DNA of 64,000 bases from Paracyclopina nana. Its lineage: Eukaryota; Arthropoda; Copepoda; Cyclopoida; Cyclopettidae. The position numbers and the translations under genes are program-made. Location of the stretch: NCBI GenBank assembly GCA_019096065.1, contig JAGUCH010000002.1, forward strand, positions 2,864,501 to 2,928,500, in the 5' to 3' direction. The first letter of the stretch is position 1. Each line of letters starts with the position of its first letter. Shown piece after piece: positions 1 to 64,000 of the stretch. A model generated the notes under the pieces. The model saw only the letters and a program-made list of their open reading frames with translations. It made no database searches and was not told the DNA's origin.

Positions 1-1570
1 CAGCATTTCCCTGGATACCACGTGGTACACAACACTCCGATGGCAACCAAGTTCGAGTCTGCTCTACGACGATATTTGACGAGGAAAATTGGCTTCGAGG
101 CTGTGATGAGGATTCGGTGTACGAGAGGCTTGGCTTTGCACACATTCCATGGCAATTTCTTTGTGAGGTCCACTGACCTCTTGTCGTTGCCCAACATCAA
201 TCCTGACGCAGGATTCGGGATGCAGGTATAAGGGAATTCAATCTTATTATATCAGGAAGGAATTATTATCATTTTCCACCTAGGTTTCAATTGAGGAGGA
301 TTTGAGGGATTCGCGAGAAGTCACGTTTCAAGCTGCTCTGTTGTACACTTCTTCGAAGGGCGAGCGCAGAATCCGAGTCCACACTCTGTGTCTGCCCACT
401 TCAGCCTCGGTGTCGGACATAATCAATGGTGCAGACCAGCAGGCCATCATTGGAATGCTTGCCAAATTCGGTATGGCTATTTAGACCCTGTACTAAAACA
501 GTTTTGATTGAAATTTGAATTTCAGCCGCGGATCGTTCTGTGAGTGATAGCATAGCTGATGCTAAAGAAGGTCTGGTCGTCTCTTGCGTGGATACAATCG
601 AGACTTACAGAAATCAAGTAATGCTCTTACAAATACATATTTTGGGAAAAACGGAAGGTTTTTGATCAATAATGTTCAATTACAGGCTAGCATGTCTATT
701 CCTAGTGGATTGTTGATTTCACAATCTCTCAGGCTTTTACCGCTGTATGTGCTGGCTTGCTTAAGATCCGTAAGTGCTTAATCAAAACAATTAATCAATT
801 TGAAAAATGAGCATTCAATTTTTCAGGCTGGTTTCCGAAACTCGATGCGAATCGATGACAGGTCATACTGCTTTTCACAGTTCAAAACGCTACCTCTGAC
901 GCAGGTAATAATGCCATGAAATGTTGTCTATGTTGTCTATATGCTTAAATTTTGGCCTTCATAATTACAGCTGCTTCAATCTATATACCCCGATTTGTAT
1001 CGATTGGATACACTCTCTGATGAAGGTGCCATCAAGGAAGAAGATGATAACGGGGCTGAAATCATGATACCCCAACCTCACAGACTTCAGCTTAGCTTTG
1101 AAAAAATATCTGCGACAGGTGAGTCCATATTCTCCAAATCTTGGTAACTATAGATAAAATAATTTATCATTTTCAGGGTTATACTTGCTCGATCTTGGGG
1201 ACATGCTCTATTTGTACGTGTGTCGTGGGCTCCACGCTCTGATCCTTGAGCGCATCTTTGGAGTCACCAGACTCCAAGATGTGGACGAGACCATGACAGA
1301 GCTGCCCGAAAGGGACAACGACGAGTCAGAACGAGTGCGAGTTTTTGTGTCATGGCTGAACACGTCCAAACCATATCCAGCGCCAATTCAAATAATAAGG
1401 TAAAATCTCTCGAATCCCATAAATTACCAAAATTGACCCTGGTTGTTATTTTTTGTAGGGAAGACTCAAAATCCAGACACTTGTTTGTCCAGCATATGAT
1501 CGAGGATCGGTTAGACGGATCGTTTTCCTACTTTGAATTTTTGCAGCATCTCAAGCAACAATCCAAGTGA
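1..1570 (+). CDS. SEC24: SEC24 COPII coat subunit, 3' part (5' end outside the window)
   Basis: Sec24 is the cargo-binding subunit of the COPII coat and, paired with Sec23, packages cargo into vesicles leaving the ER. The window carries the last 382 residues: the end of the trunk/beta-sandwich region (FESALRRYLTRKIGFEAVMR, GNFFVRSTDLLSLPNINPD), the helical domain (LLISQSLRLLPLYVLACLR) and the gelsolin-like C-terminus (LLDLGDMLYLYVCRG, then FVQHMIEDRLDGSFSYFEFL). Eight exons read through in frame: 1-225, 284-470, 526-617, 686-769, 827-904, 971-1118, 1177-1399 and 1459-1570, all with GT-AG introns of about 55-70 bp. Stop TGA is at 1568-1570 and an AATAAA signal at 1718-1723. The order and motifs match animal Sec24; I cannot say whether it is the A/B or C/D class. 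It is cut only by the window edge. Confidence 0.93.
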
Positions 1571-1744
1571 CAGCAATTACAGCACTAAATGTGATTTTTA
1601 AGTTTCAAATTTGGTTCCCCGCGAGTTGAGCTTTTGTGCAGGCTTCTTAGCCAGCAAAACATGGAGCTCTCAAATCATCAGATTTTTAGCAAACCCTTAC
1701 TCTTGTGATGATTATGTAATAAACAATTTCAAATTATCTCTATT

Positions 1745-2670
1745 CTAATAGTAGTAATAATTCAAAAATTCGTCCTCTTCCTCTTCTCGAGGAAAAAGGG
1801 TATTCTTTAAAGCTGATAAAGGGTCCTCGAGGCCCAATTGTGATTTCTGCGAAAATTCATGCATGAAGTTATCCATGTACTGCTTTGCAACGTCCACATT
1901 AAGAGCCAATTCAAAGCCAATGCCCAACAGAATCTGGAAAATGACAAAATGTTACTTACAGTTAAAGTTAATAATGGTTTTAGAAAGTGTTACTGTTATG
2001 ATCAAGATGGTTGGAGAAAGTGTGTATGCTGCTGTGAAAGCCAAAAACCAGATGGATCTCCTGAACCATTTTGTCAACTCGTGGATGAAATCTATTCTGG
2101 ACAGGGACTGGTCACCTTGAAGCTTTTGCAAAAAACTCCCCGAAGATCCAGAATTGTAGCTATCACCAAGGATCATGCTTTGCAAATTGTTGAAGATCCT
2201 CTCTTGCAAATTGCCTTGCTCCTCACCGAGTTCTTCTTCATGCAGTTTTTCTAATTCACGAATTATTTTCAACTTGAGCTGATTTCTCTTTAGCTTCCGT
2301 CTAAGGTATCTTGTGAACGGTTTGTCTACATTTTTGGCATTTTTATGGCTGTGCTCAAAATCTGGGGCCTCAGTAACTATTGAGGCTTTGAGTCTCTTGC
2401 TGAAAATCGAAAAATGCTATTGTGCCTTAAATATTCCGTTATTTGAACTTACCCCGGTTTTCTCCGCCTTCTGTCCACATTCAGTAAATTTGGACCTTCT
2501 TCTTCATATGGAGGACCAGCAAGTTTATGAATTTTGGCCGCAATTTCAGTAGACGAAGACTGGAGAGCGTCTTGCACATCTTCTGCAAAGTGCACAGTTC
2601 TTCTCAATATGCTTAAATCTTTGGCCAACTCATGGGGTAAATAGTCATTTGAGAATGGCTGAACTAGCAT
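1745..2670 (-). CDS. Unknown 270-aa protein with a C-terminal hydrophobic segment
   Basis: I do not recognise this gene. Three exons join in frame: 2670-2453, 2399-1994 and 1933-1745, with introns of 53 and 60 bp. The product starts MLVQPFSNDYLPHELAKDL, has a basic, probably helical middle (RYLRRKLKRNQLKLKIIREL and an acidic EKLHEEELGEE stretch), one strongly hydrophobic segment around residues 180-215 (SIWFLAFTAAYTLSPTILII) and an acidic tail ending in four tyrosines. The second intron choice matters: the obvious GTAAGT near 1959 would give a 26-nt intron and break the frame, while GTAACA at 1993 gives a 60-nt intron and keeps it. It lies tail-to-tail with SEC24, stop codons only 174 bp apart. 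The hydrophobic stretch suggests a membrane-anchored protein; function is unknown. Confidence 0.6.
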
Positions 2671-3500
2671 TTTTCTCCAAGTACAGTTGCACACTGGTAA
2701 GCTTGATGTTGCCTGGGTTCAAACGGGGATCTTCATAACGGTCATAATTGTTGCCACTCTCTAATTCGATTTATTTCGTCTATTTCACTAATTTCAAAAC
2801 GTTAAATAAAATGCAGAAATTACGCCAAGAGTTGATGATTATCCATCATGTGGCATTTTTTGAGCTTGGCAAAATTATTTCAAGCCTCGATGATTGACAA
2901 CCAAGGTTTTCCACCTTTTATCATGCGTGAAATGCGTCGTTATATAAGAGTACATGTTGGGTACACATTATATAGGTAGGTTACTAGCCGTAGGCCACAG
3001 GAGAAAAACTGTTGCTAGGCTTGGGTACGAACCTGTTTGGATAATTCACCTAACATGCCAATATCATTCTTTTTTACAGGTGACTGACCTGTCTTATTTT
3101 AGATCTGGCCAGGCACAAAAATACTGATGTTTAAAAATAAGTCCACATATCCTTTTTGAGTATACCATAAACTTCAAGATATACAAACTTAGTTATATCT
3201 GGAATCAGTTTACTATTTGGCTCTGTAAATTGAGATGCTAACTCTTGAAAAAAAGAGAAAACAGGCCCATGTAACTGGGCTGGAACCTAGCGTAGCTGGG
3301 CATTATATAATCCAGCTAGCGCGCATACTGCATAGGTACATACAAAGGTGCGCCTAAATCGGGCTTTCAGCAGTTTCCTTACGTAAGACTTGATTTTGTA
3401 AACCGCCCACAGGTAAAAACCAAGCGTTGTAAAATCCACTGTGACGTAACCAGAGCCTTTAAAAGAAGATTCGAGTAGCAACGAGTCTCCAGTAACAAAG
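2671..3500. other. Intergenic region between divergent genes, probable promoters
   Basis: No coding exon seen. The region separates two divergently transcribed genes and must hold the promoters of both. It contains a TATATAAGAG stretch near 2941 whose role is unclear, and the CRE-like and TATA-like sites of the FAS1 gene at its right end. Confidence 0.5.
3441..3466 (+). promoter_or_regulatory. CRE-like site and TATA-like box of the FAS1 gene
   Basis: GTGACGTAAC at 3441-3450 resembles a CREB/ATF half-palindrome, and CCTTTAAAAG near 3457-3466 is TATA-like. Both sit 35-60 bp upstream of the ATG at 3501, so the 5'UTR would be very short. Seen in sequence; function inferred. Confidence 0.4.
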
Positions 3501-4181
3501 ATGCATTCATCAGCCCAAGTTGCCTTCTATTTCCTCTGCATTGGCCTTTGTGCAGTCCAAGCACATAGGGCCAACTACTGGTACCCTGCCCAACATGGAA
3601 GCTACTACGCTTTCCCAGCCAGGCCTTACTATGCTTACCAATACCAAGCCAGGCCTCATGTGTATTCCCACCACAATCCTCACACCACACAATACACAAA
3701 GATGGCCATGCCAGAAGAGGCCCCAATTGATGTCAGAACTGCCCCCAACACCTGCCCCAAGAATGGAGATGTGGAGAAGACTGTGGCCACTGTGGCTACT
3801 GAGGCTGGCACCTTCGGCTCCCTCCTCGATTTCGTCACCAGATTGGATATGGTGGAGGCTGTTGAGAAGGAAGAGTGCAAGACTGTGCTCGCCCCACCAG
3901 ACTCTGTTTTTGCCCAGCTGCCCGAGGGAGCCCTCGACGGGTTGATCGAGTCTGGAGAGGGACTCAAAATCCTGGTCAAGCATGTCATCAACCAATGCAT
4001 CACTTCTGACGAGATTCAAGATGGACCTGTGGTCACAGCTGGTGGAGAATTCATTGAGTTCACCAAGCTTGCAGATGGCAAAGTACAAATTAAATCTGGA
4101 GAAGGAGTCTACAACGTGACTGCCGCTGATATTCCAGCTAGATGTGGAGTCATCCATGTTGTCGATGGAATCTTTGTTTAA
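3501..4181 (+). CDS. Secreted single-FAS1-domain (fasciclin-like) protein
   Basis: Single-exon gene of 226 residues. Residues 1-21 form a signal peptide (hydrophobic core VAFYFLCIGLCAV, cleavage after VQA). Residues 22-66 are a linker rich in Tyr, His and Pro (PARPYYAYQYQARPHVYSHH). From about residue 80 comes one FAS1 domain with both family motifs: H1, TVLAPPDSVFAQLP, and H2, CGVIHVVDGIFV, at the very end of the protein. FAS1 domains mediate extracellular adhesion, and the paired cysteines (ECKT, NQCIT, ARCG) fit an oxidised secreted protein. There is no GPI-signal tail. AATAAA lies at 4183-4188, directly after the stop, giving a minimal 3'UTR. It is transcribed towards the next gene, which lies on the other strand. 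Role likely in matrix, cuticle or adhesion; this is inference. Confidence 0.88.
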   Translation: MHSSAQVAFYFLCIGLCAVQAHRANYWYPAQHGSYYAFPARPYYAYQYQARPHVYSHHNPHTTQYTKMAMPEEAPIDVRTAPNTCPKNGDVEKTVATVATEAGTFGSLLDFVTRLDMVEAVEKEECKTVLAPPDSVFAQLPEGALDGLIESGEGLKILVKHVINQCITSDEIQDGPVVTAGGEFIEFTKLADGKVQIKSGEGVYNVTAADIPARCGVIHVVDGIFV

Positions 4182-4311
4182 AAATAAATCCCAAAGCTGC
4201 CATGCAGTATTCTATTTTTCTGCCTGTTTATTGTCGGCTGAATATGTGACGTCATCATTTGTTTATAGTTTGGCTTGCGCGCGAAAATTCAAAATGGCCA
4301 AAAAACTAGTT

Positions 4312-5912
4312 TCAGAGGTGAATTGAAAGCTCATGGCTGGAATCTTTTTCAATTGTTCCGCTGTAAATCTCGACTGGAATGCCATCATTATTCAAGGAGT
4401 GCATGGCTGAGTCTAAGTCAGGGTAAATCTGAATTATTCTTCCTTTGGCTGCAAAGTTGGAAGGTGTCTCAGTATGCATTTGATTTCCTTCTTCATCTGG
4501 AATCATTTCTTGGTCTCCATTTAATTCCAGGCTGTCTAATGATTGAATTTCAGGAGATTTTGTCTCCTCTTCAACAGTTTTGGCATCTATTGTTGTGCTT
4601 TCTGATTTGCCAACTTGCTCAATGTCAGCAGGTGACACTCCCATTACACCTTCAGGTGCTCCAGGAATGGCTTGAAATTCCCCATGGGGGAAATGCCTGT
4701 ATCCAGCAGAGAATATGCGAACTATTGGCGCATAGAGGCTGAAGTATGATGATGGAAAACGTCCATTGTGGCTATTATTGCCAGGAAAAAGCTCATTGTC
4801 AGGTATAACCAGAGGTTTCAAATTGCCAGGAATAATTCTTTGGTCTTCCTTGGGTGTGACAGATACTATTGGCAATTCTGGTATGTCAACTTTATCACCA
4901 TGTCCAATGAAGTCAGTTTCTTTGGAAAACTCTTGAATTTCGACTGGTTGAGCTGCAGCATCCCCATAGGCATCAACTACATCAAAGGCTCCCTTGGGCA
5001 CATGGAATTGCACAAATTCGGGAATCTCATTCAAATAATGATTGGATTTTTCTTTTTGCTCGTTTTGCTTTCTGCTTGAGTGGTGGTGATGAACTGATCG
5101 ATGCAGCTCCTCTTTTTTCGATGAATGAAAAGTCTTCTTTTGGTGCTTTTTGGAAGAACTTGAGCGATGCTCACGATGAATCTCTTGACGGGTCATTTCA
5201 GGGTACAAATTGTAGTCGAAATCCAGCTCTAATAAAGATATAAACTCATCTAATTTTAATTATTCAGTGAAAATTACTATTGAGCAACTCTGTGTCTTTG
5301 ATCTGTTTGTAAGAAGGTGGCAACAGGGAATTAACCAGTTTCCTCTGCTTTTTTCTTGCTACTCTCCTGGTTCTCCTTTTTTGGCTCTTTCCCACATCTC
5401 TTTTGGCTCTTTTGTGGTTACCATCTAAAGCAGCGCCACCTAGCGGCGAATTACATTTAAAAATAGAGCAAACCTTCCTATACAAAAAAATGATTACCTG
5501 CACAAATGTGATGTATTTGATGCATGTCAAAAACAGTGGGCAAATTCACAAGTGCAGAATCGCCGGACTGTAAATTTTTCACACATATTTGGGACATTTT
5601 GCTGCATTTTAGCATGGGTTTGCACGGTCCGTGATCGGTGCCGCATTTATCCAGCCAATTTCGGGCACAGCCAAGGCAAGATTCGCATGATTCGTTTGTG
5701 TAATAGGCAAATCCATGGGAGCACTTGAATTTCAATGTGGGAAAACTGCCATTTTGGCAAGCCAATTGACTGCAAAAGCAAGGCTGAGCCGATTGCAATT
5801 CTCCACAATCATGACTTTTCATCAATTCTGAACTTAAGCAGTGAGCTTCACTATGATAAGCCAAGGAAATCAAGGTGGTGGCCACAAAGGCAGTTAAACA
5901 TGGATTTTTCAT
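4312..5912 (-). CDS. Secreted cysteine-rich protein with basic cleavage sites and a long acidic tail
   Basis: Three exons (5912-5498, 5439-5278, 5228-4312) encode about 497 residues. A signal peptide (MKNPCLTAFVATTLISLAYH) is followed by a cysteine-rich module of about 90 residues whose spacing (CESCLGCARNWLDKCG, then HGPCKPMLKC) recalls the N-terminal domain of insulin-like-growth-factor-binding proteins and neuroparsins, without their full cysteine set. Next come clusters of basic residues (HKRAKRD and SQKRRTRRVARKKQRK) that look like furin-type processing sites, a His/Ser/Lys-rich stretch, and a long low-complexity acidic tail. I infer a secreted proprotein, possibly a growth-factor-binding or matrix protein. 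The start at 5912 was preferred over an in-frame ATG at 5936 because the signal peptide then starts at residue 1. The first acceptor (CGCTAG) lies inside a CTCF-like motif. Confidence 0.72.
5431..5448. promoter_or_regulatory. CTCF-like motif overlapping a splice acceptor
   Basis: CAGCGCCACCTAGCGGCG; its reverse complement CCGCTAGGTGGCGC fits the bilaterian CTCF core. It also contains the acceptor of intron 1 of the cysteine-rich secreted protein gene. Confidence 0.4.
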
Positions 5913-6245
5913 GATTTTCACATAATGAGGTATCATGATTTATTACAGTAAAACATTCATCAACGTTTCAAAGCATAGCCTAACTTATCTAAAAGTAATT
6001 TTATTTTTTTACTTCCACCAAGAATGGAATTCCACTAGAGTAGTACACATAACCACATAGTATGGTGCAGTTAGCCATGCAATATTGGCTTTAATACCTG
6101 CCATGCTGGCACTTATTTTTCTACTTCTACCTGGGTATACTGCACTGCAGTGGGGATCTTTGCATGACCACTACAACTATCACATACATCATAGTATGTA
6201 GGTGCTGCTGCCAAAATGCTATCCTAACGGGAGAATTTTGAGAAA

Positions 6246-7185
6246 ATGTCAGATATTGGAAACAGAGCTGGAGCTCTTTTGCCTACTCCCATTGACACTT
6301 GGGAGCATAATAATACCTTGAATGGGAGAAGGCTACTCCCCTCACCTGCTCCCAAAAAGGTAAATCAAAACAAAACCTATTCACTGCCAACCATTGCCAA
6401 GATACTGTAATGAAAACTTGTAGGAATATGTGGAGAGTGAAAAAGCTCGAAGTGTCAGACTTTTGCTGGCCAAGCATGGAGACCAAGTGCTCCAAATGAA
6501 CAATAACAAGATCAGGGAGAACGACATCAAAATCTCATCGAGCACTGAAGAGCTTTCGGACGAGTTTGTCTCGAGTAATGCTCCAAATGTGATGCCAGGA
6601 GACAGCTTTCCCTCCACTGCCAACCAATTGGTGGCCATCAGCATGAATGACATTGAGGAAGAAGATGGCAGTCACAGTGAAGATGAGCAGGAGCTGCTCA
6701 AGAGGCTGGGACAAGGCCAAGCCAGAATGGAGCAAATCAAGCGAATGCTCGTCAACCAAAGAGGCTTCATCGTGCAAGCTTTGAAGCAGATGACGGAGAC
6801 CAACTCAGCGCATAGGGAAACCAGACAGCAATTCGCGGAGAAAATCCGTGAGCAAAAGGAGGCCATTGAAGCTCTGACGAGTGAGCAGCAAAGTTGCGCC
6901 AAATGCAGGCAAGACTCTGCTGACGATGAGGCCTCCATTGAAAAAGATCGCACTTTGGGCAAAGGCTCTCTCGTCAATTTTGGCTTTAATGATTCCTCCT
7001 CAGAGGAATGGGCTGCGAGCAATAATCTCGTACAAAGGACTTGCCCCATGTGCGAAGCTGCTTTCCCCCAAACTGTCACCGATGAGGACTTTGAAATGCA
7101 TGTCATGGAGCATTTCACTTTCGAGGAGCAAGAAACGCTCAGATATGTACCACATAGCAGCAACGCTGAAAATGGCTACAACTAA
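6246..7185 (+). CDS. Coiled-coil protein with a C-terminal UBZ-type zinc finger (TAX1BP1/CALCOCO/TANK-like)
   Basis: Two exons, 6246-6359 and 6424-7185, give 291 residues. The N-terminus is Pro-rich, residues 40-100 are acidic and probably disordered, and residues 125-215 form a likely coiled coil (KRLGQGQARMEQIKRMLVNQ onwards). The C-terminus carries a C2H2-type finger: RTCPMCEAAFP, then FEMHVMEHF, the spacing seen in the ubiquitin-binding zinc fingers of NDP52 and TAX1BP1 and in TANK. A CxxC motif (CAKC) also occurs near residue 193. Members of that group act as ubiquitin-binding adaptors in selective autophagy and innate signalling; here that is inference from the finger only. The 3' third of the last exon and the 3'UTR are repeated twice downstream. 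Confidence 0.72.
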
Positions 7186-7308
7186 TTCTTTTTTAAAAAT
7201 TAGTACCTGTTGCTCTGTTAGGGAAATGTTCCCTGTTGTTATTAAATTACTAGGTCTTAAATTATAAGACTTTCTTTGTTAATGCTGTTTGCCTAATATT
7301 TGTGGGCA

Positions 7309-7722
7309 TTGCTCCAAACGCAGGCACGGCTCTGATGAGGATGAGGCTTCCTTAAAAAAAATCGCACTTTGCAGAAAGGCTCTCTCGTCAATTTTGGTTT
7401 TAATGATTCCTCATCAGAGGAATGGGCTGCGAGCAATAATCTCGTACAAAGGACTTGCCCCATGTGCGAAGCTGCTTTCCCCCAAACTGTCACCGATGAG
7501 GACTTTGAAATGCATGTCATGGAGCATTTCACTTTCGAGGAGCAAGAAACGCTCAGATATGTACCACATAGCAGCAACGCTGAAAATGGCTACAACTAAT
7601 TCTTTTTTTAAAATAAGTACCTGTTGCTCTGTTAGGGAAACGTTCCCTGTTGTTATTAAATTACTAGGTCTTAAATTGTAAGACTTTCTTCGTTAATGCT
7701 GTTTACTTTATATTTGTGAGCA
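7309..7722 (+). pseudogene. Tandem copy 2 of the zinc-finger gene 3' end
   Basis: A 414-bp unit homologous to 6894-7308, including coding sequence, stop and 3'UTR, in direct orientation. It is nearly identical over the finger (CPMC...FEMHVMEHF), but one base is missing relative to copy 1 in an A-run near 7350-7362, which shifts the frame before the finger. There is no start codon or 5' exon. The upstream bases AAACGCAG could serve as a splice acceptor, so use as an alternative last exon cannot be excluded. Confidence 0.7.
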
Positions 7723-8050
7723 TTGCGCCAAACGCAGACAAGACTCTGATGACGATGAGGCCTCCATTGAAAAAGATCGCACTTTGGGCAAAGGCTCTCT
7801 CGCCAATTTTGGCTTTAATGATTCCTCATCAGAGGAATGGGCTGCGTGTATAAATATTGAGCAAAGGACTTGTCCCATGTCCGAAACTGCTTTCCCCCAT
7901 GCTGTTGCTGATGAGGACTTAAAAATGCATGTCATGGAGCATTTCACTTTCGCAGGGCAAGAAACGCTCAGATATTTACCACAAAGCAGTAAATAGCTGA
8001 TATTAAGTTACTAGGTCTTTTATTATAAGACTTTCTTTTTTAATGCTTTT
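7723..8050 (+). pseudogene. Tandem copy 3 of the zinc-finger gene 3' end, diverged
   Basis: Third direct copy, open in frame from about 7730 to the stop at 7994-7996, but clearly more diverged. The second zinc ligand is changed (CPMS instead of CPMC) and several residues around the finger differ (ADEDLKMHVMEHFTFAGQET), so it probably no longer binds zinc. The repeated 3'UTR block (CTAGGTCTT...TATAAGACTTTC) runs straight into the 3'UTR of the stefin gene on the other strand. Confidence 0.65.
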
Positions 8051-8055
8051 GGCTT

Positions 8056-8401
8056 TTAAAAGTACTCAATTGGATCCTCGTGGGACTTGTCAGTTTGATG
8101 GCTGTGCAACTCGACATTTCCCTGCAAATCCTTGTAGATGCGAAGGTGCACGTGCTTGTCATCTCCCACGTGGACTTTGACAAAATAATTCGTACCAGCA
8201 ACCACCTTAAAAAAATTCAATTTTACATTCATAGCAATTATTCTTTTCCAATTTTTTTACCTGGCTCTTGTAGGATTTGGGCTCAAAGCTGGCGCAGGCC
8301 ACGCCCAATTTAGCCTCCAAATCAGGCTTGACCTTGTTGCAAACTGCAGTCACTTCTTCAGTGATAGCTTTGACATCTGAGGTACCTCCGCATAGCGTCA
8401 T
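8056..8401 (-). CDS. Stefin (type 1 cystatin), cytosolic cysteine protease inhibitor
   Basis: Two exons (8401-8261 and 8205-8056) encode 96 residues, the usual stefin length (about 98), with no signal peptide. The hallmarks are in place: an N-terminal glycine pair (CGGTS, residues 4-8), the first-loop QxVxG motif (QVVAG, split exactly at the splice junction), and the second-loop region ([17 protein letters not shown]). Stefins block papain-type proteases such as cathepsins B, L and H by inserting these elements into the active-site cleft. A splice-acceptor-like TTGTTGCAG ends only 4 nt before the ATG. An AATAAA on the minus strand is at 8024-8019, overlapping the 3'UTR of the tandem copies of the neighbouring gene, so the two transcription units converge closely. 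Confidence 0.9.
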
Positions 8402-9709
8402 TTTCCTGCAACAACGCTCAAAACTGAACTGACTGTGTGCAATCTGGATTCGGAGCTATACAATATGTAGCAACATGTGCAAAATATTCAATAACTACAA
8501 GGCGCGTCTTTTTTTTTAGAAAGTAAGTGCAGTTGTGCATTTATGAGACACACTGTACAATCACTATAGCAACGCCCATTAGCAGCCTAAATACATTTCT
8601 TATCTAATAAATCTATAAAGTAATTACTTGCACCTTTTTAAGCTGACTTAGTATACTACTAGTATCGTTTCTGAAATTCAAAGATTACGTTCAGTCAGAT
8701 CGAAATCAACACGCAAATAAAGAATTGGCTTTACTTTTTCGCAATGAGTCACCTAAAATGGAAGTAGTAGATAAGGCTGAATAAAACTAGAAATGCAGGT
8801 CATAAATAAAGGTGTGAGACAAGTGCAAGACAGATGTGAGTTTTTTGGGACGTTCAAATGCGAAAACAGGATTCAAAAAAGGAACATTTTTTACCTTTTT
8901 GTTATGCAGAGTTAAATGACAAATATAAATCTCTTTGGCTCTAAGGTGAAAACGCCTACACAACAACAGGCAAAAGGATTGGAATTTTTTCGCAACTTTT
9001 CTAATTCCTCTCAACCTCATGAGCTAAATTATTGCTAGTTTTCCACATATTTGACAATCTCTCAACTTATGCAGGTCTCTAGTGATTATTCTGCAGCACT
9101 GATAAGAGTTCCGATTTAGACGGCTTCATACAACAGATCAATGAATGAAAGAGTATTATTTTCTAATTATGATTGACATTTGGCCAAAGATTGAAAAAAT
9201 TTCAAAAATGAGCTCCATGCCCATGATTCGTCCAAGGCATGTGGCGGGAAGTTTGTAGTTCAAAAATCCCCGTAAGAGTGAGCTGTCCCAGTTTTCACCA
9301 GCGTTACCAACAATGTAAATTCATAAAGATAAGAAATTCGCCTTCATTACCATAAAATCACAAATAAAATATTTTTAGTATTTCTAACTAGACTTTTCTT
9401 GAGAATTAAAGCTCATAAAGTCCTATCAATTTATTTGAAGAAGTGCTAGACATTTTTACATTTTGGCGTTTTCGAGAAGTGTGCGGCTGTAAAAAGTTGA
9501 AAATACCCGGGAAAACAAAGGTCCATGCCGCGAGTGTTTCTTTTCGCGATTTCGGTGTGTGTCTGCTGTTGGCTGAACTCACGTTTTTCCAGGCCACGAG
9601 TTTATTCTTCAGCAGGGGAAATTCGGTTGCCGAAAGTTCCACTTAAAAACTCGCCAATTGAGTGGGGTGAAAACAACTTTGGACGCGACCAAGCCAAAAC
9701 AAGATCAAA
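8402..9709. other. Intergenic region upstream of stefin and importin-5
   Basis: No coding exon recognised. It separates two divergent genes and presumably holds both promoters. AT-rich, without obvious repeats or an RNA gene. Confidence 0.5.
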
Positions 9710-12700
9710 ATGTCGTCGACTTCGGCGTTGATGGCCGCTCTTTTGTCCACGGACAATAATGTCCGATCGGAAGCCGAGGTGAGCAAAATTTGCTTTAAAA
9801 TCTATTAAAACAGCTCGTAATTTCTGTTTCCATGAAGAAGCTTTTTTTCTCAGTTAATAGAAAGTGAGGAAAAAAATAGTTATGTAACTCATTTGTAATA
9901 GCCTCGTTTTGAAAGTCACGTTCACCATGACATTTCTAGTTTGACTGTGGAAGAAACCAATTGTAATTTTCCACTACTTTCATGCACGAATTTCACTTTT
10001 TTTTGGCTTAACATTTGCACGTTTATTTTTTGCAGAAAGGCTATGAGGCTTTGCCATTGGACCAAAAGGCCAATCTCCTGTTTTTGGCCTTGCCTCCAGG
10101 TGGAGACATTCCGGAAGAAGGCCGCCAGTTGTCCGCTGTTATGCTCAGGAGACTTCTTTCTTCTGAATTCACCGAATTCTTCAGCAAGCTTCCCGATGAA
10201 CAGAAGGCTCAATTCAAAGCCCAGCTTTTGAGCCTGCTGCAGACCGAGCCCAATGCCCAAATGAGGCGAAAGCTCGTGGATTTGGTTGCGGAAGTATCCA
10301 GAAATTTGATGGATGACGACGGCAACAATTTGTGGCCTGAGTTCCTCAAGTTTCTCTTTGAACTCGCCAGTTCTCCCCAACCACATCACAAGGAGACTTC
10401 TTTGCTGCTTTTCAGGTACAAAATATGGCTCATGTCAATGTATCAAACAAATGTTATGCCTGATTTTGCAGTTCCGTGCCAACTGTGTTTGGCAATCAAC
10501 AAACCGATTATGTTGATGTGATCAAGCAAATGCTTATGGCCAGCTTGACCGATCAGACCAGCTACGAAGTGCGATTTTGCGCTGTCAAAGCTTCAGTCAA
10601 TTACCTGCTGGTTCACGAAAAGGATTCCACCGTTTTGAACCACTTTAAGGAGCTCCTCAATCCAGTCCTTTCCGTAAGTAGCTTGAACGAAAGTGGCTAA
10701 ATGTTTCTCATGATATTTTGCGTTAGGTCACGATGGAGTCCATTGAAAAGGGTGATGACGATGCTGGCCTCAAGTCACTCATCGATTTGGCCGAAAGCTG
10801 TCCCAAGTTTTTACGGCCGCAGTTGGACCAACTTTTTGCAGCTTGCATCAAAGTGTTCAGTGACACCAACCAAGAAGACTCCTGGAGACATTTGGCTTTG
10901 GAAGTTGTCGTGACCTTGGCAGAAACTGCCCCTGCCATGGTCAGGAAAATGGCCGGAGGCCAACTTGGCGCTGCCATGCAGGTATGCATATATATGAGTT
11001 AGGCCAATTTTACCAATGTCCTGTAACTGTTCCAATTGTCTAGGCTATTTTGCACATGATGACTGAAATAGAGGATGAAGATGACTGGGCCGTTGCTGAT
11101 GAGGCTGCCGATGATGACAGTGACAGCAACGCAGTCGTCGCCGAGTCTGCTCTCGATCGAATGGCATGTGGCCTGGGAGGAAAAACCGTTTTCCCGCACA
11201 TCTTGAGCGCTACCCCGCAAATGTTGCAACAGGCCGACTGGAAATTCAGGCATGCAGCTCTGATGGCCATTTCAGCTACTGGAGAAGGCTGTCACAAGCA
11301 AATGGAAGCCTACTTGCCGCAAATCATGGATGGCGTCATGAATTTTGTCAATGACCCCGTAATTTATTCAGCTCAAATATTTTTTTTAAAATATTTATAG
11401 TGCATTTTATCTTTTTCTAGCATCCCAGGGTAAGATTCGCCTGTTGCAATGCCATTGGCCAAATGTCCACGGATTTCGCTCCCCTCTTCGAAAAGAAGTT
11501 TCATGACAAAGTTGTGCCCGGATTGCTCCATCTGATGGACGACAATGCCAATCCTCGCGTTCAAGCCCATGCCGGTGCAGCCTTGGTGAATTTCAGCGAG
11601 GACTGCCCGAAGAACATTCTCACGCCTTACCTTGACCCGATCATTGCGAAGCTGGAAACCATTCTCAGCTCCAAATTCAAAGAGCTTGTGGAAAAAGGCA
11701 ACAAATTGGTGTTGGAGCAAATTGTCACCACGCTTGCTTCAGTGGCTGACACAGCCGAGGAGAAATTCGTGGCCTACTACGACAGATTTGTGCCTTGCCT
11801 CAAGTACATCATTCAGAACGCAACAACCCAAGAATTGAGGCTTTTACGAGGGAAGACCATCGAGTGCATCAGTCTCATAGGTACGTGACCAAAACATGCC
11901 AAATAATGTAAGCCACATATTTATTCAATTTCAGGTCTCGCTGTTGGATCGGAAAAGTTCTCACCGGACGCTGCCGAGGTGATGGAAATGTTGCTGAAAA
12001 CGCAGACTGGAGACAACGAAATGGCCGATGACGATCCCCAATTGTCCTATATGATAAGTGCTTGGGCGCGCATTTGCAAAATCCTAGGTCCCGGATTCGC
12101 TCCTTACCTTCCAGTGGTCATGGGCCCGATCATGAAAACTGCATCGATGAAGCCCGAAGTTGCCCTGCTCGACAACGATGAGCTCAACGGGGTGGACAAC
12201 GACACAGAGGACTGGCAATTCGTCAGTCTCGGCGAGCAGCAGAACTTCGGCATCAAAACTGCCGGCCTTGAGGACAAAGCCACCGCGTGTCAAATGCTGG
12301 TATGCTATGCTCGTGAGCTCAAGGAGCACTTTGTGGAGTACGCAGAGCAGACCGTCCGGCTCATGGTTCCCATGCTCAAGTTCTACTTTCACGACGGCGT
12401 CAGAGCTGCAGCTGCCGAGTCCTTGCCTTGCCTGATCGACTGTGCTAAAATCCGTGGTCCGCAATACGTGCAGGAAATGTGGGCCTACATTTGCCCCGAG
12501 CTCCTCAAGGCCATTGAGGCAGAGCCGGAGTCTTCGCTCGTTTCCGAACATCTAAACTCGTTGGCCAGGTGTGTGGAAATTCTCGGAGTAGGTTGCCTGA
12601 ACGAGCAAGCAATGGCGGAGCTGGTGAAAATCATGATCAGCACTTTCACTGAACATTTCGAGCGTCAGGCGGAGAGGAACAAGAAGAGAGCTGACGAGGA

Positions 12701-13962
12701 CTACGACGAAGGCGTTGAGGAGCATCTCGTTGAGGAAGACGACGAAGACGTGTACACTCTGTCCAAATTGGGCGACCTCATCCACGCGCTGTTTTCCACG
12801 CATAAAGAAGCCTTTTTGCCAGTGTTCGACCAATTGCTTCCCTACGCCTCCAAGCTACTGGTGAGATCCATATTTCTTTAGTTCACTTTTTAGTGTTTAA
12901 TTATTTGTTATTTTTTTCAGGAGGCTGGGCACACTTGGTCAGACCATCAGTGGGGCCTTTGCATATTTGACGACTTGATCGAATACACTGGCGCCTTGTC
13001 CCTGAATTACCAGCAACATTTTATTAGCCAATTACTGCACTACATCACCGATCCGCAAGCCGAAGTTCGCCAGGCCGCAGCTTATGGGTGTGGGGTCATG
13101 GGTGAACACGGAGGGCCCGGATATGCCTCGATGTGCGCTTCAGCAATTCCTCGATTGGTCGAAATCATCCAAGCGCCAAATTCGAGGGAGCCAGAAAACA
13201 TCAATCCCACTGAAAACGCAATCTCAGCAGTGACTAAAATTCTCAAGTGGAACTCGGGCTCCATCAACACTGACGAGGTTATTCCTATGTGGTAAGGAAA
13301 TGTGAAATCGCCTTCAGTCCCATGTCTAACCGCAATTATTTTCTATTCGAGGTTTGGATGGTTGCCAGTGGTTGAAGATGTGGACGAATCCCCTTACGTG
13401 TATGGATACTTATGCGACCTCATTGAGGCCAATCATCCCATCATTTTGGGGAATCAGAATGCCAACATCCCAAAAATTATCGAGATTTTTGCTGAAGCCT
13501 TCTCTTGTGATGCTCTACCACCTTCGCATGCGGTCTACACCAGAATGGTCAACATCACCAGACAAGTACAGGTAAATATCGATTTCCATACCGTTTCAAA
13601 TTGGCGAAGGATTTTTTTGGCGTTGCTTCCATCCTCTTGCTTTCGCTGATCTTGCTGTCTTCTTCTCTAAGTGTGGTGTAAAATTCAAATATGGCTTCAC
13701 TGCAGGATTTCCCAGTTTGGGGATAGTGGGCCATGTTTCTTCCTTCGCTGTTGTCTCGTAAATGTGCTCTTCGTCCTGTTTTCCTTGTTGGGCTCAACTT
13801 AAAGCACGCAGAAGAATTGTGTAATGAATTGCATTTTTGTAGGGAAATGGACAAGTTTTTGAGGCCTGTGTCAATCAGCTGACTGCTACTCAGAAGCAAG
13901 GCTTGAGTAACGCATTAACTGGAACAATGCCGGGTAGCCCTGGAAATTCGAATGCTGGCTAG
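9710..13962 (+). CDS. IPO5: Importin-5 (karyopherin beta-3, RanBP5)
   Basis: Ten exons encode 1105 residues, the normal length for importin-5: 9710-9778, 10036-10415, 10472-10673, 10727-10981, 11044-11358, 11421-11880, 11935-12860, 12921-13291, 13352-13571 and 13843-13962. The protein is an all-HEAT-repeat nuclear transport receptor that carries ribosomal proteins and histones into the nucleus and is released by RanGTP. Near-invariant IPO5 blocks are readable: [80 protein letters not shown] and [12 protein letters not shown]. The acidic insert ([18 protein letters not shown]) is present. Most introns are 50-62 bp; the first and last are about 260-270 bp. AATAAA is at 14372-14377. The sequence is well conserved, which argues against a very fast-evolving lineage. 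Confidence 0.97.
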
Positions 13963-15660
13963 GCTTGAGAGGATTTTTCGATCATCATAGAAGAAGTAAC
14001 AGAAGAAGAAAATTTAACATAATGTGAATTGCTCACACAACCTCTTGTCTCTTGTATCCTGTGATTTTGTACCACGAAGATCTTTGTGATAAGTTTGACG
14101 GTTGGTCATGGAAAATCCGTGCTTCTATTTTAACTGCGTGCTCCAGCCCTCAATTTTTGATCTCAGATCTGAGCCAAGCTGTGAAGAGAAAGGACAGTGA
14201 GTTTTGTGATCATGCAGCATTTTCCTCTTTGAAACACACACAATAAGAATTGTTCTGTCACCAGCAATCTTTGAATTTCTTTCCTGTCTCTCCATTTTTC
14301 ATATGGGCTTTATTATTGTAATAATTCACGAAAAAGGCATCTGCTATATGGGAAAAGACTTGTGAATTGTGAATAAAGATTTTTGTATAGCAAGACATGT
14401 TTTTCGGCACAGATGTTGATACCCTTGATCTACTTTCTAAAATTTGATGGGATACAGCAGGATCATGCGCAAGACATTAGGAGCAAACTTTTTGGCATTT
14501 GGGCTATGTGTCAGCTGCTAATGCCACAAGTGCATGAAAGTCATCATTAGTTTTTATTTTCAATGAATGCTCCCAAAATTTTGCAGGTAGAAAGTTCCTC
14601 CTCGCCCGTGCAGTTGCTTCTGGTGAAATATGATCAAGCAGATTCTGTTGCAATCACAATTTCTCGAAATGCTACTTTTCAATTTGGGGTGTTGGCAACT
14701 AGATCTATTGCTACTTGCCTCAACTGTAAAAAACCCAGCTTTTTTGTTGTTGCCTGACTTAATTTAGCTGTAGCAAAAAGAAAGCAATTGTCTTTAAAAG
14801 CCTTAAGGTTGTATAAAAAGACAATAGTGCAATTTACTATGAATGCCGTTAAATTCGCTCCAAATGAAGACATGGTGTAGATCTTTTTTGGGAGCTCCTC
14901 AAAAAGTCAGTTTTTTGATGGATGTGGATGAGAAATTCCCAGTCTGGATGGAGAGATTCGATGAAAGGTCGAGAGCGCCATTTCAAGAAACGTAGTAAGG
15001 CGGGGAAAATTATTTTGCACCTGCAGACTTGACATTTTTCATGCCAAATGCCATCACCTGGCTTGTCATAAACCTAGCAGCATCCTACATTAATGCTTTT
15101 TGATTTTTTTGCCAAGAATCGCACGCAATGGCTGCAATAACTCGAGGCCTGTTGGCTGTCAAAAAATGTATTTATTTGAGTTTCCCCTAATATTGCTTAC
15201 AATTGACAAGATCTGTTTCACCTTTTGAATACAGGTCTCTTTTGGTAATTTTTTATTCGATTATTCAGGCTTTTTTAAAATGCTTTGATTACTTCCAGGC
15301 AATGTGATGTCCATCAACTTTCTGTTTAGACTTGTTCTCGAGCATTTTCTTATACAAACAGCACCCTGTTCAATCTTCTAATGCTGCGCGGGATATTTTT
15401 TGCCCCCCAAAAAAGGAGGAATGTGTGGCAAAGCAAGGAGCTCGCAATATCAAATAAAATGAGCTTTTTATGAACTCAGTTCAGCTTGAGCAGAGCAAAT
15501 GGAAAGATGATGATTCCAGATCCTACTTAGAAGGGGAAATCTTGAAATTCAGCCACTAAGATTCAATAATTCTTTTGACAACAGCTTACAGTTAGAGGTA
15601 TGCATTAACTAACTGTATATGCTTTCATTTGACTCTTATGAGGTATTATAGGGATAAAAC
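13963..15660. other. IPO5 3'UTR and intergenic sequence
   Basis: About 410 nt of 3'UTR to the AATAAA at 14372, then about 1.2 kb with no coding sequence, RNA gene or repeat that I can support. A TTATAG acceptor-like site lies 9 nt before the next ATG. Confidence 0.5.
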
Positions 15661-18279
15661 ATGAGGAATTTGACGACTCCTTCGCTGCCCAATGCTGGGT
15701 CCAGGCGAGGCTCCAATGCTGGAATTGGTATGGCGTTGGCCAGTCCTAATCAGGCTCGATACAAAGGACTCATTTCAACCCCAGGAATTACCAAATTTTC
15801 TGGATGGAAACGAGAGTCAGACATACCCAAGTAAATCTCCTCATCGTGCGTGGAGGAGGAAAACTGAATGACAATGATTCAGGCTAAGCTTTATGCGGGT
15901 GGGAAAAAACGTTCTTTGTTTTTCAGGCAGTATTTTCACGAGTTCATCTTGCAAAAAATCCGAGAAAAGCCTAATGATCGTGTCTGGATCAAAGATGTTT
16001 CGAATGGCAGATTCGAATTGTTCGGCAATGTTTCCCATGCAGTCACCAAAATTGCTAGTGGACTCACCAAGTTAGGTAAACAAAAATCCAATGAATCTTT
16101 AATGAGCATTTTCTGCAAATTGTACTCTATTAAAGGCTATGGAAAGGGCGATGTCATTTGCATGTTTTGCTCCAATTATGTCGAATATTGGCTGATTGCT
16201 TTGGCTGCTTGGTCCTGTGGAGGATGCGTGATGCCAGTCAACTGCGAATTGGAACCGGATCACCTGGAATCTCAGCTTGGCATTGCCAAAGCCAAAGTAT
16301 AAAAAAACCCTCATTATTTGATAATTAACTATTAGATTGTCTTCAAATAGGTGATTGTGTGTGATGACATGAATGTCTCGGATGCAATTGATGCCCTGGA
16401 ATCTGTGGACAGCCTGAAAACTGTCATTGTCATTGGGAGCACTGCTGACCAAGATTTGAAGAATTGCATGCAAATTGGAGATCTATTAGAGGACGATGGC
16501 AAATCTGCACCTAAACGGCTCGATGCTGACTGGGAACGTCAAACCATCTATTTGCCCTTTTCCTCCACCTCCAGCGGCTCCAAAGGCATTGAACATACTC
16601 ACAAATCCTTGATTTCCAGCTTTTTCTCTCCGGATGGCGCAGCTAATCACTGGTTTGATCAAATCATCGGAGAAAGCATAGGTAAATCTCATTGTCATTT
16701 TTTTCTGCTAGTGACGTGAGATAATAGAGAGTTGTTTTTCCTGGTTATATTGTTATAGTGTGTGGAAATTGGTTCTTCCACATGACTGGGTTGTATAGCT
16801 TTGCCTTATCCGCCATCTATGGCATCACGATGTACACCCAATCAGATTACAGTGACAAAGGCTTACTTGAGGCCATTGTCGACCATAAGGTGGCTGCTGC
16901 TAGTATGTACTCTTGGCAGGTAAAATAGCACCAAATTGAAAAACCAAAAACATTATGCCTTTCCCATTTCAATTTTAGATCAGGATGCTTTCGCAGTCTC
17001 CAGAAGTGAGCCTTTTTGACCTGAGCTGCCTGAAGACCATTATGACAGCTGGCAGCATTTTGTCAGCCACCATCAGAATGGAAGCTATGGAGAGAATTCC
17101 CTCCTTGAGATACATCAGAGAAGCATATGGCTTGAATGAGTGTGGCATTGTCACCCTTTCGTATCCAAGGGAGAAGAAAAATTCCGTCCCTGGCGGCATC
17201 AAAGCTATCGATTTGCCTGATGACCACGTGATGCCTGTAGGCTTGCCTAACATGTTCAGCCAAATCAAAATCATCAATAGGCAAACCTCAGAAGCAGTTC
17301 AAGGCCCAGATGAGCAGGGGGAAATTTGTGTGAAGTCTGCCCAGTGCTTCAAAGGCTACTTAAATGGAGCTGACAACTCCAACATTTTCGACTCTGATGG
17401 ATTTTTTCACACTGGAGACTTGGGCTATTACGATTCTCAAGTACGTATTTCATTAAAAAATTTTTTTTTGGCTTTTGAAACCATTTTTGGTTTTTCAGGG
17501 AGTTGTTTATTTCATCGAGAGCATAGCAAATCTCATTCAATTTTGGATGTATGAAGTGGCGCCCTCCATCTTGGAATCCAGACTTTTGGGCTCAAATAAT
17601 ATAGTGGATGCTGCTGTGGTTGGCATTCCAGACAAAGAAAATGGCCAGGTAATAGTATAGCTTCTGGCACAAAAAGTCTCAGTACAAGGATGGAATTATC
17701 TCATTTTAGGTGCCACGTGCCTTTGTTGTGCTCCGACCTGGCTTTGAAGAGACGGAAGAAAACTTGACGAATTTAATGGAAAGTCGGCTGCAAGATCACG
17801 AAAGAATTAGAGGCGGCCTCTACTTTATTCAGACCATCCCAAGGGACGAAAATTGGAAAGTTCGCCGAGACATCCTCTCCTCGTACGAGCCCAAGAAAGC
17901 AGAAGATTGCACCCTTAATATCTCTGCAGGTATCCCAGGCAACTTGGCTCAACAGATTGCAGAGTCGCCAAAATTGGCCAAACGCATCGCGGTTCAGGAA
18001 CTAGAAAAGCAGGCCAACGGCTCCTTTGTGGCTTCCAATTCTGCTGAGTCAGCCAGCAGCCCCAGAACCAAGAGATCAACTAAAAAAATTGCTGAGAATT
18101 CGGAGAGGCCCAGGAGAGGATCTATGGATTGTATTCTGGAGGACTCCGTCACTGGTGCAGGTGCAAGTATGCTTGCATCTGCAGCTTGTGGCACCAGAGG
18201 AGGCAGGAGAGCCTCCAGGATCCCCAGTGGCTCCAGAGGATCCAGTAGAAGGGGTCAATGGACCAAGAAACCCACTTAA
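15661..18279 (+). CDS. Acyl-CoA synthetase / luciferase-like (ANL superfamily) protein, possibly catalytically altered
   Basis: Eight exons (15661-15830, 15927-16075, 16136-16296, 16351-16681, 16759-16919, 16979-17440, 17499-17648, 17710-18279) give 717 residues. ANL enzymes activate carboxylates with ATP and load them on CoA. Visible motifs are the Ser/Thr/Gly-rich P-loop (STSSGSKGIEHTH), the A5-like YGLNECG, the TGD motif (HTGDLGYYD) and a C-terminal lysine (RDENWKVRR). The linker normally reading DRxKxxIKxxGxxV is IESIANLIQFWMYEV here, so the ribose-binding Asp-Arg pair is lost, and the P-loop ends GIE instead of G-(T/V)-x. After the ANL fold comes a 130-residue Ser/Arg/Lys-rich tail (TRGGRRASRIPSGSRGSSRR) that is unusual for the family. 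No peroxisomal SKL end. Activity is doubtful. A TATAG acceptor-like site ends 9 nt before the ATG. Confidence 0.85.
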
Positions 18280-18786
18280 CTGTCCCTGTGAATGCACCGC
18301 CATCTAGTGACTCATTTTCTTACTGGTTGAAGATCAACATTAACCCACAGGTAAGTTGATTCAATTTTCAATGAGTAGATGGAGAGCAAAATTTTCCTTG
18401 AAGGTGTTGGAGAAAGCATTAATGAGCCATCCTGCAGTTGAGGATTGTGCTGTGCAGGGATTTTATGTAGAGGGTATTGGTCACATTCCCAGAGCTTATG
18501 TGGCTTTAAAGTCTGGCTACATGGCTACTGGAGAAGATCTGGTCCAACATGCCAATGCTCGTGTCTTAGCAACAGATCGATTACTGGGTGGCGTGGCTTT
18601 TGTTGACAAATTGGCCAGGGACCCAAGTGGCAAATTGTTTATAAGCTTGGAAAAGTTTGACCCTTTTGCTCAGGGGATAGATGAGCAATTTCTTAAGAAT
18701 CAACCAAAAGTGAAAGTATGCTACTCTCCTATGTTGCCCAAATGAAAACTTTTTGATCATGTGAAATTGCTTTGCAGGTTGTTTAG
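18268..18786 (+). CDS. Extra ANL C-terminal domain module (partial gene or alternative 3' exons)
   Basis: Directly after the synthetase stop, a second C-terminal ANL subdomain is readable without an N-terminal domain: VLEKALMSHPAVEDCAVQGF, HIPRAYVALKSGY, then KLARDPSGKLFISL, where the catalytic lysine context (DPSGK) is intact. Two models fit the 5' side: an exon ending WLKININPQ joined over a 53-nt intron (18352-18404) to VLEKAL, or direct reading of KLIQFSMSRWRAKFSLK. A last intron at 18716-18777 leads to a two-codon terminal exon (Val-Val-stop, stop at 18784-18786). Correct splice sites and an open frame suggest it is transcribed, either as an alternative C-terminus of the upstream synthetase or as the remnant of a tandem duplicate. 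I cannot decide from sequence alone. Confidence 0.5.
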
Positions 18787-19034
18787 AAATTGGATTGGAT
18801 TGTCTCAAGTGAGATGGGGCGGTGAAAGCAAAATTCATGTCTTGTAGGTTTAAGGAAATTCATAATATACAGAGCGTGTGCGTGTGTACAGCCAACTGGA
18901 AGTGTGAAACCAATCGCATATTCTTATTCTGAACTGTTGATTAGACAGGTATAGCATGAGCAGTGAGCAGCTGATTCATCTTTTGCCATCAAGATTTCAA
19001 TAGAGCATTCATCCAAAAAGATCCCTCCTAAACT

Positions 19035-19892
19035 CTAGTAATGATTGAGCATGTCATCAAAGGTCTCATTGAGTTCATCTGAAACCTTCTTGATCTTGAG
19101 CTTCTCGCGGTAGATCTCATCCTCAATGTCATCAATTCTGTGGTTCAGCTTGGTGATGTTCATCTCTCCATACTCATAGCGAGCCTCTGCCTGCTTGAAT
19201 CTCTCCATCAAGTTGTGAATCTTCTCCTTAAGCTTCTCCTCTCTCTCCTGAGCTTTCTCAGCTGAGATCTCAAGCTGCTTCATGTTCTCACCAACTGCCT
19301 CAAGCTCTTGCTCCACATCCTTCAATTTGCTTTCAGCCAACTCGGCCCTCTCATTGGCCCTCTTGAGCTCATCCTCCTGGACACCCAACTTCCTGGTCAT
19401 CTCATCCAGCTTCTGCTCATTGTCACTTGCCATTTTGGTGGTGGCTCTCAAGTTCTTGTCAGCCTCCTCAATCTCCACCTCATTGTTCATGGTCTTGTTC
19501 TCAAAGTACTTGACCTTCTTCAAGATACCATCAGCCTCCTTGGAAGCCATGGCAAGTTTGGTGACAGTGTCAGCCAAGTTGGAATCAGCCTTCTTGGCTT
19601 CCTCCTCCATGAGCATGATACGGCGTGACAGAGCTGAAACTTCCTCCTCTGCATTTTTGAAAGCTTTCTCCTTCTCCTCCAAAGCAGCCAAGGATTTGGT
19701 GAGCTTGTCATTGGTTTCATCAAAATCACACTCATAGCTCTGAATCTTTTTTCCAAAATCCCTGATGTCGCATTCAAACTTGTCCAATGTAGCATTAGAT
19801 TCCTTTGTCTGTGCCTCAAATCTGGCAATTGTGGCCATTAGAGAGTCTGTCTCTGACTTGAGAGACTGCATCTTCTTTCTTATAGCATCCAT
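19035..19892 (-). CDS. Tropomyosin, array copy 1 (most 3' in the array)
   Basis: Uninterrupted 285-codon reading frame for a two-stranded coiled coil that lies head-to-tail along actin filaments and gates myosin access. It starts MDAIRKKMQSLK, the conserved acetylation and overlap end of long tropomyosins, and ends DELNETFDDMLNHY. Copy-specific residues cluster in the first quarter (EAQTKESNATLDKFECDIRDF) and at EIEEADKNLRATTK. Its last residues are NHY, as in copy 8. An acceptor TTTGTTTCAG ends at 19915, 22 nt before the ATG. The 285-residue length is one more than the usual 284; by comparison with remembered protostome tropomyosins the extra residue lies in the C-terminal overlap. Confidence 0.95.
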   Translation of the reverse strand: MDAIRKKMQSLKSETDSLMATIARFEAQTKESNATLDKFECDIRDFGKKIQSYECDFDETNDKLTKSLAALEEKEKAFKNAEEEVSALSRRIMLMEEEAKKADSNLADTVTKLAMASKEADGILKKVKYFENKTMNNEVEIEEADKNLRATTKMASDNEQKLDEMTRKLGVQEDELKRANERAELAESKLKDVEQELEAVGENMKQLEISAEKAQEREEKLKEKIHNLMERFKQAEARYEYGEMNITKLNHRIDDIEDEIYREKLKIKKVSDELNETFDDMLNHY

Positions 19893-20269
19893 GGTGATAG
19901 AGTATTATCAAACTCTGAAACAAAAATCTCAACACATTGAGATCAAAGTCAATTTTTCCTATTTCTTCCCAACTCTCCCTTTATCACCGGACCATTTTGA
20001 AAGTTAATGAAACAGATCATGCAGAATAATTTAAACTTAAGGTCAAGGACAAATGATGATGTACAATAAATTAACCATGAACACCTTGTGGCTTGATGTT
20101 TGCTCACATTCATGTTGTATTGAGCCCCAACTGATCTACCTCAGAGTTTGTAAAGTTGCACACTACAGGAATGGAACATGATACATGCACAGAACATATT
20201 GGATGAGTGGCAGATTAAGGTACAAGTTGGTTAGTGTGGCGTTTCATGATGTTAGAATTGCCAAACAAA

Positions 20270-21127
20270 TTAATAGTTGTTAAGCATGTCATCAAAGGTT
20301 TCATTGAGCTCGTCTGAAACCTTCTTGATCTTGAGCTTCTCACGGTAGATCTCATCCTCAATGTCATCAATCCTGTGGTTCAGCTTGGTGATGTTCATCT
20401 CTCCATACTCATAGCGAGCCTCTGACAGCTTAAACCTTTCCATGAGATTGTAGATTTTATCCTTGAGCTTCTCTTCCCTCTCTTGGGCTTTCTCAGCTGA
20501 GATCTCAAGCTGCTTCATGTTCTCACCAACTGCCTCAAGCTCTTGCTCCACATCCTTGAGTTTACCCTCAGCCAACTCAGCCCTCTCATTGGCCCTCTTG
20601 AGCTCATCCTCCTGGACACCCAACTTCCTGGTCATCTCATCCAACTTCTGCTCATTGTCTCTGGCCATTTTAGTGGTCTCTCTCAGATTTTTGTCAGATG
20701 CCTCAATCTCCACCTCATTGTTCATGGTCTTGTTCTCAAAGTACTTGACCTTCTTCAAGATGCCATCAGCCTCCTTGGAAGCCATGGCAAGTTTGGTGAC
20801 AGTGTCAGCCAAGTTGGAATCAGCCTTCTTGGCTTCCTCCTCCATGAGCATGATACGACGAGATGATGCAGAGACCTCTTCCTCAGCATTCTTGAATGCC
20901 TTTTCCTTTTCCTCAAGAGCAGCCAGAGCCTTGGTGAGTTTGTCATTGGTTTCATCAAAGTCGCACTCATATCCTTGAATCTTCTTTCCCAAATCCCTGA
21001 TGTCACACTCAAAGTGATCATTCTTGGCATTTGATTCTTTTGTTTCATTCTCAAATCTGGCAATTGTTGCCATCAATGAGTCAGTCTCACCCCTAAGGGA
21101 CTGCATCTTCTTCCTAATAGCATCCAT
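20270..21127 (-). CDS. Tropomyosin, array copy 2
   Basis: Intronless 285-codon tropomyosin. The variable N-terminal stretch reads RGETDSLMATIARFENETKE followed by SNAKNDHFECD, the middle has EIEASDKNLRETTKMARD, and the end is FDDMLNNY. It is the near-twin of copy 3; the two share almost all substitutions and long stretches of identical DNA in the coding region, while the spacers around them look unrelated. An acceptor (TTACTTTCAG) ends at 21145, 17 nt before the ATG. Distance to copy 1 is 377 bp. Confidence 0.95.
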   Translation of the reverse strand: MDAIRKKMQSLRGETDSLMATIARFENETKESNAKNDHFECDIRDLGKKIQGYECDFDETNDKLTKALAALEEKEKAFKNAEEEVSASSRRIMLMEEEAKKADSNLADTVTKLAMASKEADGILKKVKYFENKTMNNEVEIEASDKNLRETTKMARDNEQKLDEMTRKLGVQEDELKRANERAELAEGKLKDVEQELEAVGENMKQLEISAEKAQEREEKLKDKIYNLMERFKLSEARYEYGEMNITKLNHRIDDIEDEIYREKLKIKKVSDELNETFDDMLNNY

Positions 21128-21477
21128 TGTTGCTTAAAACCGTTCTGAAAGTAATTTTAATGAAAAGTAATCCACAGGGGTGATTAGCATGTTATTCATC
21201 AGGGATCAAACAAATGCAAAAGCTAAAATTCAAGCAGAAAATGATGCAGTGGCTTTTACGAGATAAAATGCTAACACCTATTTACTCATAAATTGCTCAA
21301 GGATACTGTATTCAATCCCACTGGTGTAATTTAAAACAACATACTAATCTTGTGTTTTTATCATCTAAATGTGAATGGAACATGAAACATGAAATGTGCA
21401 GTGATGTGTTAGAGTCATTATAAAACCTAACTCAATCATATTAGTTGACTAGAGCTGATCTTTTCAACTTAAAATTC

Positions 21478-22335
21478 TTAATAATTATTGAGCATGTCAT
21501 CAAAGGTTTCATTGAGTTCATCTGAAACCTTCTTGATCTTGAGCTTCTCACGGTAGATCTCATCCTCAATGTCATCAATCCTGTGGTTCAGCTTGGTGAT
21601 GTTCATCTCTCCATACTCATAGCGAGCCTCTGACAGCTTAAACCTTTCCAACAAATTATGAATTTTCTCCTTGAGCTTCTCCTCTCTTTCTTGGGCTTTC
21701 TCAGCTGAGATCTCAAGCTGCTTCATGTTCTCACCAACTGCCTCAAGCTCTTGCTCCACATCCTTGAGTTTACCCTCAGCCAACTCAGCCCTCTCATTGG
21801 CCCTCTTGAGCTCATCCTCCTGAACACCCAACTTCCTGGTCATCTCATCCAGCTTCTGCTCATTGTCTCTGGCCATTTTAGTGGTCTCTCTCAGATTTTT
21901 GTCAGATGCCTCAATCTCCACCTCATTGTTCATGGTCTTGTTCTCAAAGTACTTGACCTTCTTCAAGATGCCATCAGCCTCCTTGGAAGCCATGGCAAGT
22001 TTGGTGACAGTGTCAGCCAAGTTGGAATCAGCCTTCTTGGCTTCCTCCTCCATGAGCATGATACGACGAGATGATGCAGAGACCTCTTCCTCAGCATTTT
22101 TCAAGGCTTTCTCTTTTTCCTCCAGGGCTGCCAAGGCTTTAGTCAATTTGTCATTGGTTTCATCAAAGTCACACTCATATCCTTGAATCTTCTTTCCCAA
22201 ATCCCTGATGTCGCACTCAAAATGGTCATTTTTTGAGTTAGATTCTTTTGTTTCATTCTCAAATCTGGCAATTGTGGCCATCAACGAGTCAGTCTCACCC
22301 CTAAGGGACTGCATCTTCTTCCTAATGGCATCCAT
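21478..22335 (-). CDS. Tropomyosin, array copy 3 (near-twin of copy 2)
   Basis: Intronless 285-codon tropomyosin. Compared with copy 2 it differs at only a few residues that I can find: NSKND for NAKND, KALKNAEE for KAFKNAEE, and KEKIHNLLERFK for KDKIYNLMERFK. The heptad pattern is unbroken from end to end. An acceptor (TTACTTTCAG) ends at 22368, 32 nt before the ATG, and matches the acceptor of copy 2 over at least 10 nt, so the duplicated unit probably included sequence upstream of the gene. Distance to copy 2 is 350 bp. Confidence 0.95.
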   Translation of the reverse strand: MDAIRKKMQSLRGETDSLMATIARFENETKESNSKNDHFECDIRDLGKKIQGYECDFDETNDKLTKALAALEEKEKALKNAEEEVSASSRRIMLMEEEAKKADSNLADTVTKLAMASKEADGILKKVKYFENKTMNNEVEIEASDKNLRETTKMARDNEQKLDEMTRKLGVQEDELKRANERAELAEGKLKDVEQELEAVGENMKQLEISAEKAQEREEKLKEKIHNLLERFKLSEARYEYGEMNITKLNHRIDDIEDEIYREKLKIKKVSDELNETFDDMLNNY

Positions 22336-22731
22336 TTTTCTGTGTTTGGGTTATTGACTAGTTGCGTCTGAAAGTAATTTGTATTTGTGATTTTTGTTAA
22401 GTTAAGGTCACAGAAGCATTTATGAAGGTAATCAAACGTATTTAATTATTTTAATTGTATTAGCCTGAAGCTTGTTTATTTTTTGTGATGAAACACGTTG
22501 GCAATTCTGGCTTGTAGTTGGTTGAGGGTATCAGCCATATATTACTTAAATAAGTCTAACCAAGCAAAGGCTTCATATGCATCTATTAGGCTAGAATGGA
22601 ACATTTTATGTAATACAAAAAAGTTAGCTGCAAATTGTTAGCAAAAAGAAGGTGGGTTGTAAAATGTGTTAATGGTTTCTAGAAGGACTAAATTGAGGTA
22701 ATTATTTCTGGCTCTCCAATGCATTCTGCTT

Positions 22732-23589
22732 TTAGTAGTTGTTCAGCATGTCATCAAAGGTTTCATTGAGCTCATCAGAAACCTTCTTGATTTTCAGCTT
22801 CTCACGGTAAATTTCATCTTCAATATCATCAATCCTGTGGTTCAGCTTGGTGATATTCATCTCTCCATATTCATATCTAGCTTCTGATTGCTTAAACCTT
22901 TCCATGAGGTTATGAATCTTTTCCTTGAGCTTCTCTTCTCTCTCTTGGGCTTTTTCAGCTGAGATCTCAAGCTGCTTCATGTTCTCACCAACTGTTTCCA
23001 ATTCTTGCTCAACATCTCTCAGCTTACCCTCTGCAAGCTCAGCTCTTTCATTGGCTCTCTTCAATTCATCCTCTTGGACACCCAACTTCCTGGTCAGCTC
23101 ATCCAGCTTCTGCTCATTGTCACTTGCCATTTTGGTAGTCTCTCTCAAGGTTTTATCAGATGACTCAAATTCCACCTCATTATTCATGGTCTTGTTCTCA
23201 AAGTACTTGACCTTTTTTAAGATACCATCAGCCTCTTTTGAAGTGCTTGCAAGTTTAGTGACAGTTTCCGCTAAATTAGAGTCAGCTTTCTTAGCCTCTT
23301 CCTCCATGAGCATTATTCTTCTTGAAGATGCAGACACCTCCTCTTCAGCATTCTTAAAGGCTTTCTCTTTCTCCTCAAGTGCTGTCAAAGCCTTTGTGAG
23401 CTTGTCATTGGTTTCATCAAATTCCACTTCATAGCCCTGAATTTTCTTGCCCAAGTCTCTGATGTCACATTCATGTTTTTCCAAAATGGAATTCGAATTT
23501 TTAGTGTCGGCCTCAAATCTGGCAATTGTGGCCATCAAGGAGTCAGTCTCACCCTTGAGAGATTGCATTTTCTTCCTAATTGCGTCCAT
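22732..23589 (-). CDS. Tropomyosin, array copy 4
   Basis: Intronless 285-codon tropomyosin with ADTKNSNSILEKHECD in the variable N-terminal part, YEVEFDETND instead of YECDFDETND (shared with copy 5), LAETVTKLASTSK, and the middle block EFESSDKTLRETTKMASD with ELTRKLG and GKLRDVEQELETV. This middle block is almost identical at DNA level to that of copy 6, though copy 5 lies between them, which looks like gene conversion. Acceptor ends at 23620, 30 nt before the ATG. A TTTATT (minus-strand AATAAA) at 22475-22480 could be its poly(A) signal. Confidence 0.95.
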   Translation of the reverse strand: MDAIRKKMQSLKGETDSLMATIARFEADTKNSNSILEKHECDIRDLGKKIQGYEVEFDETNDKLTKALTALEEKEKAFKNAEEEVSASSRRIMLMEEEAKKADSNLAETVTKLASTSKEADGILKKVKYFENKTMNNEVEFESSDKTLRETTKMASDNEQKLDELTRKLGVQEDELKRANERAELAEGKLRDVEQELETVGENMKQLEISAEKAQEREEKLKEKIHNLMERFKQSEARYEYGEMNITKLNHRIDDIEDEIYREKLKIKKVSDELNETFDDMLNNY

Positions 23590-23948
23590 CTTTTTTTATT
23601 TTCGTTGGTCTGGCAAATTCTGAAAGAATTTCTTCTTATTAGCTTGGGGTAATCTACAAAGTTATCAATGAAGTTATATTTTATGTTAAGAGATAAGTTA
23701 TGCGGTTCAAGCAATCAAATATTAAAGAAGAAGGGGTAAAAGCATAAAAATTACGAAGCGTTTTGGCAAGAGCAGGAAAGCAAAGCAAAGAAAGGGATTT
23801 TTTCAGCGCGTGCACTATCTAAAGAAAGGGACATGGTGACTAGCCTATGCTACAAGCAAGACCATCTGATGATCCTAGGAATGTGTATTATATCCTATGA
23901 TTGAGCAAGACAGCAAATGGACCAATTCAATTGTAGCAAGCAGAGTTT

Positions 23949-24806
23949 TCAGTAGTTGTTGAGCATGTCATCAAAGGTTTCATTGAGCTCATCTGAAACC
24001 TTCTTGATCTTGAGCTTTTCCCTGTATATTTCATCCTCAATGTCATCAATCCTGTGATTGAGCTTAGTGATATTCATCTCTCCATATTCATAACGAGCCT
24101 CAGATTGCTTGAATCTCTCCATAAGGTTATAGATTTTATCCTTGAGCTTTTCCTCTCTTTCTTGAGCTTTCTCTGCTGAGATCTCAAGTTGTTTCATGTT
24201 CTCACCAACAGTTTCTAGCTCTTGTTCAACATCCTTAAGTTTACTCTCAGCAAGCTCTGCTCTCTCATTGGCTCTCTTCAATTCGTCTTCTTGTACACCG
24301 AGTTTACGGGTAATCTCATCCAGCTTCTGCTCGTTGTCTCTGGCCATCTTGGTGGTTTCTCTCAAAGTTTTATCTGATGCCTCAATCTCCACCTCATTGT
24401 TCATGGTCTTGTTCTCAAAGTACTTGACCTTCTTCAAGATACCATCAGCCTCCTTGGAAGCCATAGCTAGCTTGGTGACAGTATCAGCTAAGTTAGAGTC
24501 AGCCTTCTTGGCTTCTTCCTCCATCAGCATGATTCTTCTGGACAAGGCAGACACCTCCTCCTCTGCATTTTTGAATGCTTTCTCTTTTTCTTCCAGAGAA
24601 GTCAAAGCTTTGGTGAGCTTGTCATTGGTTTCATCAAATTCTACCTCATAGCCTTGAATTTTCTTGCCCAGATCACGAATGTCACATTCGTGCTGGTCTA
24701 GCCTGGCATTGGACTCTTTTGTATCCGACTCAAATCTAGCAATAGTAGCCAAAAGAGAGTCTGTTTCCGACTTTAGTGACTGCATCTTCTTTCTAATAGC
24801 ATCCAT
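23949..24806 (-). CDS. Tropomyosin, array copy 5
   Basis: Intronless 285-codon tropomyosin. Variable region ESDTKESNARLDQHECD, then YEVEFDETND as in copy 4, EIEASDKTLRETTKMARD as a mix of copy 2/3 and copy 4/6 features, and the unique EITRKLG. C-terminal sixty residues match the other copies. An acceptor (TTTTTTCAG) ends at 24828, 21 nt before the ATG. Distance to copy 4 is 359 bp. The mosaic of shared substitutions supports exchange between array members. Confidence 0.95.
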   Translation of the reverse strand: MDAIRKKMQSLKSETDSLLATIARFESDTKESNARLDQHECDIRDLGKKIQGYEVEFDETNDKLTKALTSLEEKEKAFKNAEEEVSALSRRIMLMEEEAKKADSNLADTVTKLAMASKEADGILKKVKYFENKTMNNEVEIEASDKTLRETTKMARDNEQKLDEITRKLGVQEDELKRANERAELAESKLKDVEQELETVGENMKQLEISAEKAQEREEKLKDKIYNLMERFKQSEARYEYGEMNITKLNHRIDDIEDEIYREKLKIKKVSDELNETFDDMLNNY

Positions 24807-25148
24807 CTTGCTGACTTTAAAGGGTCACTGAAAAAATTGTCCTAATTAGTTTGTGGCAGAAGTTATGGGTGGGAAAGTAAAGCTCTACTTTTAAAGGGAT
24901 CACGCCAAAGGGTAAAAAATTTAATTTATTGTAGATTAATCAAAGTTAATTTATGTGGATGTTGCTGAAACCAGAGCCCTCTCTTAGTTTTCCTACAGTA
25001 GCCTAGAAGCCTGAAACGCTATTAATTGCGAAGATATGTATTGACACTCCTTTAGAAGAATATACATTCGCTTGCAATGGTCATGGCTGTTGAGTTTAAG
25101 CTGTGAATGTTTGCAGTATTGTGTTTGAAAAGGTTGAATGTTGGATGT

Positions 25149-26006
25149 TTAATAATTGTTAAGCATGTCATCAAAAGTCTCATTCAGCTCATCAGAGACT
25201 TTCTTAATTTTGAGCTTCTCCCTATAGATCTCATCCTCAATATCATCAATCCTATGGTTGAGCTTGGTGATATTCATCTCTCCATATTCATATCGAGCCT
25301 CAGCTTGCTTGAATCTTTCCATGAGGTTATGAATCTTTTCTTTGAGCTTCTCTTCTCTCTCTTGGGCTTTTTCAGCTGAGATCTCAAGCTGCTTCATGTT
25401 CTCACCAACTGTTTCCAATTCTTGCTCAACATCTCTCAGTTTACCCTCTGCAAGCTCAGCTCTTTCATTGGCTCTCTTCAATTCATCCTCTTGGACACCC
25501 AACTTTCTGGTCAGCTCATCCAGCTTCTGCTCATTGTCACTTGCCATTTTGGTAGTCTCTCTCAAGGTTTTATCAGATGACTCAAATTCCACCTCATTAT
25601 TCATGGTCTTGTTCTCAAAGTACTTGACCTTCTTCAAGATACCATCAGCCTCCTTGGATGCATTGGCCAATTTTGTGACAGTATCAGCCAAGTTTGAGTC
25701 AGCTTTCTTTGCCTCTTCCTCCATAAGCATAATTCTCCTGGACAATGCTGATACTTCCTCCTCAGCATTCTTGAATGCCTTTTCCTTTTCTTCAAGTGCA
25801 GCCAAAGCTTTGGTTAGCTTGTCATTGGTCTCATCAAAGTCACATTCATAAGTTTGAATTTTCTTGCCCAAGTCACGAATATCACATTCATGCTGGTCAA
25901 TCTTGGCATTAGATTCTTTGGTGTCAGCCTCAAACCTAGCAATTGTAGCCAACAGTGAGTCAGTTTCTGACTTCAGAGACTGCATCTTTTTCCTGATAGC
26001 ATCCAT
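25149..26006 (-). CDS. Tropomyosin, array copy 6
   Basis: Intronless 285-codon tropomyosin. N-terminal variable region EADTKESNAKIDQHECD with IQTYECDFDETND, and LADTVTKLANASK in the first half; the middle block (EFESSDKTLRETTKMASD through EKIHNLMERFK) is nearly the same as copy 4. It differs from copy 4 on both sides of that block. An acceptor (ACTTTGCAG) ends at 26036, 29 nt before the ATG. A TTTATT near 24925 could serve as poly(A) signal. Distance to copy 5 is 342 bp, the shortest spacer in the array. Confidence 0.95.
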   Translation of the reverse strand: MDAIRKKMQSLKSETDSLLATIARFEADTKESNAKIDQHECDIRDLGKKIQTYECDFDETNDKLTKALAALEEKEKAFKNAEEEVSALSRRIMLMEEEAKKADSNLADTVTKLANASKEADGILKKVKYFENKTMNNEVEFESSDKTLRETTKMASDNEQKLDELTRKLGVQEDELKRANERAELAEGKLRDVEQELETVGENMKQLEISAEKAQEREEKLKEKIHNLMERFKQAEARYEYGEMNITKLNHRIDDIEDEIYREKLKIKKVSDELNETFDDMLNNY

Positions 26007-26477
26007 AATGGCTTAGTGTATTGTAGCTGTCACAACTGCAAAGTATTGAAAATATGTCACAAAAGTTGTACCATGCCATTGTTATTCTATAATACTAGGG
26101 TAAAACAAAAAAACCGGGTGCAGTAAATAAATTTATGATTTTAAGTCTGGAAGTTGGAGCCTGACGTATGGTGATACTCATTTATACAGTTTTTAGCCTT
26201 AAAAGGACACTAGACGTGGTTTCCATGCTTTTTAAATTTGCTTTTATCATCAATTGAGTAGAAAAGCCCCTTCTTTTATAGTGTTAGTTTGCACACAAGA
26301 AAAGCAACGCACATAAAATGCTTTTGACGTATGTAGATGCTGGAACATATGAGTTTGCAGTTGGGCTGTGATGTATTTTTAGTACAATCATACAAATATG
26401 TTGCAAGAACTCAAATGATGGCTTATTGTACGTATAAAGAGGTTTTGGCAGACAGAGAAGGTAAGGGTAGTAGCAGT

Positions 26478-27335
26478 TTAATAGTTGTTCAGCATGTCAT
26501 CAAATGTCTCATTGAGTTCATCTGAGACTTTCTTGATCTTGAGCTTCTCACGGTAGATTTCATCCTCAATGTCATCAATCCTATGATTTAATTTGGTGAT
26601 GTTCATCTCTCCATATTCATACCTGGCTTCAGCATGCTTGAGCCTCTCCATAAGTTGATGAATCTTGTCCTTCAATTTCTCCTCTCTCTCTTGAGCCTTC
26701 TCAGCAGAAATCTCAAGCTGCTTCATGTTCTCACCAACTGCTTCAAGCTCTTGCTCAACATCTCTTAGCTTACCTTCAGCAAGCTCAGCTCTCTCATTGG
26801 CCCTCTTCAACTCTTCCTCTTGCACTCCACATTTCCTTGACAATTCATCCAACTTTTGCTCATTGTCACTGGCCATTTTTGTGGTTTCTCTTAGATTCTT
26901 GTCAGCCTCCTCAATCTCCACCTCATTTCTCATTGTTTTGTTTTCAAAATACTTCACCTTTTTCAATATACCATCAGCTTCCTTTGAGGCCATGGCTAGT
27001 TTGGTAACAGTGTCAGCAAGGTTAGTGTCCGCCTTTTTGGCCTCTTCCTCCATCAACATTATCCTTCGTGAGAGAGCTGATACCTCCTCTTCAGCATTTT
27101 TGAAGGCTTTCTCCCGTTCCTCCAGAGTAGCAGTGACTTTGGTGAGTTTGTCATTTGTCTCATCAAAATCACACTCATAGTTTTGAATCTTCTTTCCAAT
27201 ATCACGAATGTCACATTCGTATTGGTCTAGCCTTTGATTGGCTTCTTTTGTCTCATTCTCATACTTTGCTATAATGGCATGAAGTCCATCCGTCTCAGAC
27301 TTGAGAGATTGCATTTTCTTGCGGATAGCATCCAT
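26478..27335 (-). CDS. Tropomyosin, array copy 7
   Basis: Intronless 285-codon tropomyosin forming a subgroup with copy 8. Shared subgroup features are AKYENETKEAN, TMRNEVEIEEADK, and ELSRKCGVQEEEL, which places a cysteine in the middle of the rod, as in many animal tropomyosins. Own features are TDGLHAIIAKYE, RDIGKKIQNYE, EEREKAF and KIHQLMERLKHAEARYE. An acceptor (GACTTCCTGCAG) ends at 27352, 16 nt before the ATG, the shortest leader in the array. Distance to copy 6 is 471 bp. Confidence 0.95.
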   Translation of the reverse strand: MDAIRKKMQSLKSETDGLHAIIAKYENETKEANQRLDQYECDIRDIGKKIQNYECDFDETNDKLTKVTATLEEREKAFKNAEEEVSALSRRIMLMEEEAKKADTNLADTVTKLAMASKEADGILKKVKYFENKTMRNEVEIEEADKNLRETTKMASDNEQKLDELSRKCGVQEEELKRANERAELAEGKLRDVEQELEAVGENMKQLEISAEKAQEREEKLKDKIHQLMERLKHAEARYEYGEMNITKLNHRIDDIEDEIYREKLKIKKVSDELNETFDDMLNNY

Positions 27336-27705
27336 GGCGGCTGGCTAGTTGCTGCAGGAAGTCAAAAGTCTCTAATCAGCATCACATTACAAACAAAGGA
27401 CAAGAAAAAAAAGCAGGACAAGAAACAACGAAAATGTCTATATATATACAATTAGTAAAATGAGCTTACAAGTAGTGCTAGAATATTAATATAGAAACAT
27501 GAATCACATTCTATCTGTAGTCGGCCCAGCAAAATTGTCGTTCAATGATTGAATTATGCAAACATGATTCATAGTCATGCTTAGATGTTTATTGACTTAA
27601 AAAAGCCTCCCTCATTGTGTGCACAGGTAGTGGTTGGTATAGATTGTGGTGTGTGTTTTGCCCCAAATGTAAATTGTGACTAGTTTTACGATCTATTGGG
27701 TGTTT

Positions 27706-28563
27706 TTAATAGTGGTTAAGCATGTCATCAAAGGTCTCATTGAGCTCATCTGAAACCTTCTTGATCTTGAGCTTCTCACGATAGATCTCATCCTCAATAT
27801 CATCAATCCTATGGTTCAGCTTGGTAATGTTCATCTCTCCATATTCATATCTAGCTTCAGCAAGCTTGAATCGGTCCATAAGATTCCAAATCTTTTCCAT
27901 TAGCTTCTCCTCCCTCTCTTGAGCCTTCTCAGCAGAAATCTCAAGCTGTTTCATATTTTCACCAACAGCCTCAAGCTCTTGCTCAATATCTCTCAGTTTG
28001 TTCTCGGCCAACTCTGCTCTCTCATTGGCTCTCTTCAGTTCTTCCTCTTGCACTCCACATTTCCTGGAAAGCTCATCCAACTTCTGCTCATTATCGCTTG
28101 CCATCTTGGTGGTCTCCCTCAAGTTTTTATCAGCTTCTTCAATCTCGACTTCATTCCTCATGGTCTTGTTTTCAAAGTACTTCACCTTTTTCAAAATACC
28201 ATCAGCCTCCTTGGAAGCCATTGCAAGTTTGGTGACGGTATCTGCCAAGTTAGTATCTGCTTTTTTAGCCTCTTCCTCCATCAGCATGATCCGCCTAGAC
28301 AAAGAAGATACTTCCTCCTCAGCATTTTTGAAAGCTTTTTCCTTTTCTTCAAGGGCAACAGATGCCTTGATCAGCTTATCATTGGTTTCATCAAAGTCAC
28401 TCTCATAGTTTTGAATCTTCTTACCCAAGTCTCGAATGTCACAATCATACTTGTCAGACATAGAGTTAGCTTCCTTTGTCTCATTTTCATACTTGGCAAT
28501 TGTGGCAAACAATTGATCAGTTTCTCCTTTGAGAGACTGCATTTTCTTCCTGATGGCATCCAT
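27706..28563 (-). CDS. Tropomyosin, array copy 8
   Basis: Intronless 285-codon tropomyosin, sister of copy 7 (both carry KCGVQEEEL and TMRNEVEIEEADK). Own features: TDQLFATIAKYE, SMSDKYDCDIRD, KLIKASVALEEKE, ENKLRDIEQELEA, and a tryptophan in KIWNLMDRFKLAEARYE, which is rare in a tropomyosin rod. Ends NHY. An acceptor (TTACAG) ends at 28606, 42 nt before the ATG, the longest leader in the array. Distance to copy 7 is 370 bp. Confidence 0.95.
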   Translation of the reverse strand: MDAIRKKMQSLKGETDQLFATIAKYENETKEANSMSDKYDCDIRDLGKKIQNYESDFDETNDKLIKASVALEEKEKAFKNAEEEVSSLSRRIMLMEEEAKKADTNLADTVTKLAMASKEADGILKKVKYFENKTMRNEVEIEEADKNLRETTKMASDNEQKLDELSRKCGVQEEELKRANERAELAENKLRDIEQELEAVGENMKQLEISAEKAQEREEKLMEKIWNLMDRFKLAEARYEYGEMNITKLNHRIDDIEDEIYREKLKIKKVSDELNETFDDMLNHY

Positions 28564-29098
28564 GCTGGTTTTTCTGTGTTTTCAGTTGGGGGTTCTGAGT
28601 GCCAACTGTAAATGGAGAGGGTGTTACAACAACAATGGTGAGGTGGCCTGTTAGTTTCCTAATGACATTCATTTGGGATCATTGCATAATTGCAGACACC
28701 AAATCAAAAGTGGCTGGACGCTGATGCCACTAGTAGCTTGGGGCATCAAATGTCCTGCTCGCAAAAAAGTAATCAAAAGAAACAAAAAGAGAAACCTTAT
28801 CTTTTGGACAACAAAAGAAAACTTCTATCAGATATTCCTAGCAAATTGTGTCTTGTGCAAAAACTACTACTTAGTTCAATGACTCGGCAAACAACATTGA
28901 CAAAAGAACAAAGCCATGCATATGTACCATAGTGTGTAATATTTAAAAAGGAGTGTATACTATGTAGGTAGACTTTTCTCACCAGTTGAGATTGTACTTT
29001 TATTGTAGTAGTAGATCATTGCCATCATTTCATGTGTAATATTAGTAATTGAAGTAGGGGTGTGTTAATAATATATGTTAAAAAGAGTGCAGCATCCT

Positions 29099-29956
29099 TC
29101 AGTAGTTGTTGAGCATGTCATCAAATGTCTCATTGAGCTCGTCAGACACCTTCTTGATCTTGAGCTTCTCCCGATAGATGTCATCTTCAATGTCATCAAT
29201 CCTATGGTTGAGTTTGGTGATGTTCATTTCTCCATATTCATAGCGAGCCTCAGCATTCTTCAGTTTGACAATCAGAGCATGAATATGCTCCTTGAGCTTC
29301 TCCTCTCTTTGCTGAGCCTTCTCCGCAGAAATCTCAAGCTCTTTCATGTTTTCACCGACAGACTGCAGCTCATTCTCCAATTCAAGAATCTTTGTCTCAG
29401 CAGTGGAAGCTCGTTCATTGGATCTCTTGCACTCTTCTTCCTGAACTCCCAACCTCCTTGACATTTCATCCAATTTTTGCTCGGAGTCGTTAGCCATTTT
29501 CTTGGTTTCTCGTACAGTTTTATCCAATTCCTCAATCTCAACCTCATTCCTCATGGTTTTGCTCTCATAGTGTTTGACCCTCTTCAAGATTGCATCAGCT
29601 TTCTTGGAAGTTATGGCCAAATCAGTGACAGTGTTGGCCAAGTTGTTTTCAGCTTTCCTCACTTCTTCCTCCATCAATGCTTGCCTTCTAGTCATGCCAT
29701 TGACATCCTCCTCAGTGGTCTTGAGAGTTTTCTCAGTCTCCTCCAGCTTGGACAGAGAAGCCACTAGCTTGTCATTGGTAGTGTCGTAGTCAGACTCCAA
29801 AAGGTTGATCCTCTTTGAAATTTCACGTACATCACTCTCACATTGAGTGGCCACGTCATTTGCCCTCCGAGTTTCTTCTTCGAAATTTCGAATTTGGTTG
29901 ATGAGAGCATCAGTCTCAGATTTGAGGCTCTGCATCTTCTTCTTGATGGCGTCCAT
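29099..29956 (-). CDS. Tropomyosin, array copy 9 (most diverged, 5' end of the array)
   Basis: Intronless 285-codon tropomyosin; the open frame runs 42 codons further upstream, but MDAIKKKMQSLK fixes the true start at 29956, and an acceptor (TATTCACAG) ends at 29985, 28 nt before it. It is the outlier of the array: NQIRNFEEETRRANDVATQC, VREISKRINLLESDYDTTND, VNGMTRRQALMEEEVRKAEN. The last fifty residues (ARYEYGEMNITKLNHRIDDI through FDDMLNNY) are still almost identical to those of the other copies, so this end is either strongly constrained or homogenised. The KKK start is closer to canonical animal tropomyosins, so it may be the founder. Confidence 0.95.
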   Translation of the reverse strand: MDAIKKKMQSLKSETDALINQIRNFEEETRRANDVATQCESDVREISKRINLLESDYDTTNDKLVASLSKLEETEKTLKTTEEDVNGMTRRQALMEEEVRKAENNLANTVTDLAITSKKADAILKRVKHYESKTMRNEVEIEELDKTVRETKKMANDSEQKLDEMSRRLGVQEEECKRSNERASTAETKILELENELQSVGENMKELEISAEKAQQREEKLKEHIHALIVKLKNAEARYEYGEMNITKLNHRIDDIEDDIYREKLKIKKVSDELNETFDDMLNNY

Positions 29957-29985
29957 GTTGTTATTTTGTGTAAGGGTTGGAGAAC

Positions 29986-32919
29986 TGTGAATATGTGAAC
30001 ATCTTAGGGACTGAACAAAAATTGCTGATGAACCAAAAAGGGGCCAGATTATTTCACTTTTGTAGTTGTTGTTTAAAAACATGGTTTAAGGTAATTTGTC
30101 GTCTTGAAGCACCTTTAGCCTCAGCTCAGTCATTGTGCGAGCTTTTGGGGGCTAAAGTGTTAATAGAGCCACTGCAGGCAAATGACATACGTTTAGTGTT
30201 GTACTGGATAAAAGGGGCCTTTTATGAAATGCAAAAGGATTTCTTGCTATTTATGCAGGTTTAAATGGGTTTGAGACATCTCTCTCCATGATTTTTACCA
30301 CCCCAACCAACTTCATTTATCTTCTTCTTCTCTCTTCTTCAGCTACCATTTTCTTCGTACATAAGCCTAATATACTGTATTTTGCATCCCCCTAAGCATA
30401 GCATATAGTATGTATAGATCCTTTTCTAGCCTTAATAGCTTATCAATGCAACCTTTGCTTGGCCTCATGTTTCATAGGAAGAAAGTTCTACTAAGGAATA
30501 GTAAAAGTTTTTTATGTAAGCATGCATCAGTTTCATGGTCTATTTTTTTAAAGATGAAGAATAAGGAATACATTGATACATATGTAGTATGTAGTGACAA
30601 CAACAGGAACTATATATGAATAACATCACGGCAAAGGTGTGTGTATATTCAGTCTCTCTTTAATTTTTTTCTGTACATAGAATTCATGGTGATTTTGGTA
30701 TATTTTTTGATGTTTCAAAATGAAGGCTCAAGTTTTTTGCCTGAATTTTTTTCAAATAAAGATGGACACTCAAGCAAAGCATCAAGTAAAAGTCGTATTT
30801 TGTGGAGTAAGTTTGCGCAGGAAACCAGTTAAAATGAAATTGAAGTCTGCTGGCTTGATTTAAGGTGAGGCAAAACAAACAAAACTTATAGTTTCTTGGT
30901 CAAGTATTATTTTTAACATTTGTTTAAAATACTTCTCCTACTCAACCAATGCCTGTCTTCTCAAAACTTGATGACATAACTGAAAATGGCAGCTGTTGAC
31001 GCATACCAGTCAAGTTTGTTTACTTAAAAGTGGGCGCGAAAATTCAAAACTCCCAAAATGCCCAAATTCCCAAATTGAGTTTTTTCCCCTCAATTTCTTG
31101 CTGAAAATTAGCAGAGTTTTTTCTCAATTTCTCAATTTGAAAGCTTGGAAAGCTCGTTTTGTGTGCTAGGGGAGGGCGATCCAAAAATATCCACATTAAG
31201 TGACACGAGGTCTTCGATTGGCCAGTGTCCAACATCAAGAACTTTCTCAAGGACTTTTCAGGCAGAAATGATTTCAAGATGATGCTCTCAAACCCTGATG
31301 ATAAAAATAGTCCAGCCCAGTTTCACCCTTGTCATGCACAAAAATACAAGCTGGTTGCATGCATCAAGGCCTGGAGTGAAGTCGAGCTGGTTTTTTAAGG
31401 CACTGAAGCTTTTTTATCTAAGGATTCTAAGGTGCAGTTAGGGTCTCGTATTTTAGCGTCGTCATCTGTGTGTATTTTGTGTAATAGAACAAATACAGGC
31501 ACAGAAGTTGGGTAGCAAAGTGGCATAAAAGTACCTGGAGAAAACATGAGGATTTGGCAAAGGGAGCAATTAACTACTGCAGCGCATGTATTTCCATCTA
31601 CTCATTAGAAGTAGATTTCATAGAGCTCATCGGAAGTAAAAAAAAGGATTAATAAGCAGCATGGATGGAGCAAAAATGGAGATTAAGCTAACTACAGCTT
31701 TGTAGTCACCACTACTACGTATACACTAATGTATCCCAATCATCATTTATAATATGACCTTTTTTCTCTCTCACTTTTTGTACATCATTCTTTTTTGCTC
31801 TTATCTTTAATTTTGTTTAAATATCTTGGTGGGGAGGGCATGATTCATATAATATATATATTGTATAATATATTTAAACTGAATAAACATTTGATTAAAC
31901 GATACGTTTTGTTGCTGCCGAAAATGTGGATGACATACCTGAAAAGTTGAGCCGCAAAAACCGAGGAAAGAAGATGGAGTTGAAGAAGGCTGAGTTCACA
32001 GGTGAACCTTTGAGTCTCAACTAGCCAACAAGATGGATATTTGAGTTTAAAGAAAGCTTGGATAAGTAGTAAATGACCTGACACCGAGCCAAGCTTTCCT
32101 ATTGTGTGCCTGACTAGGGCTTCCAAAAGAAAAGCCATATAAAAAATTTTTAAAGAAAAATAAGCAAAAAGATTTCATGCTCAACATTTCAATACTATTT
32201 ATTTTTATTATGGTGGCCTTTGAAAGTTGATAAACATTTCATCATTTTGATGCAGCAGCTGAAAATGTAATTTTGGCTCCTAAAAGTGCATCTTTAAAAG
32301 ATGTTAATCAATACCACTCAATGTTAATAAATATATGTCAAAAACTAAAAACCTAAGAGATATCATCTTTTAACCTTTTTAGAAGTGAAAAGAATTATGA
32401 AATATGAAGCACTGGAGCTCTATCATGCATGTCACTTTCAGGTCAGAATTTTTTGGAAAGTTCTTGCTGAATTAGAATAGATGCTACTACTATGCTACAG
32501 CTTTTCTGTCCTTGCTGCTGGAGTTGCCAACATTCTTTGCTGCTTTCCATTTTCACTTCAGCAGTAATTGAGGTCACAAATCAGGTCCAAGTCCTAGCCA
32601 TGCTTCTTTATGCTACATGGATTATTTGTGGGCTCCTTTTTAAGCAGCTTTGCATCTATACATTCAATGCAATAAGGTTTTGCTTTCACAACGTATGCAC
32701 AATCCCACAAGCCATTCATGATTAATGCGTAAGCTCGTGTTCAACAAGCCACACGAAGATCTTGTTATTTTTTTTTCCTTTCAAAAATTGGGAATTTTCA
32801 ATGGCAAAGCTGCATGACTTGTTTTCTCAAAATGAAAACTCTTCCTCGTTGTAGTTGCAGCAGCTCAGTCACATCTCATAAACTAGATCTATTACCAAGT
32901 CTCGTGATTCGTGGCCAAA
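29986..32919. other. Intergenic region with no gene seen
   Basis: About 2.9 kb, AT-rich. Near 30207-30228 it holds an A-run/GGGGCC/T-run palindrome-like stretch (AAAAGGGGCCTTTTAT), whose minus strand offers CATAAAAGG as a possible TATA box for the tropomyosin array. Short frames here show no domain or composition that I would call coding. Confidence 0.45.
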
Positions 32920-34243
32920 ATGATGTTTGGAGCAGGAAGAAAGCACTTTAATTGCATTGATTTGCACTGTGGGGGCGAACCAGCTCGTGTCCTGCTTTCT
33001 GGGTGTCCACACATCAAGGGCAAAACTATGGCTGACAAACGCATGGAAATGATGAGCAATTTCGACCATATTCGACTCACTCTGTTACAAGAGCCTCGTG
33101 GGTATCCCTGTCAAAATTTGAATATTATCTTCCCCTCTGAGAATCCCGAGGCTGAATTTGGCTATGTGATTGCTGAGCAAAATAAGATCTATCCTCTTTT
33201 TCTGGCCATAACACAATTTGCGTTGTGACTGCTCTGCTCGTAAGTTGCTCCCCTATTTTTCCACCTTCTCCAGGAATTCTATTTCCACGGTAGGAGACTG
33301 GCATGGTTGAAATGCACGAGCCTGAGACTTGCTTCAATTTGGAATCACCAGGAGGATTAGTCAAAGTGAAAGCTGAGTGTTTTGATGGAGAAGTGAAAAA
33401 TGTCCTTTTGGAATCCATGCCCAGCTTTGTGGCTTTTACCAACAGAAAAGTGCCACGAATCAAAATAATCTCCCGTAAATGCTATTTTGTACCTATTTTG
33501 GGCCTAGGTGTTTGTGGATTCCTTACAAGATTATGTTAATGTGGATTGTGCCTTCGGTGGTATGTGGTATGCAATCGTGGATGTTGATCTGAATATTGGC
33601 TTTCCAAAGCTGGAGCCTGGCAATGGGCGGAAATTGGCCAAACTGGGCGAAGAAATCAAAGGCCTAATGCAAAGAAATCACCCTGTGCAGCACCCAGAAA
33701 TGGACTACAGTGGACCTGATATACTCGTTTTCACCTCTGACCAATTCAAGTGACATTACATTTGTATAGGTGAGTTGACTGTAAGAGAGCCATTTTTGTT
33801 GCCTTTTTGCAGACTGGGAGGAGTATTTTATGGGAAAAACACAGTGGTCATGAGCGCTGGCAAGTCAGATTCCGGAGATTTTCCTGCTATTCTAGACAGG
33901 TCCCCTTGTGGCTCTGGAACAGCAGCTGTTATGGCCAATTTGTGGCACAAGGAAAAGCTCGACATAGGTACACAAATACTCGTTTAAAAAAGTGTGTCTC
34001 TTATAGTAAGAGTGTATTTCAGGTGAGAAGTTCATTCATGAGTCCATAACTGGATCCAAGTTCTCTGGTCGATTGGTCAGTGAAGGTCCAATGATTGGAT
34101 GGGAGTCCTCACAACAACAACAAGTCAAGAGTGTAATTCCAGAAATTGGAGGGACAGCCTACATCACTGGCTACAACACACTGATTGTTTCCAAAAATGA
34201 CCCTTTCCAAACTGGATTTACTGTAGCTGACATATGGAGTTGA
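32920..34243 (+). pseudogene. Proline-racemase-family gene (hydroxyproline dehydratase/epimerase-like), one frameshift
   Basis: Five exons: 32920-33239, 33294-33449, 33508-33749, 33813-33967 and 34023-34243. The family uses two active-site residues to racemise proline or to epimerise or dehydrate hydroxyprolines. Conserved stretches are IDLHCGGEPARVLLSGCP, SGHNTICVVTALLETGMV, AFGGMWYAIVD, DRSPCGSGTAAVMANLWHK and GTAYITGYNTLIV. The first catalytic position is Ser (SGHN), the second Cys (SPCGSGT), a Ser/Cys pairing rather than the Cys/Cys of racemases or the Cys/Thr of animal L3HYPDH. One base is missing in the T-run at about 33196-33201: restoring the frame there makes the whole 1095-nt gene consistent (about 364 residues), so this is either a sequence error or a young pseudogene. 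AATAAA at 34624-34629. The sequence reads more like bacterial members than human L3HYPDH. Confidence 0.8.
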
Positions 34244-34957
34244 AAAAAATATGAGCAACCACTAAATAATTCTCTCTGGTCCTCTGAAAGAGACTGGTGC
34301 CAGTGAGAGGCCTGATGTGCTGGAGGAAATTGCTCTTCTGTAGGATATTGGAGGGTGGGGGTAAAGGAGGTAGATACAGATGACCTTGACGATCACAGAC
34401 ATGAACAATTTGGTGGTTGTCAGGGCACAACTTCACTGAGCTTGAACACTCAATCTATCGAAAGATAATATAAGAAATCCATGTTATGTAGTATTATCAT
34501 GGCTTATTTTCATTAATCAATGTTACTATGATGGGGAGAAAAGCAGTGTGAAGGCTCATTACTCAGTAGCCTCTGAGTTGATTTTCAACAAACTTGATGG
34601 GATTCCTTAGCATGGTTACTTAAAATAAATTGAAACATCAAACTGAACTCTCAGCTTAATTCATAATAATTCAACCTAAAGTTCACAATATTATAAACTT
34701 ATTATTATCGCTACAAATTAGGTTTGACAGCACTTGGAATAACATCATCAGTCTGCTCTCTACCTCATTTAGCATTAGGTATATTTTTAATGACCTTAAA
34801 TATCAGCCTAATTTGTTAATTCAATTGTAACAAGTTTGTTGCAAATCGACTGAGGAGTTTATGAGCTATGACCCTCTAAAAAGCCATTCTCCACTTTATA
34901 GCAACATAGCTCAATGAAAATGAGAACGAGCTAATGGCAAATGTCGAAGTAGGTTAA

Positions 34958-37900
34958 TCATGGAAATGCACTTACATGTTTTTCAGCACCTTCAGAAGGA
35001 GCTACTCCGAGAGGAGGCTGATGAATAGGTTCTCTTCCAATCTTGGGATAATCGTCGTCCTCGTCGTTGTCGTCGTCATTCTCATCAGAATCTGAATAGT
35101 CAGTTGTATTTGGCCAATCATAATCTCTATTTTCTTCTTGCTTCATGTGCTCATTCTTTTCACGAGGCCAGCAGTCCTCTGGGCAATTCTCTGACTCAAC
35201 AGCACGACTAATTGGTCCACGACTACCACTGCTTTCACTGCTGTTGCTTCCAGAGCAGAACTGCTTACGCCGCTTCCAGAAGCTCAAACAGCAATGGAAC
35301 AAAATCTCGGCTGCACTGATGAGTGAGAAGCCCATGCATAGACCCTTTAAGCAGCATTTTTTGTCAGCCATCTTTGTTATTTAATGCAAAAACTCACCAG
35401 AATGCCTCCAGAGTTGGCAATGTATGATGTCTTGGTGATTTTGATGTCTTTCATAAACTTTTTCACATAAGGATCCTTTGAAGAGAAGTTTGGCACTTAG
35501 CAGCTGGCACATTGACCTGACAAAGGACCTAACCCAAACTACTTACAACACCCAATAATTATATATTTTCTGAAAGCTTATGTCCCAAGGGTTCATTTGG
35601 TGAAAAAATAAAAATCCTGGCCTATCGCTTCCAATAACATAAAATTTTTAAAAACGTTTTGCGCAAACACGGCTCAATTTTTGGGGATAGTTAGCTTCAA
35701 TGACCCCCACTAAAATTCAAAAATAAAACTTAAGCTAATTCATAGTAAAATCGCTAGGATGAACAGAAACGGAGATATAGCGATGCTAAAAGTGGATTAC
35801 TGCTAACTTGATTAATTTTGCATAATAAGCTTGGCAGCAAATATCTCAATTTGAGTGCGTTTTACAGACTTGCATATGAAATAAAAAAAGTTAGATCTTC
35901 TTTTTTCAGAGGGGGTCATTGCTATTAATAATCTCAAAAAATAATAAACTGTAGGTGCTAGACGTTTTTGAAAATTTTATGTTATGGGAAGCCATAGGCC
36001 AGGATTTTTAAATTACTACCAAAAGAACCCTAAGAACACAAGCTTTCAGAAAATGTATATTTTTTGGGTGTTGTAAAGAGTTTGGGTTAGGACCTCCTTC
36101 AAGTCAATGTGCTGGTGCATGTTGGAAAAGAGGGAAGAAGGAGATTGCTTACCTTGATAAAAATGTTCAATATTGCCAAATTCCTCCTGGCATACTTCCA
36201 GATGATATCTTCAATTTCGCAGGCATTGGCATCACAATCAGGCACATATTGTCTGAACACCTTCCAATCTCGAAATGGACACTGCAATAAAAACAATCAT
36301 TCTAAAGGACCATCCCATCATTAGGAGAAAGCCATCAGACCTCTTCGATGTAGGGATGCTCGATTTTCTGCTTAAGCATTGCATTGATGGCCACTTCGAC
36401 ACCCTCCAAAAGCTCACATAGCTTTGGGTGCATTCTCGATAAAGGGCCTCTTTTAAACGACTTGCACTTCGTTATCAGCCTCATCATAAGCAGGCAAAAT
36501 TCATGCCTAGAAAAATGGAGTAAATACATAAATAAATCTGTATCATTTTTAGGCTGTATTCACCTCATGGTAAAAACCCCTTTATTGGGGTAAGCTGAAG
36601 AAGTGACGAACAGAGAGTTGCTCTGGTCTTCACAATTGGATCTGCATTTCACCTGTTTCCCATGGTAATCCACGTGGTCAAATTGGCCCATTCTGTTCAT
36701 GAGCTCGTTGACACAAGTCAACTCTTTGCCCACGCAAAGGCTGTAATTTCCAGCTGAGCCACTCGTGGTATGGAAGCCAGGAAAACATTTGCATCTCTGA
36801 AAATAGCAGATACAGATATGCCACCAACTTTGAAGCTTGACAAAGCCTGACAAGTTTGTGAATTGTTACTGGGATACAGAAATGTACTATAAGCCACAGA
36901 AATCTGAATCCACACACACAAAACTGAATAATTAATTCATGCTGCTAAATGGCTATTTTTTCAGCCTGGCTCACAAATACAACGAATCTGTAATGATGGC
37001 TACATGCATGATGAATACATCTATAGTGAATTCCACATGCAATCTGGTTAATTGACTTGAGCATGTTAAAGGGAAGGCTTACCTCGAGGATATGCTCGAA
37101 GGTGGCCTCAAACAGGCAGTTGGACATTTCATAACGATAGCCATGATCTCTTGGCAGATACTTGAGCTCGATTTCTCCTTCATTGTAGCAATCTCTTTGT
37201 TCGGGCGAAAATCGATCCATGGCATTCTGGCAACAATAGAAAATAAGGAACAATGTGATGATATTGAACTTTCTCTTCATTGCAGAGGCAGGAATAATTT
37301 AAATTGGCAGCAAAAGTTGCCTCTATAGCAAATGTCAATTTCTTTGATGCCTCCTACTTTTTGCTTTTCTCTTACCAATGTTGTTGCCAAAAGAGTTGGT
37401 GTTATGGCTATTTGATTTTCGGTCCCAGGGGAAATGTGAAATCCTGTCTGCCTCATAATGGGCATGTCCAAATGATGTACCAAGGCAACTTTGAGGCCTT
37501 CTGAGCCTTCCTTGAAGAATTTGTAGTCGAAGCTCTCAACATCAAGGAGAATGGTGTAGCCATTATCCTTCCCAGTTTTGGCGCCCTGTCAATCAAAAAA
37601 ATTGCATTTTTTCCTTCCCATAATTTCCTGCTATTATGAAGAATGGCCGAAATCGTGAGCAGACTATACATAAAAAAGGAAATCTTTCGGTTCGTTAGAC
37701 TCCAAAATAGATTGTCAATTATTCACTTTTCAGTTTGCCAAAGGCTGGAAATAGCTAATTAGCCAACTTTTCAATGAGCATCATCCTCTAAGGTATTATG
37801 AATGAGCTTTCACAATCACCATTGCTTTTGCATACCTTTTGAATTTGTGTAAACCAGAATCCCCAGTCAGGCTCTTCCAGTCCCTGGTTCCTGGAATGCT

Positions 37901-38894
37901 CCAGGATTTCAGTGAAATTGAACTGGGGAGTGTACCAGCAACAAATGCCATAATCAGTGCCAAAATCCCGTTCCACTTCGAAATGGTAGGTTGTGGATCC
38001 ATTCCACTGTGAATTTGATGCATAAAATTACAGTGGGTACTTGTACAAAAAAAGATGCTTACAATGCTGTACATGAACATGTCTTTGCAAAGCTGGTGAG
38101 TCCCACCCAGGTTTGTATCCAGGGTTTTGTTGGAGATGGCACTGTAATCCAACGTTGAAATGACTTCTTCGAAATAAGACTCGCGAACCTACGGAATTAA
38201 TTTAAAAAAAGAGTGAGAGACAACCTCAATCTTCTAAATGCATTCAAGGCTTTAAAGGCTAGCTTTAAAATGCACATGAAATGAGGAATGGTGCAATTTT
38301 GTGAATGGCTTCCTTTTACCAATTCAAAGCAAATGGGGCAAACTTTTTTAATTCATCTTTTAATGGATATTTGCGTTGCTTTTTGCCAAGTTTTCACTAT
38401 GAAAGTAAACATCTAATAACCACTTCATGCAAAAGTTGCCTTCAGGCAACACAGAAAAAGGGCTGAATTTTTGCAGCCTTGAAAGGATATTTATGGCCCT
38501 CATATCTTTTTAATGTCACGAAAATGGCTACAATATTTCAATAAGGCCGCATTTCTTACCTGGTTGATATTACATATGACAACAGATGGGAAGTACACAT
38601 CGCTCAAAGGAGCTGTCATGGTATCTACTGTAGTCACCACATTAGAATTGATGAAATCCTACTTAGGTATATGAAAAAATTGGAGTTACTGCTTAACGCA
38701 AAAAAATTCGAGCTAAAACTTGCCCAAGTATTCGTATAGAGGAAAAAGCCAGCTGCCACCATTGAAAAGCAAACAATTGCGCCCCAAAAGTATTTCTTCA
38801 ATTTGGTAGGCCCTCCCTCAGCTACCATGTATTGCCAACCATGCAAACTGGTTGAAAGGCAAAAGGAGCGGAAATTCTGATGCAAATGTGTCAT
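34958..38894 (-). CDS. DEG/ENaC/ASIC-family cation channel subunit
   Basis: Eleven exons give 637 residues: 38894-38724, 38658-38560, 38188-38063, 38006-37836, 37585-37376, 37226-37083, 36796-36564, 36506-36341, 36281-36153, 35475-35398, 35344-34958. Family marks in order: pre-TM1 FCLSTSLHGWQYMVAEGG, TM1 YFWGAIVCFSMVAAGFFLY, post-TM1 FPSVVICNINQVRESYFEE, TDYGICCWYTP, the cysteine-rich domain (RCKCFPGF...C...C...CRSNCED), and pore/TM2 IANSGGILGLCMGFSLISAAE with the GxS selectivity-filter position as GGI. Such trimers pass sodium and respond to peptides, protons or touch. The cytosolic tail is very acidic (SDENDDDNDEDDD). Intron 1 is GC-AG. The coding end at 34958 is uncertain because a perfect GTAAGT donor precedes the stop by 15 nt. 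Confidence 0.92.
35495..36130. mobile_element. Foldback (inverted-repeat) element in a DEG/ENaC intron
   Basis: Arms of about 230 bp (about 35500-35730 and 35890-36125) are reverse complements with moderate divergence. Matching landmarks: GGACCTAACCCAAACT at 35525 and AGTTTGGGTTAGGACC at 36077; TTTTCTGAAAGCTT and AAGCTTTCAGAAAA; CAATGACCCCC and GGGGGTCATTG. No open reading frame. It looks like a non-autonomous foldback or MITE-type insertion. I see no certain target-site duplication. Confidence 0.75.
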
Positions 38895-40778
38895 GATGTT
38901 GCCTTTAATGCCTAGCCCACACTGAAAGACTGATGAAGCTTTCCCAAAAAAGGCGCGAAGAGAAACTCTCGGAGCAAAGCCGCCCTTTATTGCAAACGAA
39001 AAGAAATTCAATTCGCTTATAAAGATTGCCAAAAGAGGTAAGTAAAAAATTCCTGGCGATCCAAATATTCTAATAAGATAATTGCCATAATTGGAGCTAA
39101 CACACATAAAGTTTTCTAAACTTTTCTAGTGCTGTCCAATTTGCTTTGCTCACGGTGTAGTTACATTTTTCCGAATAAGGTAAAAAAGATGGCATTAGGA
39201 GTAACCTCCGATTCTTTTTCAAAGTCGCTTCAACTAGTTTTTCGCATAATGGTTATAATTTGGCTTTTTGACTTTTAAAAACTCAATATTTGGCGTTCTT
39301 GTCAAGAAACAAGAGATTTTCTGCCTTTGCAAGAAAGCTCCACCGTGTATCAATCTCGATTATCTTGGACAAAATGTCATACAAAGCATGCAATTATTAC
39401 TTAATTTGCACATAAAATGACAACAAAAGTAGATTAAAACTTGCTCTTTAAAAATTAGAAGACTAAAATATTAGTGAAGTAGTTGAAATATATCAAATCT
39501 GGTTGCTGTAAAAATTGATCGGAGGTTCAATATTTTTAGATCGGGGTTAGTAGTGGGGCGGGTGCAAACAGAAACAGATCGAAATTCAATTTTCAGCCCG
39601 CTTAGCCTACGCTGCTAATCCCCTGCTATTAGCTGGGGTATCATTAGCTCCTCCTGGCGGCAAAAATCATTACTACCAGAGCCTCCGTAAGCAAAGCCCA
39701 ATTAACTAAACACTTACATTATGTCACATTTGAAGAGAGAATAAACAACTTGCCTTACCTTCTACCCATTTTATCATATTGCTGCTTTTAAAAACAGGCT
39801 TTTGTTCGATCTTTTAAAAAAGTCCTCGCACTTGTGTGGCTAGTTTCTAGGTATTTCATAGCTCCATTTGTCTTGTGCCAGTTCTGAAAATCGTCTCTGT
39901 TTTCGTAGGCGTGCTTACTCGTAGTCATAAACAGCTGATAATGCTGAGCAAAACACTTGAGTCAATTTCAAAGCTGCATGAGCTAAGCTTAGCAATTTTC
40001 GCGAGCGTGCGGCATAGAAACGAATGGGAGAGTTTAGGGAGAACCAACCAAGACTAAAAACGTATTCCAAAAACTGCTAGTAAAATATTCTAATATTTAT
40101 GAAAAACCTCAATAGACTAGGAAAATCATCTTAATGAGAGCTTTAAAAAGCTTATGGTGATTCTGAATTAAAAGAGAGCTATAGCTTTTGAGGTTGTGCA
40201 AGAAATGAAATGTGCATTTAGCTGAGTTTTCATGTGACAATGGCTTCATAAACTGCATAAGAAGTTTGCGGTGTCCAAGGGCGCAATAGCATACCAAGAA
40301 TTTTGCAATTGCTTAGCATGTTATCAACTTAGGTGGCCAAATCTTTCACAGAGGATAACGGTACGTATTTTCAATGAGTATTGCGTATGCAGTGAATGTA
40401 TCCAGGTATTGTTATTTCTGGCCCTTGCTCTGCGTTGTGAATGATGGGAGCAATTATGTGGCGCAACTTTTGAAGGCGAAGGCCACGCAGTGTTTTGGTA
40501 CACAGTTGGAAATATACACACAGAAAGCCAAGCTTACAATCATACTCCTATTATTGACTAAACAATCAGCTGAAATAGAATAAAATATAAGGTAAGAATC
40601 CCTGCAAGTTACCAACTGTTATCCCATCGAAAAGGAAGCCCTCTTTGCAAAAAGCTCATAATTTTTTTCAGTCAAGAAAATTAGAGAGCACTTGCTCTTT
40701 GCTTCCAGGTATGTAAAAATAAAAGTACTACTACAATGTGAAAGCTCAGCTGATTGTCAATTTTTTTAGATCTTAGAT
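38895..40778. other. Intergenic region between divergent DEG/ENaC and ARL2BP genes
   Basis: No coding sequence supported. The open frame extends upstream of the channel ATG, so a longer N-terminus (to 39107) is possible but shows no homology I recognise. The right end has a TTTTTTTAG acceptor-like site 9 nt before the ARL2BP ATG. Confidence 0.45.
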
Positions 40779-41379
40779 ATGGGAACGAATGGGGAGCGTC
40801 ACGACTCCAATGGAGATGTGACTGAAGACAATGATGACGAATTGGAGGATGATCTTCATGATCCCATGGAGGACATCATCGATGACAACACAGAGGAAAT
40901 CCTTGCTCAAGATCGAGAATGGAACCAATTCGACGAGATCATTGGCTGCATAGAAGACATTGTCATCGAGCAGCAGTTCCAGGACTTGCAAGAGTCCTTT
41001 TTGGAGGCGAATTATGAGCACTTCGAAATTGGGACCGAGGAGAACAAGCTCATTTACATGGAGATCTTCCAAGAATATACCAAGGCTGTGGAGGAGTTCA
41101 TTGAGAGGGAACTAGAAAAGAGAATTGACAACTTTTCCATGAAGGACTTCATCAAAGGTGAGATTATAGGCAATTGTCGCCAGGAACAGTCTAAAATGGT
41201 GGCCTTTTTTCCATTCAGAGCTGGAAGAGCGGAAATTGGATTTGGAAGGTGAAGTCTTTGACATGCTCTTCACTTTGACAGACTTTTTGGCATTCAAGGA
41301 GATGTTTGTGGCCTACAAAATAGCCAGACAATCCTCATCAGTGCCCTTGCAAGGCATTTTATCCGTCACATCGCTCTAA
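40779..41379 (+). CDS. ARL2BP: ARL2-binding protein (BART)
   Basis: Two exons, 40779-41157 and 41219-41379, encode 179 residues. The BART domain is clear: FDEIIGCIEDIVIEQQFQDL, FEIGTEENKLIYMEIFQEYT, then after the intron FDMLFTLTDFLAFKEMFVAY, and the C-terminal VTSL seen in vertebrate ARL2BP. ARL2BP binds GTP-loaded ARL2 and ARL3, small GTPases of tubulin folding, mitochondria and the ciliary base. The first 45 residues are an acidic extension (DVTEDNDDELEDDLHDPMED) not found in short vertebrate forms. An acceptor-like TTTTTTTAG ends 9 nt before the ATG. Confidence 0.92.
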
Positions 41380-44300
41380 GACATGTGAAACATTCAGTAT
41401 TACGAAAAAAGGTGGCACCACCGTACCTTGAATAAACGACATCTCCCCTAGCGGCGGTATTTGGAAGCTGTTTCACAGAAAGCCAGCGCAACCAGATATC
41501 CAGAGGGCCGGCGATCATGCACTCACGCGGGGAGGGCTTTTATCACTTCCCTTTGACTTGATTTGAGGCGCGGCATGAATATTATGAGGCGATTCGGCAA
41601 AGTCCTTGGATCGAGTTGCCTTTTTTAGGCTTGCCTCAACTTCATTTGCCCAGTTCATCTTGCTCATTTCAATGGAATATATTGGCAATTTGTCAATTTT
41701 GCAAAAATACCTGTTAACTAAGAGCTAAAAAGCGAAGCGATAAGCATTCTACGCGAGCCTAGCGAGCGTGAAAAAGAACGCTAAAGTGGGACTCGACTTG
41801 GCGCTTGATCCGCCAAGTCAAACTATCTCACCTTGCCATGAAGGGAACGTGAGAGCGCTCGCGCTGTCCATTCAAGTAGTGTCTTGTAGTGTGACTAGTG
41901 CTGACTGTAGAGTGGAGGCAATTTCACCTGTTGGACTTGCTGACTAGTTCTGCCAAGTGTGTAAAATGGTCTACTTTGGGAACAATTCCGAAATTTCACT
42001 GCATGCCACAGCTGTCAGTGCATAGGAGGACATTTCACTAAACTCTGCCCATGAGAGATTCCCATTTATCTTAATCCATATAACGCTAAGATAACAGGGC
42101 TACTGACTAACTACTCAGCTTCTGCTGCTGCAACCTTTAAAGAAAACATATAAAGGTAAGTTATAATTTTGAGCCAAATCAATCATGTAGGCTTAGAATT
42201 AATTTTATTGTGTGTGGCCTTTTTTGTTCAGTTTCATGGCTGCTCCACACCTCTCATTCATACCTCATTTGTTCACTTATTAACTCAAGGTCAGTTTGCC
42301 TCACTCCACCTTTTATGTATGGTATGTTGTTATATGCGAAGAAGGTTATTTTTTCTCTTCCTGGTCTTGGCCTATATCTAGAGCTGATCATTGGATGCAT
42401 CATCATCAATGACATTTCCTCTAATAGGAAATGAGCTTTTCACCTATATGTATATGTAGAATTAGGTTTTGCTGCATATGCACTCATCAAAAACAGGCTT
42501 CCCTTGAAAACTAGTTTTTGTGTCTTTCCTTGCTGCTAGTATATCTTAGCTGAGAAATAACCAGACACTTTTCCATTGAAAATCTATAGTCTACCTCATG
42601 CTTGGCCAATGGAGGCAATAACAAAAACAATTTCCCCAGTGGCTTTGAAGACGCAATCAATCGTCATATTTCACAGCTTCCAGCATTGAATTAGCATGGA
42701 AAAATGGCAAAAACGAGAAATAAACCTTGTGTAAACGTTTCTAAAATGAGGCTTAAATATTCTCTGGCAAGCTTTTATACTAATTCCTCAGAAATTGAAT
42801 TAATGTACTACATACTACAACTAGGTCATTTCCCACACGTTCTAGTTAATAAGAAAAAGGGGCTCAGCGTTGTGTCACTTAAATAAATAAATCCAGTGAA
42901 ACAAAGCAAAAGTACTCTGTGTGAAAATTGGTAGTTTTTAGCAACTTCCTCACGAGCCACCAGAAATTATCTCATTTAGCAGCCAACTAATGTTATAATT
43001 AGCCAAAATTTGCCTCTCACTTTCCGGAGAAGAAGAAATGTTGTACTTATTATTTTGCATTTCAAAGTTGTCAAAAAGTTTCCCTCGAGGCGGAAGTTTG
43101 ATATAGTATATTTTCTTCTCTACATTTAGCTTGAAGCACTAGAGCTAGTAGCCAAGAAGGTGCGAAAAAAGCGCAATTTTCTTGCACAAACTCATTGTAT
43201 ATTCATAGCAAATTTGCTCTAACCTTAGGAAACACAGTGACCCTCTTTGTCATTTTGCTTGGCAATTTACCACCAGAAGGAAACTGCCATAAATTATTAA
43301 AAGTGGTATTCACTTTTCATACGTATGCTTTTTGGAGTTATTATGCGCAAAATACTATGGATCAGGACATGAATAGCATGTATAAAAATCTGTGAAAGTT
43401 CATCAAAGGAAAAATCGGATTTTTCTCATGATTAATCACAGTTATTTGAAAGTGTGGTGATCTGACGACGCCATTATTCATTTGGCAATTTCTGCTCGTG
43501 GCAAGCATTTGGCTTGAAGCCATCATCATTTTGTGGCCTTCATATCACTGTTTGCTGATGAAGCACTCAAATGAGAATCGCATACTATAAATCAAAGCAA
43601 TGCTGCCTTATAACATAGAAATGTGTATCTAAATTCTAAAAAGTGTCACATGAAATGAGTTTTCTAGATTAATATGCGAAATGGCCACGCTTCTTTTTTT
43701 TGACACCATTTCCATCAAGATGATTTGATTTTGCCATTACAGTAGTTACAACTAACTAGTGCTTCACTTTGAAAGCTCACAATTCTCCATTTCTTTCATG
43801 CCATGCAAGAGTGTGGCATAAAGTGAGCTTTATAAGGTAAAAAGCTTTCAAGGATTCAGGCCTAAGAAGATAAGAAAATGGAAGCACTTGTCACTCTGAG
43901 CAACTTGGCTTTTTTGCTAGGATGTGGCTTTCATGGATTTCCCAAGATAAATTAGACCATTAAAAATAGTCACTGCTTTTCTTAGTCTCTTCTTGGCCCA
44001 ATATAATGATCTGAGTAGCAACCTAATAGGTCATTTATAATTAGCTCAAACATGTCTTTAAATTGGCTTTTCGCTTGAGGTGCAAATATCGACTCAAGTT
44101 GATTGGATGATATTGATCAGTATAGTGAAAATGTGATATGTTGTTGTTGTTTTTACTGAAATGCTACAAAACAGCATAGTAGCAAGTGCACCCAACATAT
44201 GTACTTATAGTAATATGCATCTAATTTTCCATATGGGTACTACTTCTGAATTGCTACATGTGTAGGAGAGCAATTTTCATTTCACCCAAATCTAGATCCT

Positions 44301-47300
44301 AATTTGAATTTCAAATTGGCTATCATTAAATTTCGGGCTGGAGCTTGTCATCATGAATCTGCAAAAAGTATGATGATGACATATATTTTCCACATTTGAG
44401 GGGAGAGAGTTTTTCTCTGTCGAGTTCATCAACAATTTCACAAACTTTTGGCCATAAAAATGCGCGTGCGTTTTTCACCCAGTTACAGCTAGTATAAAAA
44501 GTGCTACGCTGAAAATATGCTGAAAAACATTTGTGAATTATCATTGCAGCATACTACTATAGAGGTATGTTTTCAAGGCTAGCACAGTGTGAGACAAAAA
44601 TATTTTTATATCATTTTGCTCACCCAGGCAAAAGATAAGAAGAAATGTGATCTAAGGAAAAAAGGCAGCAGTAAACTAGGCTCACACATAGTTTGGCAAG
44701 AAATGCTAAAAAAGTTGTGCCAGCCTCACATAAAATATCCCATCCTGTATAAGCATATCAGTTTGTAGCAAAATTGTTGCCAATTGCATCCAGTGTGGAT
44801 CTCCCATCAAAAATGATGGATCAGAGACGTTAATTAATTTACAATCTCATCAGTTAAATTGTGTGGCGCATATATTCTATTAAGCTGTCTCGTCTATCAT
44901 GATACAACGAGCATATGAAAGTATGATAGGCTTTTTTTGTACTAAAACTCTGGGAAAAATGGAAAAAGCTGACTATCTTGCACTAGTTGTGAGTGGAGGT
45001 GAGTGAATGAAAGGTGAGAGGTTCATCTGGAACTGACATGAGCTGAGACGAACTTCTCGCAGGAAATGTTGTTATCTCGTACATGATTTATTTTCTCGTG
45101 AAAAAATGTACTTTTGTGCTACTAGCCTTAGAAAAAAGGAGTGATACAATTGCTCTTAATTATCCCAATTGTATTAGCACTTTGCCAGAAAAATCAATAC
45201 AAAAGAAGGGCCTGAAAAAGGGTAGCTTTGGGCACAAAAAAACCTCGTGGGTCGGCTAATAAAGAAAGCCCGTCTGGATCGTGGGTTTCCTTCTTACACA
45301 AAAACGAATAAATCATTCGGTTCAGCTCCGCAAAACACGAATGTAGTGGGAGGAATTCCTGCAATACAAGCAGATATGTAGTTTTAAGGCCCTATAAAGT
45401 GACCAATCTCCTTTCCTTTTTTTCTGGGAAAAGAGATGACATCACCACTAACACACATCAGATAACTGGGTACCACTGAGCGTCTTTTTTTTTGGTTGTT
45501 CAGCTCATAAAGAAAGATAAAAGCTTTTTGTCTCCTTTATTCTTTCAACGTGCGTACTTGGTGCCTATATGCTCACATGTATGCTAATGGAAAGCCTCAA
45601 CATGTTGGATGCTTAGCATCATTCTTCTACTACAATTAAAAGCAAGGAGCCATTGCCCAATTTCTTTTCAAGATCTTAGCATGGAAAGCATTAGAAATAG
45701 GCAAAGGAAGCAATTTTCTGAGGATTACAAAGCTAATTTCTAGAGTGAACCTAAAATGTAGTACATACCAAAAAGTAGTCTTACACTGATAATTTTTTAT
45801 GAAAAAACCGACTGCTTGCATTTAGGTATTATTTTCGAAGAAGTTTCGAAGTAGCATCAGCTGCTGCTGATACATAGCCTTCTAGCTAGGTGTTGCCTTT
45901 GGGATTTAGTCGTCTCAAGTAACACATTGGCTCAGAGGAGACAAACATGTGGCTCTTTAGAAAGCTTTTAGGCATTGCACAATTTTTAAATAGCCACCAC
46001 AGGAGCCAGAAGACTTTTTCTGTGATTTCCTACCTAGCTTTGCTTCTAGGTAAACTTTGGTAAAACGGAGCAAACTTCAATTTAAGGAGTTTTTCAGCCC
46101 AGAATAGTCTTGCTAATTAGTAAGCCATTATGATGCATATGCATCCTAATTTCCCGTCAGCTCTCAAGTTATGGTGGATTAATTCGCTTAATTGATAAAT
46201 GGCTTCATACTAGCAAACACACATTAGTGAGATCAGATGCCCTCATCATCCTGGTAATAATGGATTGAAAAACAAGTCAAACAACAATTAACTAGGACAG
46301 CAGAACTAGTATAACTGCAAATTACCAATTATATAGTTTTGCTGCAGGATAAAATTGCTTTCCTTTTTCAAGCAGCACACCAAGTGGCAATAATGAGAGC
46401 AATTTGTCATGGATCCAAGTTTCAGCTCAACTTTGCTGGTCATTGCTAACTTTTTTTTGCTTCTTCTCTCATCTTCAATACTACAGTACAAAGTGCAGTA
46501 GTCTCTGCAGCCATAAAGAAATGTGGTCAATCGAAAGTTCTGTTGTGGCATTGTCATCATCACGATTTCATGGCTCCTTTTTGGGAATAAATGCATTGCA
46601 CGTAATTTTGCTGCCATCATTGTGGTGGTGAGTGTGGCTGTAGCATACTTTACCAGTTGAATTGTCCTTGTTGCCCCAAAAGTGAGAGAAGAAAGCAGAG
46701 CTTGCTGGTGCAAGCCTTTACTGAGCCCATTGTTCAGCCATTATTCAGTGCACGATGCAAGGGCTCAGAGTGAGGCTTTCTCTCAGCAGTTTGCTGCTCA
46801 CTGCACAGTATGTAATAGTAGTGAAAGCTCCTCTCCTCCTCCCTTGGTATGAACTCTCGTATTATTGTCAGTCCAAGGTGAGCCTTCGAGGTTCACACAT
46901 ATGCATAATCATTATCCCCATTCGGTGTGACCAGTCGTAAGTTCAACACAATACTAGAAATACAGGAAAATGTAGGACAACTAGTACGTTCGTTAAACGG
47001 TGTATTTAGTGGAGTATCGCAGTATTTTACTAAAATCATCCGCAAATAACGAGGAAGACTTCAATTGAGGGAGTCAGTGTAAGTGGACACCCTTTGGGAA
47101 ATCTGATACAACAAATCCCTCATAAAATCAGCTATTACCAGCTCTTTAATAATGGCTACAATCCTGATGCTATAGATAGCTCCTTACAAATGCCAAACGG
47201 ACAACCAAGCTATTGACATTGAGAAGCCGAATGAGGCAACTGCTGTTGATTTTGCTCTTTGATATTACTCTCCCTCTTCATCAACCAAAACTAAAGGAAG

Positions 47301-47976
47301 ACTTTTATTTTTTGAGACGTAAAAATGGCCAATTTTATGATCCTGCCTCACTCATAAAAACCTGACACCGAAATGAGTGTTCCTATGCTAAAGTACAACA
47401 GGAAGATCAGAGTGTGGAAATCATTGGCAAAGTTCTGCCCTAACCTAGAAGCTAGTTGAGACAATGGGTCTCTGAGGACCAAGGGCAAAAGAGAATTCTC
47501 GCTGTGGTAGTACTACACCATTATATGACCAATGTTGTTTTGGTGTGGTATAGTATAGAGTAGTGGTACATCATTACTTTTTACCTTTGTTGTGGCACAC
47601 TTTATTGGATTTCTCCCCAAAACACAACAAGTACTACATTCTTGTGCTTTACTCTAATTAAATTGGAAGTGGCATTATCCTCGTCCTGATCTCCCTTGGG
47701 GTGATGTGAAATTCTGCAAGAGTGACATCACTTGTTGCATTTTCTACTTGCAAAATTTCCCCTGGGAATAATGTTGAATGCTTGGCTACATAAAAGCCTC
47801 TATAATTCGCACTCTCTTCACTTGAGAGGTGGAGAGCAGGAGTCAGCAGCAGCAGCAGCAGCTTTCTTAAATTAGATTATTGTCATTATTGACAAAAAAT
47901 TCGATTTCCTTTCAAAATCAGTTTTCATTGAAGACACTCTTTTTTTGCTTGCAGCAGCATTCCGATTTGCGGCAAA
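41380..47976. other. 6.6-kb region without a supported gene, upstream of PRKD
   Basis: No coding exon recognised on either strand. The left end (41400-41900) is richer in CpG, with a CTCF-like motif (CCCCTAGCGGCGG) at 41446-41456 and short GC-rich inverted stretches. The right end has a TATA-like CATAAAAGCC near 47790 and a CAG triplet run at 47843-47862, followed by an acceptor CTTGCAG ending at 47954; this could be the 5'UTR exon and promoter of PRKD. Confidence 0.45.
47843..47862 (+). repeat. CAG trinucleotide microsatellite
   Basis: About six CAG units, roughly 115 nt upstream of the PRKD start codon, in likely 5'UTR or promoter sequence. Not in a supported reading frame. Confidence 0.7.
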
Positions 47977-57333
<9,357 letters not shown>

Positions 57334-58298
57334 CACAAAAGCTGCACATAGTAGTGAGAAAAAATCAAGTTTGGTGCCCCATGTGAACTGTACCTGTATC
57401 GGCGCTCAATATTACAACACCACCATCATCACCCATAAAAGTCTAATTAATTGCCAGCACTAGCAACAACGCCATCTCGTGATTTCCTGACTTCCTTTGT
57501 ATCGATTATATCTACAGTTTACGTACATCCTAAGTTAGGGGAAAAATGCACTTCTTCTTCATCGGGCTCAACTATTGTGATGCGCCAAAAATTTCGAGGC
57601 TTAAAAAAGAAATGGAAAGCTCTCCAATGATGCGAAGAAAAAATTTGATCACCTTGTGTATATGGAAAAAACTGAACTTCTTCTGATTGTTATTGATGTA
57701 TTACTACTACAACTACTACAATGCGAAAAATCTGATAACCAATAATGAACAAAAAGCATTCCACAATATGTCGTCTACACAGAATTTTTCCCAGCCGTAA
57801 ATATGATAAATATATACCATCTAGTTGTACTACACTGTTGTTATGGGATACGAATACACACAAACACCATCATTGTCGTTGTGATACAGCTTGTTTGCTT
57901 CTTATACTATATTCTGATACTTATTGCACTTGACTGTAAATAAACAACAAATTCGAAAAACTACTTCCTTCACCATATAAGATTATCCCATTATTACCCA
58001 AGCTTACCATAAAATCAGAGAATATTTTTAGCGGCTGTTTTTATTGCATATTGGCGCAAATACATAGTGAGTACAATAAAGAGCTGAAGACTTGAAAGTT
58101 TTCTTGATTGCACAGAAATTGTGAAGCAAAAACCAATTTGATGCTAATTGCACCGAAATTCCCAAAGATGGATGGGAGCAATTTTTTGGCAGTACTTCCA
58201 TAGAAATGGAAGAAGTGGAGGAATGCATTAGTGAGAAAGGAGATAAGTAGGTCTTTTCTTGAGCAATCTTCTCCACTTTGCAACTTTTTCTTCCAGTG
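57334..58298. other. Convergent 3' ends of PRKD and the fucosyltransferase gene
   Basis: PRKD 3'UTR to AATAAA at 57939-57944, then about 350 bp to the opposing gene's stop. No further gene seen. A motif ACGCCATCTCGTG at 57469-57481 is a degenerate member of the CTCF-like set. Confidence 0.5.
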
Positions 58299-59601
58299 CT
58301 ATTCAGTGTAAGAAAACAATCGAGGCAAAGGTTTTTTCAATGGGTTTCTAATGCACTGCGAGGCCACATCTAAGCCAAGGCTGAAATACGAAGAAAGCTG
58401 GTAAAATGTTGCTTATCATCACATAGTAGCACAATTAAAAACCTTCTGTATTGAGGAAAATGGCACGGCATAATCGTGGATCCACCAGCAAGAAAGCTTG
58501 ACCAATAGGAAAACGTTCCTCTTGAGATGATTGTATGGTTGCATAACGACATCACAGCCAAATCATGTCCAATTCTAAGAAGGAGGCCAATTCACTAAAG
58601 TACTTTGATCAAGGAAAAATGTTGCTTTTCTTACCCTTCTTCAATTGGCATGGTTTGCTCACTGACAAAATAGAGGTCTTGGTGTTTCTTGTATTTTTGG
58701 CTCAAGTTTTGCAATGCCCAGCTGATTTCATCACTTATGAGCACAAACAGCACGTTTCCTCCATAGAAAGCTCTGCAAATTGGAAATGTATTCAATGCAG
58801 CAGAAATATGTAAGCAGTATTTGAAATACATACCGATACATATCCATGGCTTCCAGAAAGTAACTCGGTTTGAGTGTAGGCACCTTATGCTCAATTTCAT
58901 AGCTGATATGGTCACCTCTCCTGAAAAAAGCAGCGGAAGAAATGTGAAAAGATGCGTAATTTAGCATGGAGAAATGGAATAAATTACCTGACATGAATTC
59001 CTACGTAAACTAGGTCTGTCCCTGTCAAGTTTGTCTTTCTCTTCTTGCTCTTCTTTTTTGCTTTGTTTAGCTTTGCCAAATGTGCTTCTGTAATCTTATT
59101 CATGGTATTTTTCGCCATGTCGGCCACTTTTTTCTTGAATACCAAGTTTTGCTCCATTCTCTCAGCAATATTGGGCACTGCATAAAAATGCTTAAAATGT
59201 AGTACTACGACAATCGTGTAATGGCTTACATTCATTAATTTCGTTCAGGTAAGCACTATCGGAAGTTAATAAAATGGCTTTCCCAACCAATAAGTCGTCT
59301 TTTTCCAAGTCAGTAATATTTGGACTGGTATTAATTATCCATGGCTCAGCAATAACTTTCTGAATGTCACTGGCAAAATCTTTCTGGTGCACAATCCTTC
59401 GGGAGAAAACTCTCAACTTTCTTCCCTTTTTTTCATAAATCAATTTCACACCTGTCAATTCCATATTTTGGGTCGTGAAAAAATTCCGGTTGAACAATCA
59501 GTTTTCCAGTTGGCCCTCTTTCAAATTCCATATTGGGATTGCCCGTTTTTTCCCTAATGGCATCAGCAATTTTGTTGATTTTCGCCTCATAATAACTTTC
59601 C
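58299..59601 (-). CDS. GT11 alpha-1,2-fucosyltransferase-like protein, N-terminal exons unresolved
   Basis: Exons that join in phase: 59601-59452, 59411-59230, 59177-58988, 58920-58834, 58772-58635, 58574-58443, 58380-58299 (the 40-nt first intron is the least certain). Family 11 marks: VYVGIHVRRGDH (GDP-fucose-binding HxRRxD motif, formed across a splice junction), KPSYFLEAMDMYRAFYGGNV, FVLISDEISWALQN, and AVMSLCNHTIISRGTFSYWS followed by SFLAGG. The last matches the FUT1/FUT2 C-terminal motif. These Golgi enzymes add alpha-1,2-fucose to galactose on glycans. The usual N-terminal GxxGNQ block and membrane anchor are not visible; a stretch at about 59670-59820 (EEVYTIYTSKCHLLGTNSID) may be a further upstream exon, but I could not join it in frame. 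Stop TAG at 58301-58299. Confidence 0.75.
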
Positions 59602-59621
59602 CTGAAAAATAAGCACAGCAT

Positions 59622-62248
59622 GGCTTAGCAAAAAGTAATTATACGAGTGATTATTGCTATACATAAATATCAATGGAGTTCGTGCCTAGCAAATGACATT
59701 TACTGGTGTAAATGGTGTAAACTTCCTCAAACATCTGCATGGGGATTATCTCACTCTCCCTTTTTTTGCTGGCATCAAGTCTGGGAAATAACACCGCAAT
59801 GCTGATAGAGGATGAAAAATTGATACATCATGTTTGTGTGTCGCAGGCAGCAAAAAAGAAGGAACCTAAAGTTTCTCTCTTACAACTTTGTGACATGATT
59901 TGACACATTTTGACCAGAGTTTCACAACTTGCTACCTCTGCTCTACTGAGAAGATGAGCTCCATTTTTTTATCTCTTCAGAAAAATCCAAGCTCTGGAGA
60001 ATTTTCGGGTTTTTCTCAGTGAGAAAGAAGCACTGGATTTTATTGGCTTTATCGCTATAGTGGAGTTGCGCAAGACGATGAAAAGCAGGGCAAAATAGGA
60101 AAAGTTCGTGTCATTGCTTCTCTTAAGCTGGATCAAAGGATTTGTGTGGAGCCAACTCTCAAAAATCATTATTAGCCAAGTGAAAGAAGAGTCTTTTTCC
60201 TCCTTTTTCATTCTGTGGCTTCAATATGTAAAAATAATTAAGAGTTCTTATGTGACAATGCATCAAAGGAAAAGCTGCCTTTCATGAATATGTACTATTT
60301 ACACAAAAGTATCAAACAAACATGTTGCCTAACAGTTGAATAGACTAATAGGATCATACCTCAATGTAATTCAAGATTGCATAATTTCCTTCAACAATTC
60401 AAGTATGCTTTATGGGTATAACTGTTAAAAGTGCATTTTGCTTTTGGGCTTGCCCTCGAGTAAAGTTCATGTCAGTTATGCAGAATTTACCAAAGGTCTG
60501 TCTCAACTTTGAATTGCACCTTAAAAATCAACCAGCGAGTGCACCGATACCCTACTCGTGTCTATAAATTATTCTGCCTTAATAATATATTTTTTAGAAT
60601 ATATAGTAAAACAATCATTTTTTCAAAAGGTGGCTTTCTAAACATAGACTTTATATTTTCTTTAAAAACCATTTTCTTAAGAGCTTTTTTATGAGATTTT
60701 TGTGGTAAATGAACTAGGCTCGCAAGTCACAAAAACCTGAATGAAAATAACAAAAGCTTCTGTGCTAAGCAAAAAGGTCATTTGCTCCAGTTTTCGCACT
60801 TGATGGCAAATAAAAAACATTTCATCACATCCTACTTTTCAAGTGCTCTATGAGTGCCATTTATCAAGGAGAAAATTGATGCCCTCAAAACCAGCTCAAA
60901 GATTTCTCTTTTGACGCTCAAAAAACCTCAAGACATAATTGTTGTAATTTTGCTGTCAATTAAAGCTGTCAGCCTGAGGAAAGAAGAGCATTTTTTCGAA
61001 TGACTGCAATCATCCATCAAAATTAACAAAGAATTCCAGTTGCAGTCTCAGCTGATTTGTAAAATGCATTATTGCACATTTTTGAAAGATACCATAAAAA
61101 AGTAGTGTCTTAAAAGTGCCTCCAAAATGTCAATTTCAAGGGAGCACAATTTATGTAGTTGGCTAACTAATGCAGTGTTGTTTCTGAACTTTGAATTGAA
61201 TAAAGTGCAAGGAGTAAAACTGCATTTATCAGAACAGCCCAACAACGGTATAAACATGCCCTTTTGCCATATTGAGCAGCACGTGCGTGGTGCGTTTATT
61301 AGAAGCCAGTTGCAATGCACAGAATTGCACTTTTCATGACCGAAACCCAATTGAAGTGTTATAGTAGTGCATCAACTGATATAAGATCCTCCTTTATGGA
61401 AAGATGATCCATATTTTTAATTCTTTTTAAAATTGAAATTACATAGATGATCCAATGAACCTTTTGCACAAATGTCAAGTGGGGATCATCTCCAGGATAA
61501 AAAGGTCTCTATTTTGCACTTGTCAAGACACACCCCTAAAAATTCATCCATTAGGTCTAATCAGCTCGCCATTGTTTGAAAGAAACCTTTGGATTAAAAA
61601 AATTACCATCCTGGTTCACACCAAGCAAAAGCATCAAATATTGGCTGCTATTTTGAACTTTTCACAATGAGATGATTTTAGAAAGGGCAACCCTTCCTGT
61701 TGTTTGATATTTGACTTCAATTAAAGCACTATCATGCATATTCCCATATGCTAACTATATATGCCAAATAAAATTTAGAGCCAATATCCTCTCTCAGTCT
61801 TTTTTCAAGGTAGAGAAGAAGTCTTGAAAAAAATCAGCTGAAGCAGATGATTAAAATGAGCTTTTCGTGGAACAATTACAGCATTCGTGGGGAGAAGAAG
61901 ATCGTCGTCATTTCTCCACAGCTCAAAGCATTCATTAAAAGATTTTTAACTGCGCATTTCAAGAACAGAGGTCTTCCATTGAGAAAGTCAAAATGGGGAT
62001 TATTTTCAGAAAACCAGGACAGTTGCACACATAAGTTTCACATCCTAAAATAAATGTACCTCTATGTAAAACTATTGAGCCTTGAAGCCTAAAATTGCCA
62101 GAGAGAGATTTGACAGAAACCACATTTTTCTTTTTTGAGCACAAAAAAACAAAACAAAAAAAACAGTAAGGACAATTGAGATAGAAATGTCACCGGCGCA
62201 AGCTACGTACGAGACGCGCGCGCGCGCTAATCCTGGCAATAAAATATC
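59622..62248. other. Region upstream of the fucosyltransferase-like gene, mostly without supported genes
   Basis: Apart from a possible fucosyltransferase exon at about 59670-59820 (minus strand), no coding sequence is recognised. AT-rich, no clear repeats. A short CG dinucleotide run lies at 62214-62227. Confidence 0.45.
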
Positions 62249-62263
62249 CTATAAATATAAGGA
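62249..62263 (+). promoter_or_regulatory. TATA box of the haloperoxidase-like gene
   Basis: CTATAAATATAAGG at 62250-62263, 44 bp before the ATG at 62307, a good TATA consensus at a spacing that leaves only a short 5'UTR. Unlike many genes in the window, there is no acceptor-like site between it and the ATG. Confidence 0.6.
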
Positions 62264-62306
62264 GGGTTGAAAAAAAGGACTACTACAATTGTGCTGGCCT
62301 CACTCG

Positions 62307-64000
62307 ATGATGCACCTTTTTTTGCTACTCAATGTAGCAGCTCTGCTACCAAATTGTCTGGAAGCTCAAAGTAGTGCATTCCTCAAAAAGCTGGACGACA
62401 TCACAAGCATTCGAGATGAAATGCGAAGATATGACCTGGACAGAGACTACTTTTTCGACATGGTGAACCGAGCCATTCCCAGCATCATAAGGAGTGGACT
62501 GTCCGAAACCACCGGAGATGTCACAACAGTCATCAGATTTGCCACCATGTTAAACGTTGCAAGGTCATTTGATTAATTAACCATTTCTAGATTAAGAGGC
62601 ACTCAAAATGGAGCAGAGGGAAAAATCCAATTATGTACATATGAAAGAATACCTAGCATATCTGTTATCTGTACTTATCATCTATTTAGGAAGTAGTACA
62701 TAGATTATTTTTTATGCAGGTTTGACGCGAATGCACCCTTTACTGCGACTGCAGTTGGCATCACGACCAAATTGCCAAGAAGACCTTTGAATGAATGGAC
62801 TTTACGGAACAAAAACGTGGCCTGCATTTACGCAGGTACAACAACAATAACAGCCGTAAAAAATCTGAAAGGTAACCTCAATTATTTTTTGTATAGGGTA
62901 TCGAGTTATGCTGAGCATAATTCCCTCGGAAACGGATCGAATTCGACAAATGATGGAAGATTTGGGGCTGGATCCTGATGACAATCGCGAAGATAAAACC
63001 ACTGCAATTGGGATAGGCAATTTGTGCGGTAATAACGTGGTCGCAGATAGGCTGGACGATGGTATCAACCAGGTACATGTTATGAATACATACATATCAT
63101 GCATAATCAATGTATTTTATGGTAGCTGGGAGACGAAAATGGGGTGACTTATAACACCAATCCCTATACAGACTACACGAATTACGAGCCTGTCAACACT
63201 GCCTACAAAGTAATGTAGCAATGGAAAATTCAATTTTCGCCACCTTTTTCATATGCTAATGATTCACTTTTTCCAGCTCGTGGATCCATCCAGATGGCAA
63301 CCCGAAATCACCACCAAAGGAGACGGGAAATTTTTCGTGCAGCAATTTGTCACTCCCCAAAATGGACTGGTTAGGCCCTACACATTCAAAGACGTGAACC
63401 AGTTCGAGGTTGGCCCTCATGGCCGAGTTCTGAATACCCAATATGACATCTCCAAGTACAAAGAGTCGACTGACGAGGTCATCAGAGCCTCAGCCAGCCT
63501 CAACGATGAGAGAAAGCTCAAGGCTGAGTTCTTCGAGGACAAAGTCAAAAGTATTTTGGGCTCAGTGTACTTCACAGTCAAGGTATATCATCATACAACA
63601 AGTACTAACATGTATTTAGTTGCCTTTTTGCAGCGACTCAATTTGGGCATTGATGAGTTTGTGCAAATGGAGCTGATCAGTAATATGGCCATTTTCGATA
63701 CAATGATCATCGTGTGGAAGGAAAAAAGAAGATGGGATGCAGTGAGGCCTGTCACTGCCATTCAATTTCTCTATCGGAATCAAGTAAGTATCTTTAAAAT
63801 TACAGCAAGCGTAATTGTAGCAGAGGAGCCTAGCGAGAGCAAAATATTGCCTATCATAAATTCCAATTTTCCTTGGATACCATATTTTATGCTATTCACA
63901 TCACCCCTTTGAATATTCGTGCCTGGAGAAGAATATTTTTTAATTCAACTCTGTTCAACAAAAAAGCCACTCACTGCTTATGGAGGCCCTTACAAAGGCA
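62307..64000 (+). CDS. Secreted vanadium-haloperoxidase-superfamily protein, 5' part
   Basis: Six complete exons plus the start of a seventh: 62307-62563, 62720-62835, 62897-63072, 63126-63209, 63277-63582, 63634-63783, then 63967-64000 running off the window. A signal peptide (HLFLLLNVAALLPNCLEAQ) marks secretion. Family-typical stretches: WQPEITTKGDGKFFVQQFVT PQ-type block, FEVGPHGRVLNTQYDISKYK, LNDERKLKAEFFEDK, and WKEKRRWDAVRPVTAI, which supplies the Lys...Arg-Pro half of the vanadate/phosphate-binding site shared with PAP2 phosphatases. The remaining signature (SGH and RxxxGxH) must lie beyond 64000. Vanadium haloperoxidases oxidise halides with peroxide; many animal relatives are uncharacterised, so activity is inference. 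Confidence 0.78.

Follow-up and report, generated by a model that had tools for sequence, protein, structure and literature searches.

The window, that is, the whole 64,000-nucleotide stretch of DNA that was analysed, contains nine tropomyosin open reading frames, which stand head to tail on one strand (minus) between positions 19035 and 29956, as the first-pass annotation had claimed. Each is 858 nt long (285 sense codons plus the stop), exactly the length that had been noted for every copy; internal stops were found in 0/9 and coding introns in none:

19035..19892, minus strand, tropomyosin gene g1, most downstream copy (285 codons plus stop)
20270..21127, minus strand, tropomyosin gene g2 (open reading frame, Pfam profile match)
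21478..22335, minus strand, tropomyosin gene g3 (open reading frame, Pfam profile match)
22732..23589, minus strand, tropomyosin gene g4 (open reading frame, Pfam profile match)
23949..24806, minus strand, tropomyosin gene g5 (open reading frame, Pfam profile match)
25149..26006, minus strand, tropomyosin gene g6 (open reading frame, Pfam profile match)
26478..27335, minus strand, tropomyosin gene g7 (open reading frame, Pfam profile match, PDB alignment)
27706..28563, minus strand, tropomyosin gene g8 (open reading frame, Pfam profile match)
29099..29956, minus strand, tropomyosin gene g9, most upstream copy and earliest branch of the array (open reading frame, Pfam, tree)

The eight intergenic spacers are 342–535 nt long. 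The array had been said to end at 29985; this is the first base of an acceptor-like hexamer (29985–29990), and the start codon of g9 is at 29956. A frame of 327 aa is also listed for g9, which reads through the hexamer; the ATG aligned with the other eight genes gives 285 codons. A tRNA scan and an Rfam scan of the 64-kb window yielded 0 and 0 matches. The host is an arthropod, with TTAGG telomeres and a compact assembly of 92 Mb.

Tropomyosins, whose head and tail ends overlap in head-to-tail polymerisation, are the textbook example of isoform variety by alternative exons. All nine array loci passed the Pfam Tropomyosin cut-off (PF00261; 38.6 bits) in a profile search, and tropomyosins from the PDB align with g7 over residues 1–282. 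The heptads of g7 are continuous (67 hydrophobic a/d residues in one register versus 42 in the next best), proline is absent from all nine proteins and both ends are near-constant in sequence. With 285 residues in one heptad register, the predicted products fit an uninterrupted, two-stranded coiled-coil rod of about 284 residues. With canonical animal tropomyosins (PF00261; vertebrate TPM1, arthropod Tm1) they share the full-length rod near 284 residues, the start MDAI(K/R)KKM, continuous heptads and a Pfam score above the cut-off. They differ from these in being encoded by nine tandem genes, in being one residue longer and in lacking coding introns, of which the canonical gene of this genome has seven. 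Their identity to that gene is 41–45%, whereas the canonical gene is 59.8% identical to vertebrate TPM1.

Protein identity is 85.0–98.3% among g1–g8 and 65.7–68.5% between g9 and the others. Because dS is above 1 or undefined in 32/36 gene pairs while dN does not exceed 0.261, the nine genes are old paralogues and neither assembly nor allelic copies. A collapsed or chimeric assembly, against which the first-pass annotation had cautioned, might be thought of since some scaffold ends in this assembly carry gaps. However, the copies are saturated at silent sites (32/36 pairs at or beyond dS 1), the spacers can scarcely be aligned (column identity averages 35%), the window contains no N, and a separate search placed all nine genes at one site on one scaffold; an assembly or haplotype artefact is for all practical purposes ruled out by the saturation. 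Distance along the array and sequence distance are positively correlated (Mantel r = 0.41, p = 0.007, nine genes).

The differences are unevenly spread along the rod. When g1–g8 are divided at the canonical exon borders, variable residues number 16/38 in segment 1–38, 13/42 in 39–80, 6/44 in 81–124, 7/40 in 125–164, 8/49 in 165–213, 8/21 in 214–234 and 2/51 in 235–285. The variability described earlier for residues about 12–50 is there, but its limit was set too short, since variation extends to about residue 75; the mid-rod variable block is likewise seen, but another block, around residues 226–240, is stronger. The near-invariance of the last fifty residues holds, copy 9 included (3/51 variable over 235–285), and the first 11 residues are nearly constant. 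In the tail (235–285) pN is 0.015 and pS 0.577 among g1–g8 (0.018 versus 0.615 with g9 included), so that the tail is kept by purifying selection on the protein; with this pS, gene conversion is ruled out as the cause of its constancy. Selection would keep residues 1–11 at the head and the 51 residues of the tail, and residues from about 12 to 75 would be free to diverge.

Gene conversion is evident in the middle of the rod, between the pairs g4–g6 (0/2000 shuffles), g1–g6 (p = 0.0005) and g2–g3 (p = 0.0010), all of which survive Bonferroni correction over 28 pairs. In g2–g3 and g4–g6 it is seen as near-identical blocks between otherwise saturated paralogues:

20481..20890, minus strand, conversion tract in g2, CDS nt 238–647 (versus g3: 2 differences inside, 27 before, 15 after)
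21689..22098, minus strand, counterpart in g3 of the g2 tract (CDS nt 238–647)
22925..23214, minus strand, conversion tract in g4, CDS nt 376–665 (versus g6: 2 differences inside, 83 before, 25 after)
25342..25631, minus strand, counterpart in g6 of the g4 tract (CDS nt 376–665)

Conversion has thus homogenised parts of the middle rod among the paralogues, patchily, and has left the N-terminal quarter divergent (pS 0.74–0.76, residues 1–80). Some tract ends (codons 80 and about 215 in g2–g3, codon 126 in g4–g6) lie near the canonical exon borders 80/124/213; other ends are off the borders, and the match, judged by hand, is not significant. Some tandem arrays of structural genes, e.g., those for muscle actin and myosin light chain, are kept in step by conversion. 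With these the tropomyosin array shares head-to-tail order, conversion tracts and strong purifying selection, but its conversion is patchy and its N-terminal quarter stays divergent. In the open-access literature searched, no tropomyosin array of this kind was found. The proposal that diversity arose by gene amplification must be qualified, because divergence after duplication is accompanied by partial homogenisation of the middle rod.

The search for an intron-containing tropomyosin that the first-pass annotation had proposed led to the canonical gene, which lies on another scaffold (G000:C1, about 5.401–5.406 Mb) and has seven coding introns, at residue/phase 38/0, 80/0, 124/2, 164/0, 213/0, 234/0 and 257/1. 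Its exons 2, 4 and 6 each occur in duplicated form, and there is an apparent second last exon. Amplification in place of alternative splicing is therefore not supported: because the canonical gene with its duplicated exons survives, the array adds to alternative splicing rather than replacing it. Three dispersed relatives have introns at other positions (42/0, 139/1 and 237/2 in C7; 139/1, 185/1 and 237/2 in C2b; 89/2 and 208/0 in C2c), 0/8 of which coincide with canonical ones in a nearly gapless alignment; these models are spliced alignments made in this analysis rather than transcripts. The search also returned a locus at C3:2653612 with one 194-aa frame related to tropomyosin, which was set aside, and a match at C1:15688511, which was discarded as a low-complexity repeat. 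One troponin I locus lacks four introns common to two other troponin I loci.

A phylogeny, also proposed earlier, was calculated with one outgroup and no other arthropod. It splits the array plus C2c, C7 and C2b from the canonical gene plus vertebrate TPM1 (support 98.3/98). The array is monophyletic (99.2/99), with g9 branching first and g1–g8 supported by 98.8/99. C2c is placed with 94.3/92, and because its branch is very long (1.51) its position may be an artefact.

Two properties by which retrogenes are recognised are thus found here: all introns of the parent are absent, and an intron-bearing parent is present elsewhere in the genome. A poly-A tract and target-site duplication of the founder are expected to have decayed by this divergence. 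Retrogenes that later gained introns or recruited a 5′UTR exon are a known functional kind, and retrogenes are usually single. With functional retrogenes the array clade shares the absent parental introns, the surviving parent on another scaffold, the intact frame and, in the relatives, new introns; it differs from the usual single retrogene in the nine-fold amplification of one descendant and in the survival of at least three relatives at dispersed loci. We infer that the founder, which had none of the seven coding introns, probably arose when a spliced transcript of the canonical tropomyosin gene was reverse-transcribed and inserted into the genome. Its descendants would have spread to at least three other loci, where some may later have acquired introns at new positions, the direction of intron change then being loss followed by gain. 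One descendant would have grown to nine genes by tandem duplication, after which conversion copied middle-rod patches between paralogues.

An identical array would be obtained if a DNA duplicate of the canonical gene had lost its seven introns singly, e.g., by recombination with partial cDNAs, and had then been duplicated in tandem. Intron turnover within the tropomyosin family is indeed seen in this assembly, and the C7 introns 42/0 and 237/2 are only about 11–12 nt from the canonical 38/0 and 234/0, so that a slid intron is possible. However, step-wise loss should leave survivors in the clade, whereas 0/8 introns of the relatives share both position and phase with an intron of the canonical gene, and 139/1, 185/1, 89/2 and 208/0 are separated by 5 codons or more from every intron found there. 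We therefore regard piecemeal loss as unlikely. The earlier suggestion, that the founder was a retrocopy and that tandem duplication came next, is favoured by the presence of the multi-exon gene and by the grouping of relatives without canonical introns with the array, and we consider it probable that the genes form a family of full-length, functional tropomyosins, specific to this lineage, that arose by retrocopying, dispersal and tandem growth and was shaped by selection and conversion.

A new observation is that each ATG of the array (9/9) is preceded, at 16–42 nt, by a splice-acceptor-like hexamer, for which a good donor is mostly lacking:

19915..19920, minus strand, acceptor-like TTTCAG, 22 nt before the g1 ATG
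21145..21150, minus strand, acceptor-like TTTCAG, 17 nt before the g2 ATG
22368..22373, minus strand, acceptor-like TTTCAG, 32 nt before the g3 ATG
23620..23625, minus strand, acceptor-like TTTCAG, 30 nt before the g4 ATG
24828..24833, minus strand, acceptor-like TTTCAG, 21 nt before the g5 ATG
26036..26041, minus strand, acceptor-like TTGCAG, 29 nt before the g6 ATG
27352..27357, minus strand, acceptor-like CTGCAG, 16 nt before the g7 ATG
28606..28611, minus strand, acceptor-like TTACAG, 42 nt before the g8 ATG
29985..29990, minus strand, acceptor-like TCACAG, 28 nt before the g9 ATG

Operons resolved by spliced-leader trans-splicing are known in animals with spliced leaders, and the nine genes could be one transcription unit whose precursor is cut in this way at the acceptor-like sites. 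YYNCAG lies entirely inside the last 48 nt before the ATG in 9/9 genes and in the next six 45-nt bins upstream in 0, 1, 2, 2, 0 and 2 of 9; with a chance of 0.13–0.17 per 45 nt, P(≥8/9) is about 7e-7 to 6e-6, for a bin picked after the sites had been seen. In 6/9 cases the best donor scores towards the low end of what random sequence gives (empirical p 0.75–0.98), and GTRAG is present in only 3/9 spacers. It should be noted, however, that in a position matrix the array acceptors are modest (empirical p 0.037–0.334) and other AGs are favoured for g8 and g9, that the hexamer is found also in control genes (2/7 actin, 4/14 histone), and that within 220 nt downstream AATAAA follows only g8 and g9, with AATACA or AATATA after g2–g7. 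Spliced leaders are reported for calanoid copepods (PMC4664967), but two of the six published copepod leader stretches in its table, when searched for here, gave 0 matches at ≤3 mismatches. No leader gene was obvious by eye in a 960-nt piece of the 5S repeat. Tubulin starts were dropped as a leader-acceptor control; the five alpha-tubulin genes read have, by eye, an intron directly after the ATG. Since two actins (L039 and L040) appear by eye to have short ordinary 5′UTR introns, the acceptor-like sites may equally serve cis splicing from an exon that is not translated. We think a single trans-spliced unit rather improbable.

Codon adaptation to actin is 0.547–0.677 across the array, compared with a mean of 0.397 and a maximum of 0.456 in random synonymous versions of g7 (n = 300); since an unrelated open reading frame with a BART domain scores 0.576, this hardly argues for high expression. 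MEF2 sites were found in 0/9 spacers and E-boxes in 8/9 (no control set).

The products of the array most likely provide thin filaments with dosage and isoform variety alongside the alternatively spliced canonical gene. A bolder reading, which we offer as speculation with little confidence, is a second, reverse-copied thin-filament kit: at least 12 tropomyosin genes from one founder, nine of them co-transcribed, plus a retro troponin I, with isoforms made by conversion. If true, a troponin I gene would have lost its introns as the founder without canonical introns did, and conversion would shuffle rod stretches between fixed ends, so that whole genes would play the part that exon choice plays in other animals. 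One genome has both routes to variety: exons are duplicated in a spliced gene, and nine further genes have fixed ends and a variable front quarter. Nature has thereby set up a test of where the rod tolerates variation, and of a possible division of tissues between amplified genes and exon choice. The new intron positions of the relatives would be an example, dated and within one family, of introns being gained after all had been lost.

The minus strand carries nine 858-nt open reading frames in head-to-tail order at 19035–29956, each with 285 sense codons plus a stop, and all nine pass the Pfam Tropomyosin cut-off in a profile search. The eight spacers between these genes (g1, most downstream, to g9, most upstream) are 342–535 nt long and barely alignable. 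Among the 36 pairs of copies, dS exceeds 1 in 26, lies beyond the formula in six and is below 1 in four (g1-g2, 0.75; g1-g3, 0.57; g2-g3, 0.27; g4-g6, 0.85), and dN reaches at most 0.261. Judged by these distances, the copies are old paralogues under strong purifying selection. The window corresponds to G000:C2:2864501-2928500 of a 92-Mb assembly, which consists of nine large scaffolds (6.3–17.8 Mb) and one of 0.27 Mb; TTAGG repeats fill 7 of the 14 scaffold-end stretches examined, and two of the remainder are N. Taken with a canonical tropomyosin of arthropod type, these repeats identify the host as an arthropod, possibly a crustacean. The array is real and unusual, and known processes account for it: loss of introns (probably through retroposition), duplication in tandem, selection, and gene conversion.

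Elsewhere in the window, ORFs have family matches to Fasciclin (3501–4181), Importin repeat (11979–12881), AMP-binding enzyme (16985–17554) and BART (40779–41252), and one at 63253–63912 matches a vanadium chloroperoxidase domain below the cut-off. At 6894–7989, 2.6 copies of a 414-bp unit stand in tandem with 91% matches; the repeat extends over the end of an ORF that encodes an autophagy-receptor zinc finger. Outside the window, a 5S rRNA tandem cluster lies at G000:C1:926140-927100, the listed matches being about 471 bp apart; by eye, each unit holds a second, diverged 5S-like copy.

Four further tropomyosin loci bear on the history of the introns (given as residue/phase, the canonical ones after the residue):

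G000:C1, about 5.401–5.406 Mb: canonical gene, coding introns 38/0, 80/0, 124/2, 164/0, 213/0, 234/0, 257/1
G000:C7, about 5.912 Mb: relative C7 (L009), introns 42/0, 139/1, 237/2
G000:C2, about 10.971 Mb: relative C2b (L013), introns 139/1, 185/1, 237/2
G000:C2, about 8.799 Mb: relative C2c, introns 89/2, 208/0

Over the part compared, the canonical protein shares 59.8% of its residues with vertebrate TPM1; the array proteins are 41–45% identical to the canonical protein and 38–41% to TPM1. Because exons 2, 4 and 6 of the canonical gene each occur in a second version, splice-based tropomyosin diversity is still encoded in the genome. The last exon of this gene also has an apparent second version, judged by eye.

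A maximum-likelihood tree of 14 sequences separates the array and the three dispersed relatives from the canonical gene and TPM1 (support 98.3/98). The nine array genes form a clade of their own (99.2/99), from which g9 branches first; the branch of C2c is very long. None of the eight modelled introns of the relatives matches any of the seven canonical positions, and two (139/1 and 237/2) are common to C7 and C2b. The simplest reading is an intronless founder with new introns arising later in some lines, reverse transcription being the usual route to the loss of all introns at once. Another history that would fit for 139/1 and 237/2 is gain in the ancestor of the clade followed by loss from the array. 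The short introns of C7 and C2b at non-canonical positions are candidates for intron gain.

The further apart two copies stand in the array, the greater their sequence distance (Mantel r 0.41, p 0.007 with all nine genes; r 0.39, p 0.024 with g1–g8 alone), and conversion tracts overlie this trend. Between g2 and g3 there are 27 differences in CDS nt 1–237, 2 in 238–647 and 15 in 648–855; between g4 and g6 there are 83 in 1–375, 2 in 376–665 and 25 beyond 665. A silent-site run test was significant after correction for 28 pairs for g4-g6 (0/2000 shuffles), g1-g6 (0.0005) and g2-g3 (0.0010); g1-g5 (0.0030) and weaker pairs failed the correction.

Of 60 variable sites in g1–g8, 29 fall in residues 1–80 and two in residues 235–285. 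Homogenised DNA is ruled out as the source of this tail constancy by a pS of 0.577 versus a pN of 0.015. By heptad position the variable sites number 14 at c, 13 at d, 10 at f, 7 at e, 6 at g and 5 each at a and b; since core d positions vary too, variation confined to the surface cannot be concluded.

A YYNCAG hexamer lies wholly inside the 48 nt before the ATG in all nine array genes, and successive 45-nt bins hold one in 8, 0, 1, 2, 2, 0 and 2 of the nine (chance per bin 0.13–0.17, the bin having been picked after the sites were seen). The upstream hexamer also occurs in 2/7 actins, 4/14 histone genes (counted after removal of duplicates and of motif hits that are not histones) and 2/4 other tropomyosin genes. 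A splice-site matrix built from 23 introns of the same genome rates the acceptors as modest (empirical p 0.037–0.334) and the best donors as poor in six of the nine genes. The array genes are likely to be spliced in their 5' leader, in cis or in trans. Codon adaptation, with three actins as reference, is 0.547–0.677 in the array, 0.649 in the canonical gene and 0.402–0.482 in the dispersed relatives. Synonymous versions of g7 generated at random have a mean of 0.397, but an unrelated ORF gives 0.576, and the index would be a weak sign of array expression.

A search of the genome gave seven Troponin matches. The loci modelled are:

G000:C9, about 5.857 Mb, and G000:C6, about 5.528 Mb: troponin I with common introns 17/0, 58/1, 92/0, 106/2 (query numbering)
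G000:C2:16864070-16864453, minus strand: troponin I-like L031, one 143-codon frame that lacks all four of these introns, N-terminus provisional
G000:C3: fourth locus, poor model only

Two actin genes (G000:C4:2049272-2050252, minus; 2058582-2059562, plus) are divergent with about 8 kb between them, and there are several other single-open-frame actins, e.g., at C5:2.29 Mb, C2:6.81 Mb and C7:2.42 Mb. The L031 frame may be a further retrocopied thin-filament gene. A less likely reading that is compatible with the data is a second, reverse-copied thin-filament tool kit, in which the nine array genes would be transcribed together and a troponin I gene would have lost its introns in the same way.
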